Assembly: GCF_000024265.1 (NCBI RefSeq)
Contig: NC_013204.1
Span: 3,337,001 to 3,401,000, forward strand
Direction: 5' to 3'
DNA from: Eggerthella lenta DSM 2243
GTDB lineage: Bacteria; Actinomycetota; Coriobacteriia; Coriobacteriales; Eggerthellaceae
Length of the DNA: 64,000 bases
Positions 1 through 64,000 of this stretch are shown in pieces (the first letter of the stretch is position 1; every line of letters begins with the position of its first letter). The notes under the pieces were generated by a model. It saw only the letters and a list, made by a program, of their open reading frames with translations, was not told where the DNA came from and ran no database searches. The position numbers were made by a program, and so were the translations under genes.

Positions 1-725
1 GCGGCAAGGTCGTCGATGGTCAAATGGTAGACGCGCATGAGCTTCGTCGTGCGGTTTTCGGCGAGGTCGTCCAGCCCGGTGCGCAGCATGTCGCGAATCA
101 CGTCCGCATAGGGAAGGCCGTCGTCGATTTGCAGCGCAAGGCATTCGGCCAGATCGCGCGCGCCCACGCCGCGAGGCGACAGCTGCTGCACGAGCTCGAG
201 CAGCCGCTGGCCGTCCTCTATCGAGCGCCCCGCTTCGGCGCAGAGCGCATGCATGCTGCCGGAGAAGTACCCGTCGTCGTCGATGTTCTCGATAAGGGCG
301 TCGAGCAGAGCGCGGTCCTCTTCGCCGACGCGCACGCCCGTCAGCTGCATGCGCACATGGCTGTGCAGCGTTTCCGTTTGAGAGCACTCGTCGCGCAGAC
401 GGGCCAGGTCGAACCCGCGGGCATCCCAGGCGATCGCCGACGGCGGGCGCGCATCGAACCCCTCGGCAGCCGTTTCGGCATCGGCCGCAGCGTCGCCGTC
501 CTCCTCGTCGGGCAGCTCCTCGAACGAGAGGGAACCGTGATCGTAGTCGAAATCGAGCAAGGGGTTGCGCTCCACCAGGTCGCGCACGTACGCGTCCAGG
601 CGCGCGACCGGCAGCGACAGCACCTCGAGGCCCTGGATGGCCGTGGGAGCGAAATGCTGCTTGGTCCGCACCGAGACGTTGGAGCGCGCCTCCATGCGTA
701 CGGCTTGGCTCGGACAATCCGACAT
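1..725 (-). CDS. rpoN: RNA polymerase sigma-54 factor, C-terminus beyond window
   Basis: Alternative sigma factor that directs RNA polymerase to -24/-12 promoters and needs enhancer-binding ATPases. Only the first 241 codons are visible; the DNA-binding C-terminus (HTH and RpoN box) lies beyond base 1. Residues 51-57 read VERNPLL, the typical end of region I. An acidic region II-like stretch follows (about 66-90), then a core-binding domain with SPRGVGARDLAECL starting at residue 183, a hallmark of the family. The ATG at 725 follows a G-rich Shine-Dalgarno (GGGGG) about 5 bases upstream. The region I glutamine content is low for the family. The gene is transcribed divergently from the GNAT gene, with its own promoter at 850-878. 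Family assignment is strong; the activators it serves are not visible here. Confidence 0.9.
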   Translation of the reverse strand, partial: MSDCPSQAVRMEARSNVSVRTKQHFAPTAIQGLEVLSLPVARLDAYVRDLVERNPLLDFDYDHGSLSFEELPDEEDGDAAADAETAAEGFDARPPSAIAWDARGFDLARLRDECSQTETLHSHVRMQLTGVRVGEEDRALLDALIENIDDDGYFSGSMHALCAEAGRSIEDGQRLLELVQQLSPRGVGARDLAECLALQIDDGLPYADVIRDMLRTGLDDLAENRTTKLMRVYHLTIDDLA

Positions 726-849
726 GCAACCCCCTTGCTGCGACGCGCTTCGGCCGCTTTCCCTCGACAGCCGCGCGATTTCACCGACGAGCGGTGCTCA
801 TGCTCTCATTTTAAGATGATTCCGTGAAATTTTCAACCAATTATGCGAT

Positions 850-878
850 ATTATAAACTCTAGCACGATTTTTGCTAA
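850..878 (-). promoter_or_regulatory. Probable sigma-70 promoter of rpoN
   Basis: On the minus strand TTAGCA (878-873) and TATAAT (855-850) are separated by exactly 17 bases. The implied transcript starts near 843 and has a leader of about 118 nt before the rpoN ATG at 725. The surrounding 120 bases are markedly AT-rich compared with the flanking genes. Confidence 0.55.
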
Positions 879-921
879 TTGTTTTACTAATCTATGGAGA
901 AAGCTCAGGAAGGACCCCTTC

Positions 922-1350
922 ATGACGTGCGATCCATCAACCCCCACCATCCGCGAAGCTACCCAGCAGGACGCCGCCGCCATCGCGCGCCTGGCCGAAG
1001 ACGCCGGCATGGGCACGCTCACCCCGCGCGGAACGTCGTACGTCGCGCTGGACGGGGACCGCATCGTCGGGTTCATCCGCATCGTCGAAGCCGAAGGCGA
1101 TCGGTACGTCAGCCCCATCGTGGTGGACCCGCAGGCGCGCAGGCTGGGCGTGGGACGCGCGCTCATGCAGGACGCTCGGACACGCTACGGCGCGCTGCTG
1201 TTCGTCGCACGCGGCCCGGCGGTTCCGTTCTACACGGCGCTGGGATGCGAGCAGGTAGAGCGCGAGCGCATTTCGCCCGACCTCGGCGAAGACTGCGACA
1301 CCTGCCCCGATTTCGCCGCCTGCCGCCCCGTCCCCATGATCTACCGGTAA
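922..1350 (+). CDS. GNAT-family N-acetyltransferase
   Basis: A 142-residue single-domain acetyltransferase that should move an acetyl group from acetyl-CoA to an unidentified amine. The acetyl-CoA pyrophosphate loop is visible as ARRLGVGRALM near residue 72, followed by the usual strand and a 'VPFYTALGC' motif in the C-terminal half. The last 20 residues contain three cysteines (CDTCPDFAAC), which could bind a metal; this is unusual for a small GNAT. The ATG at 922 follows AGGAAGGA by a short spacer. It stands alone, divergent from rpoN, with a strong terminator immediately after the stop. The substrate cannot be predicted. Confidence 0.85.
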   Translation: MTCDPSTPTIREATQQDAAAIARLAEDAGMGTLTPRGTSYVALDGDRIVGFIRIVEAEGDRYVSPIVVDPQARRLGVGRALMQDARTRYGALLFVARGPAVPFYTALGCEQVERERISPDLGEDCDTCPDFAACRPVPMIYR

Positions 1351-1388
1351 CGTCCTGAAGGGGGTCGCCCCCCCCTCAGGACGGTTTT
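1351..1388 (+). terminator. Rho-independent terminator after GNAT gene
   Basis: The 8-bp stem CGTCCTGA (1351-1358) / TCAGGACG (1376-1383), with a GC-rich inner stem, is followed by TTTT. The stop codon of the acetyltransferase directly abuts it. It also separates this gene from the convergent operon ending at 1398. Confidence 0.8.
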
Positions 1389-1397
1389 GCGAACGAC

Positions 1398-2195
1398 CTA
1401 GCGCGGGTTCTTCGCTTGCGGCGCGGGATCGGCGGGGCCGGCGTAGGTCTGCACGATGCCCGCGTAGGTGCGCGCCTCGTCGCCGACCACTTCGAGGCCG
1501 GTGTCCATCCAGTTGCGGCGGCGGATGGCCACGAGCGCCCAATCCTTCGCCGAGCCCTTGATGTAGTTCTTATCGTTCGGCTCGCCCTTCGTCCACAGCT
1601 CGCCCGACGGAAGCGTCAGCTCCAGGTACATCGGGATCTCGGAATCGAACGCGAGCCCGTTCACGTTGTACATGTTAGGACGGCCCTGCCACGAAAGGAA
1701 CAGCGTGGACGTGATGCGTTCCTTCACCACAGGGTCGATGCCGAGCGCATCGTAGAGGTCCACGCTGTGCGCCCACAGCTCCATGAGGCGCGCCGACGCG
1801 AGCGACCGCACGGACATGTGCGGGATGCCTGCCGCCCACGGCACGCGGCCCTTCGGGCCCAGCTCCAGGAAGGATGCCGTCATGAGCGTGCGCTGCTCGC
1901 GCCACCAGTTCAGGATGTCGGCGCCGCTTCGGTCGCGAAACGCCATGACGTGGTAGTGCTCGTCCTGCTCGGATGCCGCATCGGCCACGGCGTTCACGCT
2001 CTCGCCGCGCCCGGCCAGCAGCTCCACCGCGCAGTAGTCGAAGAACGCGATATGGCAGATGACGTCCTTGAACGTCCAGGTGGTGCAGTACGACGCCATG
2101 CGGTTCCAGTCGTCCTCGGTGAAGTCCGCCACGAGGGCGTCGACCAGCGCCTGCTCGGCGATAAGGTCGTCCACGGGATTGAAGATTTCAGGCAT
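1398..2195 (-). CDS. TIGR03084-like putative metal-binding protein (DinB / maleylpyruvate isomerase fold)
   Basis: Last gene of the seven-gene CoA operon, 265 residues. The sequence resembles the TIGR03084 branch of the DinB/maleylpyruvate-isomerase superfamily: an N-terminal four-helix bundle with a CHIAFFD segment near residue 46 (the histidine would be a metal ligand), an ELWAHSVDLYDALG helix (about residue 138) holding a second candidate histidine, and a C-terminal beta-rich segment. Members elsewhere are found with acyl-CoA dehydrogenases and CoA transferases, as here; their reaction is not established. The ATG at 2195 follows AAAGGA. It begins 13 bases after the acyl-CoA dehydrogenase stop, so the two are likely cotranslated. 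Assignment is to family only. Confidence 0.7.
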   Translation of the reverse strand: MPEIFNPVDDLIAEQALVDALVADFTEDDWNRMASYCTTWTFKDVICHIAFFDYCAVELLAGRGESVNAVADAASEQDEHYHVMAFRDRSGADILNWWREQRTLMTASFLELGPKGRVPWAAGIPHMSVRSLASARLMELWAHSVDLYDALGIDPVVKERITSTLFLSWQGRPNMYNVNGLAFDSEIPMYLELTLPSGELWTKGEPNDKNYIKGSAKDWALVAIRRRNWMDTGLEVVGDEARTYAGIVQTYAGPADPAPQAKNPR

Positions 2196-2208
2196 GATGA
2201 AGTCCTTT

Positions 2209-3384
2209 CTATTCCTGGAATTGCTTCTGGATCGCTCGGCCGGCGATGTGGATCATGATCTCGTCGGTGCCGGCTCCGATGCGGTAGACGCGCTGGTCGC
2301 GCCACAGGCGCGAGATGCGGCAGTCCTTCGTGTAGCCGATGCCGCCCATCACCTGCAGCGCGGTGTCGCACACCTCGAAGGCGGCGCGGCCGCAGTACAG
2401 CTTCGCCACGGCGGAATCGATCTGCACCGACTCGCCGTTGTCGATCTTCCAGGCCGTCTTGTACACCCAGTTGCGCATGTTCTCGATCTTCAGGTACATG
2501 TCGGTGATGTGCTCTTGGATGAGCTGGTTCTTGCCGATGGGCTTGCCGAACTGGATGCGCTGGGTGGCGTAACGCACCGCGTCCTCGAAGGCGCACTGGG
2601 CCGCGCCGAGCGATTGGGCGCATGCGATGAGGCGCTCCACCTCGAAGTTCACCATGGCCTGCATGAAGCCGTTGCCCTCGACGCCCACGAGGTCCTTCTC
2701 CTCCAGCTCCACGTCCTGCATGTGCAGCTCGCAGGTGTTGCCCATGTTCCAGCCGATCTTCTCCAACGGCTCGATGGAGATGCCCTGAGCCAGGTTGCCC
2801 TCGTCGTCGTGCAGCGGCACCCACCACATGGAGAAGCGGGAGCGGTTGGCGCGATCCTCGGGATCGTCGTCGGCATCGCGCGCCACGCATAGCATGTACT
2901 TGGAGTTCACGGCGTTCGTCATGAACGATTTGCTGCCGTTCAGGTACACCTTGCCGTCGCGGCGCTGGTACGTGCTGGCCAGCGACGAGCTGTCGGAGCC
3001 CGCGCCCGGCTCGGTGAAGCCCAGCACGAAACCGGGCTTGCCTGCCATGACCTCGGCGAAGCACTGCTCCTGCTGTTCGGGCGTGCCGTACTCCGTCATG
3101 TCCTTGAGCGCGCACAGGTTGCCGTACACGTAGATGGGCGCGCCGTTCTTGCAGATGCGCTCGGACACCAGCATGAGCGTGGTCACGTCCACCGGGGTGC
3201 CGCCGAACTTCTCGTCGACGCCCAGCATCTGGAAGCCGTTCTCCAGCAGCGCGTCGGTGAACTCCTGGGGCCACACGTGCTTCTCGTCGCACTCCTTGAA
3301 ATACTGCTCGGTGCCGTAGCGCTCCATGAGCTCGTCGACGCTGTCGAGCAGCAGCTGCTGCTCATCGGTCAAGCTGAAATCCAT
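2209..3384 (-). CDS. Acyl-CoA dehydrogenase (CaiA-like)
   Basis: FAD-dependent flavoprotein of 391 residues that should oxidise or, in the CaiA direction, reduce an acyl-CoA/enoyl-CoA pair using electron-transfer flavoprotein. Visible motifs are FTEPGAGSDSSS (residues 123-134, FAD/substrate binding), QFGKPIGKNQLIQEHI (from 278), and the C-terminal MGGIGYT and RIGAGTDEIM blocks. The glutamate usual at the C-terminal active-site position is replaced by Ala371, while Glu250 in NFEVERL matches the helix-G glutamate used by isovaleryl- and long-chain dehydrogenases. No ETF genes are in the window. The ATG at 3384 follows AAGGAAAGGAA. It sits between the ligase fusion and the TIGR03084 gene in one operon. 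Confidence 0.9.
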   Translation of the reverse strand: MDFSLTDEQQLLLDSVDELMERYGTEQYFKECDEKHVWPQEFTDALLENGFQMLGVDEKFGGTPVDVTTLMLVSERICKNGAPIYVYGNLCALKDMTEYGTPEQQEQCFAEVMAGKPGFVLGFTEPGAGSDSSSLASTYQRRDGKVYLNGSKSFMTNAVNSKYMLCVARDADDDPEDRANRSRFSMWWVPLHDDEGNLAQGISIEPLEKIGWNMGNTCELHMQDVELEEKDLVGVEGNGFMQAMVNFEVERLIACAQSLGAAQCAFEDAVRYATQRIQFGKPIGKNQLIQEHITDMYLKIENMRNWVYKTAWKIDNGESVQIDSAVAKLYCGRAAFEVCDTALQVMGGIGYTKDCRISRLWRDQRVYRIGAGTDEIMIHIAGRAIQKQFQE

Positions 3385-3411
3385 CCCGTCGTTCCTTTCC
3401 TTCGGTTCTCC

Positions 3412-6000
3412 CTAGCGTTGCTCCATGAAATACCGGTAGGCATCCCCGGCGCGCTCCCTGCGCACCCTGCCTTCGCCCATCAGATGGTCGAGGTGGGCCA
3501 GCGTTTCGCACACGACGATCCACCGCTGGATGATGGGTATCTCCTCCCAAGCGGCATGCGGAATGTTCCACGTGATGGACTTAGCAAGTTCCGTGCCAGT
3601 CATGCCGGGGCGCTCCTCGAGCTGCGCGGCGATCTCGTCGAGCCGCTGCCGATGATGCCGCTGCAGCCAGGCGATGCGCTCGGGCATGGCCTCGGCCTGG
3701 CGCCGAGGGTCGACGAACCCGTGCCCCATGCAGGCGAACTCCATCGGCAACTGCGCCACCTTGTCCAAGCTGCGCAGGTAGTCGCCCAGGGAATCCGCCT
3801 CGCCGGGGAACGGCGCCATGTTGGGCGAGCTGTTCATCAGCACGTGGTCGCCGAAGAACATGATCTTCTGATCGGGCAGGTACAGGCATTGGTGGCCCGG
3901 CGTGTGCCCCGGCGTGTCGACGGCGCGCATCCGGTAGCCGCCGTAGCGCAGCTCGTCCCCGTCGGCCAGGTTCGCGAAACGCTCCGGCATGGGCCACTCC
4001 ACGCGCGGGATGAGGCATGCGTCGGTGCGTTCCAGCTCGTCCAGCTCGTCCGGCGGAAACCCCTCGCACGAAAGCCGCGCCTTCACCGTGCCGCGATACG
4101 AGCTGGCGCCGCGGCCGCGGAACAGCTCTTCGTCGCGCGCGCTCAGGTATACACGCGTGTCTTCGTGCGCGATGGCCGCGATCAGACCCAGATGATCGAT
4201 GTGGAAGTGCGTGGCGAACACATCGGTGCGCGCCATGTCAACGCGCAGATCCTGCAGCGCCGAGCGCAGCACCTCGTACGACGCCTCGTGGCTGACGCCG
4301 GTATCGACCAGCAGGTTGCGCTCGTCGGTGGCGATGAGGTAGGCGTTCGTGTAGCCGATGGGCGTGCCGCCCGAGTAGGGCACCTGGATGAGGTGGATGT
4401 CGGGATCGCTGCGAAGCTTCTCGTGGTGGCGCGGCGCGGCCTGCTCCTTGCGCTCGTCGAAGTACGCCACGATACCCTGTTTGCGCACCTTGCCCGCGCT
4501 GTCGCGCTTCATGTCGTCCATGAACACCACGTAGCGGGGCTTCTTATAACTGGAAATATGGTTCTTGCAGTGCGTTTGCACCTCGGCGGCCGTGAGGTTC
4601 GAGCCCTCGCGCGGCTGGATGACGGCGGCCACGGCCTCCCCCATCACCGGGTCGCTCGTGCCGAACACGAGGCAGTCGTCGATGGCGGGGTGCGTGCGCA
4701 GCACGTTCTCCACCTCGGCGACGAACACGTTCTCGCCGCCCGATTTGATCATATCCTTCTTGCGCGACCGCACGTAGTAGTACCCATCCGCATCGCGCAT
4801 CATGAGGTCGCCCGTGCGCAGCCAGCCGTCGGGCGTGAACGCCTCGTCGGTCAGGTCGGGCTGGCCGTAGTAGCCCTGCATCACCGACCGCGACCGGAAC
4901 AGAGCCTCCCCCACTTCGCCGTCGGGTACCTCGTTGCCGTCCTCGTCCACCACCTTCATCTCCACGTGCTTCATCGGCCGCCCCACGCTCTCCAGCAGGG
5001 GCGAATCGGCCTCCAGCATGGCGCGCGTGATCTTCAGGCTGCTGCCGGCGCCGCTTTCCGACTGTCCCCAGCCGTAATTGAGCACCGCGTTGGGGAACTT
5101 GTCGTAGATGGCTTGGATGATGGGCTTCGTGGTGGCTCCGGCCGCGCTTTGCACGAGCCGCACCGAGCTGAGGTCGCACTGGTCGATGGTGGGGCACCGC
5201 AGAAGGCGCAGGTACGTGGTAGGCGGCAGCAAGATCATGTACGTCACGCGGTAGAACTCGATGAAATGGAGGATCTGCTCGGCGTTGAACGCCTCGCAGA
5301 TGACCAGCGTCGCCCCGGCCGCGAACGCGATGGTGAACCAGCTGTGGCCGCCGTGGTGCTCCAGCGGGCACTGGATGAGCACCACGTTGTCGGGATCGTC
5401 GCCGATGCCGTTGGAGTCCATGATGGCGTCGAGCTCCACGAGGTCGGCGCCATGGGTGCGTGCGGCTCCTTTCGGCAGGCCCGTGGAGCCGCCCGTGTAT
5501 TGGATGCGCGACAAGGCGTCCGCGTCGCGGAACAGCGGGGGCTCGGCGGTGCCGCGCCCGGCGCACGCGCGCTCCAAATCGAGCGCGCCGGGCACGTCCC
5601 CGCCTGCGCTGGCCAGCGCCACGTCGGACGTGAACGATTGCGCCGCCTCGGCAACCGATGCGGCGAACTGGCTGGCGAACACGAGCACCTCGGCCCCGCT
5701 GGCATTCACCAGATAGGCGACCTCGCGCGGGATGAGCTTGTAGTTCAGCGGCACGACCACCGCCCCGATCTTCTGGACGGCGTAGTACAGCTCGAGGAGC
5801 TCGGGGCAGTTCGGCAGCAGGTAGGCCACGCGATCGCCCGGCCGCACGCCCAAATCGCAGGTGAGCACGCCGGCCATCTGGTTGATGCGATCGTTCATGG
5901 CGCGGTAGGTGATCTCGCGTCCGTCGAACACGACGGCCGTTTTATCGGGATGCGCCCGAACGCTCGCCAAGAACGGTTCCGCTACGTTGTACTGGGCCAT
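3412..6000 (-). CDS. Acyl-CoA ligase fused to metallo-beta-lactamase-fold hydrolase
   Basis: An 862-residue two-domain protein. Residues 1 to about 520 form an AMP-dependent acyl-CoA synthetase of the CaiC/BaiB type: P-loop YTGGSTGLPKG at 168-178, GWLRTGD at 392-398, and the A10 lysine at 504 in SAGKVRK. From about 535 a complete MBL domain follows: HFHIDH at 598-603, a later DTPGHTPGH, FFGDH and MGHGF, which together supply the full dinuclear metal site, then a C-terminal winged-helix-like tail as in LACTB2 proteins. Ligase and MBL proteins are normally separate, so the fusion suggests that activation and hydrolysis (perhaps of the CoA thioester) are coupled. The reading frame is uninterrupted and the ATG follows AAGGTGA. 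The substrate is unknown. Confidence 0.9.
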   Translation of the reverse strand: MAQYNVAEPFLASVRAHPDKTAVVFDGREITYRAMNDRINQMAGVLTCDLGVRPGDRVAYLLPNCPELLELYYAVQKIGAVVVPLNYKLIPREVAYLVNASGAEVLVFASQFAASVAEAAQSFTSDVALASAGGDVPGALDLERACAGRGTAEPPLFRDADALSRIQYTGGSTGLPKGAARTHGADLVELDAIMDSNGIGDDPDNVVLIQCPLEHHGGHSWFTIAFAAGATLVICEAFNAEQILHFIEFYRVTYMILLPPTTYLRLLRCPTIDQCDLSSVRLVQSAAGATTKPIIQAIYDKFPNAVLNYGWGQSESGAGSSLKITRAMLEADSPLLESVGRPMKHVEMKVVDEDGNEVPDGEVGEALFRSRSVMQGYYGQPDLTDEAFTPDGWLRTGDLMMRDADGYYYVRSRKKDMIKSGGENVFVAEVENVLRTHPAIDDCLVFGTSDPVMGEAVAAVIQPREGSNLTAAEVQTHCKNHISSYKKPRYVVFMDDMKRDSAGKVRKQGIVAYFDERKEQAAPRHHEKLRSDPDIHLIQVPYSGGTPIGYTNAYLIATDERNLLVDTGVSHEASYEVLRSALQDLRVDMARTDVFATHFHIDHLGLIAAIAHEDTRVYLSARDEELFRGRGASSYRGTVKARLSCEGFPPDELDELERTDACLIPRVEWPMPERFANLADGDELRYGGYRMRAVDTPGHTPGHQCLYLPDQKIMFFGDHVLMNSSPNMAPFPGEADSLGDYLRSLDKVAQLPMEFACMGHGFVDPRRQAEAMPERIAWLQRHHRQRLDEIAAQLEERPGMTGTELAKSITWNIPHAAWEEIPIIQRWIVVCETLAHLDHLMGEGRVRRERAGDAYRYFMEQR

Positions 6001-6021
6001 ATCGTCTCACCTTCGCAGGGT

Positions 6022-6864
6022 TCAGCGGGCAAATTTCTCCATGGTGGCGGCGTACGCCTTCGTGGTCGTGCAGAACGGCGACGCCGTCGATTCGGCTTCC
6101 AGGCACGCTTCCAGGTTGCCGTCGGCCAGCGCGTTCATGATGTTCTTCGTGAGATGGATGGACGCGTCGGGCATCCCCGCCAGCTGGCGCGCGAACCACA
6201 GCGTGTCGGCTTCGAGCGTTTCCGTCGGGAACACGCGGTTCACCACGCCCCAGTCGTACAGCTGGAGCGCGGGGATCTTGCCGCCGAAGAACAGCAGCTC
6301 TTTGGCGCGCTGCGGCCCCACCAGGTCGGGCAGCAGCTTCATCATGCCCATCTCGGGCACGATGCCGATCTGGCAGAACGCCGGCACGAACAGCGCGCGC
6401 TCGGACGCGCACACGAGGTCGGAGGCGCACACGAGCGCGAACGCCCCGCCCACGGCGTAGCCGTCCACCATCGCGACCACCGGCTTCGACATCGTGCGGA
6501 TGGTGCGAACCACGGCCAAGTACCGGCGCAGCGTCTTGCGCGCGCCCTCGGGGCCCGGTTCGAGGGCGGGCCCCTGGTCGAGATCGCCGCCGCTCGAGAA
6601 ATCGTCGCCAGCGCCGCGCAACACCACCACGCGCACGCCGTCGTCGACGTCCGCCGCGCGCAGCAGCGCGTCCAGCTTGGTCATCATCTCGCCGGACAGG
6701 GCGTTCTTCTTGCGCGGCTGGTTCAGGTAGACGACCTCGATGCCGCCTTCGAGACGTTCGGCGTACACGACGTCGCGCTCGGGAGCGCAGGCGAAGGACG
6801 CGTCGGCTCCGACGGCTTCGGCTGCTTCGCTTGGGATGATGGGTCGTTCGGTTATGACACTCAC
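6022..6864 (-). CDS. Enoyl-CoA hydratase/isomerase family protein (crotonase fold)
   Basis: A 280-residue crotonase. The oxyanion-hole segments are visible as FSSGGDLD and DGYAVGGAFALV. The position of the first catalytic glutamate of classical crotonase (in PEILIG) reads PAFCQIG, so it appears to be alanine. A glutamate instead occurs in GIVPEMG, the position used by CaiD-type dehydratases and some isomerases, so simple hydration of short enoyl-CoAs is less likely than a specialised dehydratase or isomerase role. The GTG at 6864 is the start because GGAGAGGAAA precedes it and because the upstream in-frame sequence overlaps the reductase gene. It lies 14 bases after the OYE reductase and 21 bases before the ligase fusion. 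Confidence 0.85.
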   Translation of the reverse strand: MSVITERPIIPSEAAEAVGADASFACAPERDVVYAERLEGGIEVVYLNQPRKKNALSGEMMTKLDALLRAADVDDGVRVVVLRGAGDDFSSGGDLDQGPALEPGPEGARKTLRRYLAVVRTIRTMSKPVVAMVDGYAVGGAFALVCASDLVCASERALFVPAFCQIGIVPEMGMMKLLPDLVGPQRAKELLFFGGKIPALQLYDWGVVNRVFPTETLEADTLWFARQLAGMPDASIHLTKNIMNALADGNLEACLEAESTASPFCTTTKAYAATMEKFAR

Positions 6865-6878
6865 TCGCGTTTCCTCTC

Positions 6879-8975
6879 CTACAGCGCGCATGCCGCGCGA
6901 TAGCCCATCTTCGTCGCGTCGGCGATGCGTCCCGGCGTCTCGCAATCGCCCACGAGGTACACCTCGTCCACAAGCGGCTTGCACGCCTCGCCCAAATCGT
7001 GGTTCTCGGCAAGCCCCAGCGTGATGGCCACGGTCTTGGCGGGGATGAACAGCTCCTTGTCGCCCTCCGGCGTGGTCTGCACGGCCCTCACGCCCTCCTC
7101 GGTGATGGCCGTGACGCGCGTGAGCGGGTACATCTCCACGTTCTCCGCCTGCTTGAAGCTGCTGATCAGCCCGAAACGGTCGGACCCGCCCACATCGAAG
7201 CCCACCTTCTTGCGCTCCTCGATGATGGCTGTGGTGCGGCCCGTCTCCATGCACAGGTGGCCGAACTCGCAGCCCGGCAGACCGCCGCCGATGATGGCGA
7301 CGTTGCGGCTGATGGGCCACGGCGACTTCTCGGTCATCGTGCGCGCGAACGACGGCGTGTAGTACATACTGAGGAACAGCGACCCCGCGCCCCACATGAA
7401 GCTGTTGAACGCGCCCTTCTTCCCTGCGGGCTTATGGCCGTTGATCATCTCGAGGAAGTCGTGCGACGAGACGACGTTCTTGCCGTCGGCGCCCGGCACG
7501 TCCAACCCCAGGGGCTTGCCGCCCACGGCAACGATGGCCGCGTCGGGCTTGGCCTGCCGCACCGTTTCGGGCGTGACCTTCGTCTTGAGATGCACGGTGA
7601 CCTGGGGATGCTGCTTCACCTGCGTGAGGAGGTAGTCCAGGTAGCGCTCGTGGTAGGGGCTGAAGATGCTGCTCATCTTCACGCACCCGCCGAGGCGCGG
7701 CCCTTCCTCGTAGAGGTCGACGGCGTGCCCGCGCTGCGCCGCGGTCAGCGCGGCGTTGATGCCCGCCGGGCCCGAACCCACCACCATGACCTTCTTGCGC
7801 TTCGACGCCTGCGGGAACGCTTCATGGTCGAGTTCCTCGCCCAAACGCGGGTTGACGCCGCAGTAGTTGAGCGGCTTGTCCTGGCTCACCACGTCGTCCA
7901 GGCAGCGGCAGCACACGATGCACAGGCGCATGTCGCAAGTGCGGTCCTCCATCACCTTGCGGGGCAGCGCCGGGTCAGCGATGCTGTAGCGCAGCCCGGC
8001 GACCACGTCCAGCTTGCCGTCTTGGAGGTTCTGCTCCATCACGCGCGGATCGGTGTTGCGATACCCCTGCGCCACCGGTTTCTTCGCCACGGTCTTGATC
8101 TGCTGCGAGACGAACGTCCAGTGGCCGTCCTCGATGGCCTTCGTGGTGAGCGGCTCGCTGGTCTCGTGCCAGCCCACGGAAAGGTCGTGCAGGTCGCAGC
8201 CCGCTTCCTCCAGCATGGGGGCGATGCGCAGCGCATCCTCCATGGACAGGCCCGGACCCGCGGGGCTCTTGATGAAGTCGATGGGCGACCAGCGCACGAC
8301 GATGGGGAACTTAGGTCCCACGACCTCGCGCACGCCGCGGATCACCTCGAGCGTCAGCTTCACGCGGTTCTCCAGGCTGCCGCCGTACTCGTCGGTGCGG
8401 TTGTTGGTGGCCAGCGCCATGAAGCGCGACAGGATGCCGCCCACGCCCGCCATGACCTCGATGGCGTCGAAGCCGGCTTCCTTGCACACGCGCGCCGCGT
8501 TGAAGTACTGCTGCTTGAACGCCTCGATCTGCTCGAGCGTCATGGCGCGGAAGCCGCCCATGAACTTGAGAATGGCGATGTCGGACGGGCCGTAGGGGCC
8601 TTCCGGCGTTTCGGCGTCGGGCTTCCAGTCGTGCACGTAGTACGGCTGCGCGCAGATGAGGCCGCCGTGCTTGTGCACCGGCTCGATCATGTAGCGCTGC
8701 AGGTCGGGGATGCAGCTTTCGTCGTAGCAGCTGGGAAGCTCGTGGATGTGATCGGGATCGATGTCGTTGCGCTTCCACGGGCAGATGGTCTGGATGATGA
8801 GGGCCGTCTGCCCTTCGGCGCGCTCCTCCAGGTAGTTCGCCAAACGCTGCGTGGGACGGTTGTCCTTGGTCACGTATCCCGCGCCCGGCGACATGGACGT
8901 GGTGATCATGCGGTTCTTCAAGGTGATGCCGTTCACCTGCAACGGCGATCCCAGGACGGGGTACTGCGTGCTCAT
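6879..8975 (-). CDS. Old-yellow-enzyme Fe-S flavoprotein reductase (BaiCD/FadH type)
   Basis: A 698-residue enoate reductase of the 2,4-dienoyl-CoA reductase/BaiCD/BaiH group. The N-terminal TIM barrel (about 1-370) binds FMN and the enoate. The cysteine cluster from about 345 (CIVCCRC, then YCGVNP) should bind one 4Fe-4S cluster. From about 390 come an FAD Rossmann motif (VVGSGPAGINAALTAA) and an NAD(P)H-binding segment (IIGGGLPGCEFG). Electrons would flow NAD(P)H to FAD to Fe-S to FMN to an activated C=C bond. Within the operon it lies between the MFS carrier and the crotonase, as expected for a CoA-dependent reductive pathway. A bile-acid, cinnamate or carnitine-like substrate is possible and not decidable here. 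Confidence 0.9.
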   Translation of the reverse strand: MSTQYPVLGSPLQVNGITLKNRMITTSMSPGAGYVTKDNRPTQRLANYLEERAEGQTALIIQTICPWKRNDIDPDHIHELPSCYDESCIPDLQRYMIEPVHKHGGLICAQPYYVHDWKPDAETPEGPYGPSDIAILKFMGGFRAMTLEQIEAFKQQYFNAARVCKEAGFDAIEVMAGVGGILSRFMALATNNRTDEYGGSLENRVKLTLEVIRGVREVVGPKFPIVVRWSPIDFIKSPAGPGLSMEDALRIAPMLEEAGCDLHDLSVGWHETSEPLTTKAIEDGHWTFVSQQIKTVAKKPVAQGYRNTDPRVMEQNLQDGKLDVVAGLRYSIADPALPRKVMEDRTCDMRLCIVCCRCLDDVVSQDKPLNYCGVNPRLGEELDHEAFPQASKRKKVMVVGSGPAGINAALTAAQRGHAVDLYEEGPRLGGCVKMSSIFSPYHERYLDYLLTQVKQHPQVTVHLKTKVTPETVRQAKPDAAIVAVGGKPLGLDVPGADGKNVVSSHDFLEMINGHKPAGKKGAFNSFMWGAGSLFLSMYYTPSFARTMTEKSPWPISRNVAIIGGGLPGCEFGHLCMETGRTTAIIEERKKVGFDVGGSDRFGLISSFKQAENVEMYPLTRVTAITEEGVRAVQTTPEGDKELFIPAKTVAITLGLAENHDLGEACKPLVDEVYLVGDCETPGRIADATKMGYRAACAL

Positions 8976-9078
8976 GCGTTCGAATCCTCTCTTCGTTCGT
9001 GTAGATGCCGATGCAGCGTGCGGGCGCCGACAGGGGTGGCGGCGCCCACGTCGCGATCGTGGGTGACAGGTGCGATGC

Positions 9079-10344
9079 CTACTTCCCGCTGCGCTTCCAA
9101 GCTTTCTGCGACACCGCCAGCGTGATGGGAACCAGCACGACGGCCAGCACGTACATGCCGATGACCAGGATGAAGCACAGGTCGAACGAGCCCGTGGTGT
9201 CGTAGATCATGCCGTATACCAAGAACGATATGGCCGTTGCGATGAAGATGCCCGTGGATACCCAGCTGTAGATTTGCGAGTAGTTGAGCGAGCCGAAGGC
9301 CGCGCGCGCCAGCATGGGCGCGATGACCGTGAGGCCCGCGTACCCGCCGCCGAACACCACCATGCCCGCGTAGAACAGGGCCACGTTCTCGCCCGCGATG
9401 TAGGCCAGCAGGATGCCGATGGCGCCGCACGATGCAGCGATGATGCCCGTGTACTTCACGCCGATCTTGTCGTTGAGCGCGCCCAGCACCAGCTTGAACA
9501 CCACGCCGCCCACCATGATGATGGACACGGCCATGGCGCCTGCGCTCGCGCCCAGCGCACCGTGCGCGGCGAACGCGGGGATCTGCTGGAAGAAGGCGGC
9601 GCACATGACGAAGATGCAGGCCACGAGGATGAGCAGGTAGAGGCCGGGCGACTTGATGGCCTGCGCCACCGTGGCGCCCTCGTCGGGCTCGGGGGCTGCG
9701 GACTGGTTGGCCGCATCGTCTTGCTCGCCCGCGCCGAACGGAAGCAGGCCCATGACCGTGGGGCTCTTGCGCACGAACGCCACCGTCAGCACCACCGACA
9801 GCACGGTGGTCACGATGGACAGCGCCGCGCGCGCCGTCTGCCAGCCGAACTGGTTGATCAGCTCCTGGCCGATGGGGCTGGCAACGGCCGCCAAGATGGA
9901 CAGCGTCGCCGCCGTGATGCTGATGGCCAGGCCTGCGCTCTTCTTGAACCAGGCGTTGATCAGCACCGGAGCCGCCAGGTACATGTAGAACGCCGACGTC
10001 ACGCCGTACACCACGCCATAGAGGTTCCACTGCCACAGCTCGGTGGCGTAGGCGCTCGCCCACGACGTCAGGCCGAAGGCCGCCGAAACCGCCGCGAGGA
10101 TCCAGCGCGGGTTGTACTTCTCCATCAGCTTGCCGGCTATCGGCGCACACACGGCGGCCACCAGCGGCTGGATGGTGCGGTACATGGTGGTGTCGGTTTG
10201 CGTCCAGCCGAACTGGTCCATCACCGGAGCCACGAAAATGCCCGAGGTATTGCCGATAATGCCGGTTGGGATGGAATAGAACCCGATGCACCCGATAACG
10301 ACGAGCCAAGCCCACACGGCTCCTTTGGTACGTGCAGTGCCCAT
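9079..10344 (-). CDS. MFS transporter, first of two paralogues
   Basis: A 421-residue 12-TM major facilitator. It resembles the oxalate/formate-antiporter-like carriers that accompany CaiB/BaiF transferases. Two six-helix halves are separated by a hydrophilic loop around residues 200-225, which is rich in acidic residues and alanine. The ATG at 10344 is preferred over an in-frame ATG seven codons upstream because CAAGGAGA lies at the right distance. It follows the CoA transferase gene after about 225 bases that contain a large inverted repeat, and precedes the OYE reductase by 103 bases. It probably imports the acid that the operon activates. The MFS at 13028-14302 is a paralogue, sharing for example the opening YAIP/YSIP-G and the VAA-C-P-AGKL block. 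Confidence 0.85.
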   Translation of the reverse strand: MGTARTKGAVWAWLVVIGCIGFYSIPTGIIGNTSGIFVAPVMDQFGWTQTDTTMYRTIQPLVAAVCAPIAGKLMEKYNPRWILAAVSAAFGLTSWASAYATELWQWNLYGVVYGVTSAFYMYLAAPVLINAWFKKSAGLAISITAATLSILAAVASPIGQELINQFGWQTARAALSIVTTVLSVVLTVAFVRKSPTVMGLLPFGAGEQDDAANQSAAPEPDEGATVAQAIKSPGLYLLILVACIFVMCAAFFQQIPAFAAHGALGASAGAMAVSIIMVGGVVFKLVLGALNDKIGVKYTGIIAASCGAIGILLAYIAGENVALFYAGMVVFGGGYAGLTVIAPMLARAAFGSLNYSQIYSWVSTGIFIATAISFLVYGMIYDTTGSFDLCFILVIGMYVLAVVLVPITLAVSQKAWKRSGK

Positions 10345-10470
10345 GTCCTCATCTCCTTGTCTCAAATCCCCTGAAACTTCCGATGAGAGACGTGGAGCAA
10401 ATACCGTGCCAAGCTGACGCGATCACGGGATGAAACAAGACCGGGAAGGTGCCGTCTCGCTCGATGAGAC

Positions 10471-10555
10471 AAAGGGACGGGGGTCGATGCCTCATTCGAT
10501 CGGCCGCTCGGAACAGCGAAGGGACGGAGGATGAGACATCGTCCCCCGTCCCTTT
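10471..10555. repeat. Long-range inverted repeat between CoA transferase and MFS genes
   Basis: A 19-base arm at 10471-10489 (beginning AAAGGGACGGGGG) pairs with 10537-10555 with one mismatch, enclosing 47 bases. The enclosed segment itself contains another 'aagggacgg' half. It lies between the CoA transferase stop (10570) and the MFS start (10344), so it could form a stem within the operon transcript and attenuate or stabilise the downstream part. Confidence 0.6.
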
Positions 10556-10569
10556 ATCCCGTTCCTCGT

Positions 10570-11811
10570 TTAGCCGAAGGGGCCGTTCTCCTTCTTGAGG
10601 AGCTGTTCGTCGTAGAGGCTGGCGACATCGTCGGGCGTGGCGCCCAGCTCTTCGAGGATGTCCTCGTTGTCGGCGCCGACCAGCGGCATGCCGCGCCAAA
10701 TCTGCCCCGGGTTGTTCTTCATGCGCGGCACCACGTTCACGCCGCGGATCGACCCGTCGTCGTAGGAGCTCTTCCACTCGGTGAAGCTCTCGCGCGCCTG
10801 GTAGTGCGGGTCGCGCTCCGCCATCTCGTACGTGTAGATGCGGCTGCACGGCACGCCGGCTTCCAGCATGAGCCGCTCAGCCTCCTCGGCGGTGTGCGAT
10901 CCGAAGAACGCCTCCATCGCTTCCTCCAGCACGTTGCCCGCCTCGCTTCCGAACGAGATGACCGGCGTGCCCTCGGGGAACAGCTCGCTGCCGTACTCGA
11001 GGCCGAACAGCGGCAGCGCCGCGCGCACCACGCCGGGACCCAGGATGAGCGTGTAGATGGGCACGCCGTCCTGGCAGATGTACGTGCCGTAGCCGGCGCT
11101 CGACGTGCTGTGCGAACCCTCGCGCACAGGCAGCGCGCCCGTGTTCAGGTAGTTCAGCGCGTAGAAGCCCTCGCAGCGCAGCATGGCCTCGTACTGGGCC
11201 ACGTCCACGCTGTCGCCTTTGCCCGTGCGCTGCGCGTTGATGTAACCGGCCAACGCGCCGATGCTGGCCATGAAGCCCGCATAGTAGTCCGACACCTGGG
11301 GAAACGCGAGCACCGGCAAGCGGTCGGGATACCCGTTCATCTCCATGAAGCACCCGTAGGCCTGGCCGATCCCGTCGAACGAGGCGCGCGACACGTACGC
11401 CGGGTCGCCCGTCTGGCCGAAGCCCGAGATGTGCGCGATGGTCAGCTTCGGGTTGACCTCCCACAGCGCCTCGTCGGTCATGCCCCACTTCGCCATCTGG
11501 CCGCCGCGGAAGCCGTCCACGAGGATGTCCGCCTGTTTCAGCAGCTCGAAGAACCAGGCGCGGCCCGCGCCGTCCTTCACGTTCATGCACAGCGAGCGCG
11601 TGTTACGGCGCTCCATCTGCGTGCCCCAGCCCTGCAGCGCCTGGTTCGTGGGGCGCGAGGTGTCGCGGCCACGCGGGCTTTCCACGCCGATGACCTCGGC
11701 GCCCAGGTCGGCCAGCAGGCTGCAGGCGAACGGCCCGGCGATGGCCATGGTGAGGTTGACCACCTTCACCCCTTGCAGCGGACCGAACTTCGGGCAATCT
11801 TGAGCTTTCAT
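10570..11811 (-). CDS. CaiB/BaiF-type CoA transferase, first paralogue
   Basis: Class III CoA transferase, 413 residues, moving CoA between carboxylic acids through an aspartyl anhydride. The catalytic aspartate is in QVSDYYAGFMASIGAL (about residue 165), equivalent to Asp169 of formyl-CoA transferase. The N-terminal VKVVNLTMAIAGPFACSLLADLGAEV matches the CoA-binding Rossmann start of the family. The ATG at 11811 follows AAGGAGGAA. It is the first gene of the minus-strand operon and would recycle CoA from product to incoming acid. A paralogue lies at 14455-15699. Family is certain; acyl specificity is not. Confidence 0.9.
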   Translation of the reverse strand: MKAQDCPKFGPLQGVKVVNLTMAIAGPFACSLLADLGAEVIGVESPRGRDTSRPTNQALQGWGTQMERRNTRSLCMNVKDGAGRAWFFELLKQADILVDGFRGGQMAKWGMTDEALWEVNPKLTIAHISGFGQTGDPAYVSRASFDGIGQAYGCFMEMNGYPDRLPVLAFPQVSDYYAGFMASIGALAGYINAQRTGKGDSVDVAQYEAMLRCEGFYALNYLNTGALPVREGSHSTSSAGYGTYICQDGVPIYTLILGPGVVRAALPLFGLEYGSELFPEGTPVISFGSEAGNVLEEAMEAFFGSHTAEEAERLMLEAGVPCSRIYTYEMAERDPHYQARESFTEWKSSYDDGSIRGVNVVPRMKNNPGQIWRGMPLVGADNEDILEELGATPDDVASLYDEQLLKKENGPFG

Positions 11812-11863
11812 ACGGTTCCTCCTTCTCGACAGCGCCGCCTCCGGGCGACTGCTAGGTTCACCT

Positions 11864-11896
11864 GCAAATTTGATGCCAACATGGCATGATATTTGC
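11864..11896. promoter_or_regulatory. 33-bp dyad between divergent CoA transferase and DnaK-like genes
   Basis: Arms GCAAATTTGATGCCA (11864-11878) and TGGCATGATATTTGC (11882-11896) match at 13 of 15 positions around a 3-base centre. The site is intergenic between the divergent starts at 11811 and 11942, so it is well placed as an operator for one or both genes. It does not resemble CIRCE. No cognate regulator gene is adjacent. Confidence 0.5.
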
Positions 11897-11941
11897 GAGT
11901 GGTTGATCGAGACGTACCCGACCGATGCAGAAGGAGCCGTC

Positions 11942-12703
11942 ATGGCGAACAAGGATTCCGACGTCTACAAGAACTTGGTGCGCATCGAAGAGCCGGAGGC
12001 GCGCATCCACGTCGATGCGCCCGACGGCGTCCTGCCTTTGGCGCTCAACGTGGAGCTGCCCGGCGGATACGTGTCCGAAGCGGTTCCCAGCGGCGTGCGC
12101 CTGCCCCATACCGCAACCGCGATGTTCTCCACGGCCGACTCGTTCCAGCTGGCCGCCGAGTTCCACATCCTCATGGGAAACCGTCCGCTCGCCTGCGACA
12201 ACATCCCGCTGTGCCGCATCCGCGTGCGCAACATCAAGTGGAGCGGCGCAGGCGTGCCCCAAATCGAGCTTCGCTTCGATATCGACGAAGCAGGCATGCT
12301 GACCGTATCGGCCGCGAACCTCGACCGCAGCAACGCCGAGATCGTCGTGTTCACGGCCGGAGACGAAGTGGCCCATGACGACGTCCGGCGGGCGCTGGCC
12401 GACGCGGACGAGCATAAGGCCGACGACCAGGCCACGCGCGACCTCATCCAGAAGATGCTCGATTGCTACGCGCTCATCGGCGCGACGAACGACTATTACA
12501 GCGCGGCGAAAAAGAAGATGGGGCACAGCGCGAAAAGCGCGTACAAGCAGGCGCGCAAGCGCCTGGAACAGGCTTTGAGCGTGGACGTGGCCGATGCGAC
12601 CGACGACACGACAGCCGAGCTGCACGCCGCCGAAGCCGCCTTCCGCGACCAGCGCCAGCAGATCCTCCCCCTCTACAAGCAGGTCATGGACTGGTACCGA
12701 TAA
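11942..12703 (+). CDS. DnaK-like substrate-binding domain protein lacking the ATPase domain
   Basis: A 253-residue protein matching only the C-terminal half of Hsp70. The beta-sandwich substrate-binding domain is recognisable from LALNVELPGG and AMFSTADSFQ to QIELRFDIDEAGMLTVSA (compare DnaK PQIEVTFDIDADGILHVSA), followed by a charged helical region of about 100 residues like the Hsp70 lid. The nucleotide-binding domain (about 380 residues) is absent, and nothing upstream encodes it. The ATG at 11942 follows AAGGAG. The frame is open and ends at a good terminator, so this looks like an intact gene, not a decayed dnaK. It could hold or present peptides without ATP cycling. It is divergent from the CoA operon, with a shared dyad between them. 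Confidence 0.75.
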   Translation: MANKDSDVYKNLVRIEEPEARIHVDAPDGVLPLALNVELPGGYVSEAVPSGVRLPHTATAMFSTADSFQLAAEFHILMGNRPLACDNIPLCRIRVRNIKWSGAGVPQIELRFDIDEAGMLTVSAANLDRSNAEIVVFTAGDEVAHDDVRRALADADEHKADDQATRDLIQKMLDCYALIGATNDYYSAAKKKMGHSAKSAYKQARKRLEQALSVDVADATDDTTAELHAAEAAFRDQRQQILPLYKQVMDWYR

Positions 12704-12736
12704 AGCGTCCGGCGCCTCATAGATCGAGCATGCGAG

Positions 12737-12776
12737 AACGTCCTGGAAGGGAATCCCATTCCAGGACGTTTTTTCT
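12737..12776 (+). terminator. Rho-independent terminator after DnaK-like gene
   Basis: The stem AACGTCCTGGAA / TTCCAGGACGTT with a short loop is followed by TTTTTTCT. It lies 34 bases after the stop codon at 12703. Confidence 0.85.
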
Positions 12777-12777
12777 A

Positions 12778-12866
12778 TTGTGAGACTTGAGGGCTTTCCG
12801 TTGTGAGACTTGAGGGCTTTCCGTTGTGAGACTTGAGGGTTTTCCGTTGTGAGACTTGAGGGTTTC
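12778..12866. repeat. Four tandem 23-bp repeats
   Basis: Direct repeats of a 23-base unit beginning TTGTGAGACTTGAGGG start at 12778, 12801, 12824 and 12847. Units 1 and 2 are identical, unit 3 has one C-to-T change, and unit 4 is cut short. No spacers separate the units, so this is not a CRISPR array. It sits immediately after the terminator of the DnaK-like gene. Confidence 0.9.
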
Positions 12867-12894
12867 GCATCATCCTAAGCAAGCCCAGCGGAGG

Positions 12895-12952
12895 CATTGT
12901 CGCCCCAAAAACACGGAATTGCCGACGAAACCGTGTTTTTGGGGCGACAATG
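12895..12952. repeat. Large perfect palindrome, copy 1 of dispersed family
   Basis: The 22-bp arms 12895-12916 and 12931-12952 are perfectly complementary around a 14-base loop. The arm contains CGCCCCAAAAACACGG. Two related hairpins occur at 37299-37357 and 44911-44969. The convergent genes on both sides already have other terminator-like hairpins. Confidence 0.9.
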
Positions 12953-12976
12953 TTCGCTACACGCCCCCGCAACGCA

Positions 12977-13002
12977 AGCGGGCCGCCCTCGGGCGGCCCG
13001 CT
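12977..13002 (-). terminator. GC-rich hairpin downstream of second MFS gene
   Basis: The 12-bp perfect stem AGCGGGCCGCCC / GGGCGGCCCGCT with a 2-base gap lies 26 bases beyond the MFS stop at 13028. There is no long U-run, so the terminator call is moderate. Confidence 0.55.
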
Positions 13003-13027
13003 GTACGATTCGCGTTTGCGATCGAGC

Positions 13028-14302
13028 TTACTTCTTCGCCCAGGAGCGACGGCCCATGGGAACGATCACGAGCGAGCAGATGAGCGTCACCACGTAGAAG
13101 CCGATGATGAGGTAGAAGCAGCCGGCGAACGATCCGGTGATGTCGAAGATCTGCGCGTAGATGAGCGCCGAGAAACCGGAGAACACGTTGAGGCCGGTGG
13201 CCACCATCGAGAAGATGTTGGCGTAGTCCTTCTGGCCGAACGCCTGGCGGCAGGCCATAGGCGGCACGATGTTGAGCGCGGCGAAGCCGATACCGAACAG
13301 GAACACGCCCACGTAGAACATCATGGCGTTATCGACGCTGAACAGCACGATGGCGATGCCGGCGGCGCCGAAGATGCTGGCGACCACGCCGGAGACGCGG
13401 GCGCCCGTGTGGTCGCACAGCCAACCCAGACCGAACTTGCCGAACAGCTGGCCGATCATGCACACGGTCACGCCCATGGCGCCCACGGCCGCGCCCAGCG
13501 CGCCGGTGGATGCATAGGACGAGAACTGCTGCATCATGCCGGCGGCGATGACGAAGAAGCCTGCCATGATGATGAGCAGCCACAGCGCCGGGTTCTTGCG
13601 AGCCTGCGCGGCCGTGGCGCCTTCGTCAGCGGCGACGTCGATGACGGACTTGGCCTCGGACTTCGCGGACGCAACTTCGGCGGCGCCGTAGCCCCAGGGA
13701 AGCACGCCCATCTTCTCGGGCGACTCGCGCAGCAGCGCGGCGGTCAGCACGACGGACGCGACGAGCGCGATCACGCTGATGATGATACGGGCGGTGTGCC
13801 AGCCGTAGCCGCTGATCCAGCCCTGGATGACCGGGCTCATGAACGCGCCCAGCAGCGACGCGCACACGCCGATGACGCCGATGACGGTGCCGTTGCTCTT
13901 AGCGAACCAACGGTTGATGAACGTCGGCGTGGCGATGTACATCCAGAACGCGGCGGACGCGCCGTACAGCACGCCGTACACGTTCCACTGCCACGGCTCG
14001 GTGAACCAAGCACAGGCCAGCGAAGCCAAGCCGAAGACGGCGGCCGCGGCGGTCATCACCCAGCGAGGGTTGAACCTGGAGATGAGCTTGCCGGCGAACG
14101 GCGTGCAGATAGCCGCCACCCACGGCTGGATGGACATGTACAGCGTCGCGTCGGTGCGCGACCAGCCGAACTCTTCCATGACGGGCGATGCGAACAAACC
14201 GGCCTGGTTCGCCACGACGCCCAAGGGGATGGCGTAGAAGGCTACGCAGGCGACGGCGATCGCCCATGCGTAGTTGCTGCCCTTCATTGTTTCAGTTCCC
14301 AT
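13028..14302 (-). CDS. MFS transporter, second paralogue
   Basis: A 424-residue 12-TM major facilitator similar in length, topology and key motifs to the product of 9079-10344, including an acidic central loop near residue 210. The ATG at 14302 follows AAAGGAGG. It is transcribed after the CoA transferase at 14455-15699, with a strong hairpin between them, so the CoA transferase/MFS pair repeats the order seen at 11811-9079. A role in uptake or exchange of a carboxylic acid used by the partner transferase is likely; substrate unknown. Confidence 0.85.
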   Translation of the reverse strand: MGTETMKGSNYAWAIAVACVAFYAIPLGVVANQAGLFASPVMEEFGWSRTDATLYMSIQPWVAAICTPFAGKLISRFNPRWVMTAAAAVFGLASLACAWFTEPWQWNVYGVLYGASAAFWMYIATPTFINRWFAKSNGTVIGVIGVCASLLGAFMSPVIQGWISGYGWHTARIIISVIALVASVVLTAALLRESPEKMGVLPWGYGAAEVASAKSEAKSVIDVAADEGATAAQARKNPALWLLIIMAGFFVIAAGMMQQFSSYASTGALGAAVGAMGVTVCMIGQLFGKFGLGWLCDHTGARVSGVVASIFGAAGIAIVLFSVDNAMMFYVGVFLFGIGFAALNIVPPMACRQAFGQKDYANIFSMVATGLNVFSGFSALIYAQIFDITGSFAGCFYLIIGFYVVTLICSLVIVPMGRRSWAKK

Positions 14303-14408
14303 AGTGCCTCCTTTGTTTTACCTGAGAATCCCCAACGCCATAGCGATATGCAAAATCCGTGCCATCGTTAGGGCGCCAGAGGGTTCCCCTCTCTTTTCTC
14401 GCGGCGAC

Positions 14409-14438
14409 GCGGCCCCGGTTCGAACGCGCCGGGGCCGC
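14409..14438 (-). terminator. GC-rich hairpin between CoA transferase and MFS genes
   Basis: The 10-bp perfect stem GCGGCCCCGG / CCGGGGCCGC encloses 10 bases. It lies in the 152-base gap between two genes of the same strand. Without a U-run it may be an attenuator or a processing/stability element, not a full terminator. Confidence 0.5.
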
Positions 14439-14454
14439 GCCGTCCGCCGTCGAG

Positions 14455-15699
14455 CTACTCGCCCTTGCGCAGCACCCCCTTCTCGTACAGCAACTCGATC
14501 TCCTTTTCCGAATAGCCGAATTCCTCGAGCACGTCCTGCGTGTCGGCGTCGTACTTCGCCCCTCCGCGCACGATCTTGCCGGGATGCTTCTTGAAGCGCG
14601 GGATCATGTTCACCTGCTTGACCGTCTTCTGCGTGATCTCGTCGTAGCAGTCGACGAACACCTCGCGCGCCTGGTAATGCGGGTCGTTCAGCATCATCTC
14701 GTAGGTCATATGGGGGCTCACCGCCACGCCCATCTGGCCGAAGATGCGGTTGACCTCCTCAACCGTGTGCTTCTCGCACCAGCTGTCCAGCGCGGCGCGG
14801 AACTTCGCAGCGCGGTCGGGCAGCGGCTCGTCCAGGCTCTTGCAGCCGGGCTTGCGCGTGACGGAGGGGTAGGTACCCAGCGGCTGGAAGTCGGGATCGT
14901 CGGCGAACCCGAAGAACTCGACGAGCTTCTTCACCGGGCCGGCGCCGCCCACGGCCACCTGGCAGTAGCCGTCCTTGCACTTCTGCGCGCCGGCGCACGC
15001 GCCCACGAGGTCTTCGTTGCCGATGCGCATGGGCTGGATGCCGTGGTTGATGCCGTCGGACAGCGTGGCGCCCTGCAGACGCACGAGCGCCTCGAACTGG
15101 CAGCAGTCGATGGACTCGCCTTCGCCCGTCTCGCGCGCGCGGATGACAGCGGCAAGCGTGGCCCAAGCGCCCATGAGACCGGTCATGAAGTCGCCGGTGA
15201 AAGGCTTCGTCACGCTGGGCGGGCTGTCGGGAAAGCCGTTGAGGTTCGAGTAGCCCGAGAACGCCTGGCCGATGGGGTCGAACGACGCCTTGCGCACGTA
15301 GTCCGGGTCGCCCCAGTTGCCGAAACCGGAAATATGCAGGATGACCAGCGCGGGGTTCGCCTCCCACAGCACCTCGTCGGTAAGGCCCCACTTCTCCCAG
15401 GTGCCGCCCTTCGACGACTCCACCAGCACGTCGGCCCACTTCACCATCTGCAGCAGGATCTCCTTGCCCTCGGGCGAGGGGATGTTCAGCGTGATCATGC
15501 GCTGGTTGCGACGGTCGACCGACCATGCGTCGCCGTACATGCGGTACATGTCGGGCGCCACCGTGCTTTCCAGCTCGATGACGTCGGCGCCTTGCTCGGC
15601 GAACAGCTCGCAGACGAACGGCGCCGCGATGACCGCGCCGGCGTTGAGCACCTTCAAGTTCTGCAAGTTGCCGAACTTGGGGCGATCCGATGACTTCAT
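14455..15699 (-). CDS. CaiB/BaiF-type CoA transferase, second paralogue
   Basis: Class III CoA transferase of 414 residues. The catalytic aspartate lies in TGDFMTGLMGAWATL (about residue 168), and the N-terminus LKVLNAGAVIAAPFVCELFAEQGADV is the family's CoA-binding start. It is clearly related to the protein at 10570-11811 but differs at many positions, so the duplication is old or the two were acquired separately. The ATG at 15699 follows AAGGAGGAG. It is the first gene of the CoA transferase/MFS pair. No oxalyl-CoA decarboxylase or other lyase accompanies it, so oxalate is not supported as the substrate. Confidence 0.9.
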   Translation of the reverse strand: MKSSDRPKFGNLQNLKVLNAGAVIAAPFVCELFAEQGADVIELESTVAPDMYRMYGDAWSVDRRNQRMITLNIPSPEGKEILLQMVKWADVLVESSKGGTWEKWGLTDEVLWEANPALVILHISGFGNWGDPDYVRKASFDPIGQAFSGYSNLNGFPDSPPSVTKPFTGDFMTGLMGAWATLAAVIRARETGEGESIDCCQFEALVRLQGATLSDGINHGIQPMRIGNEDLVGACAGAQKCKDGYCQVAVGGAGPVKKLVEFFGFADDPDFQPLGTYPSVTRKPGCKSLDEPLPDRAAKFRAALDSWCEKHTVEEVNRIFGQMGVAVSPHMTYEMMLNDPHYQAREVFVDCYDEITQKTVKQVNMIPRFKKHPGKIVRGGAKYDADTQDVLEEFGYSEKEIELLYEKGVLRKGE

Positions 15700-15958
15700 A
15701 TGCGCTCCTCCTTGTGTCTTGATCCCGCACCGTGCGTCGCCCGCGCGGAGCGGGGCGACAACCGTCTCTGGCCTTCGACTTAGCAACTAGCGTGCCAATC
15801 TTTCGCTGCCGCTCTTCTCTTCTTACGCCGCCGGCATCCCGCTATCCTCGCCCCCTACCCTTTGCTTTTACTTTTGTGGATTCCTCGCGCGTCGACTCTC
15901 GACGGGACGCTTTTTCGTATGCTGCTGGCAGGAAGACGACGACCGGAGGGCGAGCGAC

Positions 15959-16765
15959 ATGATCATCGGCATCACCACCACGTACGTTGAAGAGGAGCAG
16001 AAGGACGAGATCGTCCCCGTCGAGCGCGTGACGGTGGAATACGTGCGACGAGTGGCCGCCGCCGGCGCCGTGCCCGTGCTGCTGCCGCCCGTGGAGGGCG
16101 GCGCGGATGCGAACCGTCGAGCGGCGCGCGAACTGGTAGAACGCCTGGACGGCCTGGTGCTGGCCGGCGGCGGGGACCTCAACCCGGCGACGTACGGCGA
16201 CGAAGCGCGCCTGGCCGAAACCGTGAACGTGTTCGATGGACGCGATGCCCTGGAGCTGGAGTTGGCGCGCCTTGCCCACGAGCGCGATCTGCCCATGCTG
16301 GGCATCTGCCGCGGCATGCAGGTGCTCAACGTGGCGCTGGGCGGCACGCTGTACCAGGACGTGCACGCCTGCGGGCTCACCGACGCGGCGCATCAGCAGA
16401 AGCCTCCCTACGACGTCGTGCGCCAGCGCGTCGACATCGCGCCGGGCAGCGTGCTGGACCGGGTGCTGTGCGACGGCGCGGGCGAGGGCATGGTACCAGG
16501 CTGCAAGGCGGGATGGCCCGCATCGCTCGAAACGAGCTGGGAGGGCATCGCGCCTGCGCCGCATTCGCTGCTGGTGAACACGATGCACCACCAGGCGATC
16601 GCCTGCGTGGCCGACCCGCTGCAGGTGAGCGCGGTCAGCGGCGACGGTCTGGTCGAGGGTTTGGAGGACCCATCGCGGCGCTTCTACCTCGGCGTGCAGT
16701 GGCATCCTGAGTACCTCGACGACAACGTTCCGCTGTTCGAAGCCCTGGTTGCCGCCGCGAAGTAG
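15959..16765 (+). CDS. Gamma-glutamyl-gamma-aminobutyrate hydrolase-like protein (peptidase C26)
   Basis: A 268-residue class I glutamine-amidotransferase-fold hydrolase of the PuuD type, expected to cleave a gamma-glutamyl amide. The nucleophile cysteine lies in LGICRGMQVLNVALGG (about residue 120) and the catalytic His-Glu in GVQWHPEYL near the C-terminus. LVLAGGGDLNPATYG near residue 65 is the family's substrate loop. The ATG at 15959 follows GGAGGG. It stands alone; no putrescine-pathway genes surround it, so another gamma-glutamyl compound is equally possible. Confidence 0.85.
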   Translation: MIIGITTTYVEEEQKDEIVPVERVTVEYVRRVAAAGAVPVLLPPVEGGADANRRAARELVERLDGLVLAGGGDLNPATYGDEARLAETVNVFDGRDALELELARLAHERDLPMLGICRGMQVLNVALGGTLYQDVHACGLTDAAHQQKPPYDVVRQRVDIAPGSVLDRVLCDGAGEGMVPGCKAGWPASLETSWEGIAPAPHSLLVNTMHHQAIACVADPLQVSAVSGDGLVEGLEDPSRRFYLGVQWHPEYLDDNVPLFEALVAAAK

Positions 16766-16802
16766 CACGCCCGCTCGGCCTCTTGATAGGGCGAGCGAAA
16801 AA

Positions 16803-16967
16803 GTGGGCGCAAAGGGACAGCCATGACAATTTCTTCGAAGCTTTCGAACGTCTTGCACTGAGGCATCGACAATACGATCGCTATATGCCCAGGTCGGAAA
16901 ATCTTGGGACCATTACTGCATGAGTTTGCCATGGATAACATTGTCATGGGTACCGGTTCGCGCCCAC
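16803..16967. mobile_element. MITE-like 165-bp element with terminal inverted repeats
   Basis: The 28-base arms at 16803-16830 and 16940-16967 both read GTGGGCGC at the outer end and CCATGACAAT at the inner end, with a variable middle. The interior has no convincing gene. No clear target-site duplication flanks it. It could be a degenerate non-autonomous element or simply a long inverted repeat. Together with the fabH promoter it accounts for most of the 363-base gap between 16765 and 17129. Confidence 0.4.
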
Positions 16968-17057
16968 GTCGGCGCACCGCCCATCCATGCTTGGCACGCA
17001 TCGCCCGCCCTTTGTGAAGGTCGCTTGGGTTTCGCACACGGGATGGCGGGCGCTTGC

Positions 17058-17084
17058 TATAATCCATTTAGTTTGATTATCAAA
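17058..17084 (+). promoter_or_regulatory. fabH promoter with FabT-box-like operator
   Basis: TATAAT at 17058-17063 is followed at 17072-17084 by the palindrome TTTGATTATCAAA, within AGTTTGATTATCAAAGC. This matches the core of the FabT (MarR-family) operator known from lactic streptococci (TTTGATTATCAAA). The operator lies at or just after the predicted transcription start of fabH, the position expected for repression. No good -35 hexamer is present. No MarR/FabT gene lies in the window. Confidence 0.6.
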
Positions 17085-17128
17085 GCATTGAAGGCGCGCC
17101 TCGAAAGCGCGGCCAAGGACGGAGCAGC

Positions 17129-18241
17129 ATGGGCAGCACGATCATCGGATGCGGAAAGTCCCTCCCGAAGCTGGAAGTGGCCAACGACGAGCTGAAAGCG
17201 CTCGTCGACACGAACGACGAATGGATCAGCACGCGCACGGGCATCAGATCGCGCCACGTTGCCGTCGAGGAAACCGCTACCGATCTGGCCGAAGCCGCTG
17301 CCCGCCAAGCGCTGGGTCTTGCCGACGGCGGCTGGCGCGAGGACGGCGAGGCCATCGACCCCGCTTCCATCGACCTCGTCATCTACGCCACCATCACGCC
17401 CGACGTGCTGGTGCCCTCGGCCGCCGGGCTGCTGCGCCGCCGCCTGGGTCTCGAGAACGCCATTGCGTTCGACCTGAACGCCGCCTGCACGGGCTTCGTG
17501 TACGGCCTGACCGTGGCCGAGTGCATGATGGCCGGTTCGACCGCCGGAGCGCCCGGTGCCGCGGGCCGCAACCCCGTTCGCCGCGCGCTCGTGGTGGGAG
17601 CCGAGCGCCTGACGCGCGTGACGGGCTGGAGCGACCGTAACACCTGCGTGCTGTTCGGCGACGGCGCTGGCGCGGCGGTGCTGGAGTGGAACGAGAACCG
17701 ACCTGGCATCATGAGCAGCTTCATCACGAACGCCGACGACGACACGAACGCGCTCACCTGCTCGTTTGCCTACGACGCCCCGTTGCCGTTCGACATCGAC
17801 GGCGCGTCGCCCGAAGCCCCCGAAGACGCATCGCTCTCCCGTATCGATGCCGAGCTGGGCATTACCGAATTCGTCGACGCGGGCGAACCGCGCCAGGTAT
17901 TGCGCATGGACGGCCCCAAGGTGTTCAAGTTCGCCGCCGAGGCCATGACCACGGCCGTGCACGAGGCGCTCGACCGCGCAAACCTCACGCTGGATGACGT
18001 CGCCTGCATCGTGCCCCACCAGGCGAACGAGCGCATCATCAAGTACGCCGCCAAGAAGCTGGGGCGCCCGATGGATTTCTTCCAGCTGTCCATCGACCAC
18101 ACTGGCAACACGTCGGCCGCCAGCCTGCCTATGGCTCTATGCGACGCGTACAACGCCGGCCGCATCAGGCGCGGCGACAAGGTAGTGCTCGTCGCATTCG
18201 GCGGCGGCTTCACCTCCGGCGCGGTGCTGCTGGAAGCGTAA
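17129..18241 (+). CDS. fabH: 3-oxoacyl-ACP synthase III (KAS III)
   Basis: Condensing enzyme that starts fatty-acid synthesis from acetyl- or branched acyl-CoA and malonyl-ACP. It has 370 residues, slightly longer than the usual 310-330 owing to an insertion around residues 195-235. The catalytic triad is complete: Cys120 in LNAACTGF, His in CIVPHQANERI, and Asn in DHTGNTSAAS. The ATG at 17129 follows GGACGGAG. It is not next to other fab genes but sits beside bioY, and biotin is needed for malonyl-CoA supply. Control by a FabT-like repressor is suggested by the upstream box. Confidence 0.92.
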   Translation: MGSTIIGCGKSLPKLEVANDELKALVDTNDEWISTRTGIRSRHVAVEETATDLAEAAARQALGLADGGWREDGEAIDPASIDLVIYATITPDVLVPSAAGLLRRRLGLENAIAFDLNAACTGFVYGLTVAECMMAGSTAGAPGAAGRNPVRRALVVGAERLTRVTGWSDRNTCVLFGDGAGAAVLEWNENRPGIMSSFITNADDDTNALTCSFAYDAPLPFDIDGASPEAPEDASLSRIDAELGITEFVDAGEPRQVLRMDGPKVFKFAAEAMTTAVHEALDRANLTLDDVACIVPHQANERIIKYAAKKLGRPMDFFQLSIDHTGNTSAASLPMALCDAYNAGRIRRGDKVVLVAFGGGFTSGAVLLEA

Positions 18242-18255
18242 ATCAGCAAGCGAGC

Positions 18256-18350
18256 ATGGCAGAGGGATGAGATATCGACCACGTCCCTCTGCCATCGATC
18301 ACCAAACGAAACGGGCGCCCGAAGGCGCCCGTTTCGTTTGGTGATCGATG
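18256..18350. terminator. Double hairpin terminator between convergent fabH and bioY
   Basis: Two stems in series. ATGGCAGAGGGA (18256-18267) pairs perfectly with 18284-18295. An exceptional 27-bp perfect stem, 18293-18319 with 18324-18350, has a CGAA tetraloop. The second ends four bases before the bioY stop on the opposite strand, so it probably works in both directions. Confidence 0.8.
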
Positions 18351-18354
18351 TTTC

Positions 18355-18948
18355 CTACCGCTTGGGCAGAGCTCGAAGCACAGCGCGAGCGCATAGCACA
18401 GCGGCCACCGCCTTCAGCAAGTCGGGCACGGCGAAGGGCGCGATAGTCACCATGAAAGCCGCCGCCAAATCGACGCCTACCACAGCAGCGTACTGGAAGC
18501 ATCCGCACACGTACGTCACGATGATGAACGCCAAGCAGGCCACCATGTCGACCACGATCGCCATCGGACCCGAAACCCCCTTCTCGCCGATCGCACGCCT
18601 CAGACCCTCGCGAACGAGCAGCGCAACCACCGCAGCCAGCAGAAATCCCCACAGGTATCCGCCCGTCGGTCCCATCAACATGCCGATACCGCCGCGCATG
18701 CCTGAGAACATCGGCAAACCGATAGCTCCTAGCGCCAGGTAGCCGGCGATAGAAGCCATACACTGCTTCGGCGTGAGCACCATAATTGCGAACATGACCG
18801 CGAACATCTGCAGCGTCAGCATCACCGGCCCGATCGGGATGGACACCCATGCGGACACGCCCAAAAGGGCGATAGTCAACGCGACGAACGCGATCGAGCG
18901 CGTGCGCGATGCCCCCATAGAACCCTGTTTCACCTTGTTTGCTTCCAT
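18355..18948 (-). CDS. bioY: Biotin ECF transporter S component BioY
   Basis: A 197-residue integral membrane protein with about six hydrophobic helices, the substrate-binding subunit for biotin uptake. The family signature region is visible as PIGPVMLTLQMFAVMFA and GGIGMLMGPTGGYLWGF (substrate loop). No ecfAAT genes are adjacent, so it may use a shared energising module or work alone. The ATG at 18948 follows GAGGAGC. It lies convergent to fabH and downstream of the MATE gene on the same strand, with its own promoter. The birA gene 5 kb away encodes a ligase without an HTH, so BirA cannot repress bioY directly. Confidence 0.9.
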   Translation of the reverse strand: MEANKVKQGSMGASRTRSIAFVALTIALLGVSAWVSIPIGPVMLTLQMFAVMFAIMVLTPKQCMASIAGYLALGAIGLPMFSGMRGGIGMLMGPTGGYLWGFLLAAVVALLVREGLRRAIGEKGVSGPMAIVVDMVACLAFIIVTYVCGCFQYAAVVGVDLAAAFMVTIAPFAVPDLLKAVAAVLCARAVLRALPKR

Positions 18949-18994
18949 GCTCCGCTCCTCTTCCAGGACGATCCTTCGTTTTCAGCAGCCTCGC

Positions 18995-19034
18995 ACTATA
19001 AGCAAACCCCGCAGTTTTGTGAACCGCGGGGTTT
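18995..19034 (-). promoter_or_regulatory. bioY promoter overlapped by a GC-rich palindrome
   Basis: On the minus strand TTCACA (19023-19018), 17 bases and TATAGT (19000-18995) form a near-consensus promoter. A palindrome AAACCCCGC (19004-19012) / GCGGGGTTT (19026-19034) places one arm in the spacer and the other just upstream of the -35. It may be the MATE terminator, an operator, or both. Confidence 0.5.
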
Positions 19035-19072
19035 AAGCAAGGGTGACAATCTGGATGCGCGATACGAGCGGC

Positions 19073-20581
19073 TTAGAACTTCGCTTTCAGTTCTCCGCTC
19101 TCGAGCTTCTTCAAGCGTCCCATCTCTAAGACGATGAACACCACCGTGGTGAAGATGGCCAGGAAGTCGGCCGCGGGGGTGGCGAAGTACAGCGCGTCGA
19201 GGCTGACGAACTGCGGGAACCAGCTGGGCAGCACCATCGGCAGCACGATGAGCAGCGGCACCAGGAACAGTATCTGGCGCGTCAGCGACAAGAAGATGGA
19301 CTTGAGCGGCTGCCCGGTTGCCTGGAAGTAATTCGAGCCCACGATCTGGAAGCCGATGAAGGGCAGCATGAGCAGCTGCACCTTGAGGGCGAACACCGTG
19401 AAGTCGCGCAGTGATTCGTTCGTGATGCCGAAGAACCCGACGATCTGCTCGGGGAACAGGTGCACGAGCGCCCACAGCGCCAAACCGATGCCCGTCGCCC
19501 CGAAGATGCCGTACCATAGCGTCTTCTTCACGCGTTCGAACAGGTGCGCGCCGTAGTTGAAGCCCAGCAGCGGTTGGATGGCGATGGACACGCCGATCAG
19601 CGGCAGCACCGCGAACATGGCCACGCGCTGCACCACGCCGATAGACGCGAGCGCCCCCTCGGCTCCCAGCGGGCTCATGGCGCCGTACATGTTCAGCAGA
19701 TTGTTCAGCACGAAGTTCACCACGGCCATGCCCGCCTGTACGGCGAAGCTGGCCAGACCCAGCGACAGAATCAGCCGCACCGTGCGCAGATGCAGCGGCA
19801 AGTAGTGCAGATGCAGCTTCATAGGAACGTTCTTCGTAACGATGAAGTACCACAGCACCGTGGCGCACGAGATGGCCTGGCCGCACACCGTGGCCAGCGC
19901 GCTGCCCTGCACGCCCCAGCCCAGCACCATGACGAACAGGAAGTTGAACACCGTGCACGATACCGCGCCGATGATCATGGTGCCCAGCGCGCGGTTCGGT
20001 GCGCCGGCCGTACGGATGAAGTTGTTCACGCCCATGCCGATGCACTGGAACACGAAGCCCAGCGAGATGATCTGGATGAACGAGCGAGCGTACTCCCAAT
20101 CCTCCGCCGTGGCGCCCGACACGCCGAGCAGCGCATTGACGCAGGCGGGAATATGCATGAGCACGGCCACGATCACCGCGAACACGAGAGACAGGCACAC
20201 CGTGTTGCCCAGGCTACGCTCGGCCTCCACCCGGTTGCCCTCGCCCATGCGCAACGCTGCCAGCGCATTACCGCCGTTGCCCACGAGCATGGCGATGGCC
20301 ATGAACACCGTCATGATGGGCATGGCCACCGTGGCGGTGGCAAGGCCGATCTCGCCCATGGCCTGCCCCAGGAAGACGGAGTCGATGACGTTGTACGCAC
20401 CGTTGACCAGCATGCCCAGGATAGAAGGGATGGCGAATTCCACGATAAGCCGCGGAATGGACGCCGTACCCATGCGGCTGACTTTATCGTCGCGGCCGGT
20501 GCGCTTCGGATCTTTGCCGATCGGTGCTCCGGCACGTTCTTCATTGAGGTCGAGAGAGGGGTTCGTTGCTTCTGATTCCAT
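19073..20581 (-). CDS. MATE-family efflux transporter
   Basis: A 502-residue, 12-TM polyspecific exporter driven by an Na+ or H+ gradient. The first helix region reads LIVEFAIPSILGMLVNGAYN followed by VFLGQAMGEIGLA, typical of the DinF/NorM-like branch; the repeat appears in the second half at about residue 265 (LILSLGLASFAVQ). A charged cytoplasmic N-terminus of about 45 residues precedes helix 1. The ATG at 20581 was chosen because the upstream in-frame sequence lacks a ribosome site and overlaps the divergent merR promoter; the Shine-Dalgarno itself is weak (AAGGCAG). It may be a target of the divergent MerR regulator, but no MerR-type dyad is seen in the shared spacer. The cargo is unknown. 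Confidence 0.88.
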   Translation of the reverse strand: MESEATNPSLDLNEERAGAPIGKDPKRTGRDDKVSRMGTASIPRLIVEFAIPSILGMLVNGAYNVIDSVFLGQAMGEIGLATATVAMPIMTVFMAIAMLVGNGGNALAALRMGEGNRVEAERSLGNTVCLSLVFAVIVAVLMHIPACVNALLGVSGATAEDWEYARSFIQIISLGFVFQCIGMGVNNFIRTAGAPNRALGTMIIGAVSCTVFNFLFVMVLGWGVQGSALATVCGQAISCATVLWYFIVTKNVPMKLHLHYLPLHLRTVRLILSLGLASFAVQAGMAVVNFVLNNLLNMYGAMSPLGAEGALASIGVVQRVAMFAVLPLIGVSIAIQPLLGFNYGAHLFERVKKTLWYGIFGATGIGLALWALVHLFPEQIVGFFGITNESLRDFTVFALKVQLLMLPFIGFQIVGSNYFQATGQPLKSIFLSLTRQILFLVPLLIVLPMVLPSWFPQFVSLDALYFATPAADFLAIFTTVVFIVLEMGRLKKLESGELKAKF

Positions 20582-20743
20582 GAGTTCGCCGCTGCCTTTC
20601 GAGCTTCTCCAATTTCGAGGAACGGCACATTGTAACCCATCTTTTCGCCGCCGCACAGCCTGGAAATCGGATACACCGTAAAGCCGCACCGCGTATGCTA
20701 TATTGGAGCAACATCGCCACGTTACATGGAGAACAGGGGAAGC

Positions 20744-21541
20744 ATGTACCGGATGAAGGAATTCTCGGCCATGACAGGCCTGCCGCAATCGAAGATCCGT
20801 TTCTACGAGAAGCACGGCTTGATTCTCTCGGATCGTCAGGAAAACGGTTACCGAGTATTCACCCCCGAAGATGCCTTCAAATCAAACGCATTTCGTGTGC
20901 TGCTGCAATACGGGTTCAGCATCGATGAAGCGGTCGCTATGCTCGACGCGAAACAAGGCACAGAAGAGTTCGAGCGGTCACTGCTGCATCAACAAGAAAA
21001 GCTCATGCACGAAGCCGACCTGATCGCGTACCGACTAAGACGGCTTGAAAGCACCCTTGGCGCGATACAGTCTGAACCTGGTTTAGAGTTCGAACTGGTG
21101 GATGCCGCCGATCAGGTGTACATCAACTCTTCATACGGACGAGACTTCCATGTCTCGCTCGAGCACGAGAAAACGATCTCGCAGTATTACAACCTTCTGA
21201 GCATCACCAGCTGTGCACGCATCATCAAGCGAGACGACCTGCTGGACAACCGCCCAACGGTCAACCCCGACTATGTCATGACCATGCCCGAACACGAGAG
21301 CTACCGCCTTGACGAAGGGGCGCGAAAGCAGGTAAAGCGCCTCTGCTTGGGAAAATGCATTCGCTTTAGAAGACAAGCGACCCGAACGGAAAGCGTGCAG
21401 AAGGAAACGTTCACGAGCCTGTTCGAACACCTCGACAGCCACGGTTATCGAGTGAGGAACGACATCATCCTCTTCCCCTCCTTCCTCAATCTCGACGGAT
21501 TCGGAAGCGACATCGAAACTCTGTACGTGCCCGTCAGCTGA
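20744..21541 (+). CDS. MerR-family transcriptional regulator
   Basis: A 265-residue regulator with an N-terminal MerR winged HTH: MKEFSAMTGLPQSKIRFYEK, then NGYRVFTPED, followed by the dimerisation helix (FERSLLHQQEKLMHEADLIAYRL). The C-terminal 150 residues form an effector domain with no clear relatives, probably ligand-sensing. The ATG at 20744 (MYRMKEF) follows AGGGGA and is preferred to the ATG at 20726. It is divergent from the MATE gene and convergent with the cytochrome/flavoreductase operon. The promoter of that operon at 23761-23791 has the exact architecture that MerR proteins activate. Confidence 0.85.
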   Translation: MYRMKEFSAMTGLPQSKIRFYEKHGLILSDRQENGYRVFTPEDAFKSNAFRVLLQYGFSIDEAVAMLDAKQGTEEFERSLLHQQEKLMHEADLIAYRLRRLESTLGAIQSEPGLEFELVDAADQVYINSSYGRDFHVSLEHEKTISQYYNLLSITSCARIIKRDDLLDNRPTVNPDYVMTMPEHESYRLDEGARKQVKRLCLGKCIRFRRQATRTESVQKETFTSLFEHLDSHGYRVRNDIILFPSFLNLDGFGSDIETLYVPVS

Positions 21542-21553
21542 AGTGCATAAGGA

Positions 21554-21588
21554 AAGGGCTTCGGCGCAGCGAACGCGACGAAGCCCTT
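21554..21588. terminator. Bidirectional terminator between merR and cytochrome gene
   Basis: The 10-bp perfect stem AAGGGCTTCG (21554-21563) / CGAAGCCCTT (21579-21588) lies in the 71-base gap between convergent stops at 21541 and 21613. Confidence 0.75.
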
Positions 21589-21612
21589 CAAGGGAGGGAA
21601 AGAACCGCGTTG

Positions 21613-21981
21613 CTAGTACAGCACCTCTTCGTCAGGCGCGTACACATGGCAGTTCTCGCAGTAGTTGAACGTGATCTCTTTGTCCTTCTCGTGGCAGTTC
21701 ACGCATGCATTGTAGCCGCCGTGCAGGGAATCATGCGGATTCCAATCACCCAGGTCAGCAGTGCGCTCGGCAAGCGCTTCGTAGCTACCGCCATGGCAGC
21801 TGAGACACTGCTCGTCGGAAACGTAGGCGCCCGCCTCGCTCGACACCGTTTGGGTCTTCGTACCCTCGCTCGACCCGGAATCGGCCTGTTGCGGCGCACA
21901 ACCCGCTATCGCGAACACCGCCACCAACGCAACCGCCACGAGGGCAATCATAATGTCCAGACGCAAGGTAGACCGACTCAT
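21613..21981 (-). CDS. Trihaem c-type cytochrome lipoprotein
   Basis: A 122-residue exported cytochrome. It has an N-terminal hydrophobic segment ending in a lipobox-like AIAGC, then three CxxCH haem sites (CLSCH, CVNCH, CENCH) within the last 65 residues. It should be anchored outside the membrane and pass electrons from the quinone pool to the flavoreductase encoded just upstream. The start overlaps the flavoreductase stop by four bases (ATGA), indicating coupled translation and a fixed ratio. The flavoprotein itself carries no haem, so the cytochrome domain found fused in Shewanella fumarate reductases is here a separate subunit. Confidence 0.88.
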   Translation of the reverse strand: MSRSTLRLDIMIALVAVALVAVFAIAGCAPQQADSGSSEGTKTQTVSSEAGAYVSDEQCLSCHGGSYEALAERTADLGDWNPHDSLHGGYNACVNCHEKDKEITFNYCENCHVYAPDEEVLY

Positions 21982-23708
21982 GCCTGGCCTCCTTTCAACA
22001 TATGCTCTACCGCCACGTAGCCGAACGTCGCCGCACGACCCACCGACGTGCCGGGAATATGGCGCGGGTAGTTGCCTGCGTAGAAGTTGCCCGACACGTT
22101 GCCCGTGGCATAGAGTCCTTCAATAACCTTGCCGTCCTTGTCCAGCACCTGGGTGTCGCCGTTGATGGTGAGGCCGCCCACCGTGGCAAGGATGACGCTG
22201 TTCGTGACCAAGGCATAGTACGTCTCACCCGTGAAAGGCTTGTTGTTGCCCGTGTAACGGTAGTAGTCGGGGTCGCGCTCCAAGCCGTCCTCGAAGAAGC
22301 TGTTGTAGCGCGCCACCGTTTCCTCAAGGGCGGCGGCGTCGATGCCCGCCTTAGACGCTAGCTCGCCCAAGGACGAAGCGCGGAACAGATGGCCCTTGGC
22401 CTCGTCGCGCTCAAGCTGTTTCTCGGCGCTCGGCTCCTTCTCCAACGCAGAGGCGATCATAGCCTGGTCGAAGATATGGAAACACTGATGGCCGCGGCGC
22501 TTCTGCACGTTGATGGCGTTCGACATGTACTGGCGCGCTTGGTTCTCGTTCACAAAGCGCTTGCCCTCTTCGGTGACGATGATCGAGTAGTTCATAGCGC
22601 CGGGGAAGTACACGCGCTTCTCGACGAACGTGGACGGGGTGGCGTTGCTGAAGTTCATGACCGGATGCGGCAATGAGTCCATGTCCGCGCCGATACTGAG
22701 GCCCATCATGTGGCCGTCGCCTGTGGTTCCCCAGCTGGGATTCCACCACACAGAGGACTCGTAGTCTTCAGGGCGCACCCACGCTTGCATCATCTCAGGG
22801 TTCGCGTCGTAGCCGCCCGTGGCCAGCAACACGCCCTTGGATGCGTTGATGCGCACGTATCCGTCGCCGTTCTTAGCGATGCAGCCGATCACACGACCGC
22901 CGTCTTCGCGGATGAGCTGCACGGCGGGCATCTCATAGCGAATCTCCAGGTTGTCGTAGGTTTCGGCAACCGCGCGCAGCTCCTTGCACACGTACAGGCC
23001 GAACAGCCACGTAGTGCTGATACCCTCGGGCATCTTGAAGTTGACGTAGCTGTCGATGACGGGGAAACCGTTGTAGTTCGGCGCCTGGTCGAACTTGTAC
23101 AGCTGCCAACCCGAACCACCCTTGTCGAGCATATCCTGCCAGAAATCGGCTACTTCGCCCGACCGGTTCACGTACGTTTCGATGGAGCAGGGGTCGACGC
23201 GCCAATCCGCAGCACGGTAGATCTCATCGCGCAGCTGAGCAGGATCGATATCAATCCCCTGCTCCTTTTGGAACTTCGCGCCCACCGCGCCGAAACTCTC
23301 CCACGCCGAGCGTCCCTCGGTCATCTTCTCCAACGTGATGACCTTCGCGCCCTCCTCGGCCGCCTTCAAACTGCCCATCAGCCCGCCGATGCCGGCGCCG
23401 ATGATGAGAACCTCGCACTCCTCGGTAGAGCTGATCTCAGATTCGGCGATATCACGATCCTCGAACGCGATCGGCCCGCGCGGACCGGGAAAATCAGCCT
23501 TGCGCAGAGGGCACAGCGACGCATCGTCACCCAGAGCCTTGGAATACTCGTTGCCTGAATCCGTCGCCTCCGTTGATTGCGCATCGGCAGCCCCGTCGTC
23601 CGCAAACGCCTTGCCTGCTCCGGGAAACGCGAGCATGCCCGCTGCCGCAGCTCCGGTTAACCCCGCTCCTCTGAGAAAGTCTCGCCGTGACAATCTGGCT
23701 TGTTCCAT
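21978..23708 (-). CDS. Tat-exported FAD-dependent reductase (fumarate/urocanate-reductase-like)
   Basis: A 576-residue flavoprotein of the FAD-binding-2 (fumarate reductase flavoprotein) family. The twin-arginine signal SRRDFLRGAGLTG is followed by a hydrophobic stretch and an alanine-rich cleavage region (about residue 35). The FAD Rossmann motif is IIGAGIGGLMGSLKAAEEGA near residue 100. The C-terminal FAD-closing motif reads LYATGNVSGNFYAGNYP and the end IPGTSVGRAATFGYVA. Proteins of this group reduce C=C or other acceptors in anaerobic respiration; the acceptor varies widely and cannot be read from sequence. It forms an operon with the trihaem cytochrome, with a MerR-type promoter upstream. 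Confidence 0.88.
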   Translation of the reverse strand: MEQARLSRRDFLRGAGLTGAAAAGMLAFPGAGKAFADDGAADAQSTEATDSGNEYSKALGDDASLCPLRKADFPGPRGPIAFEDRDIAESEISSTEECEVLIIGAGIGGLMGSLKAAEEGAKVITLEKMTEGRSAWESFGAVGAKFQKEQGIDIDPAQLRDEIYRAADWRVDPCSIETYVNRSGEVADFWQDMLDKGGSGWQLYKFDQAPNYNGFPVIDSYVNFKMPEGISTTWLFGLYVCKELRAVAETYDNLEIRYEMPAVQLIREDGGRVIGCIAKNGDGYVRINASKGVLLATGGYDANPEMMQAWVRPEDYESSVWWNPSWGTTGDGHMMGLSIGADMDSLPHPVMNFSNATPSTFVEKRVYFPGAMNYSIIVTEEGKRFVNENQARQYMSNAINVQKRRGHQCFHIFDQAMIASALEKEPSAEKQLERDEAKGHLFRASSLGELASKAGIDAAALEETVARYNSFFEDGLERDPDYYRYTGNNKPFTGETYYALVTNSVILATVGGLTINGDTQVLDKDGKVIEGLYATGNVSGNFYAGNYPRHIPGTSVGRAATFGYVAVEHMLKGGQA

Positions 23709-23760
23709 CTCTCCTCCTTTACGTACGTTCCCTCTTGACGCCGCTCAGGGCGCAGGGACA

Positions 23761-23791
23761 ACGGTAGACCCTGAACCATGTCGAGGGTCAA
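23761..23791 (-). promoter_or_regulatory. MerR-type promoter of the flavoreductase operon
   Basis: On the minus strand TTGACC (23791-23786) and TACCGT (23766-23761) are separated by 19 bases. The spacer contains the dyad GACCCT-n11-AGGGTC. The over-long 19-bp spacer with a central dyad is the hallmark of promoters activated by MerR-family proteins through DNA untwisting. A MerR regulator gene lies at the other end of the operon (20744-21541). The flavoreductase ATG is about 50 bases downstream. Confidence 0.75.
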
Positions 23792-23838
23792 GCAGGAGAT
23801 TCAAAGAGAACGACGGGCTTTTCGACAGAACGAGCGTG

Positions 23839-24870
23839 CTACACGAGGTGCGCTTCGCCGGAGGAGATTGCGGTTTCGATGCCGGATTCGCTACGCAGCA
23901 CGAGACGGCCTTGAGCGTCGACGCCCACAACCGCCCCTTCCGCCAGCAGATTGTCCGCACGATCGACCATGCGAACGTTTTGTCCGTTCAAGCTGGAGTA
24001 GGCGTTGAACTCGTCCACAAGCGGTGCGAAGCCGTTGCGCCGCCATACACCGTACAGCGGCGCGAAGGCGGCGAGGAGCGCTTCGAGCACTGCTTCGACA
24101 GCGACGGCCGGCGCGGCAACGGAATCCGCGAGGTCGGCCACGTACGCAGGACGATTCTTGCCTCCCACGTCGGGGCGCTTGTCGGGCGGCAGTACGTTCA
24201 CGCCCACGCCCACGCACACGCCGCCGCCGTGCGCCTCGAGCGAGATGCCGCAAAGCTTCGCGAAATCAGGCGCTCGGTCGTCTCGCGCACTGCAAGCATC
24301 GCCTTCGTTGGCACAAAATAACCGCTGTGCACGATTTTTCTGCCCTAATTCCTTCCCAGATTCGGAAAACCCCAGGTCGCGAATTTCGGTTGCTTCAGGA
24401 AATCGTGCATAGCGCGCCTTTTGTGCCAGCACCACATCGTTGGGCCATTTGATGCGCACGGCCTCCTCAGCCCGCGCGCCCGCCAGCGCAACGAGTGCGC
24501 GGCGCACCGCCATGCCCACAACCAGGCTCAACGTGGGAAGTTCGCGCGGCGCCACCTGGGGGCGCAACAACAGCGAGCAATACAGTCCGCCTTCCGGGCT
24601 GGTCCACGAACGACCCTGCCGGCCGTAACCGGAAACCTGGCGAAGCGCGCGGACGACGAGGCCTTCCGGCTCTCCCGCCTCCAACGCGCGCTTGACTTCG
24701 TCGTTCGTCGATGCAACTTCCTCGTGCAGAGCGATGCGAAACGGGAAGCCGCTCGGCGAACCGCCTTCCCCCTCGTTGCCGAATCCAAATTCCGAAACAC
24801 GCGCATCGCCTTTCCGGAGCGACGAAGAGCCGTCGACGCAAAACGAGGGCACAGAGCGCCCCTTGCTCAC
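23839..24870 (-). CDS. birA: Biotin--[acetyl-CoA-carboxylase] ligase with internal palindrome-encoded insertion
   Basis: A 343-residue biotin protein ligase that joins biotin to carboxylase carrier domains. The catalytic domain shows STNDEVKRAL, GYGRQGRSWTSPEGGLY (biotinyl-AMP loop), IKWPNDVV and GVGVNV, with an SH3-like C-terminal domain. There is no N-terminal HTH, so it is a non-repressor (group I) type. Between KWPNDVV and KLCGISLEA there are about 45-50 extra residues not found in typical BirA, encoded by a DNA segment with inverted repeats (24324-24413). The GTG at 24870 overlaps the folP-folK stop (GTGA). The first 45 residues are poorly conserved in appearance and a later start is possible. 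Confidence 0.88.
   Translation of the reverse strand: MSKGRSVPSFCVDGSSSLRKGDARVSEFGFGNEGEGGSPSGFPFRIALHEEVASTNDEVKRALEAGEPEGLVVRALRQVSGYGRQGRSWTSPEGGLYCSLLLRPQVAPRELPTLSLVVGMAVRRALVALAGARAEEAVRIKWPNDVVLAQKARYARFPEATEIRDLGFSESGKELGQKNRAQRLFCANEGDACSARDDRAPDFAKLCGISLEAHGGGVCVGVGVNVLPPDKRPDVGGKNRPAYVADLADSVAAPAVAVEAVLEALLAAFAPLYGVWRRNGFAPLVDEFNAYSSLNGQNVRMVDRADNLLAEGAVVGVDAQGRLVLRSESGIETAISSGEAHLV
24324..24413. repeat. Palindromic element inserted in frame within birA
   Basis: Arms 24324-24342 and 24395-24413 share GCT(G/A)TGCACGATTT (13 of 14 positions) in inverted orientation, enclosing 52 bases. The segment is more AT-rich than the rest of birA and codes for part of the extra residues in the protein. 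The open frame is preserved. Confidence 0.65.
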
Positions 24871-26174
24871 AGCCGCACGCTCTTCCCCACCGTAACCCCA
24901 TCGACGCTAACCGGCACGTCATTGGCAAGCACGTGGCCAGGGAGCAGCTCCAACAGGGGCTGCACTACGAAATCGCGTTCCAGCAGGCGCGGATGCGGCA
25001 ACGTGAGCACATCGGCATCCACGACGTACAGCTGGTAGTCGAGGATATCGAGGTCGCACGTGCGCGGCCCGTTCCGAACCTCGCGCACACGACCCAGGCT
25101 GTTCTCCACCGCATGCAGGTAGCCCAGAAGCTCTTTCGGCGGAATACCTGTGCGCAAAAGCACCACGGCGTTCACGAACGAATCTTGGTCGAGGTAGTAG
25201 GCCGGCTCGCTCTCGTAAAAGCTGGAGATGTCGACGATCTGCGAGTCGGGCAGCGAACACAGCTCGGTGATGGCCTGGTTGAGCATGGCGATCTTGCCCT
25301 CGCGCTCCTCGCCGGGCGAGGCCACAAGCGGGACGTTGCAGCCCATGCCGATGAGCGCGTAGGGCCGCAGCCCTTCGAGCGCGGCAACCGTGGCCGCCAC
25401 GTTGTGCGCGCGCACCACGCTGGCTCCCAGCTCGCAGGCCATGAGCGCCTCGGCAGCCGAAACCTCGTCGCGCGCAGAAGGTTCGTCGATGCCGTACGCC
25501 CAGCCCAAGAAGCTCTTGCGCGACACCGCCACCATCACTGGGTAGCCCAGACGCACGAACTCTTGGAAGTTGCGCACCAGCTCCAGCGTCTGCGACGGCG
25601 TCTTGCCGAAGCCGGGACCGGGGTCAATGCAGATGCGGTCGTGCGCGACGCCCGCAGCCTCCAAAGCGGCAGCCCGGTCGCGCAGCCACTCGCGCACGTC
25701 GGCCACCACGTCGTCATACGAAGGCGCGTTCTGCATGGTCGAGGGGTCGCCCTGCATGTGCATGACCACCAGCCCGCAATCGCTGTCGCGCACCGCATCC
25801 ACCATGGCGGGGTCGCGGAAGCCGGACACGTCGTTCACGATGGCCGCGCCCGCTTCCAAGCACGCGCGCGCAACTTCGGCGTGGCGCGTATCGATGCTCA
25901 CGCACACATCGCGCTGCGCCAATGCGCGCACCACCGGCAGCACGCGCGCCAGCTCCTCGTCCACGGACACCGGCGCGGCGCCGGGCCGCGTGGACTCGCC
26001 GCCCACATCGATTATGCGGGCTCCCTCCTCCGCCATGCGCTCGGCATGAGCCAGCGCGGCATCGAAGCCGTCGTGCTGGCCTCCGTCGGAGAAGGAGTCG
26101 GGGGTAACGTTGAGAATGCCCATGACGATGGGCATTCTCGTATCGAACTCATAGGTTGCGCAGCGCCAGATCAT
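24867..26174 (-). CDS. folP: Fused dihydropteroate synthase - HPPK (folate biosynthesis)
   Basis: A 435-residue bifunctional protein. Residues 1 to about 280 are dihydropteroate synthase: MGILNVTPDSFSDGG, GGESTRPGA, NDVSGF, CIDPGPGFGKT and SRKSFLG. The C-terminal about 150 residues are 6-hydroxymethyl-7,8-dihydropterin pyrophosphokinase (FolK): ALIGMGCNVP, YESEPAYYLDQDSFVNAVV and NGPRTCDLDILDY. The two catalyse consecutive steps in the same pathway, with FolK first in the pathway but second in the chain. The ATG at 26174 overlaps the ftsH stop (ATGA), so translation is coupled to ftsH. birA follows with another four-base overlap. Confidence 0.92.
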   Translation of the reverse strand: MIWRCATYEFDTRMPIVMGILNVTPDSFSDGGQHDGFDAALAHAERMAEEGARIIDVGGESTRPGAAPVSVDEELARVLPVVRALAQRDVCVSIDTRHAEVARACLEAGAAIVNDVSGFRDPAMVDAVRDSDCGLVVMHMQGDPSTMQNAPSYDDVVADVREWLRDRAAALEAAGVAHDRICIDPGPGFGKTPSQTLELVRNFQEFVRLGYPVMVAVSRKSFLGWAYGIDEPSARDEVSAAEALMACELGASVVRAHNVAATVAALEGLRPYALIGMGCNVPLVASPGEEREGKIAMLNQAITELCSLPDSQIVDISSFYESEPAYYLDQDSFVNAVVLLRTGIPPKELLGYLHAVENSLGRVREVRNGPRTCDLDILDYQLYVVDADVLTLPHPRLLERDFVVQPLLELLPGHVLANDVPVSVDGVTVGKSVRL

Positions 26175-28423
26175 CGTTCGGTGCCGTCGCCTTTCTGCTC
26201 AGGGGCTTGCGGAGCCGGAGCGTCGACAGGCGCCTCGTCCGACGTCGACGAAGCAGATGCGGGCGCATCGTCGCCGTCGCCCTCCGCAGGCTCGCGGTAC
26301 GGCGGATTCGGATCCTGGTCGCCCGGCTCGACCGGCTCTTCCTTCCAGTTCGGGTCGGCCAGATGCTCGTCGCGGGCGCGCGCGGCGGCCTCCTCGGCCT
26401 CCTTGGCCGCGATGATCTCGTCCTCGTGCTTGAGGTACTCGTCCCACGTGTTGTCCAGCAGGGCAAGGCACGCCTCGCCTTCCACCGTTTCGCGCTCAAG
26501 CAGCACGTTGGCCATGAGATCCATCTGCTCGCGATGGCTTGCCAGAATCTCATAGGCGCGATCATGCGCGTCCTTCATGATGCGGGCGACCTCGTCATCG
26601 ATGCGCTTCGCCGTCTCCTCCGAGTAGTCCTGCGTGTTGCCGTAGTCGCGGCCCAGGAACACTTCGTGGTTCGGCTGGCCAAACACCTGCGTGCCCAGCT
26701 CGGCGCTCATGCCGTACTGCGTGACGATGGCGCGGGCCATCTTCGTGGCGCGCTCGAGGTCGTTCGATGCGCCCGTGGTGATGTCGTCGCAGAAGATCTC
26801 CTCCGCCACGCGACCGCCCATGAACACGGCCAACTCGTCGCGCATCTCGCCGAGCGAGTTGAGCACCTTGTCCTCCTTGGGGATGGACAGCGTGTAGCCC
26901 AGCGCTCGGCCGCGCGAGATGATCGAGATCTTGTGCACGGGATCGGCGTGCGGAAGCAGGTGACCGACCAGGGCGTGACCGCTCTCGTGGTACGCGATGG
27001 TGTGCTTCGTCTGTTCGTCCAGCACGCGACCCTTGCGCTCGGGCCCGGCGATGACGCGCTCCATGGACTCGGACACTTCCTGCTGCGTGATGATCTTCTT
27101 GCCGCGACGCGCGGTGAGCAGCGCCGACTCGTTCATGAGGTTGGCCAGGTCGGCACCCGTGAAGCCCGGCGTGAGCTTGGCCACCTTCGACAGGTCGACG
27201 TCGCTGCCGATGGGCTTGTCCTTCGAGTGCACCTGCAGGATCTTCTCGCGGCCCTTCACGTCGGGCGCGTCCACCACGATCTGGCGATCGAAGCGGCCGG
27301 GGCGCAGCAGCGCCGGGTCCAGAACGTCGGCGCGGTTCGTAGCAGCGATCAGCACCACCGAGTCGTTGCTCTCGAAGCCGTCCATCTCCACCAGCAGCTG
27401 GTTCAGCGTCTGTTCGCGCTCGTCGTGGCCGCCGCCGAGGCCCGTGCCGCGCTGGCGGCCGACAGCGTCGATCTCGTCGATGAAGATAATGGCCGGGCTG
27501 GCATCCTTCGCCTGCTGGAACAAGTCGCGCACGCGAGACGCGCCCACGCCGACGAACATCTCGACGAAGTCGGAGCCGGAAATGCTGAAGAACGGCACGC
27601 CCGCCTCACCGGCGACGGCGCGCGCGAGCAGGGTTTTACCAGTGCCCGGAGGGCCCACCAAGAGGCAGCCGCGCGGGATCTTCGCGCCCATGGACTGGTA
27701 CTTCGCCGGGTTCGCCAAGAAGTCCTTGATCTCCTGCATCTCCTCGACGGCCTCGTCGACGCCGGCCACGTCGGAGAACTTCACGTCGGGGCGCTCCTCG
27801 ATGGACTTCTTCGTCTTGGCCTTGCCGAAGCTCATCTGCGAGTTGTTCGCCTTCTGCATCTGGTTGAAGAAGAAGAACAGGATGAGGCCGATGATGATGA
27901 AGGGCAGCAGCGTGCCGAGCAGCTCCACGAACGGGCTGGGCAGCGCCACCTCGTACGGCACGTTGGGATGCGCCGCCATGAGGTCGCCGAGCGAGCCGCC
28001 GTAATAGGTGGACGTGAAGTTGCGCTCCACGCCCAGCGTGGCCCCGTTGATGTCGGTGGTGCCCACGCCGCCGAGCGCCTTGCCCGTCTCGGGGTTCTTC
28101 AGCGTGGCCATGCGCGCGTTGAGCGCCTGGAAGGCTTCGTTGAACGCATCGGCGCCGGTGGAGCCCGCCGTGATGGCGGGATAGTACGAGCCCGACACCG
28201 TGTAGTCGCCGGCGTTGTACACCACCTTCGTCGCGCGATCCTGCTCGACGGCCTGCACGAACTCGGACGTGATCAGACGGTCGGTAGGCTTGGCGCCGGC
28301 AGACGACATGTTCAAGAACTGCTGGCCCACGAAGAAAGCCACCAGCATGAACAGGACTACCGATATGATGGTCGTCCTCGGGCTGGGTTGCTGGAACTGC
28401 GATTGTTTGTTTTGCTGTGCCAT
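26171..28423 (-). CDS. ftsH: ATP-dependent zinc metalloprotease FtsH
   Basis: A 750-residue membrane AAA protease that degrades membrane and regulatory proteins. TM1 is near residues 15-35, an extended exoplasmic domain of about 120 residues follows, and TM2 reads [15 protein letters not shown]. The AAA domain has Walker A GPPGTGKT, Walker B IIFIDEID and the SRH region RPGRFDRQI; the protease has HESGH (zinc HEXXH). The C-terminal 110 residues are acidic and proline/alanine-rich, longer than in E. coli FtsH and as often seen in actinobacteria. The ATG at 28423 (MAQQNKQS) is preferred to an upstream in-frame GTG. It sits between hpt and folP, a conserved arrangement. Confidence 0.93.
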
Positions 28424-28572
28424 AGCGTTTAACTTTCCTTTTCTCACCGACTCGCGCTGCGATGACGGACAGACCCGCGTGCCCGCCCGTCATCGCATGC
28501 GGCCGATGCCGCATACCCTTAGCACGACGCGACTCGGCAACGCCGAACCGGTCGACCGCCAAGATAGCTTCG

Positions 28573-29115
28573 CTAGTAAATCTCCGGCTTCAAGATGCCG
28601 ATGTAGGGCAGGTTGCGATACCGCTCCGCATAGTCCAACCCGTAGCCCACGATGAACTCATCGGGGCACTCGAAACCGATATATTTGCAATCGATCTTCG
28701 CCTGCGCAAGCGTCTTCTTCCGAAGAAGCGTGGCTACCTCGATGGAAGCCGGTTGACGCGACGACAGGTTTTTCAGCAAGTACGTCAGGGTAAGACCGGA
28801 GTCGAGGATGTCCTCGGCCACGATGACGTGACGCCCTTCGATTTGAGACGAGAGGTCTTTCAGGATACGCACCACGCCGGAGCTCTTGGCGCCGTTTCCG
28901 TACGACGAGATGGCCATGTAGTCCATTTCGAGCGGAAGCTCGATCTTGCGCGCCAGATCCGCCATGAAGATAGCGGCGCCGCGCAGAACCGAGATCAGGA
29001 TGATGCCTTCGTCGGCCGCGTCGGCGTAATCGCGCGTGATGGCCGCGCCGATCTCGCCCACACGGTCAGCGAGCTGCTTTTCGGTGAACAGGATCTCCGA
29101 AATGTCGTTGTGCAC
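28573..29115 (-). CDS. hpt: Hypoxanthine phosphoribosyltransferase
   Basis: A 180-residue purine salvage enzyme converting hypoxanthine/guanine plus PRPP to IMP/GMP. The PRPP-binding motif is HVIVAEDILDSGLTL (about residues 95-109), with a preceding LRGAAIFMADLAR flexible-loop region and a C-terminal YVGYGLDYAERYR-like purine-binding segment (seen as FIVGYGLDYAERYRNLPYIG). The start is a GTG at 29115 after TTAGGAAC. In many Gram-positive bacteria the order is tilS-hpt-ftsH. Here tilS has been separated from hpt by maf and a toxin module of about 2.3 kb. Confidence 0.93.
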   Translation of the reverse strand: MHNDISEILFTEKQLADRVGEIGAAITRDYADAADEGIILISVLRGAAIFMADLARKIELPLEMDYMAISSYGNGAKSSGVVRILKDLSSQIEGRHVIVAEDILDSGLTLTYLLKNLSSRQPASIEVATLLRKKTLAQAKIDCKYIGFECPDEFIVGYGLDYAERYRNLPYIGILKPEIY

Positions 29116-29470
29116 GTTCCTAACCTCTATCGTCGCATTTCGCTTCCGCTATCGCCCCTGATCAATCTGCGAGATCAATGGGCGAGAGCGTCACGCTTAC
29201 CTTGAATTCAGCTAGTGTACCATTGCCTCTCCGGGAAAAGGAGACGATACGGTAACGCCAGCCTGCCTGTCACGATTTTTACATTTCGCAATGGGAACTG
29301 GGACGATAGGTTGAAAATGCCATAGGCTGGCGCAGCAAGTCAGCGAGGGAGGTTGCGGCGCGCGGGATCGTGGGGAGAGCGCAGGCGAAGCGCATTTCGA
29401 TGTGCGAGCCCTCGACTCGACTGAGAGATCGGGCGGCGCAGCCGCCCAGCGTCGAGTCGTTCGCCGTCCG
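29116..29470. other. Intergenic stretch with nested hairpin
   Basis: No gene is supported. Close to the maf stop, 9-base arms CGACTCGAC (29413-29421) and 29451-29459 enclose a second perfect stem GGGCGGC/GCCGCCC (29431-29447), a plausible terminator for maf. The rest should hold the hpt promoter; no hexamer pair stands out. Confidence 0.5.
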
Positions 29471-30148
29471 TCAGGACGCCGAACCCGCGAAGTCCGGGAA
29501 CTCCTCCAGCAAACGACCTACGGGCAGGCCGATGACGGTGTCCATCGCGCCGTCGACGCGCGCCACCAGATCGGCTCCGGCCCCCTGCACGGCATAGGCG
29601 CCGGCCTTGTCGAACGACTCGCCCTTGCGCAGATAGTCGACGATCTCTTCGTCGGTCAGCTCGCGGAACGTCACAGCCGAGCGATCGACGAACGTGCGGA
29701 AGCCCAGCGAGATGTTCTCGGGCTCGGGCGCGGCCACCATCCATACGGATACAGCCGTCAGCACTTCATGCGTGCGACCCGACAGGCAGCGCAGCATACG
29801 CTTCGCGTCGGACAGGCTGACGGGCTTGCCGAATATCTCCCCTTCGCACACCACCATGGTGTCGGCGCCGATGACGGCGGCCATGCCTGTGTAGTCTTCG
29901 GCCAGCACCTCCTGCACCACGGCGCCGGCTTTGCGCTCGGCCAGCTTCTTGCACGCCTCGGGCGGATCGGCCAGGAGGTCGGGCTCCAAGGTCTCGTCCA
30001 CCTCGGACGCGTGCACGACGAAGCGCACGCCGGCGTCTTCGAGCAGCTGCTTGCGACGCGGCGACGCGCTGGCCAGCACGATGTCGAGGGCGGGCATGGG
30101 CGTTTCGGCGGGCGCGGCCGCCGGTTGGGTGTTCTGTTCGTTTTCCAT
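29471..30148 (-). CDS. maf: Maf/YceF-family nucleotide pyrophosphatase
   Basis: A 225-residue house-cleaning nucleotide pyrophosphatase of the Maf fold, which removes dTTP/UTP or modified nucleotides and has been linked to septum control. The signature LASASPRRKQLLEDAGV lies near residue 27. Conserved acidic residues follow in VIGADTMVV and the KAGAYAVQGAG segment. The N-terminal 22 residues are alanine/proline-rich. The ATG at 30148 has no clear Shine-Dalgarno. It is on the opposite strand to the HTH/zeta pair, with 313 bases and a parS site between. Confidence 0.88.
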   Translation of the reverse strand: MENEQNTQPAAAPAETPMPALDIVLASASPRRKQLLEDAGVRFVVHASEVDETLEPDLLADPPEACKKLAERKAGAVVQEVLAEDYTGMAAVIGADTMVVCEGEIFGKPVSLSDAKRMLRCLSGRTHEVLTAVSVWMVAAPEPENISLGFRTFVDRSAVTFRELTDEEIVDYLRKGESFDKAGAYAVQGAGADLVARVDGAMDTVIGLPVGRLLEEFPDFAGSAS

Positions 30149-30291
30149 GCGCGGTATTGTAGCGCAGCGGGCGCAAGCGTTGCACCAAGAGCACGCAGGT
30201 TCCACGCGAAGCGCCCAGACGCAAGCGCGGGCAACTCTGACCCCGACCGCAAACTCCTCCCCGATTCTCCCTGCTACACATCTCACCGAAT

Positions 30292-30307
30292 TGTTTCACG
30301 TGAAACA
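30292..30307. promoter_or_regulatory. parS centromere-like site (ParB binding)
   Basis: The 16-bp perfect palindrome TGTTTCACGTGAAACA is identical to the canonical ParB/Spo0J binding site. The palindrome extends by one base on each side. It lies in the 313-base intergenic region between maf and the HTH gene. Chromosomal parS sites usually lie near the replication origin and nucleate ParB spreading and SMC loading. parA and parB are not in the window. A 30-bp palindrome over the HTH promoter occupies the rest of this gap. Confidence 0.85.
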
Positions 30308-30386
30308 ATCGTCGCGATGCGCTGCGATAAGAGAACGCGCGTACGCGATATCGTTGAGAACGCATAAGCCGTCCCTCATCGAGTTC

Positions 30387-30423
30387 AATAATCATTGCGA
30401 TATCGCAATGATTATTCTATACT
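30387..30423 (+). promoter_or_regulatory. Promoter and 30-bp perfect palindromic operator of the HTH/zeta module
   Basis: Bases 30387-30416 are a perfect 30-bp palindrome (half-site AATAATCATTGCGAT). The -35 TTGCGA (30395-30400), 17 bases and the -10 TATACT (30418-30423) form a promoter whose -35 and spacer are fully covered by the palindrome. This fits autorepression by the HTH protein encoded 39 bases downstream. Confidence 0.75.
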
Positions 30424-30461
30424 CGGATCATATGCCGCTCGCGCAGAACCAAGGAGGTTGC

Positions 30462-30845
30462 ATGCTGTCGGTCGTCGAAAGCGCCGAAATCCTACAGGTC
30501 ACGCCAACGCGGGTGCGGGCGCTCATCGCACAAGGAGCATTGCCGGCGCAGAAAGTCGGACGCACGTGGACGCTCCGGGAGGAGGACGTGATGCAGCGTG
30601 CCGCAACCCGGCCGTCCGCAGGCCGTCCGCGCAAGGCGGACGTTCCGTCCCCTGCAGACGACAGCAAGCCGCACGCAGCAGCAAGCGAGCTCTATCGCGC
30701 ATGCAAAGACCATCTGGCAGCGTGCCCGAGCGCTGCCGAGATAGCGGCGATCGACGACCCCGAGCAGGCCGCGTTCCGCATCGCCGTCGCCGACTTCTTC
30801 CTCCAACGCAAACAGTCGGAGCTCGTTCGCCAAGGGGTCTTCTGA
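30462..30845 (+). CDS. Helix-turn-helix protein, probable antitoxin of zeta-like kinase
   Basis: A 127-residue protein. The first 45 residues form an excisionase/MerR-like HTH (VESAEILQVTPTRVRALIAQG, then VGRTWTLREEDV). A basic, proline-rich linker and a helical C-terminal half follow (SELYRACKDHLAACPSAAEI and onward), which may bind the partner. The ATG at 30462 follows AAGGAGG. The stop overlaps the kinase start (TGATG). Gene order, overlap, small size and the palindrome over the promoter are those of an autoregulated toxin-antitoxin operon; this role is inferred. Confidence 0.7.
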   Translation: MLSVVESAEILQVTPTRVRALIAQGALPAQKVGRTWTLREEDVMQRAATRPSAGRPRKADVPSPADDSKPHAAASELYRACKDHLAACPSAAEIAAIDDPEQAAFRIAVADFFLQRKQSELVRQGVF

Positions 30846-31459
30846 TGAGCGAGCAACCGTTCTACGTGGTGTTCGCCGGCGTGAACGGAGCAGGCAAATC
30901 CACCCTGTTCCGCAGCGATTTCTGGCACACGGGAGGGATGCCCGCCACCATGACGCGCGTGAACCCCGACGAAATCCTCCGAGAGCAAGGCGGGGACTGG
31001 TCGAACGGCCAGGATCAAGTGGCCGCAGGCAGGATCGCGCTGCGCAGCGTGGACGAGCATCTGGCGGCACGACGCTCGTTCAATCAGGAAACAACGCTGG
31101 CCGGCCATCGAGCCCTGCGCACCATGGCCGAAGCACGCGAGAAGGGATACCGCGTGTTCCTGTTCTACATCGGCCTTGCAAACGAGGGCATAGCCCTGCA
31201 ACGCATCGAACGCCGCGTGCAGGCGGGAGGTCACGATATAGATGAGGCGCTCGTTCGAAAACGGTACCGGGCGTCGCTCGCGAATCTGAGCAAAGCGCTA
31301 CCCTACTGCGAGGAGGCGCACGTATTGGACAACACCGTCGCGTTCAAGCGCATCGCCCTATGGCACCGCAACACGCTCGCTTGGTGGGGCGCGTCGAAGT
31401 CAGTGGGAGCATGGCTTCCCGAAGCCATCGCCGACGAATCGCTTTGGAGACGATCGTAG
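30845..31459 (+). CDS. Zeta-toxin-like P-loop kinase
   Basis: A 204-residue P-loop protein. Walker A is FAGVNGAGKSTLF at residues 9-21. An NPDEI motif follows and then FNQETTLAGHRAL, the pattern of zeta/PezT kinases that phosphorylate UDP-N-acetylglucosamine or nucleotides. It has the compact length of chromosomal zeta-like proteins, and the last 40 residues contain WHRNTLAWW. It is translationally linked to the upstream HTH gene. A toxin role is inferred from family and context; related non-toxic 'AAA ATPase' kinases exist. Confidence 0.75.
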   Translation: MSEQPFYVVFAGVNGAGKSTLFRSDFWHTGGMPATMTRVNPDEILREQGGDWSNGQDQVAAGRIALRSVDEHLAARRSFNQETTLAGHRALRTMAEAREKGYRVFLFYIGLANEGIALQRIERRVQAGGHDIDEALVRKRYRASLANLSKALPYCEEAHVLDNTVAFKRIALWHRNTLAWWGASKSVGAWLPEAIADESLWRRS

Positions 31460-31465
31460 CGCGAC

Positions 31466-32584
31466 CTACCCGCGCTTTCGGCGGGCGCGGTAGGCGGACA
31501 TGGGCTCTATGCGGACGCCGCGCTTGTTCGCGCTGACGGCGAGGTCGCCTTGGATGTTGGCCACGTAGCCGCTGCGAGGCTTGCCGCCCGCCTCGTCGTC
31601 GAACGCGGCCAGCACGGCCTCCACCGAGGCCGTCTCCACGCGGGCGTCGCGACCCAGCATCAGCTGCAGCGCGCGCATCACGGCGCGCCGGCGCAGGGGC
31701 AACGGCTCGGCGCCGAATGCGGGCGCCAGCACGCAACCTGCGTCGTACTCGTCGCCGAGCGCTTCGACGTGGCCCGCCATCAGCCCATCCACCATATCCT
31801 CCAGCATATCGTCCTCGTCGGCGATGAGGTTCATCGTGCGGCCGAGCACCTCCAGAAGCTGCGGGTTGCGCTCCTTCGCGCGCGGGACGATCTCATGGCG
31901 CACGTAGGCCCGGAACCGGTCGGTGTGCGCGTTCGTCGCGTCCTCGCGCCATAAGCAACCCGCGTCGTCGCAGGCCACGGGCGCGCCGTCGCGTTCGCGC
32001 TCGGCGATGTAGGCGCGCAGCTCCTCGCGGCTCGCATCCAGCAGGGGGCGCACCACCGGCCCGTTGCGGTACTTCATGGCGCGGAACCCACCCGGCCCCG
32101 TGCCCACGATGGAGCGCATGTAGAAGCTCTCCACGCGATCGTCGGCCGTGTGCGCCGTCAGGATGCGTCCATCGGCAAGCGGTGTCGCCGCATGCAAGCA
32201 GAGGCTTTCGAGCGCTTCGTTGGCCGCCAGGTAACGCTCACGCCTGGCCACCGCCTCCACGTTCTCGCCCGTGCGCTGCGCCTCTCCCGCTATGTCTATC
32301 TCGCACGAGAACAGCGGAACGTCCAGCAGCTCGGCCAACTGAGCGACGAAGCGAGCGTCCTCGTCGGCATCCTCGCCCCGAAGCCGGTGGTTGACGTGCA
32401 GCATGGCAAGCTGCCCCAGCGCCCCGCGTTCCCGCAACTCGCAGGCGATATACGCGAGCGCCGTCGAATCCGACCCGCCCGACACCATCAGCATCGCCGG
32501 CGTATCGGCATCGGCCAAGCGGCGTGCCGAGAGCACCGCTGCCGCCCGATCGACCAGCGTTTCCGTTTGCACAGCAGCCATCAT
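31466..32584 (-). CDS. tilS: tRNA(Ile)-lysidine synthase
   Basis: An essential tRNA-modifying enzyme that converts C34 of the CAU anticodon tRNA-Ile to lysidine with ATP and lysine. The PP-loop MVSGGSDSTALAYIA lies near residue 33, followed by HVNHRLRGEDADEDARFV and TAHTADDRVESFYMR. The C-terminus (to 372 residues) is shorter than in E. coli and lacks an obvious TilS C-terminal repeat. The start is ATGATG: the first ATG (32584) overlaps the stop of the upstream GGDEF/EAL gene, while the second (32581) is better spaced from GGGAGGG. The zeta kinase gene ends six bases from its stop on the other strand. Confidence 0.9.
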   Translation of the reverse strand: MMAAVQTETLVDRAAAVLSARRLADADTPAMLMVSGGSDSTALAYIACELRERGALGQLAMLHVNHRLRGEDADEDARFVAQLAELLDVPLFSCEIDIAGEAQRTGENVEAVARRERYLAANEALESLCLHAATPLADGRILTAHTADDRVESFYMRSIVGTGPGGFRAMKYRNGPVVRPLLDASREELRAYIAERERDGAPVACDDAGCLWREDATNAHTDRFRAYVRHEIVPRAKERNPQLLEVLGRTMNLIADEDDMLEDMVDGLMAGHVEALGDEYDAGCVLAPAFGAEPLPLRRRAVMRALQLMLGRDARVETASVEAVLAAFDDEAGGKPRSGYVANIQGDLAVSANKRGVRIEPMSAYRARRKRG

Positions 32585-35238
32585 GCCCTCCCTTCCAAGA
32601 ACCTCCGCTCGAACTCTTCTTCTGGCAGAGGACGACCGAACAGGAAGCCTTGGATATAATCGAGACCCATGCCGCCCACTACTTCGTATTCTTCGTTGGT
32701 CTCCACGCCTTCGAGGCACACGCTGATACCCACGGCGTGGCACAATTCCACCACGAACTTGATGAACGTGGCATCGAACGTGCTCGTCTGGATATCGCGG
32801 ATGAACGCGCGGTCGATTTTCACGATGTCGGCAGGCGACGTCTTCAACACGCCCAACGACGAGTAGCCCGTACCGAAATCGTCCATAGCCACACGCACGC
32901 CTTGCATGCGCAGCTGATCGAACAGCTCATGAGTGACCTGGGCGTCGTCGGCGAAACGGCTTTCGGTCATCTCCACGACGAGGCTCTCAGGAGGCAGCTC
33001 CGCCTCTCGCAACGTGTCCACGATAAGAGGAACCAGACCGTCCTCGTCAAGTTGGCGATACGACAGGTTCACGCTCATGGTAAACGAGGGGATCGCCTTC
33101 CTCCATCGTTTACAGGTGTCCACAGCATGTTGCAGAACCCACGTGCCCACAGGAACGATAAGACCGCTCTCTTCGAGCAGCGGGATAAACTCGAGCGGCG
33201 ACAAGTCGCCATACTCGTCGCAACGCCAACGCGCAAGCGCCTCGGCTCCCACGACGCAACCCGTTGCAGCTTCCACCTGAGGCTGGTAGCACAGGCTGAA
33301 TCCCTTGAAGCCGTTCTCCACGCTGTCCCGCAGCAGCTCCATCAGCTCGAGCTCGCGCACGCGCTCGGCCAGAATAGGCTGCGAGAAGTTTACGCAGCGC
33401 TTCTTCCCATGCCCTTTCGCGTGTTCCAACGCGTAATTGGCGTACTTCACGAGGCTCTCGTACGTTTCGGCATCGCCGGGATATTGCGCGATGCCGCCGG
33501 ACAGCGTGCAATAGAACTTGCGGCCCTCATGATCGTGCTGTCGCTGAAACATACCGCCTAGCTGCGCGTATGCGCTGCGCAGCACGTCGACATCGTCATC
33601 GACGATCACGGCGAACTCGTCGCCGTCCAGACGGTACACGCGCGCGTCCTCGGGCAGCGAGCTTTGGATGCGCTGCGCCACGAACCGAATGACCTCATCG
33701 CCGAATGCACGGTCGTAGCGGTCGTTGATGTGCCGCAAGTCGTCGATACCCAGCACCATGAGGCTGATCCGCGCGCTCTGCATCGTCTCCATACGACGAC
33801 GCACGTCGTCCTCGAACTCGAACTTGTTGAAAAGACCGGTCAGCGGGTCGACCTTGCTCTTCTTTCCCAGGTTCGTGATGAACCCGGCGAACAGCAGCGG
33901 CTTTCCCTTCGCGTCGAGGATGAGCCGGCCGCGGCATCGCAGACGCACCCATTCGCCTTTGCGGTTGATGGCGCGATACTCCACCCAATGGCGCGTCGTG
34001 CGCGCATCGGCGACTTCCTGGTTCGATTCGAGGAACGCCTGCTTGTCGTCAGGATGCACCTTCGAACCCCACACGGCCGCCGCGTTTTCCACCACCTCGG
34101 AGGGAAGGTCGAACTCTTCCACCATAGCGCGCGGGTAGCGGAACACGCCGGTTCTCATGTTGCATACGTACAGATAATCGTCGGTGCTCTCGACCAGCGC
34201 GTCGTACAGCTTGCTTTCATCGTACGAGAACGAGCACGGATCGACCGACACCCCCCTGCCCGATCGTTCAGCGCTGATCAGGGCGTTGATGTTGCGATCT
34301 ATATGAAAACGTCGCTTCTCCTCGTACATACGCCGGTCCGCCAAGGCCAGCACCTCGTACAACTCCAGCGGCGCTTCGGGGTCCGCCTCTGCGATGCCGA
34401 AGCAGAAACCCATCTCGTAGGGAGGCTCGGTACGGCGCGGAGTCGCGGAGAGCGCAGCGCGTGCGCGCTCGATCTTGACGCGCGTGGAAGCCGCGTCGCC
34501 TAGGAATACGCACACGAACTCGTCGCCGCTCAAGCGGAACCCGTAATCGTTGGGACCGAATTCGCATCGTACGGCGTTCGCAGCCGAACGGATCAGGTAA
34601 TCTCCCTCGGCATGGCCATGAAGATCGTTCACATCCTTCAGCCGGTTGATGTCGTATAGAACGACGGACACCTGCTCGCCCTCGACCGCAGCCCGCGCAA
34701 GCGAGATGCCCAGCCGCTCCTTACCGGCTCGGCGCGACAGCATCCCGGTCAGTTCGTCGGTGTTCGCAGAAACGAGCGCCGTGATGTCCACCGACTGCTG
34801 CAAATGCACACGCGACCCGTCGACCCAGGTCACCAGGCTGTCGTAGTTGCGGTACGTGCGCCCCGTCATGGAGCTTTCCTCGTCCCACTCCACCAATGGA
34901 ACTTCGTCGCCGCAGCTTAGAAGCTCGTCAACCGGGCAGAAGGCGCATCGCTCGGTCAAGCCGCGCTGCAGCACCTGCCAGCACACCTTGCCCTCCGGAT
35001 CCTCCACGCCGTAATCGTGCTTCATGAACCCGTTCATATAAAGAATGCGATCCGTCTTCGGATCAGTCACGTAGATGCTCGTGCGCATGCCTTCGAGAAC
35101 CGTATCGAACACGAAGCTGCGCAGATCGGTGGAGCCGCCATGGCTCCCGTCGACCGCGAGCGGCGCGTCGTGCCGCATCCTCGGAACCGCTTCGTCAGGC
35201 TCATCGTTCGACGACTGACGAATATCGCAATCGCTCAT
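32581..35238 (-). CDS. PAS-GGDEF-PAS-GGDEF-EAL c-di-GMP signalling protein
   Basis: An 885-residue cytoplasmic protein with no TM helices. A PAS domain (about 40-155) has a C-W-Q-V-L and CAFCP cysteine motif. GGDEF domain 1 (about 160-315) has active-site SGDEF at 237-241, a second PAS (about 340-460) follows, GGDEF domain 2 (about 462-620) has DGDEF at 538-542, and an EAL domain runs to the end. The EAL residues look complete: EALARW, NLSYRQL, EMTES, DDFGTGYSSL, KIDRAF, EGVET and QGFLFGRP. Phosphodiesterase activity is therefore likely, while both GGDEF motifs deviate at the first glycine. It overlaps the methyltransferase gene upstream (ATGA) and tilS downstream, so it is in an RNA-modification operon. 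Confidence 0.9.
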   Translation of the reverse strand: MSDCDIRQSSNDEPDEAVPRMRHDAPLAVDGSHGGSTDLRSFVFDTVLEGMRTSIYVTDPKTDRILYMNGFMKHDYGVEDPEGKVCWQVLQRGLTERCAFCPVDELLSCGDEVPLVEWDEESSMTGRTYRNYDSLVTWVDGSRVHLQQSVDITALVSANTDELTGMLSRRAGKERLGISLARAAVEGEQVSVVLYDINRLKDVNDLHGHAEGDYLIRSAANAVRCEFGPNDYGFRLSGDEFVCVFLGDAASTRVKIERARAALSATPRRTEPPYEMGFCFGIAEADPEAPLELYEVLALADRRMYEEKRRFHIDRNINALISAERSGRGVSVDPCSFSYDESKLYDALVESTDDYLYVCNMRTGVFRYPRAMVEEFDLPSEVVENAAAVWGSKVHPDDKQAFLESNQEVADARTTRHWVEYRAINRKGEWVRLRCRGRLILDAKGKPLLFAGFITNLGKKSKVDPLTGLFNKFEFEDDVRRRMETMQSARISLMVLGIDDLRHINDRYDRAFGDEVIRFVAQRIQSSLPEDARVYRLDGDEFAVIVDDDVDVLRSAYAQLGGMFQRQHDHEGRKFYCTLSGGIAQYPGDAETYESLVKYANYALEHAKGHGKKRCVNFSQPILAERVRELELMELLRDSVENGFKGFSLCYQPQVEAATGCVVGAEALARWRCDEYGDLSPLEFIPLLEESGLIVPVGTWVLQHAVDTCKRWRKAIPSFTMSVNLSYRQLDEDGLVPLIVDTLREAELPPESLVVEMTESRFADDAQVTHELFDQLRMQGVRVAMDDFGTGYSSLGVLKTSPADIVKIDRAFIRDIQTSTFDATFIKFVVELCHAVGISVCLEGVETNEEYEVVGGMGLDYIQGFLFGRPLPEEEFERRFLEGRA

Positions 35239-36551
35239 CGGTCGCTCCTTTCAAAGAAGCCCTCGACGCGCTCCACCAGCGCGATCGTCTCGATGTGATC
35301 CGTATGAGGGAACATGTCGACCGGCTGCACCGTGCGAACGGCATAGCCGCGCTGGCGCAAAAAGGCCAGGTCGCGCACCTGCGTAGTCGGGTTGCACGAG
35401 ATGTAGACGATGCGCCGGGGCGCCAGCGTCACTGCGGCCGCGAGGAACTCCTCGCTCGACCCGGCGCGCGGCGGATCCATCAGCAGCACGTCCACAGCAT
35501 CGCCTGCGGCGGCGCGCTCGCGCATGAACGCCCCTGCATCGCCCACCGCGAACCGAGCGTTCTCCACGCCGTTGTGCTTCGCGTTCTCGCGCGCGTCGCG
35601 CACGGCCGACGCCACCGTGTCCACGCCGATCACCTGGCGCGCGCCGCGCTTGGCGGCCACCAGACCAATGGTGCCGGTGCCGCAGTAGGCGTCGATGGCC
35701 GTTTCAGAGCCGGTGAAGCCGGCCAGGTCGATGGCGCGCTCGTACAGCACCTCGGTCTGCACGGCGTTCACCTGGTAGAACGACTGCGACGAGATGCGAA
35801 AGCTCAGCCCGCACAGCTTGTCCAGGATGAAGCCCGGACCGTACAGCGTCTGCTCGCGCTCGCCGAGAATTACGTTGGTCTGGCGCTCGTTCACGTTCTG
35901 CACGACCGACGTGATGCGAGGGCAGCGGCGCACCAGCTCTCGGCAAAACGCGCGCGATGCGGGGAAAGCGCGGCCGTTCGTGACCAGCGTGACCAGGATC
36001 TCGCCGCTGGTATGTCCCACGCGCACCACGGCGTGGCGCAGGAAGCCCGTGCCGGAATCCTCGCGGTACGGCTCGATACCGAAGCGCGGCATGAGGTCGC
36101 GGACCGTGCGGATGATGCGCTTGGCCTCTTCGTTCTCGATGAGACAGCCGTCGGTGGGGACGATGCGGTGCGATCCGGCCGCGTACATGCCGCAGAGGAT
36201 CTCGCGGCGCGGCTTCTGAGCGCGCTTGCCGTCGCGGCCGCCGCGCGCGTCGCGCCCCTTCCCCGCCCGAGCGTTCGCGGAGCCTTGCAGCTTGCGACCG
36301 GGCGCGTAGGGGGACACCACCTTGTTGCGATAGCAGTACGGCTCATCCATGCCCAGGATGGGCCGCAACGCGGACGCGTCGGCCACGTCGGCGAACAGCT
36401 CGGCCACACGCGTGTCCTTGCTTGCGAGCTGCTGCGCGTACGGAACGCCCACGTGCTGGCAGGCGCCGCACTCGCGCTCGACGGGACAGACGGGCGCTTT
36501 CTGCGTGGAACGCTGCGCGGGTTGGGCGCTACCAGACGAGGAACTTGGCAT
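35235..36551 (-). CDS. RlmD/TrmA-family 23S rRNA (uracil-5-)-methyltransferase
   Basis: A 438-residue SAM-dependent RNA methyltransferase. The N-terminal cysteine pattern CPVERECGACQ (C-x5-C-x2-C) plus a later cysteine (DGCLIENE) should bind the 4Fe-4S cluster of RlmD-type enzymes. The SAM site is IDAYCGTGTIGLVAA, and the catalytic loop is DPPRAGSSEE and YISCNPTT, with the nucleophile cysteine in SCNP. An insertion of about 30 basic, glycine/arginine-rich residues (from GKGRDARGGRDGKRA) sits after the cysteine region. The ATG at 36551 lies inside the 3' end of the gntR gene (23-base overlap) and follows GGAG. RlmC/RlmD specificity cannot be set from sequence alone. Confidence 0.85.
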   Translation of the reverse strand: MPSSSSGSAQPAQRSTQKAPVCPVERECGACQHVGVPYAQQLASKDTRVAELFADVADASALRPILGMDEPYCYRNKVVSPYAPGRKLQGSANARAGKGRDARGGRDGKRAQKPRREILCGMYAAGSHRIVPTDGCLIENEEAKRIIRTVRDLMPRFGIEPYREDSGTGFLRHAVVRVGHTSGEILVTLVTNGRAFPASRAFCRELVRRCPRITSVVQNVNERQTNVILGEREQTLYGPGFILDKLCGLSFRISSQSFYQVNAVQTEVLYERAIDLAGFTGSETAIDAYCGTGTIGLVAAKRGARQVIGVDTVASAVRDARENAKHNGVENARFAVGDAGAFMRERAAAGDAVDVLLMDPPRAGSSEEFLAAAVTLAPRRIVYISCNPTTQVRDLAFLRQRGYAVRTVQPVDMFPHTDHIETIALVERVEGFFERSDR

Positions 36552-37179
36552 TGTCGATGCTCCAATGTACGTCGCGAATAAACCGTTGCAGCTCTTCGCC
36601 GTCGCGCAGCTCGAAGAGCCTGACGATTTCCGCATGCTCTTCGTTGGCCTTGCGCAGCAGGCCGTCCAGCTCGTCGGCGCCCACGTTGGCGTACTCCCGT
36701 TTCATGAAGTAGCGGTTCATCTGGTGAATCAGCCCTATCAGACGGGTGTTGCCGCACTTGCGCACATAGCAGTCGTGGAAGTCGTGCTGCAGGTCGTCGT
36801 ATTTCTTGTAGAGGCCCTTCTCGATGGCCAGCTGCATGGAACCGTGCAAAAACTGCAGCTGCGCGATGTCGTCGTCGGTCATGTCGCCCACGGCCAACAG
36901 CGCGGCGCGGCCGTCCAGCGGGCCGATGATCTCCACGATTTCGCGGGCGCTGTCCTCCGTCACACGCTTGACGTAGAAGCCCTTGCGCGGCACGTTCTCC
37001 AAGTAACCGTCGGCGGCCAGCTGGATGAGCGCCTCGCGCACGGGCGTGCGGCTGACGCCGAGCGCATCGCATATCTGCTGCTCGCTGATCTTGTGATCGT
37101 CGGCCAAAGTCCCGCCGTCGATCAGGTCGACGATGTGGTTGTATACATGGTCTTTGAGGGAACGGTATTCGTTCGTCAT
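36529..37179 (-). CDS. GntR/FadR-family transcriptional regulator
   Basis: A 216-residue regulator. The N-terminal winged HTH (ISEQQICDALGVSRTPVREALIQLAADGYLENVPRKGFYVKR) is followed by an all-helical FCD effector domain with metal-binding-type histidines (for example HDFHDCYV and IHQMNRYF). The ATG at 37179 follows AGGCGGA. It is divergent from the DDAH-like gene, whose promoter contains a perfect TTGTATACAA-type palindrome; FCD regulators typically bind such sites and respond to carboxylates or amino acids. The gene also leads the minus-strand operon that continues into the methyltransferase. Confidence 0.88.
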   Translation of the reverse strand: MTNEYRSLKDHVYNHIVDLIDGGTLADDHKISEQQICDALGVSRTPVREALIQLAADGYLENVPRKGFYVKRVTEDSAREIVEIIGPLDGRAALLAVGDMTDDDIAQLQFLHGSMQLAIEKGLYKKYDDLQHDFHDCYVRKCGNTRLIGLIHQMNRYFMKREYANVGADELDGLLRKANEEHAEIVRLFELRDGEELQRFIRDVHWSIDNAKFLVW

Positions 37180-37298
37180 TTCATCCGCCTGTCGTACGGC
37201 TTTCGTGTATGCCAATATACCACAAGCACTACGGCGCATTCGCGCGCTTGCCCCGCATGCATGGAGGTTCTGCCGCATTCGCGCTCGCATTCCGACAC

Positions 37299-37357
37299 GC
37301 ATCATCGCCCGAAAAACACGCCTCATCGGCTGGAGCGTGTTTTTCGGGCGATGATGC
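37299..37357. repeat. Large perfect palindrome, copy 2 of dispersed family
   Basis: The 23-bp perfect arms 37299-37321 and 37335-37357 enclose a 13-base loop CTCATCGGCTGGA. The arm contains ATCATCGCCCGAAAAACACG, identical over 20 bases to the copy at 44911-44969. It lies in the 376-base gap between gntR and the DDAH-like gene; apart from the promoter at 37478 nothing else is seen there. Confidence 0.92.
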
Positions 37358-37477
37358 GCTCTGCCCACGCACCCCGATCGCGCCCGAGGGAATTCGAGGG
37401 CCGGCGTGCCCCTCGCCGTCGCCAAATGAGACCCACCATCCCCTTTTCAACAACTCCGAAAAACTTCCCGTTTCCTC

Positions 37478-37506
37478 TTGATTGTATACAATATACAGAA
37501 TACAAT
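37478..37506 (+). promoter_or_regulatory. Promoter of DDAH-like gene with internal GntR-type operator
   Basis: TTGATT (37478-37483), 17 bases and TACAAT (37501-37506) form a promoter. The 12-bp perfect palindrome ATTGTATACAAT (37481-37492) overlaps the -35 and spacer, followed by a second half-like AATACAAT. The position predicts repression by the divergent GntR protein. The ATG of the target is at 37556 after GAAAGGAT. Confidence 0.65.
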
Positions 37507-37555
37507 ATGCGCCATAGGAAGCAAACGGAAATGATCTCTCACGAAAGGATCCGTC

Positions 37556-38332
37556 ATGACCAAGTTCTCCAACGTCATCGTCCGCCGCCCCGCCAAGTCC
37601 ATGGTCGAGGGCATCACCTCCGCGCCCGAACTCGGCAAGCCTGATTACGAGAAAGCCCTCAAGCAGCATGACGACTACATCGCGGCCCTCAAGGAGTGCG
37701 GCGTCGAAGTGACCGTCCTGCCCGCCCTCGAGCAGTTCCCCGACTCCTGCTTCGTCGAGGATCCCGCGGTCATCACGCGCTGCGGCGCCATCATCACGAA
37801 CCCGGGCGCCGACAGCCGCAACGGCGAGAAGGACGAGATCGAGCCGGCCGTGCGCCAGTTCTTCGACGACGAGCATGTGAAGCGCATCGTGAGCCCCGGC
37901 ACGCTGGACGGCGGCGACGTCATGATGGTGGGCGACCACTTCTACGTGGGCCAGTCCGCCCGCACGAACGAAGAGGGCATCCGCCAGTTCTGCGAGATCC
38001 TGGAAGGCTGGGGCCTCGAGGGTTCCGAAGTGAAGCTGGAGAAGGTCCTGCACCTGAAGACCGGCGTGAACTACCTGGAGGACGGCAACATGCTGGTGTC
38101 CGGCGAGTTCGTGACGAAGCCCGACTTCGAGCAGTACAACCGCATCGAGATCCCCGAGGACGAGGCGTACGCCGCGAACTGCATCTGGGTGAACGGCACC
38201 GTCATCGTGCCCGAGGGCTATCCCACCGTGCTGAAGGCCGTGCAAGACGCCGGCTACGAGACGATCACCGTCGATACGTCCGAGTACCGCAAGCTGGACG
38301 GCGGCCTGAGCTGCCTGTCGCTGCGCTTCTAA
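37556..38332 (+). CDS. Dimethylarginine dimethylaminohydrolase/arginine-deiminase-fold hydrolase
   Basis: A 258-residue single-domain amidinotransferase-superfamily hydrolase, expected to release citrulline from arginine or a methylated arginine. Acidic substrate ligands lie in FPDSCFVEDPAV (about residues 61-72), the catalytic histidine in VLHLKTGVNYL, and the nucleophile cysteine at the C-terminus in GGLSCLSLRF. Length and motif spacing fit DDAH better than the 400-residue ArcA-type arginine deiminase. It is followed by an APC antiporter, a pairing typical of arginine/citrulline or arginine/ornithine exchange. Regulation by the divergent GntR is likely. Whether the natural substrate is methylarginine or arginine is open. 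Confidence 0.85.
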   Translation: MTKFSNVIVRRPAKSMVEGITSAPELGKPDYEKALKQHDDYIAALKECGVEVTVLPALEQFPDSCFVEDPAVITRCGAIITNPGADSRNGEKDEIEPAVRQFFDDEHVKRIVSPGTLDGGDVMMVGDHFYVGQSARTNEEGIRQFCEILEGWGLEGSEVKLEKVLHLKTGVNYLEDGNMLVSGEFVTKPDFEQYNRIEIPEDEAYAANCIWVNGTVIVPEGYPTVLKAVQDAGYETITVDTSEYRKLDGGLSCLSLRF

Positions 38333-38632
38333 CCTGGGGGCTGTTTGTGGCGGCCGCCTAGCCGTTCAGAACCTGGGGGCTTTCGCACCCGGCCCCCGAC
38401 CGCTCGGCCGGGAAAAGCACTAGCGAACAATTCACTGGATTGTTCGCTAGCTCAAACCCCCAGAACCTTCACGGCTATCCGACTCGTCACAAACAGCTCG
38501 TCTCCTCCGTTTTTACATCGCCGCATACGGCGCGCTGCGGCACTTGCCCGGCGCGCCGTTGCATTTCCGACGCTCGCACCTTGCCGTGCCCTGCGTCAGC
38601 ATTCCCTTCGACCCCCAGATAAAGGAGGGGCT
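38333..38632. other. 300-base gap with hairpin between hydrolase and antiporter
   Basis: No gene seen. A perfect 12-bp hairpin CTAGCGAACAAT (38420-38431) / 38439-38450 with a 7-base loop lies in the middle. The phrase AACCTGGGGGCT occurs twice (from about 38333 and 38370), with an inverted relative AAACCCCCAGAACC at about 38453. The hairpin may attenuate read-through from the hydrolase into the antiporter. Confidence 0.55.
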
Positions 38633-40135
38633 ATGTCGAACGCTGCCTCTGAAACCCTCGACGGGAGCCTCGCCGCCAGCGCAGGAGCCTCCCGCGACAA
38701 AGGTCAGATCATCGACCCGAACGGCCTCGATCTGTTCCGCCTCACCATGATGGTGATCACGGCCAGCATCTGCGGAGGCATCTTCGCGCTGGCCGGCGAC
38801 ATGGCCGCCGGAGGCGCCAGCACCGGCGCCGTGCTCATCAGCTGGGCCATCTGCTTCGTGGGCGTGTTCTCGCTCATGATGTGCTTCAACGGGCTGTCGC
38901 AGGCCCGCCCCGATCTCACCGGCGGCATCTACGCCTACGCGGCAGCCGGATTCGGCGACTTCGTCGGGTTCAACTCCGCATGGGGCTACTGGGTGTCGGC
39001 GTGCCTGTCGAGCGTGTCGTTCGCCATCCTGCTGTTCTCGGCGCTGGGGTACTTCTTCCATCCGTTTGAAAGCGGCAACAACCTGCTGTCGTGCGTGTGC
39101 GCGTCGGCGTTTCTGTGGCTGCTCGTGTGGCTCGTGTCGCGCGGCGTGAAGGAAGCGGCCGGCATCAACGTCATCGTCACCATCGCGAAGCTCGTGCCGC
39201 TTGCGCTGTTCGTGCTGTCCATCGCGCTGCTGGGCAAGTTCGACCCCGCCATCTTCATGGAGAACTTCTGGGGCGAAGCGGGCGGGCCCGACCTTGGCAC
39301 GCAAATCGTGTCCACCATGATCGCGCTCGTGTGGGTGTTCACCGGCATCGAAGGCGCCGTGGTCATCTCGGGTCGCGCGAAATACGCCCGCGACGTGGGC
39401 CGCGCCACAGTCATCGGCTTCATCTCGGTGTTCGTGCTGTACCTCATCATCTCGCTGGAGAGCATGGGCGTCATGCCGCGCGCGCAGATGGCCGAGCTGG
39501 CCACCCCGTCGATGGCGGGCATCCTCGAACATGCCATCGGGCCTGTCGGCGCGAGCATCGTGAACCTCGGCGTGGTGCTGTCGCTTCTGGGCGCGATGCT
39601 GGGCTACGTGATCATCGCCGCCGAGACGCCGTTCGAAGCCGCGCGCCAGGGCGTGTTCCCGAAGTCGTTCGCGCGCACGAACAAGAACGGAGCGCCCATC
39701 GTCACCGTGCTCATCTCGACCGGCATCACGCAGCTGTTCCTGATCGTGTCGGTGTTCTCGTCGTCCACGTACCAATTCTTCTACGCGTGCGCCGTGTCCA
39801 CCATCCTCATCCCCTACGTGTGCTCGGCGGCCTACTACATGAAGATCGCCTGGAAGCGCGAGCACCTGACGCCCGAGCAGGTGAAGAAAGCCCGCGTGTT
39901 CGGCACCGTCGGCTTCGTGTACACGGTGTTCCTCGTGTGGGCGGCCGGGCTGGTGGGAATCATGATCACCACTATCCTGTTCGCTCCCGGCATCATCGTA
40001 TATGCCATGGGCCAGCGCGAACGCGGCGAGAAGATACTGCCAAACATGGCGGACAAGGCGATAGCCGCCGTCATCGTGGTGCTCATGGCGGTATCGATCG
40101 CCCTCATGGCCACCGGGACGATACAGGTGCTGTAG
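38633..40135 (+). CDS. APC-family amino-acid permease (arginine/ornithine-antiporter type)
   Basis: A 500-residue membrane protein with about 12-13 TM helices. The APC signature is near the N-terminus: MMVITASICGGIFALAGDMA, the unwound helix 1 GxG-like segment, and GLSQARPDLTGGIYAYAAAGFGDFVGF in helices 2-3. It resembles ArcD/YdgI-type basic amino-acid exchangers. The ATG at 38633 follows AAAGGAGGGG; longer in-frame extensions upstream lack coding character. It lies 300 bases after the DDAH-like hydrolase on the same strand, consistent with supplying its substrate and exporting product. Exact substrates are inferred. Confidence 0.85.
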   Translation: MSNAASETLDGSLAASAGASRDKGQIIDPNGLDLFRLTMMVITASICGGIFALAGDMAAGGASTGAVLISWAICFVGVFSLMMCFNGLSQARPDLTGGIYAYAAAGFGDFVGFNSAWGYWVSACLSSVSFAILLFSALGYFFHPFESGNNLLSCVCASAFLWLLVWLVSRGVKEAAGINVIVTIAKLVPLALFVLSIALLGKFDPAIFMENFWGEAGGPDLGTQIVSTMIALVWVFTGIEGAVVISGRAKYARDVGRATVIGFISVFVLYLIISLESMGVMPRAQMAELATPSMAGILEHAIGPVGASIVNLGVVLSLLGAMLGYVIIAAETPFEAARQGVFPKSFARTNKNGAPIVTVLISTGITQLFLIVSVFSSSTYQFFYACAVSTILIPYVCSAAYYMKIAWKREHLTPEQVKKARVFGTVGFVYTVFLVWAAGLVGIMITTILFAPGIIVYAMGQRERGEKILPNMADKAIAAVIVVLMAVSIALMATGTIQVL

Positions 40136-40288
40136 CTCCCACTGCGCCGCCTGCTCGCTCGCGCAGGCGGCGCATACGCGCGGGTCGGCGCCGTTCGTTG
40201 GGTTACGGCTCCATGACCGATGTTTTCCGTCTCGCTTTCAGCGTGCTACAGTGATACGGATATATCGTCGCACGTCAAGGAGCGTCCC

Positions 40289-40657
40289 ATGAACTTCATC
40301 ATCCGCTGGCTCGTCACCGCTATCGCCGTGGGCGTTGCGGTGTGGATCGTTCCGGGCATGGATCTGCTCGGCGGCACCGACGCGTGGGTGGGCATCGCCA
40401 TCTTCGGCTTGATCCTGTCGCTGATCAACATCAGCATCAAGCCCATCATGCAGGTGCTCAGCCTTCCCATCAGCGTGATCACGCTGGGCATCTTCTACCT
40501 GGTGGTGAACACGCTCATGCTGTACATCGCGGCATGGCTGGCCAACGGGATCTTCCAAGTGGGACTGGTCATCGACTCGTTCGGCAGCGCGTTCGTGGCC
40601 TCCATCGTCATCAGCATCGTATCGGCGCTGGTGAACGCATTGGTAGGCAAGGACTAG
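40289..40657 (+). CDS. Small four-TM membrane protein (PF04020 / phage-holin-like family)
   Basis: A 122-residue protein made almost wholly of four hydrophobic helices with short loops (helix 1 from residue 4; SINISIKPIMQVLSLPISV-type motif in the middle). It matches the pattern of the widespread small membrane family often labelled phage holin family 4 or DUF360; bacterial members are not phage genes and have no known function. The ATG at 40289 follows AAGGAG. It is a single gene with its own terminator. Confidence 0.75.
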   Translation: MNFIIRWLVTAIAVGVAVWIVPGMDLLGGTDAWVGIAIFGLILSLINISIKPIMQVLSLPISVITLGIFYLVVNTLMLYIAAWLANGIFQVGLVIDSFGSAFVASIVISIVSALVNALVGKD

Positions 40658-40680
40658 CATCCGGATCGCAACCACCTGCA

Positions 40681-40717
40681 AGCGGCACCGTCGGTTTCGG
40701 CGGTGCCGCTTTCTTTG
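40681..40717 (+). terminator. Rho-independent terminator
   Basis: The 10-bp perfect stem AGCGGCACCG (40681-40690) / CGGTGCCGCT (40701-40710), with an additional inner pair of bases, is followed by TTCTTT. It lies 23 bases after the stop of the small membrane protein gene. Confidence 0.85.
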
Positions 40718-40878
40718 GTTCGAGAGCGCTCCGAAACGATCGGAAGGGTCGTTTGCGTGAATTCTGAGCGCAGATCGCACGCAAACACGACAACCGCCGT
40801 ACAATGGGCGCGGCAAAAATTGGGCAGGCGCACAAGCAAAGCGGCGCGTGCGCCCGCATACACGTGAGGATTGGAATC

Positions 40879-41382
40879 GTGAAACAGCAGACCGACGCCG
40901 TCTCAGGCGTCTCCGGGTGCGCGTCCGCACCTGCTCATGGCGATGTCTCTTGGCGCGCGAAAGCAGGACGGGCGGGCAAGCGAGGAGCGCGCTTCGCCGC
41001 GCAGCTCGCCCTGGTGGTTGCCGTGTACGGTGCGGGATGCGCGATCGCAAGCGTGCTTCCTGTCCGACTTCCGGGCAACATCGTGGGCATGGTGCTGCTG
41101 TTGGTACTGCTGGGCACGGGTCTGCTGAAAGCGCGGCATGTGGGCGACGCCTGCGACTGCCTGCTGGACAACATGTCGCTGTTCTTCATTCCCGCCGGCG
41201 TGGCCATCATGGGCTGCGTCTCCCTTTTGGAGGGCAACGCGCTGAAGTTCGCGCTCGTATGCGTAATCACCACGGTGATCGTGTTCTTGGCCACGTCGTA
41301 CACGGTGATGCTCGTGTCTCGGCTGACGGCGAAGCGCGTCGATGCGACAGGCGTCGCCCGCGTCGCCGACGAGGAGGCGTAG
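40879..41382 (+). CDS. lrgA: CidA/LrgA-family membrane protein
   Basis: A 167-residue protein. A polar 35-residue N-terminus precedes four TM helices containing the family motif LPGNIVGMVLLLVLLGTG and FFIPAGVAIMG. CidA/LrgA proteins are holin-like partners of CidB/LrgB, linked to murein hydrolase control or to pyruvate uptake. The start is a GTG at 40879 after TGAGGATT; no ATG is better placed. lrgB begins five bases after the stop. The lytS/lytR regulators that control lrgAB in staphylococci are not nearby. Confidence 0.85.
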   Translation: MKQQTDAVSGVSGCASAPAHGDVSWRAKAGRAGKRGARFAAQLALVVAVYGAGCAIASVLPVRLPGNIVGMVLLLVLLGTGLLKARHVGDACDCLLDNMSLFFIPAGVAIMGCVSLLEGNALKFALVCVITTVIVFLATSYTVMLVSRLTAKRVDATGVARVADEEA

Positions 41383-41387
41383 GCGCG

Positions 41388-42086
41388 ATGGACGGCATAG
41401 CGCAACTCGCACTGACACTCGCAGTGGGAACCGTCGCCTCGTTCGCAGTGTTCAAGCTTTCCGTGCTGCTGTACGAGCGCGTGAAGTCGCCGCTGCTCAA
41501 TCCCCTGCTGGTTACCGTCGCGTTCATCATCGCGGCGCTCGTGGCGCTGCGCATCCCCCTGGATTCCTACGAGCAGAGCGTGCAGCTCATCTCGTTTCTG
41601 TTAGGACCGGCCACCGTGGCGCTGGCATACTCGGTGTACCGGCAGCGCCAGACGCTCAAGGAGCACTTCGTTCCCATCTTCGCGGGCTGCCTTGTAGGCT
41701 CGGTGGTGTCCATGGCTAGCGCCTACGCGCTGTGCAAGCTGCTGGGGCTCGACGATGCGCTTGCGCTGTCGTTCATCCCGAAGTCGGTGACCACACCCAT
41801 CGCCATCGCGGTATCGCAGCAGCTGGGCGGCATCACGTCCATCACGGTGGCCGCCGTCATCGTCACCGGCATCCTGGGCGCCATCACCGCGCCGCTCATG
41901 GCGCGTCTGTTCCGCGTGCGCGACGGCATCGCCAAGGGCGTGGCCATCGGAACGTGCAGCCACGCGGTGGGAACGACGAAGGCCCTTGAGATGGGCGAGC
42001 TCGAAGGCGCCATGAGCGGCGTCTCCATCGCCGTGTCAGGTCTGCTGACCACCGCCATCGTCATCGTCGCAAGCTGTTTTCTATAG
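41388..42086 (+). CDS. lrgB: CidB/LrgB-family membrane protein
   Basis: A 232-residue membrane protein with about seven helices. Family motifs seen are KSPLLNPLLVTV, SFLLGPATVALAYSVYRQ, FIPKSVTTPIAI and IGTCSHAVGTTKALEMGE. It forms a unit with lrgA; its GAGGAGG Shine-Dalgarno lies inside the lrgA C-terminal codons. The function is tied to lrgA (autolysis control or pyruvate transport). Confidence 0.9.
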   Translation: MDGIAQLALTLAVGTVASFAVFKLSVLLYERVKSPLLNPLLVTVAFIIAALVALRIPLDSYEQSVQLISFLLGPATVALAYSVYRQRQTLKEHFVPIFAGCLVGSVVSMASAYALCKLLGLDDALALSFIPKSVTTPIAIAVSQQLGGITSITVAAVIVTGILGAITAPLMARLFRVRDGIAKGVAIGTCSHAVGTTKALEMGELEGAMSGVSIAVSGLLTTAIVIVASCFL

Positions 42087-42443
42087 GAAGACGCCACCTC
42101 TCCGCGGCAAGCGGCACGAATGCTTCGCGTGAGACGCCCTTTCGTTTTCGCAGATGAACGCCTCGCTTGCGAACTTTGCGCGCAACCGCTTCGTATATGA
42201 GCTAGCCTCGCATCGCATTCGCGTGGAAACCGCGTCGGAAACGCCGGCGAGAAACGTGGAATCCGCGTGGCAAGCGCGTCGGACGCGCGCGAGATCGAGG
42301 AAGATCCGCGCTGGATGCGCGCCATCTGCGCATGATACGCGGTCGCTATACTAAGAGGTACGAAGCGCAGAGGCGGCGCGGCACCACACCCCTTTCCACC
42401 AGATGCTCCCGAGCGAGGGACCGCACGGAGGGAGGTGGACGCC
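42087..42443 (+). other. Intergenic region upstream of small toxin-like gene
   Basis: 357 bases with no supported gene. A TATACT -10-like hexamer at 42347-42352 could start the toxin transcript, giving a leader of about 85 nt; the -35 region is poor. A Shine-Dalgarno GGAGGGAGG is at about 42427-42435. Short frames in this stretch lack ribosome sites and normal amino-acid composition. Confidence 0.4.
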
Positions 42444-42554
42444 ATGACCGTTTTGGCCTTGATAGCGGCGATCCTTGAGTTCGCTTCCAGCTTGCTGGGG
42501 TTCTTGACAGCAATAGCGGAACGGCTCCCGATCCGCAAGGACAAGGAGCCGTAA
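42444..42554 (+). CDS. 36-residue hydrophobic peptide, probable type I toxin
   Basis: Small gene of 37 codons. The peptide has a polar-free N-terminal helix of about 24 residues (TVLALIAAILEF, then ASSLLGFLTAIA) and a charged tail ending RKDKEP, the layout of membrane-acting type I toxins (TxpA/BsrG/Fst and holin-like toxin families). A strong GGAGGGAGG Shine-Dalgarno precedes the ATG by about eight bases. A hairpin at 42585-42616 follows the stop. A consensus-like minus-strand promoter at 42623-42650 would make an RNA overlapping the 3' end of this gene, as in convergent toxin/antisense-RNA pairs. Family membership is by resemblance only. Confidence 0.6.
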   Translation: MTVLALIAAILEFASSLLGFLTAIAERLPIRKDKEP

Positions 42555-42616
42555 CCAAGTAGCCAAACCGCCGAAGCGATTCGAGAGCCGTGGGGAGTTA
42601 GAGCTCCCTGCGGCTC
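42445..42616 (-). ncRNA. Candidate antisense RNA antitoxin
   Basis: Predicted from the promoter at 42623-42650, with its 5' end near 42616. The 3' end is uncertain; a stem CGGCTCC / GGGAGCCG on the minus strand within the toxin 3' region could end or stabilise it. It would be fully complementary to the 3' part of the toxin mRNA. The extent given is only a guess at the overlap zone. Confidence 0.35.
42585..42616 (+). terminator. Hairpin after small toxin-like gene
   Basis: Arms GAGCCGTGGGGAG (42585-42597) and CTCCCTGCGGCTC (42604-42616) pair over 13 bases with two G-U wobbles on the plus-strand RNA. The 3' side runs into GCCTCTATTATA. It lies 30 bases after the peptide stop and would be the common 3' end or overlap zone of the sense and antisense RNAs. 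Confidence 0.6.
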
Positions 42617-42622
42617 GCCTCT

Positions 42623-42650
42623 ATTATACGAACGGGCGGCGCAAAAGCAA
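42623..42650 (-). promoter_or_regulatory. Minus-strand promoter of putative antisense RNA
   Basis: TTGCTT (42650-42645), 16 bases and TATAAT (42628-42623) on the minus strand. A transcript would start near 42616 and run antisense through the hairpin and the peptide gene. No minus-strand coding gene begins nearby; the alcohol dehydrogenase on this strand ends at 42657, so the promoter drives something else. Confidence 0.6.
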
Positions 42651-42656
42651 GCGCCG

Positions 42657-43829
42657 TTACAACGCGATCCTATAGATCTCGCGGGCATCGTCCATGGTGA
42701 GCTTCTTGAAGCTGCCGAAGGGCTCGCCCTTGTTCTCTTTGAGCGTGGGGATGAGCTTCTCGATGTCGTCTTCCTCCACGTCGAGCTCCGCGAGCGTGAT
42801 AGGCATGCCGAGCGAGGCGAAGAACGAGCGCGTCTCGTCGATGGCCGACAGCGCGTCGGCGTTCACGTCGCCCGTAGGCGCCAGTCCGAACACCTCGCGA
42901 CCGTAGTAGGCGAAGCGCGCCGGGTTCGCATCGTAGACGAACTCCATCCAGGCCGGGAACATGACGGCCAAGCCTGCGCCGTGCGTGATCTCGGGATAGA
43001 GGGCCGACAATTCGTGCTCCAGGCCGTGCGTCGCCCAGTCCTCGTGACGGCCGACGCCGGCGAGGCCCTGGTGGCACAACATGCCGGCCCACATCACGTT
43101 CGCGCGCGCATCGTAGTTCTCGGGATCCACCATGACGCGCGGCGCCTCGGCGCGCACCGTCTTCATAAGCGACAGGCACAGGTTGTCCGTCACCGGCACC
43201 GCGCCCACGTCGTCGAAGAAGCGCTCCAGCAGATGGCAGAACATGTCGGTAAGGCCCGCAGCAGTCTGGAACGGAGGCAACGTGAACGTGAGCTCGGGAT
43301 TCATGAACGCCAGCTTCGGGCGCTGGGCGTTGTTCGCGTAGCCCGACTTCATCTGCAAGGCGTCGTTCGACACCACCGTGTTCTTCGACGCCTCGCTGCC
43401 GGCAGCCGGGATGGTGAGCACCACGGCGATGGGCAGCACGTCGTCCGTCGGCCGCTTCGTCTCGAAGAAATCCCACACGTCCCCGTCGTAGTGCGCGCCC
43501 ACGGCGATGGCCTTCGCCGAGTCGATGACCGAGCCTCCGCCCACGGCCAGCACCCAGTCGACATCGTGCTCCTTGCACAGCGCGATGCCTTCGCGAGCAA
43601 GCGTGATCTCGGGGTTCGGACGCACGCCGCCCAGCTCCACGTGCTTGATGCCCTGTGCATCCAACGATGCCTTCACGCGGTCGATCAGGCCGCTTTTCAC
43701 GGCGCTCTGGCCGCCGAAGTGCAGCAGCACCGTACGCGCACCGCACTCGGCCAGCTTGCTTCCCACCTGCTCTTCAGCGCCCTTTCCGAACACGAAGTGG
43801 GTCGGCGACACGAATTCGAAGTTCTCCAT
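42657..43829 (-). CDS. Iron-containing alcohol dehydrogenase (BdhA/YqhD-like)
   Basis: A 390-residue group III alcohol dehydrogenase reducing aldehydes with NAD(P)H. The nucleotide-binding GGGSVIDSAKAIA lies near residue 97. Iron/zinc ligands are in AGLTDMFCHLLERF (Asp, His), and GLEHELSALYPEITHGAGLAV (two His). FGKGAEEQVG near the N-terminus is typical of the butanol dehydrogenase branch. The ATG at 43829 follows AAAGGAA. It is monocistronic, next to the ZIP transporter on the same strand but 109 bases away. The physiological aldehyde is unknown. Confidence 0.9.
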   Translation of the reverse strand: MENFEFVSPTHFVFGKGAEEQVGSKLAECGARTVLLHFGGQSAVKSGLIDRVKASLDAQGIKHVELGGVRPNPEITLAREGIALCKEHDVDWVLAVGGGSVIDSAKAIAVGAHYDGDVWDFFETKRPTDDVLPIAVVLTIPAAGSEASKNTVVSNDALQMKSGYANNAQRPKLAFMNPELTFTLPPFQTAAGLTDMFCHLLERFFDDVGAVPVTDNLCLSLMKTVRAEAPRVMVDPENYDARANVMWAGMLCHQGLAGVGRHEDWATHGLEHELSALYPEITHGAGLAVMFPAWMEFVYDANPARFAYYGREVFGLAPTGDVNADALSAIDETRSFFASLGMPITLAELDVEEDDIEKLIPTLKENKGEPFGSFKKLTMDDAREIYRIAL

Positions 43830-43938
43830 AGACGTTCCTTTCCGCCATGCGTTCACGTCATGTTGATTGTTCGTGGTGCAACGTATCACATAGTACTACC
43901 AGCAGCGTCTCCAAGAAAGAGCATCCTGCACCGCGCCT

Positions 43939-44733
43939 CTAGCCCAGCGCCACGTCCAGGATCATCATGACCAGGAAGCCGGCCATCACGCCCAGCGTGC
44001 CGGCGTTGGAGTGCTCGCCCAGATGCGCCTCGGGGATAAGCTCCTCCACCACAACGTACATCATGGCACCGGCTGAGAACGCCAGCATCCACGGCATGTA
44101 CGGCGAGATGAGCCCGGCGAACAGCACCACGAGGATGCCGAACACCGGCTCAGCCAAACCCGACAGCGCTCCCAATGCGAACGCCTTCGGTGCGCTCATG
44201 CCCTCCTGCAGCATGGGCAGCGCCACTGCTGCGCCCTCGGGCACGTTCTGGATACCGATGCCGATAGCCAGCGCCACGGCCATGCCGAACATGGCGGGGT
44301 CGCCGCCGTTCTGGGCAGCCATGGCGAACAGTAGGCCAACGCTCATGCCTTCGGGGATATTATGCAACGTGACGGCCGTGAACAGGAGCGTGGGACGATC
44401 CCATTTGCTGGGCAGGCCCTCGGGCTTGCTCTCGCCCGGATGCAGGTGCGGCAACAGCTGGTGCAGCACCATGAGGAACGCCACGCCGATGGCGAATCCA
44501 CCCGCAGCGGGAATCCACCCGACCTGCCCCGCTTCCTCCGCGCGCTCGATGGCGGGAATCAGCAACGACCACACAGACGCCGCTATCATTACGCCAGCCG
44601 CGAATCCTAGGAATATCCGCTGAAACACCATGCTGTTGCGCTTGCGAAACAGAAAAACCGACGCAGCGCCCAACGTGGTCATCAAGAAGGTGAAGCCGGT
44701 CCCGCCGGCAGCCCACAGCAAAGCAGTTTGCAT
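43939..44733 (-). CDS. ZIP-family metal transporter
   Basis: A 264-residue membrane protein with eight predicted TM helices of the ZIP (ZupT/GufA) family, importing Zn2+ or other divalent metals. TM4 carries VTLHNIPEGMSVGLLFA and TM5 IGIQNVPEGAAVALPM, the paired metal-site motifs. A histidine-rich loop (LHQLLPHLHPGE) lies between TM3 and TM4. The ATG at 44733 follows AGGAGC. No metal-responsive regulator is adjacent. Confidence 0.9.
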   Translation of the reverse strand: MQTALLWAAGGTGFTFLMTTLGAASVFLFRKRNSMVFQRIFLGFAAGVMIAASVWSLLIPAIERAEEAGQVGWIPAAGGFAIGVAFLMVLHQLLPHLHPGESKPEGLPSKWDRPTLLFTAVTLHNIPEGMSVGLLFAMAAQNGGDPAMFGMAVALAIGIGIQNVPEGAAVALPMLQEGMSAPKAFALGALSGLAEPVFGILVVLFAGLISPYMPWMLAFSAGAMMYVVVEELIPEAHLGEHSNAGTLGVMAGFLVMMILDVALG

Positions 44734-44910
44734 GCTTGCTCCTATCGTATTCACTCGTTCGTGTCCATCGGCGCGTCGCACGGAATCGGGGAAACCGACG
44801 GCATCGCGCAGAGCCGTGTCCTTGTATCAATCCACAGTGTACGACAATAATCGATCGCGCACGCGATGCTTTCCCTCAGCGTCAACTTGAAGCTGCCAGC
44901 GCACGGGACC

Positions 44911-44969
44911 CCATCATCGCCCGAAAAACACGCCTCAGCGCGTGGAGCGTGTTTTTCGGGCGATGATGG
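44911..44969. repeat. Large perfect palindrome, copy 3 of dispersed family
   Basis: The 23-bp perfect arms 44911-44933 and 44947-44969 enclose the 13-base loop CTCAGCGCGTGGA. It differs from copy 2 (37299-37357) only at the outermost base pair and within the loop. It ends 13 bases before the left end of the IS3-family element; a run of eight G separates them. Confidence 0.92.
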
Positions 44970-45023
44970 GGGGGGCTTGCAGTGAACTGCGCCCCGGTTC
45001 TTGGACAAGGAAAATAAAGGTGG

Positions 45024-45878
45024 CTATGCTGCTAAGGACTGGTTCCGGAATTCCTCCGGGGTCAGTCCTTTCAGTTTAACCTGCCTTCGCCTCGTGTTCC
45101 AGTGGACGATGTACGCCTCGAGCCTCTCCTTGAACTCCTCGAAGCTCTCGAAGCTCTGCCCGCGGAAGAACTCGTCCTTGATATGGCCGAAGACCTGCTC
45201 GGTCGCGCCGTTGTCGATGCAGTTGCCCTTTCTCGACATGCTCTGGACGATGCCCGCCTCCTCGAGCGTCTTGCAATAACCGTCGTGCTGGTACTGCCAT
45301 CCCATGTCGGAGTGCATGACCGGGCTCGCGGCCTCCGGCATCTTCGCCAGCAGGCCTTCCAGCATCTCCTTTTGCTGCGCCATGTTCGCAGACCGCGATA
45401 TGCTCCAGGACACGATCTCCTTGCTGCCGAAGTCGTACGCTGGGGCAAAGTAGGCCCTGCCCCACGGGGCCTTGAACTCGGTGACGTCCGTGCCGAGCTT
45501 CTGCCAGGGTTCGTCGGCTGAGAAGTCCCTGTCCAGGACGTTGTCGAACGCCCTGCCGACAACGCCTTTGAACGAGTTGTACCTGTGGTAGTCGCTCTCG
45601 CGCCGGATGCCGCAGCTGATGCCCATCTCGTGCATGATCTTCAGTGCGGTCTTGTCGGCTATCGCCACGTCCTCCTCGGCGCGCAGGGCCATGGCGACCT
45701 GCCTGTGTCCGCAGCCGTTGGCCGTGCGGGAGAACACCTCCGCCACCTTCTCCCATAGCTCCGGCCTCGTCGGCCTCGGCGGGTGCGAGCGGGCGCGGTA
45801 GTAAGTCGATCTCGGGAGCCCGGCGGCTGCCAACAGGTCGGAAAGAGCGTGGCCTTGCCCTGAAAGCATCTCGATCAC
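45024..45878 (-). CDS. IS3-family transposase OrfB (DDE integrase domain)
   Basis: About 284 residues from a GTG at 45878, but most likely made as an OrfAB fusion by -1 frameshifting in AAAAAAA (45932-45926), since this frame is open upstream through the slippery run. An HTH_21-like N-terminal part (WEKVAEVFSRTANGCGHRQVAMAL) is followed by the rve/DDE core: GTDVTEF (first Asp), MHSDMGWQY (second Asp) and DNGATEQVFGHIKDEF (Glu). All catalytic residues are present. Confidence 0.88.
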   Translation of the reverse strand: MIEMLSGQGHALSDLLAAAGLPRSTYYRARSHPPRPTRPELWEKVAEVFSRTANGCGHRQVAMALRAEEDVAIADKTALKIMHEMGISCGIRRESDYHRYNSFKGVVGRAFDNVLDRDFSADEPWQKLGTDVTEFKAPWGRAYFAPAYDFGSKEIVSWSISRSANMAQQKEMLEGLLAKMPEAASPVMHSDMGWQYQHDGYCKTLEEAGIVQSMSRKGNCIDNGATEQVFGHIKDEFFRGQSFESFEEFKERLEAYIVHWNTRRRQVKLKGLTPEEFRNQSLAA

Positions 45879-46378
45879 TTGGGACTTCTCCCAGCTCGAG
45901 ACTTCTCCGCCTCCAGGGCGCGGACTTTTTTTAAGTAGGCGTTCTCGGCTTCGAGCCTGCGCACGCGCGCCTCGAGCTCTTGCTCGCGCGTCTTGGGCGC
46001 GCTTTGAGCCGCAGATCCCTTCGGCCTGCCCTTGGGCTTGGGCCTGAGAGCGTCGGCCCCGCCTTCGCGGTAGAGCCGGCACCAGGAGTCGAGCGGGGTC
46101 CTCGACGCGATGCCGAAGGCGGCCATGGCCTCGGGCTTGCCCATCCCCTCGTCCACGACGGCCCGAGCTGCGGCGACCTTCGTCTCCCAAGCGTATCTCG
46201 TTTTCCGGCTACCCATGCAGAGCAGCACCTCGCTTCCGACCGACCTGTACGTCAGAAGCCATTTTTCCACGATGCTGGCCGACATGCAAAGCCTCGCGGC
46301 GACGATGTCCCTGCCGTACCCCTCGTCGAACAGCTCGACCGCTAGTTCGCGCATCTTCCTGTCATGCTTCGGCGGCAT
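45875..46378 (-). CDS. IS3-family transposase OrfA (HTH domain)
   Basis: A 167-residue DNA-binding subunit. It has two helix-turn-helix segments (MRELAVELFDEGYGRDIVAARLCMS near the start, and AAARAVVDEGMGKPEAMAAFGI) and a C-terminal coiled-coil/leucine-zipper-like stretch (REQELEARVRRLEAENAYLKK), where the frameshift to OrfB occurs. The ATG at 46378 follows GGGAGG. A longer in-frame extension to 46630 runs through the IS terminus and is not accepted. Confidence 0.85.
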   Translation of the reverse strand: MPPKHDRKMRELAVELFDEGYGRDIVAARLCMSASIVEKWLLTYRSVGSEVLLCMGSRKTRYAWETKVAAARAVVDEGMGKPEAMAAFGIASRTPLDSWCRLYREGGADALRPKPKGRPKGSAAQSAPKTREQELEARVRRLEAENAYLKKVRALEAEKSRAGRSPK

Positions 46379-46438
46379 AAAGAAGCCTCCCATCTCTCGA
46401 ACTTTACTTTCTTGTCCAAGAAATGGGAGGCAGTTCAC

Positions 46439-46877
46439 GTCGGAGCCCCCCCCCCCGACGCAACGAGGCCGGGGATGCTCCCCGGCCTCATCGAAAGGAA
46501 TACCGACAGTACCGCTTGGCTGAAAGCCTACTAGCCCACCGCTCACACGATGTTCGTAGCAATACCTCACGAGACTGTTTACTTGGCGAAGATAGTCTTT
46601 ATTCGTTCGTATTGCGATTTTTTTTATCAACTGTCGGACAACGCCGATTGTACGCTCTTTTGTTCGGTTTGCGAACCCTCAGAAGCGTTTTTGTGCAGGT
46701 GAACAACCAAATCGTTGCCAATCGTCACCGCGTTGTCACGCCTCCGTTTCGGGTCGGCTACGCAAACTTCCCGGCCGCAAGGTCACGCCCGAGCAGTGAG
46801 GCAGTACCTGGGTTCGCTGTAAACGAAAAAACGCCCCCGCATGGGCGGGGGCGCGATAGCTCGGAGATGCTTGCGAC
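46439..46877. other. Intergenic region right of IS element
   Basis: No gene supported. It contains an 11-C homopolymer (46446-46456), a perfect hairpin GAGGCCGGGG / CCCCGGCCTC (about 46465-46489), an AT-rich stretch (about 46560-46700) and the ferritin terminator near its end. The hairpin and C-run next to the IS may be remnants of what the element interrupted. Confidence 0.5.
46826..46853 (-). terminator. Rho-independent terminator of ferritin gene
   Basis: On the minus strand the stem CGCCCCCGC / GCGGGGGCG is followed by TTTTTTCG. It lies 25-50 bases beyond the ferritin stop at 46878. Confidence 0.85.
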
Positions 46878-47396
46878 CTATTCCGCAGCAGCCAGCGGGG
46901 ACGGCACGGAGTACACGCGGGCGGCGTTCTCCTGATCGAGGTCGTACAAGGCCTTCGCATCGGAGCCGAACAGCTTCATGCGGGTGATCATCTTGTCGGC
47001 GTTGTCCTCTTCCTCCTGCTGCTCCTCGATGAACCAGTCGAGGAACTTCATGGTGCGGTAGTCCTTCACCTCGGCAGCGGCGGCGTAGATGTCGTTGATG
47101 AGGCTGGTCACGTACTTCTCGTGCTCGAGCGCGGCCTCCAACGGCTCCAGGAACGTGGTGAATTCCTTGTCGGGCTGATCGATGGCCAGCAGCTTCACCT
47201 TGCAACCGTTCTCGTGCAGGTAGTTGCGGAAGATAAGAGCATGGTCGCGTTCTTCCTTGGCCTGGATCTCGTACCAGTTGGCAAAGCCCTCGAGACCCTC
47301 CTCCTCGTAGTAGTCGGCGAAGGACAGATACAGATACGAAGAGTACAGCTCCTTGTTGATCTGATCGTTCAGCAATTCGTACACGCGTGCGTCCAT
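46878..47396 (-). CDS. ftnA: Ferritin-like iron-storage protein
   Basis: A 172-residue bacterial ferritin that oxidises and stores iron in a 24-mer cage. The four-helix bundle has ferroxidase residues in NKELYSSYLYLSFADYY (Glu near 17), QAKEERDHALIF (Glu-x-x-His), the helix C glutamate (LEAALEHEKYV) and FIEEQQEEEDNADKM. The length matches the FtnA type. The ATG at 47396 follows AAGGAG; an in-frame ATG two codons earlier overlaps that Shine-Dalgarno. Confidence 0.92.
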   Translation of the reverse strand: MDARVYELLNDQINKELYSSYLYLSFADYYEEEGLEGFANWYEIQAKEERDHALIFRNYLHENGCKVKLLAIDQPDKEFTTFLEPLEAALEHEKYVTSLINDIYAAAAEVKDYRTMKFLDWFIEEQQEEEDNADKMITRMKLFGSDAKALYDLDQENAARVYSVPSPLAAAE

Positions 47397-47546
47397 GAGC
47401 ATCTCCTTCTTGGGTCGTACGGGGGTGTAAACAGGTTGGGCACCCCGTTTCATCTGCGTATATGATAAACCTCATAAGGCTTTCCGACGAGGTTCGCGCG
47501 CACGCTCGCGCCAAATCAACACAGCGGCCAACCGGATGCCAGATGC

Positions 47547-48743
47547 TTATTCGACCTCTTCGGCCAAGTCGAGCAGCTCGCCCTCTTCGCTCGCCCTCCG
47601 CGCGGGTTCGCCCGCCGCATGGAGCCGCCCTATGGCCGCCACCACCTCGCTCAGCACTACAGCCACGATGTAGATCGATAGGACGCTCGACCACAGCAAC
47701 TGGGCGTGAGCGCCGAACAGCTGAAATACGGTCATGCCGACCACCACGCTGGCCGCACAGCTTGCGCAAAACGCAGCGAACACTTTGGAGAATCCCACGT
47801 CGGAGCTCTTCGCCATCCACAACAGAACCACGAGACCCAGCACGTTCATCAACGCCACGCCCAAATAGGAGATGGTGGAGAACAGCATCAGCCCCGATAA
47901 GGCGCCGGTAACGTTGGCGATCGGGCACACAAGCATGAGAGCCGCCGCAACGGGAAGCGCTATACGGTAGAACGCTTGAAGAATGCCGCCTCGCGCGCGG
48001 TACGCGTGCGCAACTACCCACCATACCACTATGGCTAGCAGCAGATACGCCATCGGCTTGTACGCGACGTCCCCGGACTCGACACCGATCCGATCGGACC
48101 ATAGCGTCAAACCGATCGTGAAGAAGTTGAACATGAGACCGGCAACCGCCGCCCATCCCTTCTGCATGACTTCGCGCATGGTTTCGAGCGGCTTTACCGC
48201 GACGACGCTGCGCAAGCCGGCCTTGATTTCGTCGGCCTGCACGATCTGGCTCGCCAGCAAGGGCAGCGCCCCGCACGATACCAAGACGAGCATTCCAAGG
48301 CAGAACAGAAACGGCGTGCCGGCATGCGACACCACGAACCACCAGCACGAGGCCGCCAAGAATGCCAGCATCGTGTTGAGCAGTGCCCCTTGGTAGGAAA
48401 ACAGACGATAGTAGCGACCCCATTGACGCAGCAGGCAGGTCAGGCCGAAGCCCAGGAACAAACCAGCGCCCGCAGCGCTCACCGGAGTAGGCAAAACCTG
48501 GTAGAGCAACGCGCACAGTACGCCCGCGATCGATGCGAGCAGCCCTACGCCGATGGACCAGCGTCGCTTCTCGCCGTCGTGCGCTGAAACGAACACGACG
48601 ACGCACAACGCCACAACGCCCACAAGGAAAGAATGGATGAACAGATCCGCCGCGCCTTCGAGCGCATAGGCGCCCAGCAGCAGATTATCGGCATGCAGGC
48701 ATAGCGCGAATCCGGCAAGAACGCAGGACAGCGCCAAGCCCAT
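47547..48743 (-). CDS. Polytopic membrane protein resembling LuxR-regulator sensor domain, without HTH
   Basis: A 398-residue protein with about 12 TM helices and a short acidic C-terminus. It resembles the membrane part of the LuxR-type regulators of this lineage (compare 58676-60283) but has no DNA-binding domain and stops naturally. No gene completing it follows. The ATG at 48743 has no Shine-Dalgarno. A TATAAT at 48814-48809 predicts a transcript starting only about 17 bases before an in-frame CTG at 48785 preceded by GGAAAGG, so initiation at that CTG (adding 14 residues) is an alternative. It may be an orphan sensor or a transporter-like protein. Confidence 0.6.
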   Translation of the reverse strand: MGLALSCVLAGFALCLHADNLLLGAYALEGAADLFIHSFLVGVVALCVVVFVSAHDGEKRRWSIGVGLLASIAGVLCALLYQVLPTPVSAAGAGLFLGFGLTCLLRQWGRYYRLFSYQGALLNTMLAFLAASCWWFVVSHAGTPFLFCLGMLVLVSCGALPLLASQIVQADEIKAGLRSVVAVKPLETMREVMQKGWAAVAGLMFNFFTIGLTLWSDRIGVESGDVAYKPMAYLLLAIVVWWVVAHAYRARGGILQAFYRIALPVAAALMLVCPIANVTGALSGLMLFSTISYLGVALMNVLGLVVLLWMAKSSDVGFSKVFAAFCASCAASVVVGMTVFQLFGAHAQLLWSSVLSIYIVAVVLSEVVAAIGRLHAAGEPARRASEEGELLDLAEEVE

Positions 48744-48808
48744 GGGCGACCACTCGCGAGCATATTTCGTGATACCGTTGATCAGATTACCTTTCCATGA
48801 AGCGATCT

Positions 48809-48814
48809 ATTATA
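48809..48814 (-). promoter_or_regulatory. -10 box of the orphan membrane protein gene
   Basis: TATAAT on the minus strand with no convincing -35. A transcript from about 48802 has GGAAAGG at about 48796-48790 and then an in-frame CTG at 48785. This supports a non-AUG start for the gene at 47547-48743. Confidence 0.4.
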
Positions 48815-48918
48815 GTGCAAAAGCACGTAAACGCAGGTAACAGATACCAGATCGGCCGCGTGAGAAGTCCTTGATCCCAGCGTTGCGCAGCAGAAACGCT
48901 CGGCAGCCCGCAAACGCA

Positions 48919-48947
48919 CGCGCGCCGCCCCGGAGGAGCGGCGCGCG
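48919..48947 (-). terminator. Hairpin after the PsrC-like gene
   Basis: The GC-only stem CGCGCCGC (48921-48928) / GCGGCGCG (48938-48945), 25-50 bases beyond the nrfD-like stop. No U-run follows. Confidence 0.5.
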
Positions 48948-48971
48948 GAACATCAGGCTGGGCGATGCCCG

Positions 48972-49865
48972 TTACAACATGGGCACCACCATGGTCAGCG
49001 GCAGAGCCGCGACCACCACCAGGTAGCGCAGCAGGAAGCCGCCCACCAGCACGCCCGCGTCGGACGCGGCGCTGATCCAGTGAGCTTTGCGGCTCTCCTC
49101 GAACTCCTTCGGGCTGAAGAACAGAAGCCACGTCTCCAGCGCCGTGGGCAGCACGAGGCCGATGAGCACGAGCCCGATCCAGAACAGCGGCGCGTATCCG
49201 CCGACCAGCAGCGACATCACCGAGTTCCAGCCGGCCGTGGAATTCGTGCACGTGATGAACATGAGCGCAGCGATCAGCACAAGCTCGATGACGGGCAGGC
49301 AGAAGTGGAACTTCTTGAGCACGCCCACGCGGTTGAACTCGTCAGCATGCCTGAAGATGCCGATGAGCAGCACCGACGCCGCGCCGGTAGACATGGCCGA
49401 CACGAGGAACAAGATAGGCAGCAGCGCGTTGTTCCACAGCGGGAACGTCTTGCACACGCCCAGCAGGGCGCCCGTGTACATGGCCACGGCCACGCCGAAC
49501 ACCACGCCGGCGATGTCGAGCCACACCGGCACGCGCTTCTTCACGAAGTCGAGGACCACCACGACCAGCGATATCACCGTGAAGCCGCCGAGGAACACGA
49601 CGCCCCAGGTCATGACCGATCCGAAGTTTGTCAGCAGCAGGGCGAAGCGCAGCGGGTTCATGAGGCCCGCCTTCGCATCGAACATCAGCAAGCACAGGCC
49701 GATGATCACCACGATAGGCGCCACCAGATGCCCGATCTTGCGCATCGACACGGCCTCGGGATGTCGCCACCCCAGAAAAGCCGAGGTCACGAACGCGCCG
49801 CCGCCGAGACCGGCGAGGAACAGATACCATGCGATGATGGCACCCCAAATAGGTTCAAACGTCAT
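48972..49865 (-). CDS. NrfD/PsrC-family quinone-interacting membrane subunit
   Basis: A 297-residue integral membrane protein with about eight to nine TM helices. It belongs to the NrfD/PsrC family: WGAIIAWYLFLAGLGGGAFVTSA at the N-terminus and LPILFLVSAMSTGAASVLL in the middle are typical. It oxidises menaquinol (or reduces menaquinone) and anchors the molybdoenzyme at the outer face. It is the last gene of the operon; the ATG at 49865 lies six bases after the Fe-S subunit stop. With its partners it forms a three-subunit polysulfide/thiosulfate-reductase-like complex. Confidence 0.9.
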   Translation of the reverse strand: MTFEPIWGAIIAWYLFLAGLGGGAFVTSAFLGWRHPEAVSMRKIGHLVAPIVVIIGLCLLMFDAKAGLMNPLRFALLLTNFGSVMTWGVVFLGGFTVISLVVVVLDFVKKRVPVWLDIAGVVFGVAVAMYTGALLGVCKTFPLWNNALLPILFLVSAMSTGAASVLLIGIFRHADEFNRVGVLKKFHFCLPVIELVLIAALMFITCTNSTAGWNSVMSLLVGGYAPLFWIGLVLIGLVLPTALETWLLFFSPKEFEESRKAHWISAASDAGVLVGGFLLRYLVVVAALPLTMVVPML

Positions 49866-49871
49866 CGTTCA

Positions 49872-50414
49872 TCACCTCACGTAAAATACTTTGGACTTGG
49901 TCAGGTCGCCTGCGATAGGCTGCGCGTTCGTCGCGACGATCTCCTTCGAGATGTCGCTGTCCGGGTCGTCCAGATCGCCGAACATACGCGCCCCCGTCAG
50001 GCAAGCCTCCACGCACGAGCACATCTTCGTGCCCGTCGTCTCGGCCGACACCGTGCAGAAGCGGCACTTGTCCACCGCGCCCGTCTCCTCGTTGCGCACG
50101 CGCACCTGGTAGGGGCACGCCGCCATGCAGTACAAACAGCCGATGCAGCGGCCGTGGTCCACGCCCACGATGCCGTCCGCGCCGATATAGGCGGCGCCGG
50201 TGGGGCACACCGCCACGCAGGGGGCGTCCTCGCAGTGCATGCACTGCAAAGGCACCGTCTCCACGCGCACGTTGGGATACGTTCCCACCTCGTGCTCCTC
50301 GTAACGGATGAAGTCCTCGGTGGGCAACAGGTTGTTCTGGCGCTGGCAGGCCACGCGGCAGGCGTAGCAGCCGATGCACTTCTTCGTGTTGATGAGCATT
50401 CCGTAGCGAGCCAT
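49872..50414 (-). CDS. Four-cluster ferredoxin subunit (PsrB/DmsB/NrfC type)
   Basis: A 180-residue electron-transfer subunit. Four cysteine groups are visible: CIGCYACRVAC, CMHCEDAPCVAVCP, CIGCLYCMAACP and CRFC with a later CSCVEAC, which fits four 4Fe-4S clusters. There is no signal peptide, so it is exported with the Tat-signalled catalytic subunit. The ATG at 50414 overlaps the catalytic-subunit stop (TAATG), ensuring stoichiometric synthesis. Confidence 0.92.
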   Translation of the reverse strand: MARYGMLINTKKCIGCYACRVACQRQNNLLPTEDFIRYEEHEVGTYPNVRVETVPLQCMHCEDAPCVAVCPTGAAYIGADGIVGVDHGRCIGCLYCMAACPYQVRVRNEETGAVDKCRFCTVSAETTGTKMCSCVEACLTGARMFGDLDDPDSDISKEIVATNAQPIAGDLTKSKVFYVR

Positions 50415-52615
50415 TACGCACCTGCCTTCTTAACGTTGACGACCGTCTCCTGCGTGCAGGCCGACCCGTAGCCCGGCTCCATGCGGAAGGGAACGTAGTC
50501 CATCTGGCGCAGGCCCACCTCGTAGGCGGTGTGCTGGTCGGGCGACGAGCAACCGTAGTGGCTGGGCATGTACAACGCCGTCGGGTTGATGCGCTGCGTG
50601 ACCTTCACGCGCACGCGACCCGTGTGCTGGCCGTTGGACACCTCCACCTCGTCGCCGTCGGCGATGCCGCGGCGGGCAGCCGTGTCGGCGTTCATCCACA
50701 CGCGCGTGAGGTCGTAGTCCTTCGTGATCTGCATGAGGTCCTCGATGTTGGCCGTCTGGGTGTGGCTGTGGATGGCCTGCTTGCCGCCGATCAAGCGCAG
50801 CTCGTCGCCCATGGGCATGACAGCCGGTTCGACCCACACCGGATAGGGCGACAGCCCCGCCTTCTCGCACGCCTCGCTGGCGAACTGCACCTTCTCGGTG
50901 GGCGTCTTCCACTTCGGCGTGGAGCCGTAGGAGAACTCCTTTTCGGGGAAGTGCGCCGTGCCCGTCTTCTTCAGCGCTTCCAGCGACAGCCCCACGGTTT
51001 GGAGCTGAGCGTCGGCCAGCTCGTCCACGCTGAACTGGAAGTACTCGCCCACGCCGCACGCCTCGGCCAGCTCGGAGAAGATCTGGTCCACCGGACGCGT
51101 GTTGGGATGCACCTTCTCCAGCACCTGGTCGCGCAGCGCGACAGCCGGCACCTTGCCACCGATGAACTCCGGCAGCTCGAGGCGCTCGAGGTAGCTGGTA
51201 TCGGGCAGCACGTAGTCGGCCAGCAGGGCCGTTTCGGACATCTGCACGTCCACGACCACTATGAGGTCCAGCTGCGACAGCGCGTCAGCCAAGTACGCCG
51301 TGTTCGAATAACCGGCGGCCATGTTCGAGTTGTAGAAGAACATGCCCTTGATGTCGCCGTTCTTGGCCTGCTCGGCGGCGAAGAGGTTCGTGCCCATGCT
51401 GGTCAGCGCCAGCGGGTACTCCTCGGTGCCGGCGATCTTGTTCTCGGGCTTCGGCACGCTGGGGAACTTCTCCTTGTCCACATCGCCCGCAGACACGCTG
51501 GGCGTGAAGATGGCGCCGCCCTCCTGGTTCCAGCAGCCCAGCAGCGTGTTGAACAGGCATACTGCGCGCGCCGTCTCGCCGGAGTTCGCGTACGAGCAGC
51601 CGAACGCGCCGCGCCAGCTGGGCTCGATGGACGCCGCGGGGGCCGCTTCGGCGAACTCCACAGCCAAACGCGCGATAGTGGTTGCGGGGATGCCGGTGAT
51701 CTTCTCGGCCCATTCGGGCGTGCAGTCGGCCAGCGACGCGGCCCAATCCTCGAAACCCACCGCGTTATCGGCCACATACTGCTTGTCGTACAGGCCGCGC
51801 GTCACCAGCACGTTCGACATGGCCAGCAGGAAGGCCAAGTCGGTACCGGGGTTGATGGGCACCCATTCGTCGGCGAACGCGATGGAGTTGTTGCAGCGCG
51901 GATCCACCAGCACGATATGCGCGCCGTTTTCGTGGGCGCGCTGCAGCTCTGCCACCGAACTGGGGCGAATGGCGTCGGCGTAGCTGCGGCCGATGAACAT
52001 CGTCATCTTGGAGTTCTCCATGTCGGACGCATAGCTGGCCGCGCCGATGGCCTGGGTGAAGCCGCTTTCCTTCGACAGATTGCAGGCAGCGCCGTGCGTG
52101 TACACGTTCGCCGAGCCCAGCGCGTTCATGAAGCGCTTCGTGTAGTACTTGCCCGACGGACGCGGATCCTGCACCATGGCAAGCGCCTGCGGCCCCTTGT
52201 CGGCGATGATGGCCTTCACCTTCTCGGCGATCTCGCTGTAGGCCTGATCCCACGAGATGGCCTCGAATGCGCCCTTGTCGTTCTTCTTGAGCGGATCGGT
52301 GAGGCGGTCCTTCGAATAGGCGATCTGGGAATAGCCGTAGCCACGGGCGCAGAGCTTGCCCTGGGCGTACGGATGGTCCTCGTCGCCGATAAGCTTCGTC
52401 AGGCGCCCGTCGACGACGTACGCCGTGAAACCGCATTTGCTCGAGCAGGCGTTGCACAGCGAATGGACGGTCTTGGTTTCTCCCCCTTGGGCCCCGTCAT
52501 CAGCGTGCGCCTGCTCCCAAGCGTCGAAGCTCACATAGCCGGCCGCCGCCGTGAGCGCGACCGCTCCGGCGCTGCCAGCCAGGAAGCTCCGCCTGGTTAT
52601 AGCGTGTTCTGACAT
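50414..52615 (-). CDS. Molybdopterin oxidoreductase catalytic subunit (PsrA/PhsA-like)
   Basis: A 733-residue enzyme of the DMSO-reductase superfamily. The Tat signal ITRRSFLAGSAG is at the N-terminus. The 4Fe-4S motif is CNACSSKC, then a cysteine in GKLCARGYGYSQ. The candidate Mo/W ligand is the cysteine in YTHGAACNLSKESG, as in thiosulfate/polysulfide reductases, in contrast to the serine of DMSO reductases. The C-terminal cofactor domain shows VWMNADTAARRGIADGDEVEVSN. The ATG at 52615 was chosen because the Tat motif starts eight residues later. The operon order is TorD chaperone, this subunit, PsrB-like, PsrC-like. Substrate (polysulfide, thiosulfate or an organic acceptor) is open. Confidence 0.88.
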   Translation of the reverse strand: MSEHAITRRSFLAGSAGAVALTAAAGYVSFDAWEQAHADDGAQGGETKTVHSLCNACSSKCGFTAYVVDGRLTKLIGDEDHPYAQGKLCARGYGYSQIAYSKDRLTDPLKKNDKGAFEAISWDQAYSEIAEKVKAIIADKGPQALAMVQDPRPSGKYYTKRFMNALGSANVYTHGAACNLSKESGFTQAIGAASYASDMENSKMTMFIGRSYADAIRPSSVAELQRAHENGAHIVLVDPRCNNSIAFADEWVPINPGTDLAFLLAMSNVLVTRGLYDKQYVADNAVGFEDWAASLADCTPEWAEKITGIPATTIARLAVEFAEAAPAASIEPSWRGAFGCSYANSGETARAVCLFNTLLGCWNQEGGAIFTPSVSAGDVDKEKFPSVPKPENKIAGTEEYPLALTSMGTNLFAAEQAKNGDIKGMFFYNSNMAAGYSNTAYLADALSQLDLIVVVDVQMSETALLADYVLPDTSYLERLELPEFIGGKVPAVALRDQVLEKVHPNTRPVDQIFSELAEACGVGEYFQFSVDELADAQLQTVGLSLEALKKTGTAHFPEKEFSYGSTPKWKTPTEKVQFASEACEKAGLSPYPVWVEPAVMPMGDELRLIGGKQAIHSHTQTANIEDLMQITKDYDLTRVWMNADTAARRGIADGDEVEVSNGQHTGRVRVKVTQRINPTALYMPSHYGCSSPDQHTAYEVGLRQMDYVPFRMEPGYGSACTQETVVNVKKAGA

Positions 52616-52629
52616 AGCTGCTTCCTCTC

Positions 52630-53364
52630 TTATATGCATGCATGTAAACGATTGCGTTCGGCACGCGCATCCGCGTCGATCCCTTGCTCGCCAGCACCCG
52701 ACGTCAACGCCAGATGCTCCCGCATGCCCACGAGCACGTCGACCAGCCCGATGTAGAACCGGGCGTCGTCGGCAAGCTCCAGCAGGCGCATGCGATACGC
52801 GGTGAGCCACGAGAACCGCTCCAAAACGAATTGGCGGGCGGCATCTCGCATCCCCGACCGCAGCAGCACGGCTGCAAGGTCGAGCTCGAGCGCAAGATGA
52901 TCCGGGCACGCCGAAAATTCCGGCGGCACCCGCATGCCCATGCGCTCCACGAGATCGCGCATATAGCGCGCCGAATCTCCCTGGTACATGCCCTCGGCTT
53001 TCGAGAACGGAGACGGCAGCGACCCGTTCGACCACGTCGTGTACAACGACTCTGCCGGCACTGCCGATTCCGGCAGCCCTCCCGTGAAGTGGCGTGCGGC
53101 GAACAGCCGCTTCTCGTCGTACGTCGGCGGCGTGAACAGCGCCTTCACCTCGCCGGCGGAAAGGAACTCCTGAAGCGGGCAGCGGCTGCGGACGCGGGCT
53201 ATCGGGCTGGTCGGCTCGCCGAGCGCGTCGTCGTCCTGCAAGCCGCGCCGAGCGGCGTCAAGAAAATCCGACCAGAGCGGGCCGTCTATCAGCTGCTTCC
53301 ACTCGTCTTGCCCGACGGGCGCGAAACACATCGACAGCACCGTGAACATCTCGTCGTATTCCAT
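52630..53364 (-). CDS. TorD/DmsD-family molybdoenzyme chaperone
   Basis: A 244-residue, all-helical cytoplasmic protein. The pattern fits the TorD family: an N-terminal helical region, then SLYTTWSNGSLPSPFSKAEGMYQGDSARYMRDLVERMG and PPEFSACPDHLALELDLAAVLL, corresponding to the conserved E-P-x-D-H-x-x-x-x-L core (here CPDHLALEL). It would bind the Tat signal of the catalytic subunit until the cofactor is loaded. The ATG at 53364 follows AAAGGAGG. It lies 14 bases before the molybdoenzyme start. Confidence 0.85.
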   Translation of the reverse strand: MEYDEMFTVLSMCFAPVGQDEWKQLIDGPLWSDFLDAARRGLQDDDALGEPTSPIARVRSRCPLQEFLSAGEVKALFTPPTYDEKRLFAARHFTGGLPESAVPAESLYTTWSNGSLPSPFSKAEGMYQGDSARYMRDLVERMGMRVPPEFSACPDHLALELDLAAVLLRSGMRDAARQFVLERFSWLTAYRMRLLELADDARFYIGLVDVLVGMREHLALTSGAGEQGIDADARAERNRLHACI

Positions 53365-53444
53365 GGCTTTTGCCTCCTTTCCGCATCTCTTCGGATCGGC
53401 CGCGCTTTCAGCGGGCCGAAACCGGACATGTCCAGCGATCACGC

Positions 53445-54206
53445 CTACGCTTGCACGAGGGTCGTCGTCCTCACGACGCCCTGGTCGATGACCTTCTGCG
53501 CGATATCCTCCCAATCGATGAACTTGATGGCGCCGTTCGGGCACTGCTCGGCGCAGCGTCCGCACGAAATGCACTTCGTGGATACGCCGGTCTCGCTGTC
53601 GACGCGCGGCATGTTCCACGGGCACGCCTGGCTGCACATGCCGCAGCCGATGCACTTCTTCGTGTCCACCGTGCGCGCACCGGACTCTTCGTCGGCGTAG
53701 ATCGCGTGGACCGGGCAGTAGTTCATGCATGCCGGGTCGGCGCACTGCTTGCAGTGCTCGACAGTGAACTCGCAGTTATCGTAGATGCCGTCCTTGGTAT
53801 CGACGCTGGCACCGAAGTTGTAGTTCGGCCACACGCGCACGCGGGCTATGTGCTGGCACACGCGACCGTCGTTCTTCAGCGTGCACATCATCTCGCATCG
53901 CTGGCAGCCCGAGCAGCGGGCACGGTCGGTCACGATCATCTTCGTGGGCGTGGTGCGTATCTCGATGCGCCCCGAAGCGATCGAGGCCGACGTGACGCCC
54001 CACGACGCCAGCACGCCGCCGACCACGAGGCCGGCAACGCCGCAGCCGGCCATTGCCAGCACCGTGCGGCGCGTAAAGGTTTTCTGCTTGGGCTCCTCTT
54101 CGGGCCCGGCGCTCTGAGGCGCGGGCGCGGATGCGTTCGTCTCCGGCGCAGCGGCCGGGAAGCTCGTATCCTCGGAGGTGTTCTGGTTCAGATTGGAATC
54201 TGACAT
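53445..54206 (-). CDS. Tat-exported multi-cluster ferredoxin (YdhY-like)
   Basis: A 253-residue Fe-S protein. The 40-residue proline/alanine-rich N-terminus precedes a twin-arginine-type signal FTRRTVLAMAGCGVAGLVVGG. Cysteine groups CSGCQRCEMMC, CKQCADPACMNYCP, CIGCGMCSQACP and CISCGRCAEQCP would bind four 4Fe-4S clusters. It resembles the ferredoxins encoded with aldehyde:ferredoxin-oxidoreductase-like genes (E. coli ydhY beside ydhV). It is divergent from the AOR gene and leads the operon of the PsrABC-like complex; the 80 bases to torD hold no terminator. Confidence 0.88.
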   Translation of the reverse strand: MSDSNLNQNTSEDTSFPAAAPETNASAPAPQSAGPEEEPKQKTFTRRTVLAMAGCGVAGLVVGGVLASWGVTSASIASGRIEIRTTPTKMIVTDRARCSGCQRCEMMCTLKNDGRVCQHIARVRVWPNYNFGASVDTKDGIYDNCEFTVEHCKQCADPACMNYCPVHAIYADEESGARTVDTKKCIGCGMCSQACPWNMPRVDSETGVSTKCISCGRCAEQCPNGAIKFIDWEDIAQKVIDQGVVRTTTLVQA

Positions 54207-54588
54207 AGCCTAGTGCTCCCTCCCTCACATAGGTACGGTGAGTGTCGTTTTCCTCGTCCCGTCGTCGCGCGAGTGTTCGATGCCCCTTTTAGGGGAACCG
54301 CCCCGAATGGAACGTTCGCGGCGACGGCTTGCGCTCGATATCGCTCCGCGCGCAGCCCCACACAACGCACGAAAGTATAGGATGGCCCCGTGCACGGCCC
54401 CTCCCCTCTTTGAGGTACTTTTTACCGCTGATCGGCTAGTTCCTCAAAATACCCTCAAAGAGGGGATGCCTCGTCCGCCTCTGTCGGCATACTGGCGAAC
54501 GACGATTGTTGTCAGCACTCGCATCGCCCACGCAGGTTCCCACACAACACCGAACCTCAGTAATCTATCCAAGATTTGGAGATGCAAC
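54207..54588. promoter_or_regulatory. Divergent control region of ferredoxin/Psr and AOR genes with two copies of a LuxR-type motif
   Basis: A 382-base spacer. TCCCCTCTTTGAGGTA at 54402-54417 (plus) and the inverted copy CATCCCCTCTTTGAGGGTA at 54450-54468 (minus) form a dyad with a 32-base gap. The second copy matches 18 of 19 bases of a site upstream of the luxR-type gene (58646-58664). A third TCCTCAAA half lies at 54441. No other conserved structure is seen. Confidence 0.7.
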
Positions 54589-56718
54589 ATGGCTGACGAA
54601 ACATCGTATGGATGGGCCGGTAAGATCCTCCGCGTCAATCTGAGCACGGGCTCGATCACGACGCAGCCGACCGACCCCTACAAGGAGTACATCGGCGGCA
54701 TGGGCTTGGCCAACAAGATCATGTACGACGAAGTGCCCGCCGGCACCGACCCCTTCTCCCCCGAGAACAAGCTCATCTTCGCCGTAGGACCGCTGACGGC
54801 TTCCGGCGTGCCCCTGGCCGGCCGCACCACCATCTGCTCGCTGTCCACGTTCACGAAGGACCACCTCGTGGTGGACGCCCACTGCGGCGGCATGATCGGC
54901 GCGAAGATCAAGCTGGCCGGCTGGGACGCCGTGGTTCTGGAGGGTGCATCCGACCACCCCGTATACCTGAACATCGTCGACGACAAGGTGGAGATCAAGG
55001 ACGCCGGCTTCGTGTGGGGCATGGGCACCCGTGAGACCACCGAGATGCTGTGCCGCAAGGAAGGCGTCGAGGCGTGCGTGGCCGCCATCGGCCCCGCCGG
55101 CGAGAACCTGCTTCCGTACGCGTGCATCATCAACGCGCGCAACCACTCCGCCGGCGCCGGCACGGGCTCGGTGATGGGATCGAAGAACGTCAAGGCGCTG
55201 GTGGTGCAGGGCAACGGCAGCGTGAACGTGAAGGACCCGCAAGCCGTAGCCGACCTGTCCGACTACATGCTGCGCGAGGTCATCGGCTCCAACAACAACC
55301 ACGTGGTTCCGCAGACGCAGCAGGAATGGGCCGAATTCTACGACAAGGGATCCCGCTGGTCCGCCCGTAGCGGTCTGACCTGGGGTATGGCCGAAGACGG
55401 ACCCATCGACACGGGCGAGCCGAAGCCGGGCGAGCTGAACACGGTGGGCTATCGCTGCATGAAGTCGGTGTACGACCTGGGCGAGGTGGCCGAGAAGTAC
55501 ACCATCAAGATGGACGGCTGCCACGGCTGCCCCATCCACTGCTACTCCGACCTGCGCACCGAGCGCACCGGAGAACTGGGCGGCAAGACCACGTCGGGAA
55601 ACACCTGCGCGGCCAACTTCCCGTTCAAGTACATGGAGGGCATCCTCAAGACGGGCATCGCCGAGGACAGCGAGTCGGGCATTGTATGGAACACGCTGAT
55701 CGGCACCACCATTGACGAGCTGGGACTGTGGTGCAACTACGCGCAGCTGTGGCGCGACCTGGCGCACTGCATCAAGGCTGGCGTGTTCGACCGCGTACTT
55801 CCCGAAGAGGAGAAGGCGAAGTACGACTGGCAGCGCATCTACAACGACGACCCCACCATCATGGTGGAGCTGCTGAACGACATCGCCCAGAACGACTCCG
55901 AGATCGCCCACATCGCCTACGGCCCGTACCACTGGACCGAGCGCTGGGATGACAAGGGCTGGTTCGATCAGCAGCCCAGCCAGCTGATCAACTACCGCGG
56001 CTGGCCCGTGCACCACGCCATCGAGTGCTTCGGCCAGGTAGGCGGCGTGTACAACATGATGTTCAACCGCGACGATATGATCCACTCCGCCGTGAATTTC
56101 CAGGGCTGCGGCCTGCCTTTCGAGCTGAAGCAGGAAATCGCCGAAGAGGTGTGGGGCGGCAAGGACGCCATCGACCAGAACAAGAACTACACGCCCATGA
56201 ACGAACGCAAGGCGAACTTCGCCTGGTGGAGCGTGGTCACCGACGTGCTGCACGACTCGCTGACGCTGTGCAACTGGACGTGGCCCATGACCATGAGCCC
56301 CACGAAGGCGCGCAACTACCGCGGCGACCTGGACCTAGAGGCCAAGTTCTTCAAGGCCGTCACCGGCGAGGACGTGACCACCGACGACCTGTACCAGGCC
56401 GGCGCCAGAATCATGACGCTGCAGCGCGCCAACACCGTGCGCGGCATGACGAAGGAAGACGGCACCAGGGGCGAGAACGACATGCGCAACGTCCATGATG
56501 TGATGTGCGCCTGGACGTTCGATATCGACCCGGACAAGAAGCCCTTCACCGAGGGCACCATCAAGATGGACCGCGACGACTTCCAAACCGCCCTGGGCAT
56601 GGTGTACGACACGTTCGGCTGGGATCACGAGAAGGGCTGCCCGACGGCCGCCTGCCTCGACCAGTACGGCATGGCCGACGTTAAGGAAGAGCTGGACAGC
56701 CTGGGTCTGCTGCCGTAG
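54589..56718 (+). CDS. Aldehyde:ferredoxin oxidoreductase family enzyme (YdhV-like)
   Basis: A 709-residue tungsten- or molybdenum-bis-pterin enzyme. N-terminal YGWAGKILRVNLSTGSITTQP and YIGGMGLANKIMYDE are family hallmarks, as is GPAGENLLPYACIINARNHSAGAGTGSVMGSKN. The 4Fe-4S cysteines are CHGCPIHC near residue 310, plus a C-terminal cysteine in EKGCPTAACL. The protein has no export signal, so it is cytoplasmic, while the divergent ferredoxin is exported. The ATG at 54589 follows TTGGAGAT. Its substrate is unknown; AOR homologues of this branch include the oxidoreductase YdhV and benzoyl-CoA-reductase-related proteins. It ends in a strong terminator. Confidence 0.9.
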   Translation: MADETSYGWAGKILRVNLSTGSITTQPTDPYKEYIGGMGLANKIMYDEVPAGTDPFSPENKLIFAVGPLTASGVPLAGRTTICSLSTFTKDHLVVDAHCGGMIGAKIKLAGWDAVVLEGASDHPVYLNIVDDKVEIKDAGFVWGMGTRETTEMLCRKEGVEACVAAIGPAGENLLPYACIINARNHSAGAGTGSVMGSKNVKALVVQGNGSVNVKDPQAVADLSDYMLREVIGSNNNHVVPQTQQEWAEFYDKGSRWSARSGLTWGMAEDGPIDTGEPKPGELNTVGYRCMKSVYDLGEVAEKYTIKMDGCHGCPIHCYSDLRTERTGELGGKTTSGNTCAANFPFKYMEGILKTGIAEDSESGIVWNTLIGTTIDELGLWCNYAQLWRDLAHCIKAGVFDRVLPEEEKAKYDWQRIYNDDPTIMVELLNDIAQNDSEIAHIAYGPYHWTERWDDKGWFDQQPSQLINYRGWPVHHAIECFGQVGGVYNMMFNRDDMIHSAVNFQGCGLPFELKQEIAEEVWGGKDAIDQNKNYTPMNERKANFAWWSVVTDVLHDSLTLCNWTWPMTMSPTKARNYRGDLDLEAKFFKAVTGEDVTTDDLYQAGARIMTLQRANTVRGMTKEDGTRGENDMRNVHDVMCAWTFDIDPDKKPFTEGTIKMDRDDFQTALGMVYDTFGWDHEKGCPTAACLDQYGMADVKEELDSLGLLP

Positions 56719-56770
56719 AGCAATCCTCCGCAGGGCCGCAACCCCTCCGCGGCTTTCGCCCCCCTACCAG

Positions 56771-56801
56771 AACGCCCCCGGATGCAGCATCCGGGGGCGT
56801 T
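56771..56801. terminator. Bidirectional terminator after AOR gene
   Basis: The 14-bp perfect stem AACGCCCCCGGATG (56771-56784) / 56788-56801 with a CAG loop. It separates the convergent AOR gene and the NifU-like gene. Confidence 0.85.
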
Positions 56802-56844
56802 CTCGATTGAGCGGGAAAGGCGGCCGAAGAATACGACGACAGCC

Positions 56845-57438
56845 CTACGCTTCGGCCATCTTCAACTCCACTCTCGTGGATCTCAAAGAACAGTGCTCGC
56901 AGATCATGCAGGGGACGCTCAGGGAGTTGCAGGGGACGACCGCGTCAAGCTCTTCGAGGGAGGCCCCTTGGCGAACGAGATAATCGCCGATGAGGGCACG
57001 GACGGCCTCGATGGCGAAATGGATAGTGTACACCTTGTCCACGGGAACCCCGTCGAGCGCCGTCTTCACGTCGTCGGTCGTGATGGCCAGCGCCTCGTCG
57101 AACGTACATCCTTCGAGCATGGAGCACACCACGCTGGCGCACCCCGTGACGGCCAGGCAGCCGCGCGTCTTGAAGCCGGCGCGCACGAACGTCCGCGTGT
57201 CGTGGTCGATCACGGCGAACAGGCGCAGCGCCACCTCTCCGCGCTTCGACTTGCCCACCATGCTCTGGGCGTTGAACCCTTCGGGGGCGCCGCCGTTGCG
57301 GAAGTTCGCAACCACGGACAGCAGCGTGTCGGAGTAGCCCGTCACGCCGTCCTCGATCTCGGTTTGGTACACGTCGGCCGTGCGCAGCACATGGCGGTCC
57401 TGCACCTCGCGGTACACGTTGCGCGCTTCGTCTTCCAT
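56845..57438 (-). CDS. NifU/IscU-like protein with extra C-terminal cysteine motif
   Basis: A 197-residue protein whose N-terminal about 140 residues resemble the IscU/NifU scaffold domain (YSDTLLSVVANFRNGG, then FKTRGCLAVTGCASVVCSMLEGCTFDEAL). The scaffold cysteine positions are changed, with four cysteines in that block. The C-terminus adds an unusual VPCNSLSVPCMICEHCSL cluster. A role in Fe-S or metal-cofactor assembly for the neighbouring AOR/Psr/ferredoxin system is a reasonable inference. The ATG at 57438 follows AGAGAGG. It follows the gene at 57536-58582 on the same strand. Confidence 0.7.
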   Translation of the reverse strand: MEDEARNVYREVQDRHVLRTADVYQTEIEDGVTGYSDTLLSVVANFRNGGAPEGFNAQSMVGKSKRGEVALRLFAVIDHDTRTFVRAGFKTRGCLAVTGCASVVCSMLEGCTFDEALAITTDDVKTALDGVPVDKVYTIHFAIEAVRALIGDYLVRQGASLEELDAVVPCNSLSVPCMICEHCSLRSTRVELKMAEA

Positions 57439-57460
57439 GGAGAACCTCTCTTTCTAGCAA

Positions 57461-57502
57461 GATCCTGCAACTCCGCGCCTGCAGCGCTTCGCTCAGGACG
57501 AC
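57461..57502. repeat. Diverged copy of the 42-bp GATCCT...GGATGAC repeat
   Basis: Intergenic, between the NifU-like gene and the gene at 57536. It matches 36 of 42 bases of the in-gene copy at 57979-58020. Confidence 0.7.
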
Positions 57503-57535
57503 TAATGCAAGTACGCCGAACGGGCGCGATAGCGT

Positions 57536-58582
57536 TTACAGAAACATGTCGCGCTCGACGGAGTTCCACTCTGCGAGCGACTTGGCGTAGGCGGGCGTCA
57601 GGTACTCGGTGGAGAAGTAGTACACGTCGCCGTTCGACGCAGCGACGGTATCGAGGTCCGGATAGGCGCCGCTGTCGCGCACGGTGCGCCACAACTCGTC
57701 GATTTCATCGGCCGACAGGTTGAACGGCTCGTTGGACAGCGACGACGCCTCCATGGGGCGCGGGTACTTCCGCGATTCGTCGCGCACGCACTCCACAAAC
57801 GTGAGCACGCGATCGTCCTCGCTGGCGAGGAACGACCACCGCGCGTACGCATCGGTCATGCGCTCGGTGGAGTACAGATAGTAGCTGTGCTTGCCGACGA
57901 GCGCAACGATATCGTCGCAGGGAACGCACGGGGGATCGGCCAGGGTTTCGGCATCCTGTGCGCTATCGCGCCGCTCGGGATCCTTCGACTCCGCGCCTTC
58001 GGCGCTGCGCTCAGGATGACGGAGCTCCTCTGAGGCTTCGGAGCTGCGCTCGGGCTGGCGTGGCTCTTCTGCGCCCTTCGCCGTCGCAGCGCCTTCCGAC
58101 TCGGGCTCCTCCTCCGTGCGCAGAATGCGGGGAACGCCCACCGCACGGGTCGCCGTGCGAACGGGGGTCGCGGAAGCCGCAACGACGCGCGCGTCGCGCT
58201 CAGCCCTGCGATCCTCAAGGTACTCGTACACGAACATCTCCCAGTCTTCGGCCGAGAAATGCGCCGGCACGAGGCCCGCCTTCAACCACTGCGCCGGCTG
58301 AACAAGCTTGGCATCCGCAGACTGCGCGCGCACGTCATCGAATACCGCCGTCAGAAACAGACGCTCGACCTCTTCGTCGCTCAATTGCGCCTCGGCAACT
58401 TCCCCCTCGCGACTATCGGCAGCCGTTTCGGCAACACGCTCCCATGCGGGCATCGCTATTGGCGCGCTGACGCTTTCCGCTTCGTCGGGAACCTTCAAAC
58501 CGAGCGATTCGATATCTTCTCCTTGTTCAGCCATTGCCCGGATCACTTCGTCTCGAATTCGCTGAGCTTCTAAGTCAACCAC
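57536..58582 (-). CDS. Protein of unknown function in AOR locus (possible YdhW-like), with in-frame repeat insertion
   Basis: A 348-residue soluble protein. Residues 1 to about 150 are helical and acidic. The middle (about 150-215) is low-complexity and contains ERSSEASEELRHPERSAEGA, translated from an extragenic-type repeat (57978-58020). The C-terminal about 125 residues hold two similar halves, HSYYLYSTERMTDAYARWSF and VYYFSTEYLTPAYAKSLAEW. E. coli ydhV is accompanied by ydhW, also of unknown function; the position suggests, but does not prove, a match. The start is a GTG at 58582 after AAAGGAG. It is divergent from the luxR-type gene, so the motif at 58646 could control both. Confidence 0.6.
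   Translation of the reverse strand: MVDLEAQRIRDEVIRAMAEQGEDIESLGLKVPDEAESVSAPIAMPAWERVAETAADSREGEVAEAQLSDEEVERLFLTAVFDDVRAQSADAKLVQPAQWLKAGLVPAHFSAEDWEMFVYEYLEDRRAERDARVVAASATPVRTATRAVGVPRILRTEEEPESEGAATAKGAEEPRQPERSSEASEELRHPERSAEGAESKDPERRDSAQDAETLADPPCVPCDDIVALVGKHSYYLYSTERMTDAYARWSFLASEDDRVLTFVECVRDESRKYPRPMEASSLSNEPFNLSADEIDELWRTVRDSGAYPDLDTVAASNGDVYYFSTEYLTPAYAKSLAEWNSVERDMFL
57978..58020. repeat. Extragenic-type repeat inserted in frame in the gene at 57536-58582
   Basis: Reads GGATCCTTCGACTCCGCG...CTCAGGATGAC. Related copies are intergenic at 57461-57502, 62741-62786 (inverted) and 62826-62862. Here the repeat is translated (minus strand) as RHPERSAEGAESKDPE without breaking the frame. 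Confidence 0.85.
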
Positions 58583-58645
58583 CGCATCGCTCCTTTCCCC
58601 TGCGTTGTTTTTCGTATGGTATGATGACCCACGGCGCGCATCCGC

Positions 58646-58664
58646 CATCCCCTCTTTGAGGATA
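58646..58664. promoter_or_regulatory. LuxR-type operator motif upstream of the luxR gene
   Basis: CATCCCCTCTTTGAGGATA, identical at 18 of 19 bases to the minus-strand site at 54450-54468. It lies between the divergent starts at 58582 and 58676, downstream of a TATGAT at 58620-58625. It could mediate autoregulation and control of the 57536 gene. Confidence 0.65.
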
Positions 58665-58675
58665 AATCGAGGTGA

Positions 58676-60283
58676 ATGGAGGACGCGTCCGCGTCGACTA
58701 CGTACCAAGCACGGGGAGGGAGTGTACGGTTGGGCGCACGCACGACAACAGCACCGACTCCAACAGGCGCCGAGCAAAACCAGGCCCGCAACGGACTCGA
58801 GGGAGCGGCACATCGCTTCGCGCCGCTCTGGCCGCTTATCCTTGGTCTGGCTTTCGGGCGGGCCGGACTGATCGTCGCCAGCTATGGAAGCTACACCAGC
58901 ACCGACGAAGGTATTTTCACCGACGGCGCCATGCTGGTGGCATTAGTCGTCTTGGCTTTGTTCCTGGTCTTCATCGTCCTCAGCAAACGAACGATCAGCA
59001 AGCACGTCACCAACGTGATCATGCGCACATGCGTCGCACTGGAAGCGTTTGTGCTGATGGCTCTCGCCGTATTCGACCTTTTCGGCATCGGCGACGAAAT
59101 CGAGCGCTTCGCGCTGAGCTCGCTGTGCACCCTCGTGTCGTCAGGCGCCATCTATTATTGGCTGCGCCGCGCCCGCGGAACGAGCACGACCACGGCTGCC
59201 GTCTTCGTGTTCGCCGCGCTCATCATCAGCGAAGTGGAGATTTATCTGTGCACGCTGCTGCCCGTATTCGCGGGAAACTTCGTTGCCGCCGCGCTCGTGC
59301 TGCTGCAATACCCCTGCATAATATGGGCGCGCAGGCAACGCCAACCGCATGACATCGTCTCGCCAACGCAGGCCAACGATTACTTCGGATTCTCAAAAAC
59401 CATGTTGCAAAGCAAGCAGTTCCTCACTGCCACTGCACTGGGCATCGGATGCCTGTCTATCGTAATCGGCTTGCTGCGCGGCTACCCCGACGGCACCTCC
59501 ATCGCGTTCACGCCCGCTACGCGCATCGCGTACGCTGCGCTGACCATCGGCGTGAGCGTCGCGTTGATCGTATTGGTGCTGAAGCGGCGAGAACGCGTCA
59601 TGACCGTAGGGATTTTCGTGATCATGGAACTGCTGGCCTGCTTCGCGCTGATCGCCTATGCCGGATTTCCCGACATGTTGGACATCGGAGCGGTATTCAC
59701 CACCACGTTCAACGCGCTCATGGTGGGATTCACCTGGTACGTCATCATCGCGTTCATGAGCTACGGATGGCGCGACCCGTACTATTACGCCATCGCAGGA
59801 TGGCTGGTGTGGCTAGGCTGCCGCGCCGTAGCGCGTATCGCGTTGCTGGCGGCTCACGAGCTGTTCTCCAACGACATGCTCATGAGCGCCGCGATGGGCA
59901 CCATGGTGGTCCTCTCCACGCAAGTGGTGTTCGTGCAATTCCTCAATATCACGCGTCGCAACGCCGAGGAACAAGAGGAGCAGAGCGCACGACGACAGAG
60001 CATGCTCAAGATCATGGGACTCGACGAACACGAAAGCCTTGCGGACATGCGACAGGCCTCCATGAAGCACAACGCCGAAGAGATGGGCAAGCAGTTCCTG
60101 TTGTCCGATCGGGAGATCGAGGTGATGGCGCTGTATGCGCTCGGCTACACGCAGAAGCGCGTGGCCGAAGAGCTGTTCATCACGCAGGGCACGGTGCATG
60201 CCCACATCAAGCGAATCTACGCTAAAACCGGCTTGCACTCCCGTCAGGAGATCCTCGACTATCTTGAACAGTACGCGTCGTAG
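58676..60283 (+). CDS. Membrane-bound LuxR-type transcriptional regulator
   Basis: A 535-residue protein with about 12 TM helices (residues about 50-440), a short linker, and a C-terminal LuxR/FixJ HTH (LSDREIEVMALYALGYTQKRVAEELFITQGTVHAHIKRIYAKTG). The architecture is a one-component membrane sensor typical of Eggerthella relatives. It probably regulates the respiratory superlocus because its own upstream motif recurs in the AOR/ferredoxin promoter. The start is uncertain: the ATG at 58676 has GAGG only four bases away, while a TTG at 58730 has GGGGAGGGAG at ideal spacing and would leave room for the operator. The ligand is unknown. Confidence 0.85.
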   Translation: MEDASASTTYQARGGSVRLGARTTTAPTPTGAEQNQARNGLEGAAHRFAPLWPLILGLAFGRAGLIVASYGSYTSTDEGIFTDGAMLVALVVLALFLVFIVLSKRTISKHVTNVIMRTCVALEAFVLMALAVFDLFGIGDEIERFALSSLCTLVSSGAIYYWLRRARGTSTTTAAVFVFAALIISEVEIYLCTLLPVFAGNFVAAALVLLQYPCIIWARRQRQPHDIVSPTQANDYFGFSKTMLQSKQFLTATALGIGCLSIVIGLLRGYPDGTSIAFTPATRIAYAALTIGVSVALIVLVLKRRERVMTVGIFVIMELLACFALIAYAGFPDMLDIGAVFTTTFNALMVGFTWYVIIAFMSYGWRDPYYYAIAGWLVWLGCRAVARIALLAAHELFSNDMLMSAAMGTMVVLSTQVVFVQFLNITRRNAEEQEEQSARRQSMLKIMGLDEHESLADMRQASMKHNAEEMGKQFLLSDREIEVMALYALGYTQKRVAEELFITQGTVHAHIKRIYAKTGLHSRQEILDYLEQYAS

Positions 60284-60361
60284 AATAGGATGCCGGCGCT
60301 CGCCGCGCATACGGCATGCGTCGGCAGACGAAGAGACGAAAGAAGACCCTGGGGGAACGGG

Positions 60362-61627
60362 ATGCCGAATCTCATCGACATAGCGCAACGCCTGGCCGAG
60401 CGACCGATGGTGGCGCTGCTGCATGAAGAGCGCTGTCTGCCGGAGCGCGATCTGGGCTCCACCTGCACGCGTTGTGCCGAAGCGTGCCCGGTCGACGCGA
60501 TCGCCGTCGGGTTGGAGCGCGATACGGAGGCGTCGCCCGCCGCCGCATACGGGTCCGTGGCGAAAAACGGCCCGGCCGGACCGCGCATCGACGATGACGC
60601 GTGCGTGCGTTGCGGCCGATGCGTCACGGCGTGCCCCACCGCCGCGCTTTTGGCGATAGCACCGCTCGACGACGACGCGCTGTTGGAAGCGAGCGTGCGG
60701 GCGGGAGCCGCGGCGGCGAAGCGGGCGGCGGGTTTTGCAGCGGAAGAGGCCGAGGGTCAGGGAGATTCGATCGGGACGCGCGATGCGGAAGCCCAGGTCG
60801 AGGCCCCGCAAGCCGCAGTCGCTCCCGCTTGCGCTGGATTCGCGTGCGAGCGCGCTGTGCGCGCAGGCCACATCGATGCCGAGCGCACGGTCGCCCTTCC
60901 CTGCCTGGCGTGGGTGGACGAAGCGCTCATCGTGCACATGGCGCGCGCGGGCGCGCGGCGCATCCTGCTGCTGACGGCTCCGTGCGCCTCGTGCGAGCAC
61001 GCCAAAGCCGTCGTCGACTTGCCGAAAACGGTGCGCTCGGCTCAGCGCATCCTCGACACGTGGCAGCTCGACGCCGCTGCGAGCATCGTCGAAACCGTCG
61101 ACGATGTAGCCGCGTCCGAGGACGAGGACGCCGCTGGCGAAGTGTCGCGGCGCGGCCTGTTCTCGCAAGCGCGCTCGGCGCTGGTGGAAGCGGCCACCGA
61201 TGCAGCGTCGGCGCAGATGGACGCGCTGACGGGCCGAAGCGCGACCGACGCCCCCGCGCCCGAGCCCGACCGCCGCCGCTGGCAGCTGCTGGACGACCTG
61301 CACGCCGCGGGCCTCCCGGCTGGCGATGCCGTCGTGCCGCGCGCGCTTGCGCCGCGCGTGGACATCGATCCCGAGCGCTGCTCGGGCTGCGCGCTATGCG
61401 CGGGCTTCTGCCTCACGAAGGCGCTGCGCAAGGCCGGCAAAGCGCCAGGCGGGCGCACCCTGCTGGAATTCGATGCCGCGCTCTGCCGCGATTGCGGCAC
61501 CTGCACCGACACCTGCCGCTACGGCGCCATCTCCCGCGAGGAGACGCTCACCGTATCCGAGCTGTTCGCGCTCGAACCGCGCGCTATCGTCATACCCAAG
61601 CGCCGCGTGCTGCCCAGCCGCCGCTGA
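60362..61627 (+). CDS. Polyferredoxin with four 4Fe-4S motifs and a central redox domain
   Basis: A 421-residue cytoplasmic Fe-S protein. The first pair of cluster motifs, CTRCAEACPVDAI and CVRCGRCVTACP, lies near residues 38-95. A central domain follows with ALPCLAWVDEALIVHMARAGA and TAPCASCEHAKAV, reminiscent of hydrogenase delta/MvhD-like modules. The second pair, CSGCALCAGFC and CRDCGTCTDTC, is near the C-terminus. SRRGLFSQARSALV lies in the linker. The ATG at 60362 follows GGGGGAACGG. It directly follows the luxR-type gene and is the likely cytoplasmic electron carrier for the AOR; the partner at the other end is unknown. Confidence 0.85.
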   Translation: MPNLIDIAQRLAERPMVALLHEERCLPERDLGSTCTRCAEACPVDAIAVGLERDTEASPAAAYGSVAKNGPAGPRIDDDACVRCGRCVTACPTAALLAIAPLDDDALLEASVRAGAAAAKRAAGFAAEEAEGQGDSIGTRDAEAQVEAPQAAVAPACAGFACERAVRAGHIDAERTVALPCLAWVDEALIVHMARAGARRILLLTAPCASCEHAKAVVDLPKTVRSAQRILDTWQLDAAASIVETVDDVAASEDEDAAGEVSRRGLFSQARSALVEAATDAASAQMDALTGRSATDAPAPEPDRRRWQLLDDLHAAGLPAGDAVVPRALAPRVDIDPERCSGCALCAGFCLTKALRKAGKAPGGRTLLEFDAALCRDCGTCTDTCRYGAISREETLTVSELFALEPRAIVIPKRRVLPSRR

Positions 61628-61695
61628 CCGCGGACGATTCGCAACACCGCCCGCCTGCTACCATACCCCCTCATCAGAAAGGAACCGACACCACG

Positions 61696-62733
61696 ATGCT
61701 CCACTTCGACAGCGACTACATGGAGGGTGCCCATCCCGCTATCCTCGAACGCCTGGCCGCCACCAACTTCGACCAGACTTCCGGCTACGGCACCGACGAG
61801 GTGTGCGCCGCCGCCCGCGAGCGCATCCGCGAAGCGTGCGCGTGCCCTCACGCGAGCGTGTACTTTCTGGTGGGAGGCACACAGGCCAACGCCGCCGCGG
61901 CCGACCAGATCCTGCGGCCCTGGGAGGGCATCGTGTCGGCGACCACCGGCCACATCACCGCGCACGAAGCCGGCGCGGTGGAGGCGTGCGGCCGCAAGAC
62001 GCTGCCGCTGCCCCAGCACGACGGCAAGCTGGACGCCGACGAGGTAAGAGCGCTGTGCGAGGCGTACTGGGGCGACGAGAACCGCGAGCACATCGTGGCA
62101 CCGGGCGCCGTGTACATCTCGCACCCCACCGAGTACGGCACCGTGTACTCGCTGGCCGAGCTGGAGGCGTTGGCGCAGGTGTGCCGCGACTTCGACATGA
62201 GGCTGTTCATGGACGGGGCGCGCCTGGGCTACGGCCTGGCCGCCGTGGGCGCCGACGTCACGCTGGCCGACATCGCACGCTTGTGCGACGCGTTCTACAT
62301 CGGCGGCACGAAGGTGGGCGCGTTCTGCGGCGAGGCCGTGGTGTTCACGAAGCCGGGGCTGGACGACCACTTCTTCACGCTCATGAAGAAGCGCGGGGCG
62401 CTGCTGGCGAAGGGCCGCTTTCTGGGTTTGCAGTTCGACGTGCTGTTCGACCAGGAGGACGGCGAGCTGCGCTACCAGCGCATCGGGCGTCACGCCGTCG
62501 AGCTGGCGCAGCGCATCGCCGAGGGCTTCCGCGCGAAGGGCTACGAGCTGGCCATCGACTCGCCGACGAACCAGCAGTTCGTGGTGCTGGATGACGAAAC
62601 GAAGGCGCGCCTGGCCGAACATGCGTCGTTCGGTTTCTGGGAGCGCACGCCCGACGGCCGCACCGTCGTGCGCTTCGCCACCAGCTGGGCGACGCGCCCC
62701 GAAAGCGTGGACGAGCTGCTGGCGCTGCTGTAG
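61696..62733 (+). CDS. Low-specificity threonine aldolase (beta-eliminating lyase family)
   Basis: A 345-residue PLP enzyme that cleaves L-threonine/allo-threonine to glycine and acetaldehyde. The N-terminal FDSDYMEGAHPAIL and the PLP contacts LVGGTQANAAAAD and FMDGARLGYGLAA precede the Schiff-base lysine in FYIGGTKVGAFCGEAVVF. Length and motifs fit the family. The ATG at 61696 follows AAAGGAA at a rather long distance. It follows the polyferredoxin by 68 bases on the same strand but is metabolically unrelated; the aldehyde product could feed the AOR, which is speculation. Confidence 0.9.
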   Translation: MLHFDSDYMEGAHPAILERLAATNFDQTSGYGTDEVCAAARERIREACACPHASVYFLVGGTQANAAAADQILRPWEGIVSATTGHITAHEAGAVEACGRKTLPLPQHDGKLDADEVRALCEAYWGDENREHIVAPGAVYISHPTEYGTVYSLAELEALAQVCRDFDMRLFMDGARLGYGLAAVGADVTLADIARLCDAFYIGGTKVGAFCGEAVVFTKPGLDDHFFTLMKKRGALLAKGRFLGLQFDVLFDQEDGELRYQRIGRHAVELAQRIAEGFRAKGYELAIDSPTNQQFVVLDDETKARLAEHASFGFWERTPDGRTVVRFATSWATRPESVDELLALL

Positions 62734-62740
62734 AGCCGCT

Positions 62741-62862
62741 TGTCATCCTGAGCGGAGCGCCGCCAGGCGCAGAGTCGAAGGATCCGCAGCGGCGTTAGCA
62801 GGAAAGCTTCCAGCTGGCACCGCACGGGATCCTTCGACTCGCTTCGCTCGCTCAGGATGACA
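62741..62862. repeat. Inverted pair of GGATCCTTCGACTC...CTCAGGATGAC repeats
   Basis: TGTCATCCTGAGCGGAGCGC from 62741 to about 62786, and GGGATCCTTCGACTCGCTTC from 62826 to 62862, in opposite orientation with 40 bases between. It fills the gap between the convergent aldolase and acetamidase genes and would form a long hairpin able to end transcription from both sides. Confidence 0.85.
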
Positions 62863-62871
62863 ATCTAGGCG

Positions 62872-63783
62872 CTACGGCTGCGGCACGAGCGGCGGGAACT
62901 GAGGCAGCTTCGGGGTTCCCATGCGCAGGCTCAGCTGCACCTCGCAGGGCTTGCAGGCCTGGCTCAGCTCCACGTCGCTTTGCACCGACATGTACATATA
63001 CGTATCGATAGCATCCCAACCCGTGATGTGCATGAGCAGGCGCTGCATCTCCTTCGAGACGTTCATCAGAGCCTCGTCGAACTCCTGCGCGCTGGCGTTC
63101 ACGTACCACTTGCCGTGCGGGCCGAACGTTTCCAGCACGGGCCAGTTCAGCTCGAAGCCCTTCACCAGCGACACTTTCACCGTGATCTCGGCCGCGATCT
63201 CGATGCCCGTGCCGCACAGCTCGGCATCGCCCATGGTGGCGTGCACGTCGCCCATTTGCAGCAGCGCGCCCGGCACGCGCACGGGGAAGTACATACGCGT
63301 TCCCTTCGTGATCAGCTTGTTGTCCAGGTTGCCGCCGTGCGCGCCCACGAAGCCGTCGATGACGTCCTCGCCGTCAGGCGCGGTGCCGATGACGCCGATC
63401 ATCGGATCGATGGGGAACTTCACGCCGTTGAAGTCGGCCATGCCGTCCTCGATGGGGATGATCTTGCTGCGGTAATCCGTCGTTTGGTACAGCGGTCCGC
63501 AGTGGTCGTCGGTGGCGATTACGCCGTGGTCGGCCACCTGCACGTCGTAGATGTCCACCACCAGCACGTCGCCCGGCTCGGCGCCCTCGATGTACACGGG
63601 GCCGGCCGCCGGGTTCGTGAACCCGTACGAGAAGTTGAGATCCTTCATGGTGACGTCTTCTGTGGGGATGCGCCCGGCGAAGCAGTCCTGCGTCTTGAAC
63701 AGCAGCACCTCGCCCGGCTGCGCGGTCGCGCACGGCGCGTTGTCCTTGGAAAACGCCAGAACCTGATCGGTGATAACCTGCAT
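62872..63783 (-). CDS. Acetamidase/formamidase family protein
   Basis: A 303-residue hydrolase of the FmdA/AmdA family releasing ammonia from short amides. Conserved segments include GPVYIEGAEPGDVLVVDI, DHCGPLY, MIGVIGTAPDG, HGGNLDNKLI and VHATMGDAELCGTGIEIAAE. The ATG at 63783 follows AGGAGGGC. It is monocistronic and divergent from the membrane regulator gene at 63884, which may control it. The natural amide is unknown. Confidence 0.9.
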   Translation of the reverse strand: MQVITDQVLAFSKDNAPCATAQPGEVLLFKTQDCFAGRIPTEDVTMKDLNFSYGFTNPAAGPVYIEGAEPGDVLVVDIYDVQVADHGVIATDDHCGPLYQTTDYRSKIIPIEDGMADFNGVKFPIDPMIGVIGTAPDGEDVIDGFVGAHGGNLDNKLITKGTRMYFPVRVPGALLQMGDVHATMGDAELCGTGIEIAAEITVKVSLVKGFELNWPVLETFGPHGKWYVNASAQEFDEALMNVSKEMQRLLMHITGWDAIDTYMYMSVQSDVELSQACKPCEVQLSLRMGTPKLPQFPPLVPQP

Positions 63784-63883
63784 GAAGCCCTCCTCGTCGA
63801 AATCGATGATACGATCAGTATATTCCTTTGTCGTCGTCTCGTGCCATCCCTAACCAAGAGAGCTATCCAGTATACTTGCGTGC

Positions 63884-64000
63884 ATGAATGGAGCATTGGA
63901 CATACTCAAAGTGCGGATATGGTGCGCAGTGGGGTTCACCAGCTATTGGGCCTGGCTGTTCCTCTTGCTTATCGCCCAGGTGTTCGGAGCACCACAGCAA
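63884..64000 (+). CDS. N-terminal fragment of membrane protein (LuxR-type regulator family likely)
   Basis: Only 39 codons are inside the window. The peptide starts MNGALDILKVRIWCAVGF and continues into a hydrophobic helix with SYWAWLFLLLIAQVFG, like helix 1 of the membrane regulators of this lineage. TATACT at 63871-63876 ends seven bases before the ATG, so the transcript should begin at or next to the start codon, that is, a leaderless mRNA; no Shine-Dalgarno is present. The frame stays open to the window end. Confidence 0.55.
   Translation, partial: MNGALDILKVRIWCAVGFTSYWAWLFLLLIAQVFGAPQQ

Follow-up and report, generated by a model that had tools for sequence, protein, structure and literature searches.

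Which protein reads a repeated motif, and which genes the motif serves, is the question raised by a 64,000-nucleotide stretch of the Eggerthella lenta DSM 2243 genome (the window), where copies of one short sequence lie both beside a gene for a membrane LuxR-type regulator and among the genes of a tungsten/molybdenum oxidoreductase system. The reading we favor, to which we assign a probability of about 0.8, is that the sites are predicted operators of the adjacent membrane LuxR, which would activate three promoters of one enzyme system. LuxR binding, activation and start-site positions are all three what we infer from sequence. The genes concerned are:

48972..49865, minus strand: NrfD/PsrC-like membrane subunit (below cut-off)
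49872..50414, minus strand: 4Fe-4S subunit, NrfC/PsrB-like (below cut-offs)
50414..52648, minus strand: molybdopterin oxidoreductase, PhsA/PsrA-like (best model PhsA, below cut-off)
52630..53343, minus strand: TorD-like chaperone (PF02613; TorD model below cut-off)
53445..54206, minus strand: YdhY-type ferredoxin-like protein (NF007382, 219.7 bits, cut-off 213)
54589..56718, plus strand: AOR, a YdhV-type tungsten/molybdenum oxidoreductase (NF007354, 1105 bits, above the cut-off of 868)
56845..57438, minus strand: NifU N-terminal-domain protein (profile matches)
57536..58582, minus strand: YdhW-like protein, first gene divergent from luxR (GTG start at 58582; NF007411)
58730..60283, plus strand: luxR, membrane LuxR-type regulator (517 aa from TTG 58730; C-terminal PF00196 HTH; MFS-like membrane domain)
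60314..61627, plus strand: multi-[4Fe-4S] protein downstream of luxR (profile match)

The YdhW-like protein is so called because its match to NF007411 (YdhW) reaches 106 bits against a cut-off of 203 and covers residues 221-344 only. The longest ATG open reading frame of luxR begins at 58676, and the likely start, TTG 58730, was chosen by conservation. The multi-[4Fe-4S] gene is likewise a neighbor of luxR at L071 and L205 and in all three remaining genomes of the genus.

Predicted operator sites at the locus

A first-pass annotation had described a 19-bp motif upstream of luxR that recurs, inverted, between the AOR and ferredoxin genes, where it forms a dyad with a shorter copy at 54402-54417. 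All of these elements were recovered. The motif CATCCCCTCTTTGAGG(A/G)TA is found at 58646-58664 (+) and 54450-54468 (-) with 18/19 bases identical, and allowing up to three mismatches these are the only two matches in the window (shuffle mean 0.01). The shorter copy is present and forms an inverted repeat with its neighbor (arms 54402-54422 and 54446-54466, 86% complementary). Every copy is also palindromic by itself (CCTC-TTT-GAGG), so that the term dyad is correct at two levels, and the fuller operator appears to be a palindrome near TACCCTC-TTT-GAGGGTA. Three operators are predicted:

54402..54418, plus strand: O2, distal from AOR, ydhY side; TCCCCTCTTTGAGGTAC, dyad axis 54410 (class Fer4side, n=49)
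54450..54466, minus strand: O1, AOR side; TCCCCTCTTTGAGGGTA read on the minus strand, dyad axis 54458 (class AORside, n=46)
58648..58664, plus strand: O3, flanked by luxR and the divergent ydhW-like/nifU operon; TCCCCTCTTTGAGGATA, dyad axis 58656 (class LuxRadj, n=47)

A motif common and randomly placed in the genome would have spoken against a specific operator. The 13-base core CCCCTCTTTGAGG is rare, with exactly three copies in the 3.63-Mb genome, every one at the AOR/luxR locus, and a single copy with one mismatch elsewhere, at position 605389.

Conservation and co-occurrence with the regulator

The sites are conserved well beyond E. lenta. Among 395 genomes of the order, the 17-mer TMCCCTCTTTGAGGRTA occurs 27 times (reversed control, 0), and all 27 copies lie at the AOR or luxR genes of orthologous clusters, as judged by comparing positions by eye. 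The 138 genomes of the family contain 42 exact cores, distributed over 32 genomes (reversed control, 3), with 31/42 at the cluster and 11/42 elsewhere. Sites with at most one mismatch were found upstream of 42/73 AOR and 24/62 LuxR genes (mononucleotide shuffles, 0.001), sets that take in second AOR copies and distant LuxRs; upstream regions shorter than 150 bp (L163, L196) and LuxR matches starting past residue 60 were dropped from this count, as were matches reaching at most 200 bits. AOR-side sites span 20 and luxR-adjacent sites 19 numbered genera. It should be noted that these sequences are related and that site counts are consequently not independent.

The further check proposed in the first-pass annotation, whether the motif tracks the LuxR orthologue in related genomes, came out in its favor: the AOR promoter carries an operator in 53/60 clusters having the orthologue and in 0/8 without it (Fisher 8.7e-7), a site scoring at least 20 being missing in 7/60 LuxR-bearing clusters. 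This count derives from 70 genomes minus two AOR genes, that of G012 (95 bp of upstream sequence) and that of G006 (truncated); two Gordonibacter loci were not counted separately, being already in the set as G067:C1 and G025:C2. The operator weight matrix was trained on the same sites that it scored, a circularity from which the upstream count at up to one mismatch and the TATAAT check described below are free.

In 48 site pairs from AOR promoters, 39 of them inverted, the axes are 37 (6 pairs), 47-48 (25), 57-59 (3), 81-84 (9) or 91-92 bp (5) apart. Steps near 11 bp are suggestive of helical phasing of the operators, which we do not claim as established given a chance of 0.02 when the distances are taken as five classes. 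Six genomes belonging to a single genus carry the variant CCCCTCATTGAGG as their AOR-proximal site, and their two sites point in the same direction ('++' rather than '+-').

Promoter geometry and predicted target genes

Each operator at the locus is accompanied by a -10-like element:

54374..54379, minus strand: TATACT, predicted ydhY-torD-psrABC promoter, 31-36 bp from the O2 axis
54488..54493, plus strand: CATACT, predicted AOR promoter, 30-35 bp from the O1 axis, position conserved
58621..58626, minus strand: CATCAT, predicted ydhW-like/nifU promoter, 30-35 bp from the O3 axis

The operators thus lie about 30 bp from the -10-like element, always on the same side, i.e. near -42; the spacing of TATACT to O2 exceeds the peak among relatives by one base. 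A search for sigma-70 -35/-10 pairs found none, and a recognizable -35 element is absent. A -10 profile trained on AOR-side sites and then applied to the other two classes peaks at one offset in ydhY-side (z 7.2) and luxR-adjacent sites (z 9.9) as in its own training set (z 7.8), with no peak on the other operator flank. The profile-free check, which counted at least 4/6 matches to TATAAT at that spacing, returned 79/115 cluster sites on the C flank, 13/115 on the G flank and 1/13 non-cluster sites. The -10-like spacing holds in three site classes and would suit a class II geometry (axis near -41.5 relative to predicted start sites), with transcripts predicted to start near 54500 (+), 54367 (-) and 58614 (-).

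By this geometry, the three copies would serve AOR/ydhV, ydhY-torD-psrABC and the ydhW-like/nifU operon divergent from luxR, and not luxR itself. The first-pass annotation had implied that the third copy is a luxR operator, an assignment that we revise because its orientation and -10 spacing place O3 with the divergent operon.

The regulator and a proposed mechanism

The luxR product carries a PF00196 (GerE/LuxR) HTH at residues 476-529 of 535 (58.9 bits, cut-off 23.5) and, on a simple hydropathy count, 11 hydrophobic segments; with both features it fits the known 10-12-TM LuxR family. In an AF2 model (pLDDT 81.5), its helical domain resembles 12-helix transporters. Foldseek matched the membrane domain to MFS transporters (best E 2.3e-5), and the 50 matches listed by VIA-align, which we take to be MFS proteins, show Z 22.5-24.9 over 322-347 residues at rmsd 3.4-4.5. 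The sensor half is accordingly modelled as an MFS fold, a statement about fold alone that does not imply transport.

We hypothesize that the MFS-like membrane half senses a ligand, upon which LuxR would become an activator. A pair of its HTH domains would bind the near-palindrome with the axis near -42, at promoters without a recognizable -35 element, and would activate the AOR/ydhV gene, ydhY-torD-psrABC and the ydhW-like/nifU operon in class II fashion. With three promoters under one LuxR, the parts of a membrane-linked tungsten/molybdenum oxidoreductase would be turned on together. By analogy with DadR, CadR and HcdR, the ligand is probably the substrate of the enzyme.

Alternative explanations

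O3 could instead be an autoregulatory site of luxR, the divergent operon being incidental. The likely luxR start follows 74 bp downstream of the O3 axis, and the accessible part of PMC9734109 describes an increase of FLAG-DadR protein on induction, suggesting autoregulation in the TM-LuxR family. Nevertheless, 45/46 luxR-adjacent sites turn their promoter-side flank away from luxR, the conserved -10-like element is confined to that flank, and on the luxR side conservation ends at the operator flank and no promoter-like element was found, which makes autoregulation through O3 unlikely. Similarly unlikely is that a different regulator binds the sites and controls the enzyme genes together with the luxR-adjacent region. 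Binding by LuxR is a prediction, which leaves room for such a protein. Against it stand the restriction to just three exact sites genome-wide and the co-occurrence of the sites with the LuxR orthologue. In G068 and G066, moreover, luxR lies about 10 and 18 kb from AOR and a related site stays beside luxR. Finally, in the paralogous cluster L208 (LuxR 31% identical), the operator has diverged to CATCCTCTCTTTGGGG, present as an inverted pair, with an exact 15-base copy of this variant also upstream of its own LuxR, whose recognition helix is changed; as computed from these sequences, operator and LuxR co-diverge.

The palindrome might also act as an RNA hairpin, i.e. a terminator or attenuator, and not as a protein site, since CCCTC-TTT-GAGGG is capable of pairing and a terminator-like match exists at 54464-54452 on the minus strand. 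We consider this very improbable. When 7 arm positions were compared in a set of 119 different operators, deviations from the most frequent pair totaled 227, of which only 11 affect both sides; the right arm varies, whereas the TTT loop and, one A/C position excepted, the left arm hardly change. The sites also lie upstream of the predicted start sites. Chance similarity, conceivable for a short motif, has a negligible probability given the window shuffles and genome rarity, and is refuted by conservation in the 138-genome cores, the upstream regions and the 395-genome 17-mer. The operators are best read as sites of the adjacent LuxR.

Comparison with known systems

The predicted arrangement recalls the Vibrio fischeri LuxR with its lux box, a palindrome overlapping the -35 region and used in class II activation, although that LuxR is an acyl-homoserine-lactone receptor with another operator. 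The Vibrio fischeri lux box sits near -42.5. The E. coli ydhYVWXUT operon shares YdhV-, YdhY- and YdhW-type proteins with the E. lenta cluster, in which these genes are split among three promoters beside a membrane LuxR and TorD/PsrABC-like and NifU-like genes are added. For the E. coli operon, the accessible part of PMC10845959 names FNR as regulator, and NarL/NarP appear in the title of a reference therein.

Closest in type are DadR, CadR and HcdR, 10-12-TM LuxRs of Coriobacteriia that, according to the accessible part of PMC9734109, likewise combine a C-terminal LuxR HTH with about 11-12 membrane helices and are encoded next to Mo/W enzyme clusters, differing in target and presumably in inducer. 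No operator for these three was found in the accessible part of that article, whose main text lacks 'palindrom' and 'inverted repeat' and uses 'motif' once, and the accessible parts of the open-access literature searched yielded no published operator for its membrane LuxR regulators. The PAS-LuxR regulators of Streptomyces (PimM type), as described in the accessible part of PMC9774167, also use a compact, palindrome-like 16-bp operator in the -35 region of their targets. They differ in having a PAS sensor and the operator CTVGGGAWWTCCCBAG, which by eye does not match that of the E. lenta locus. The class V tungsten oxidoreductases of Coriobacteria, which Eggerthella is said to possess, share with the E. 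lenta system an extra membrane subunit and an unknown pyranopterin subunit (accessible part of PMC13328260); 'LuxR' and 'regulat' are absent from the main text of that article.

It is a tentative idea, which we hold to be somewhat less probable than its opposite, that at this locus an operator code becomes readable for the first time for LuxR activators with an MFS fold anchored in the membrane. In such a code, each regulator would have its own palindrome at about -42, operator and recognition helix would change together, and paired, helically phased operators would allow a single membrane-bound complex to fire two divergent promoters simultaneously. If true, the targets, and hence likely ligands, of many uncharacterized TM-LuxRs could be read by footprinting orthologous clusters. 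For the present regulator, the operator and three predicted promoters make its targets testable by gel shift and three reporter fusions, and the tungsten-enzyme system would be tied to a dedicated sensor usable for finding the substrate of the enzyme.

Search for further operators in E. lenta

When three mismatches or fewer are allowed, the extended pattern TMCCCTCTTTSRGGRTA has 38 genome matches, including the three local sites, versus 39 in the reversed control, so that outside the locus the genome holds no excess of the pattern, and the scan identified no further regulon members. The site at 605389 precedes another TM-LuxR gene and was dropped as a regulon member because its TATAAT is spaced 23-28 bp from the axis, not 30-35 bp. 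The candidate regulon proposed in the first-pass annotation stands as a small, rare and local one that tracks the LuxR orthologue; its extension to the membrane LuxR family at large does not.

E. lenta has 83 membrane LuxR regulators according to the accessible part of PMC9734109. Our survey used 76 LuxR upstream regions from 90 HTH matches, the other 14 being short frames or a second domain. Inverted repeats were somewhat enriched at many spacers in these regions with spacer 3 not special, and the motif was rejected as a general operator of other E. lenta TM-LuxRs for want of a special spacer-3 excess. A local-recurrence test over all LuxR loci gave a slight excess of repeated sites (632 vs 508 expected), among which the AOR/luxR locus stands out with 14 vs 1.7.

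Gene cluster and candidate operator copies

The window maps to positions 3337001-3401000 of a single contig of 3,632,260 bases and contains the following gene cluster:

54589-56718 (+), YdhV-type AOR
divergent from AOR, YdhY-type ferredoxin gene (ydhY) with TorD-like, PhsA/PsrA-, PsrB- and PsrC-like genes
rightward of AOR (minus strand), NifU-domain gene and YdhW-like gene
58730-60283 (+), luxR, encoding a membrane LuxR-type regulator, divergent from the NifU-domain and YdhW-like genes

The likely start of luxR is TTG at 58730, which lies behind a purine-rich stretch and is kept in locus L068, where ATG at 58676 is not kept. By eye, the ORF list also places an IS3-like transposase pair (45024-46630, minus strand) and a ferritin-like gene (46878-47453, minus strand) beside the cluster.

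The first-pass annotation had joined luxR to the AOR/ferredoxin promoter through a 19-bp motif, and both 19-mers (54450-54468 and 58646-58664) and a shorter copy (54402-54417) were confirmed. Genome-wide, the exact 13-base core occurs three times, always at this locus: on the AOR side, on the ydhY side and adjacent to luxR. An extended pattern allowing up to 3 mismatches gave 38 genome matches versus 39 for the reversed pattern, and thus no wider regulon is seen by this test. The sole core copy with 1 mismatch (L094 9390-9402, genome 605389-605401) is located upstream of another TM-LuxR gene, with a TATAAT 23-28 bp from its axis.

Conservation and link to the LuxR

Across 138 genomes of the family, 42 exact cores were found in 32 genomes, compared with 3 for the reversed control. 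Gene contexts, examined over as much as 20 kb, place 31 of these within this gene cluster, either between AOR and ydhY or beside luxR; the remaining 11 are at other positions. Across 395 genomes of the order, the full 17-mer TMCCCTCTTTGAGGRTA has 27 sites (control: 0) in 21 genomes, each belonging to this family. Comparison of positions by eye puts every one of the 27 at a cluster AOR or luxR. Within the 450 bases upstream, the best match had at most 0, 1, 2 or 3 mismatches in 20, 42, 55 and 68 of 73 AOR regions and in 7, 24, 41 and 52 of 62 LuxR regions, respectively, while mononucleotide shuffles gave 0.000, 0.001, about 0.01 and 0.13. The consensus is approximately gcaT(A/C)CCCTCTTTGAGGGTAAtt; it corresponds to the palindrome TACCCTC-TTT-GAGGGTA, in which the left half dominates.

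The site follows the LuxR orthologue. The comparison covers 68 clusters in which the region upstream of AOR was usable. A site with a score of 20 or more is present in 53 of the 60 whose genome has an orthologue (E <= 1e-60) and in 0 of the 8 whose genome has none (Fisher 8.7e-7); sites of this kind served to train the score, and the genomes, being related, are not independent. The seven LuxR-bearing clusters lacking an AOR site of this score are those of G051, G057, G059, G069, G099, G102 and G134. Sites adjacent to luxR span 19 numbered genera. In G068 and G066, luxR is separated from AOR by ~10 and ~18 kb and keeps a related site with 3 mismatches beside it. The second AOR cluster of G088 (L208; AOR 60%, LuxR 31% identical) carries an altered operator, CATCCTCTCTTTGGGG, as an inverted pair within the AOR/ydhY promoter, and 15 bases of this operator recur exactly upstream of the cluster's own LuxR (chance ~3e-4 at equal base frequencies). 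The recognition helix of this LuxR is SKTTVHAHIRHTYEKT, compared with S/T-P/Q-GT-A-HAHIKRIYAKT in most orthologues.

Variant inverted pairs were also observed upstream of AOR in clusters with other LuxRs (CCCTCTTGTGGGGTAAAA in L178, CCTCCTC(C/T)-type in L207); no clear shared copy was found near the LuxRs of these two loci. L162, L177, L188 and L189, whose genomes contain no LuxR orthologue, have direct repeats 172-214 bp apart upstream of AOR instead of the operator.

Promoter geometry and probable targets

Sites were oriented by their asymmetric arms (AOR-side n=46, ydhY-side n=49, luxR-adjacent n=47), which define a C flank and a G flank. In all three classes, the C-rich side alone carries a -10-like element, at a fixed distance from the site; in the AOR-side consensus it reads CATACT. 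As the -10 profile was trained on AOR-side sites, the ydhY-side and luxR-adjacent classes, with z-scores of 7.2 and 9.9, represent independent tests. The element lies at +30 to +35 from the dyad axis, which would place the operator axis near -42 of the inferred start sites. In a profile-free check, a hexamer agreeing with TATAAT at 4 or more of its 6 bases was present at this distance on the C flank of 79 and on the G flank of 13 of the 115 cluster sites, and at 1 of 13 sites outside clusters. The E. lenta ydhY-side element is located one base farther out (31-36), and no -35/-10 pair was called in either E. lenta operator region. Six genomes of genus g2 are an exception, their AOR-proximal site, CCCCTCATTGAGG, reading in the reverse direction.

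The luxR-adjacent site directs its promoter side toward the divergent ydhW-like or nifU gene, and 45 of 46 present the other flank to luxR. On this evidence, the third operator would be part of the ydhW-like/nifU promoter. The proposed motif-linked regulon stands with respect to rare operators tracking the LuxR, while the target of the luxR-adjacent copy is reassigned to the divergent operon; all three operators look as if they serve parts of one apparent enzyme system. Overall, the data provide good support for a candidate operator and three-promoter regulon of one membrane LuxR, with binding, activation and start sites predicted from sequence.

The two operators in the divergent promoter are spaced 37, 47-48, 57-59, 81-84 or 91-92 bp apart; the steps, close to one helical turn, are no more than suggestive (class-level chance 0.02). 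A second motif, CCACACAAC, is found in the AOR leader (54540-54548, plus strand) and, in the opposite orientation, where the predicted ydhY transcript begins (54358-54366, minus strand). Many relatives have this motif as well, among them AOR clusters without a LuxR orthologue in the genome (L182, L184).

The regulator and other TM-LuxRs

The LuxR carries PF00196 at its C-terminus and about 11 hydrophobic segments. In an AF2 model built from 42 sequences (pLDDT 81.5), the membrane part resembles MFS transporters (Z 22.5-24.9; best Foldseek E 2.3e-5). The main text of PMC9734109 does not contain the terms MFS, major facilitator, transporter or dimer. The regulator fits the 10-12-TM LuxR family as described in the available text of that paper, according to which the members DadR, CadR and HcdR activate adjacent enzymes on those enzymes' substrates. 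No operator for such regulators was seen in the same text or in the available parts of the later papers PMC11585353 and PMC12771579.

Within E. lenta alone, there was little support for equally clear local operators of other TM-LuxRs. Close to two LuxR genes, in L255 and L266, GTTTCACG(TGAAAC)-type repeats were observed, which we take to resemble ParB parS sites.
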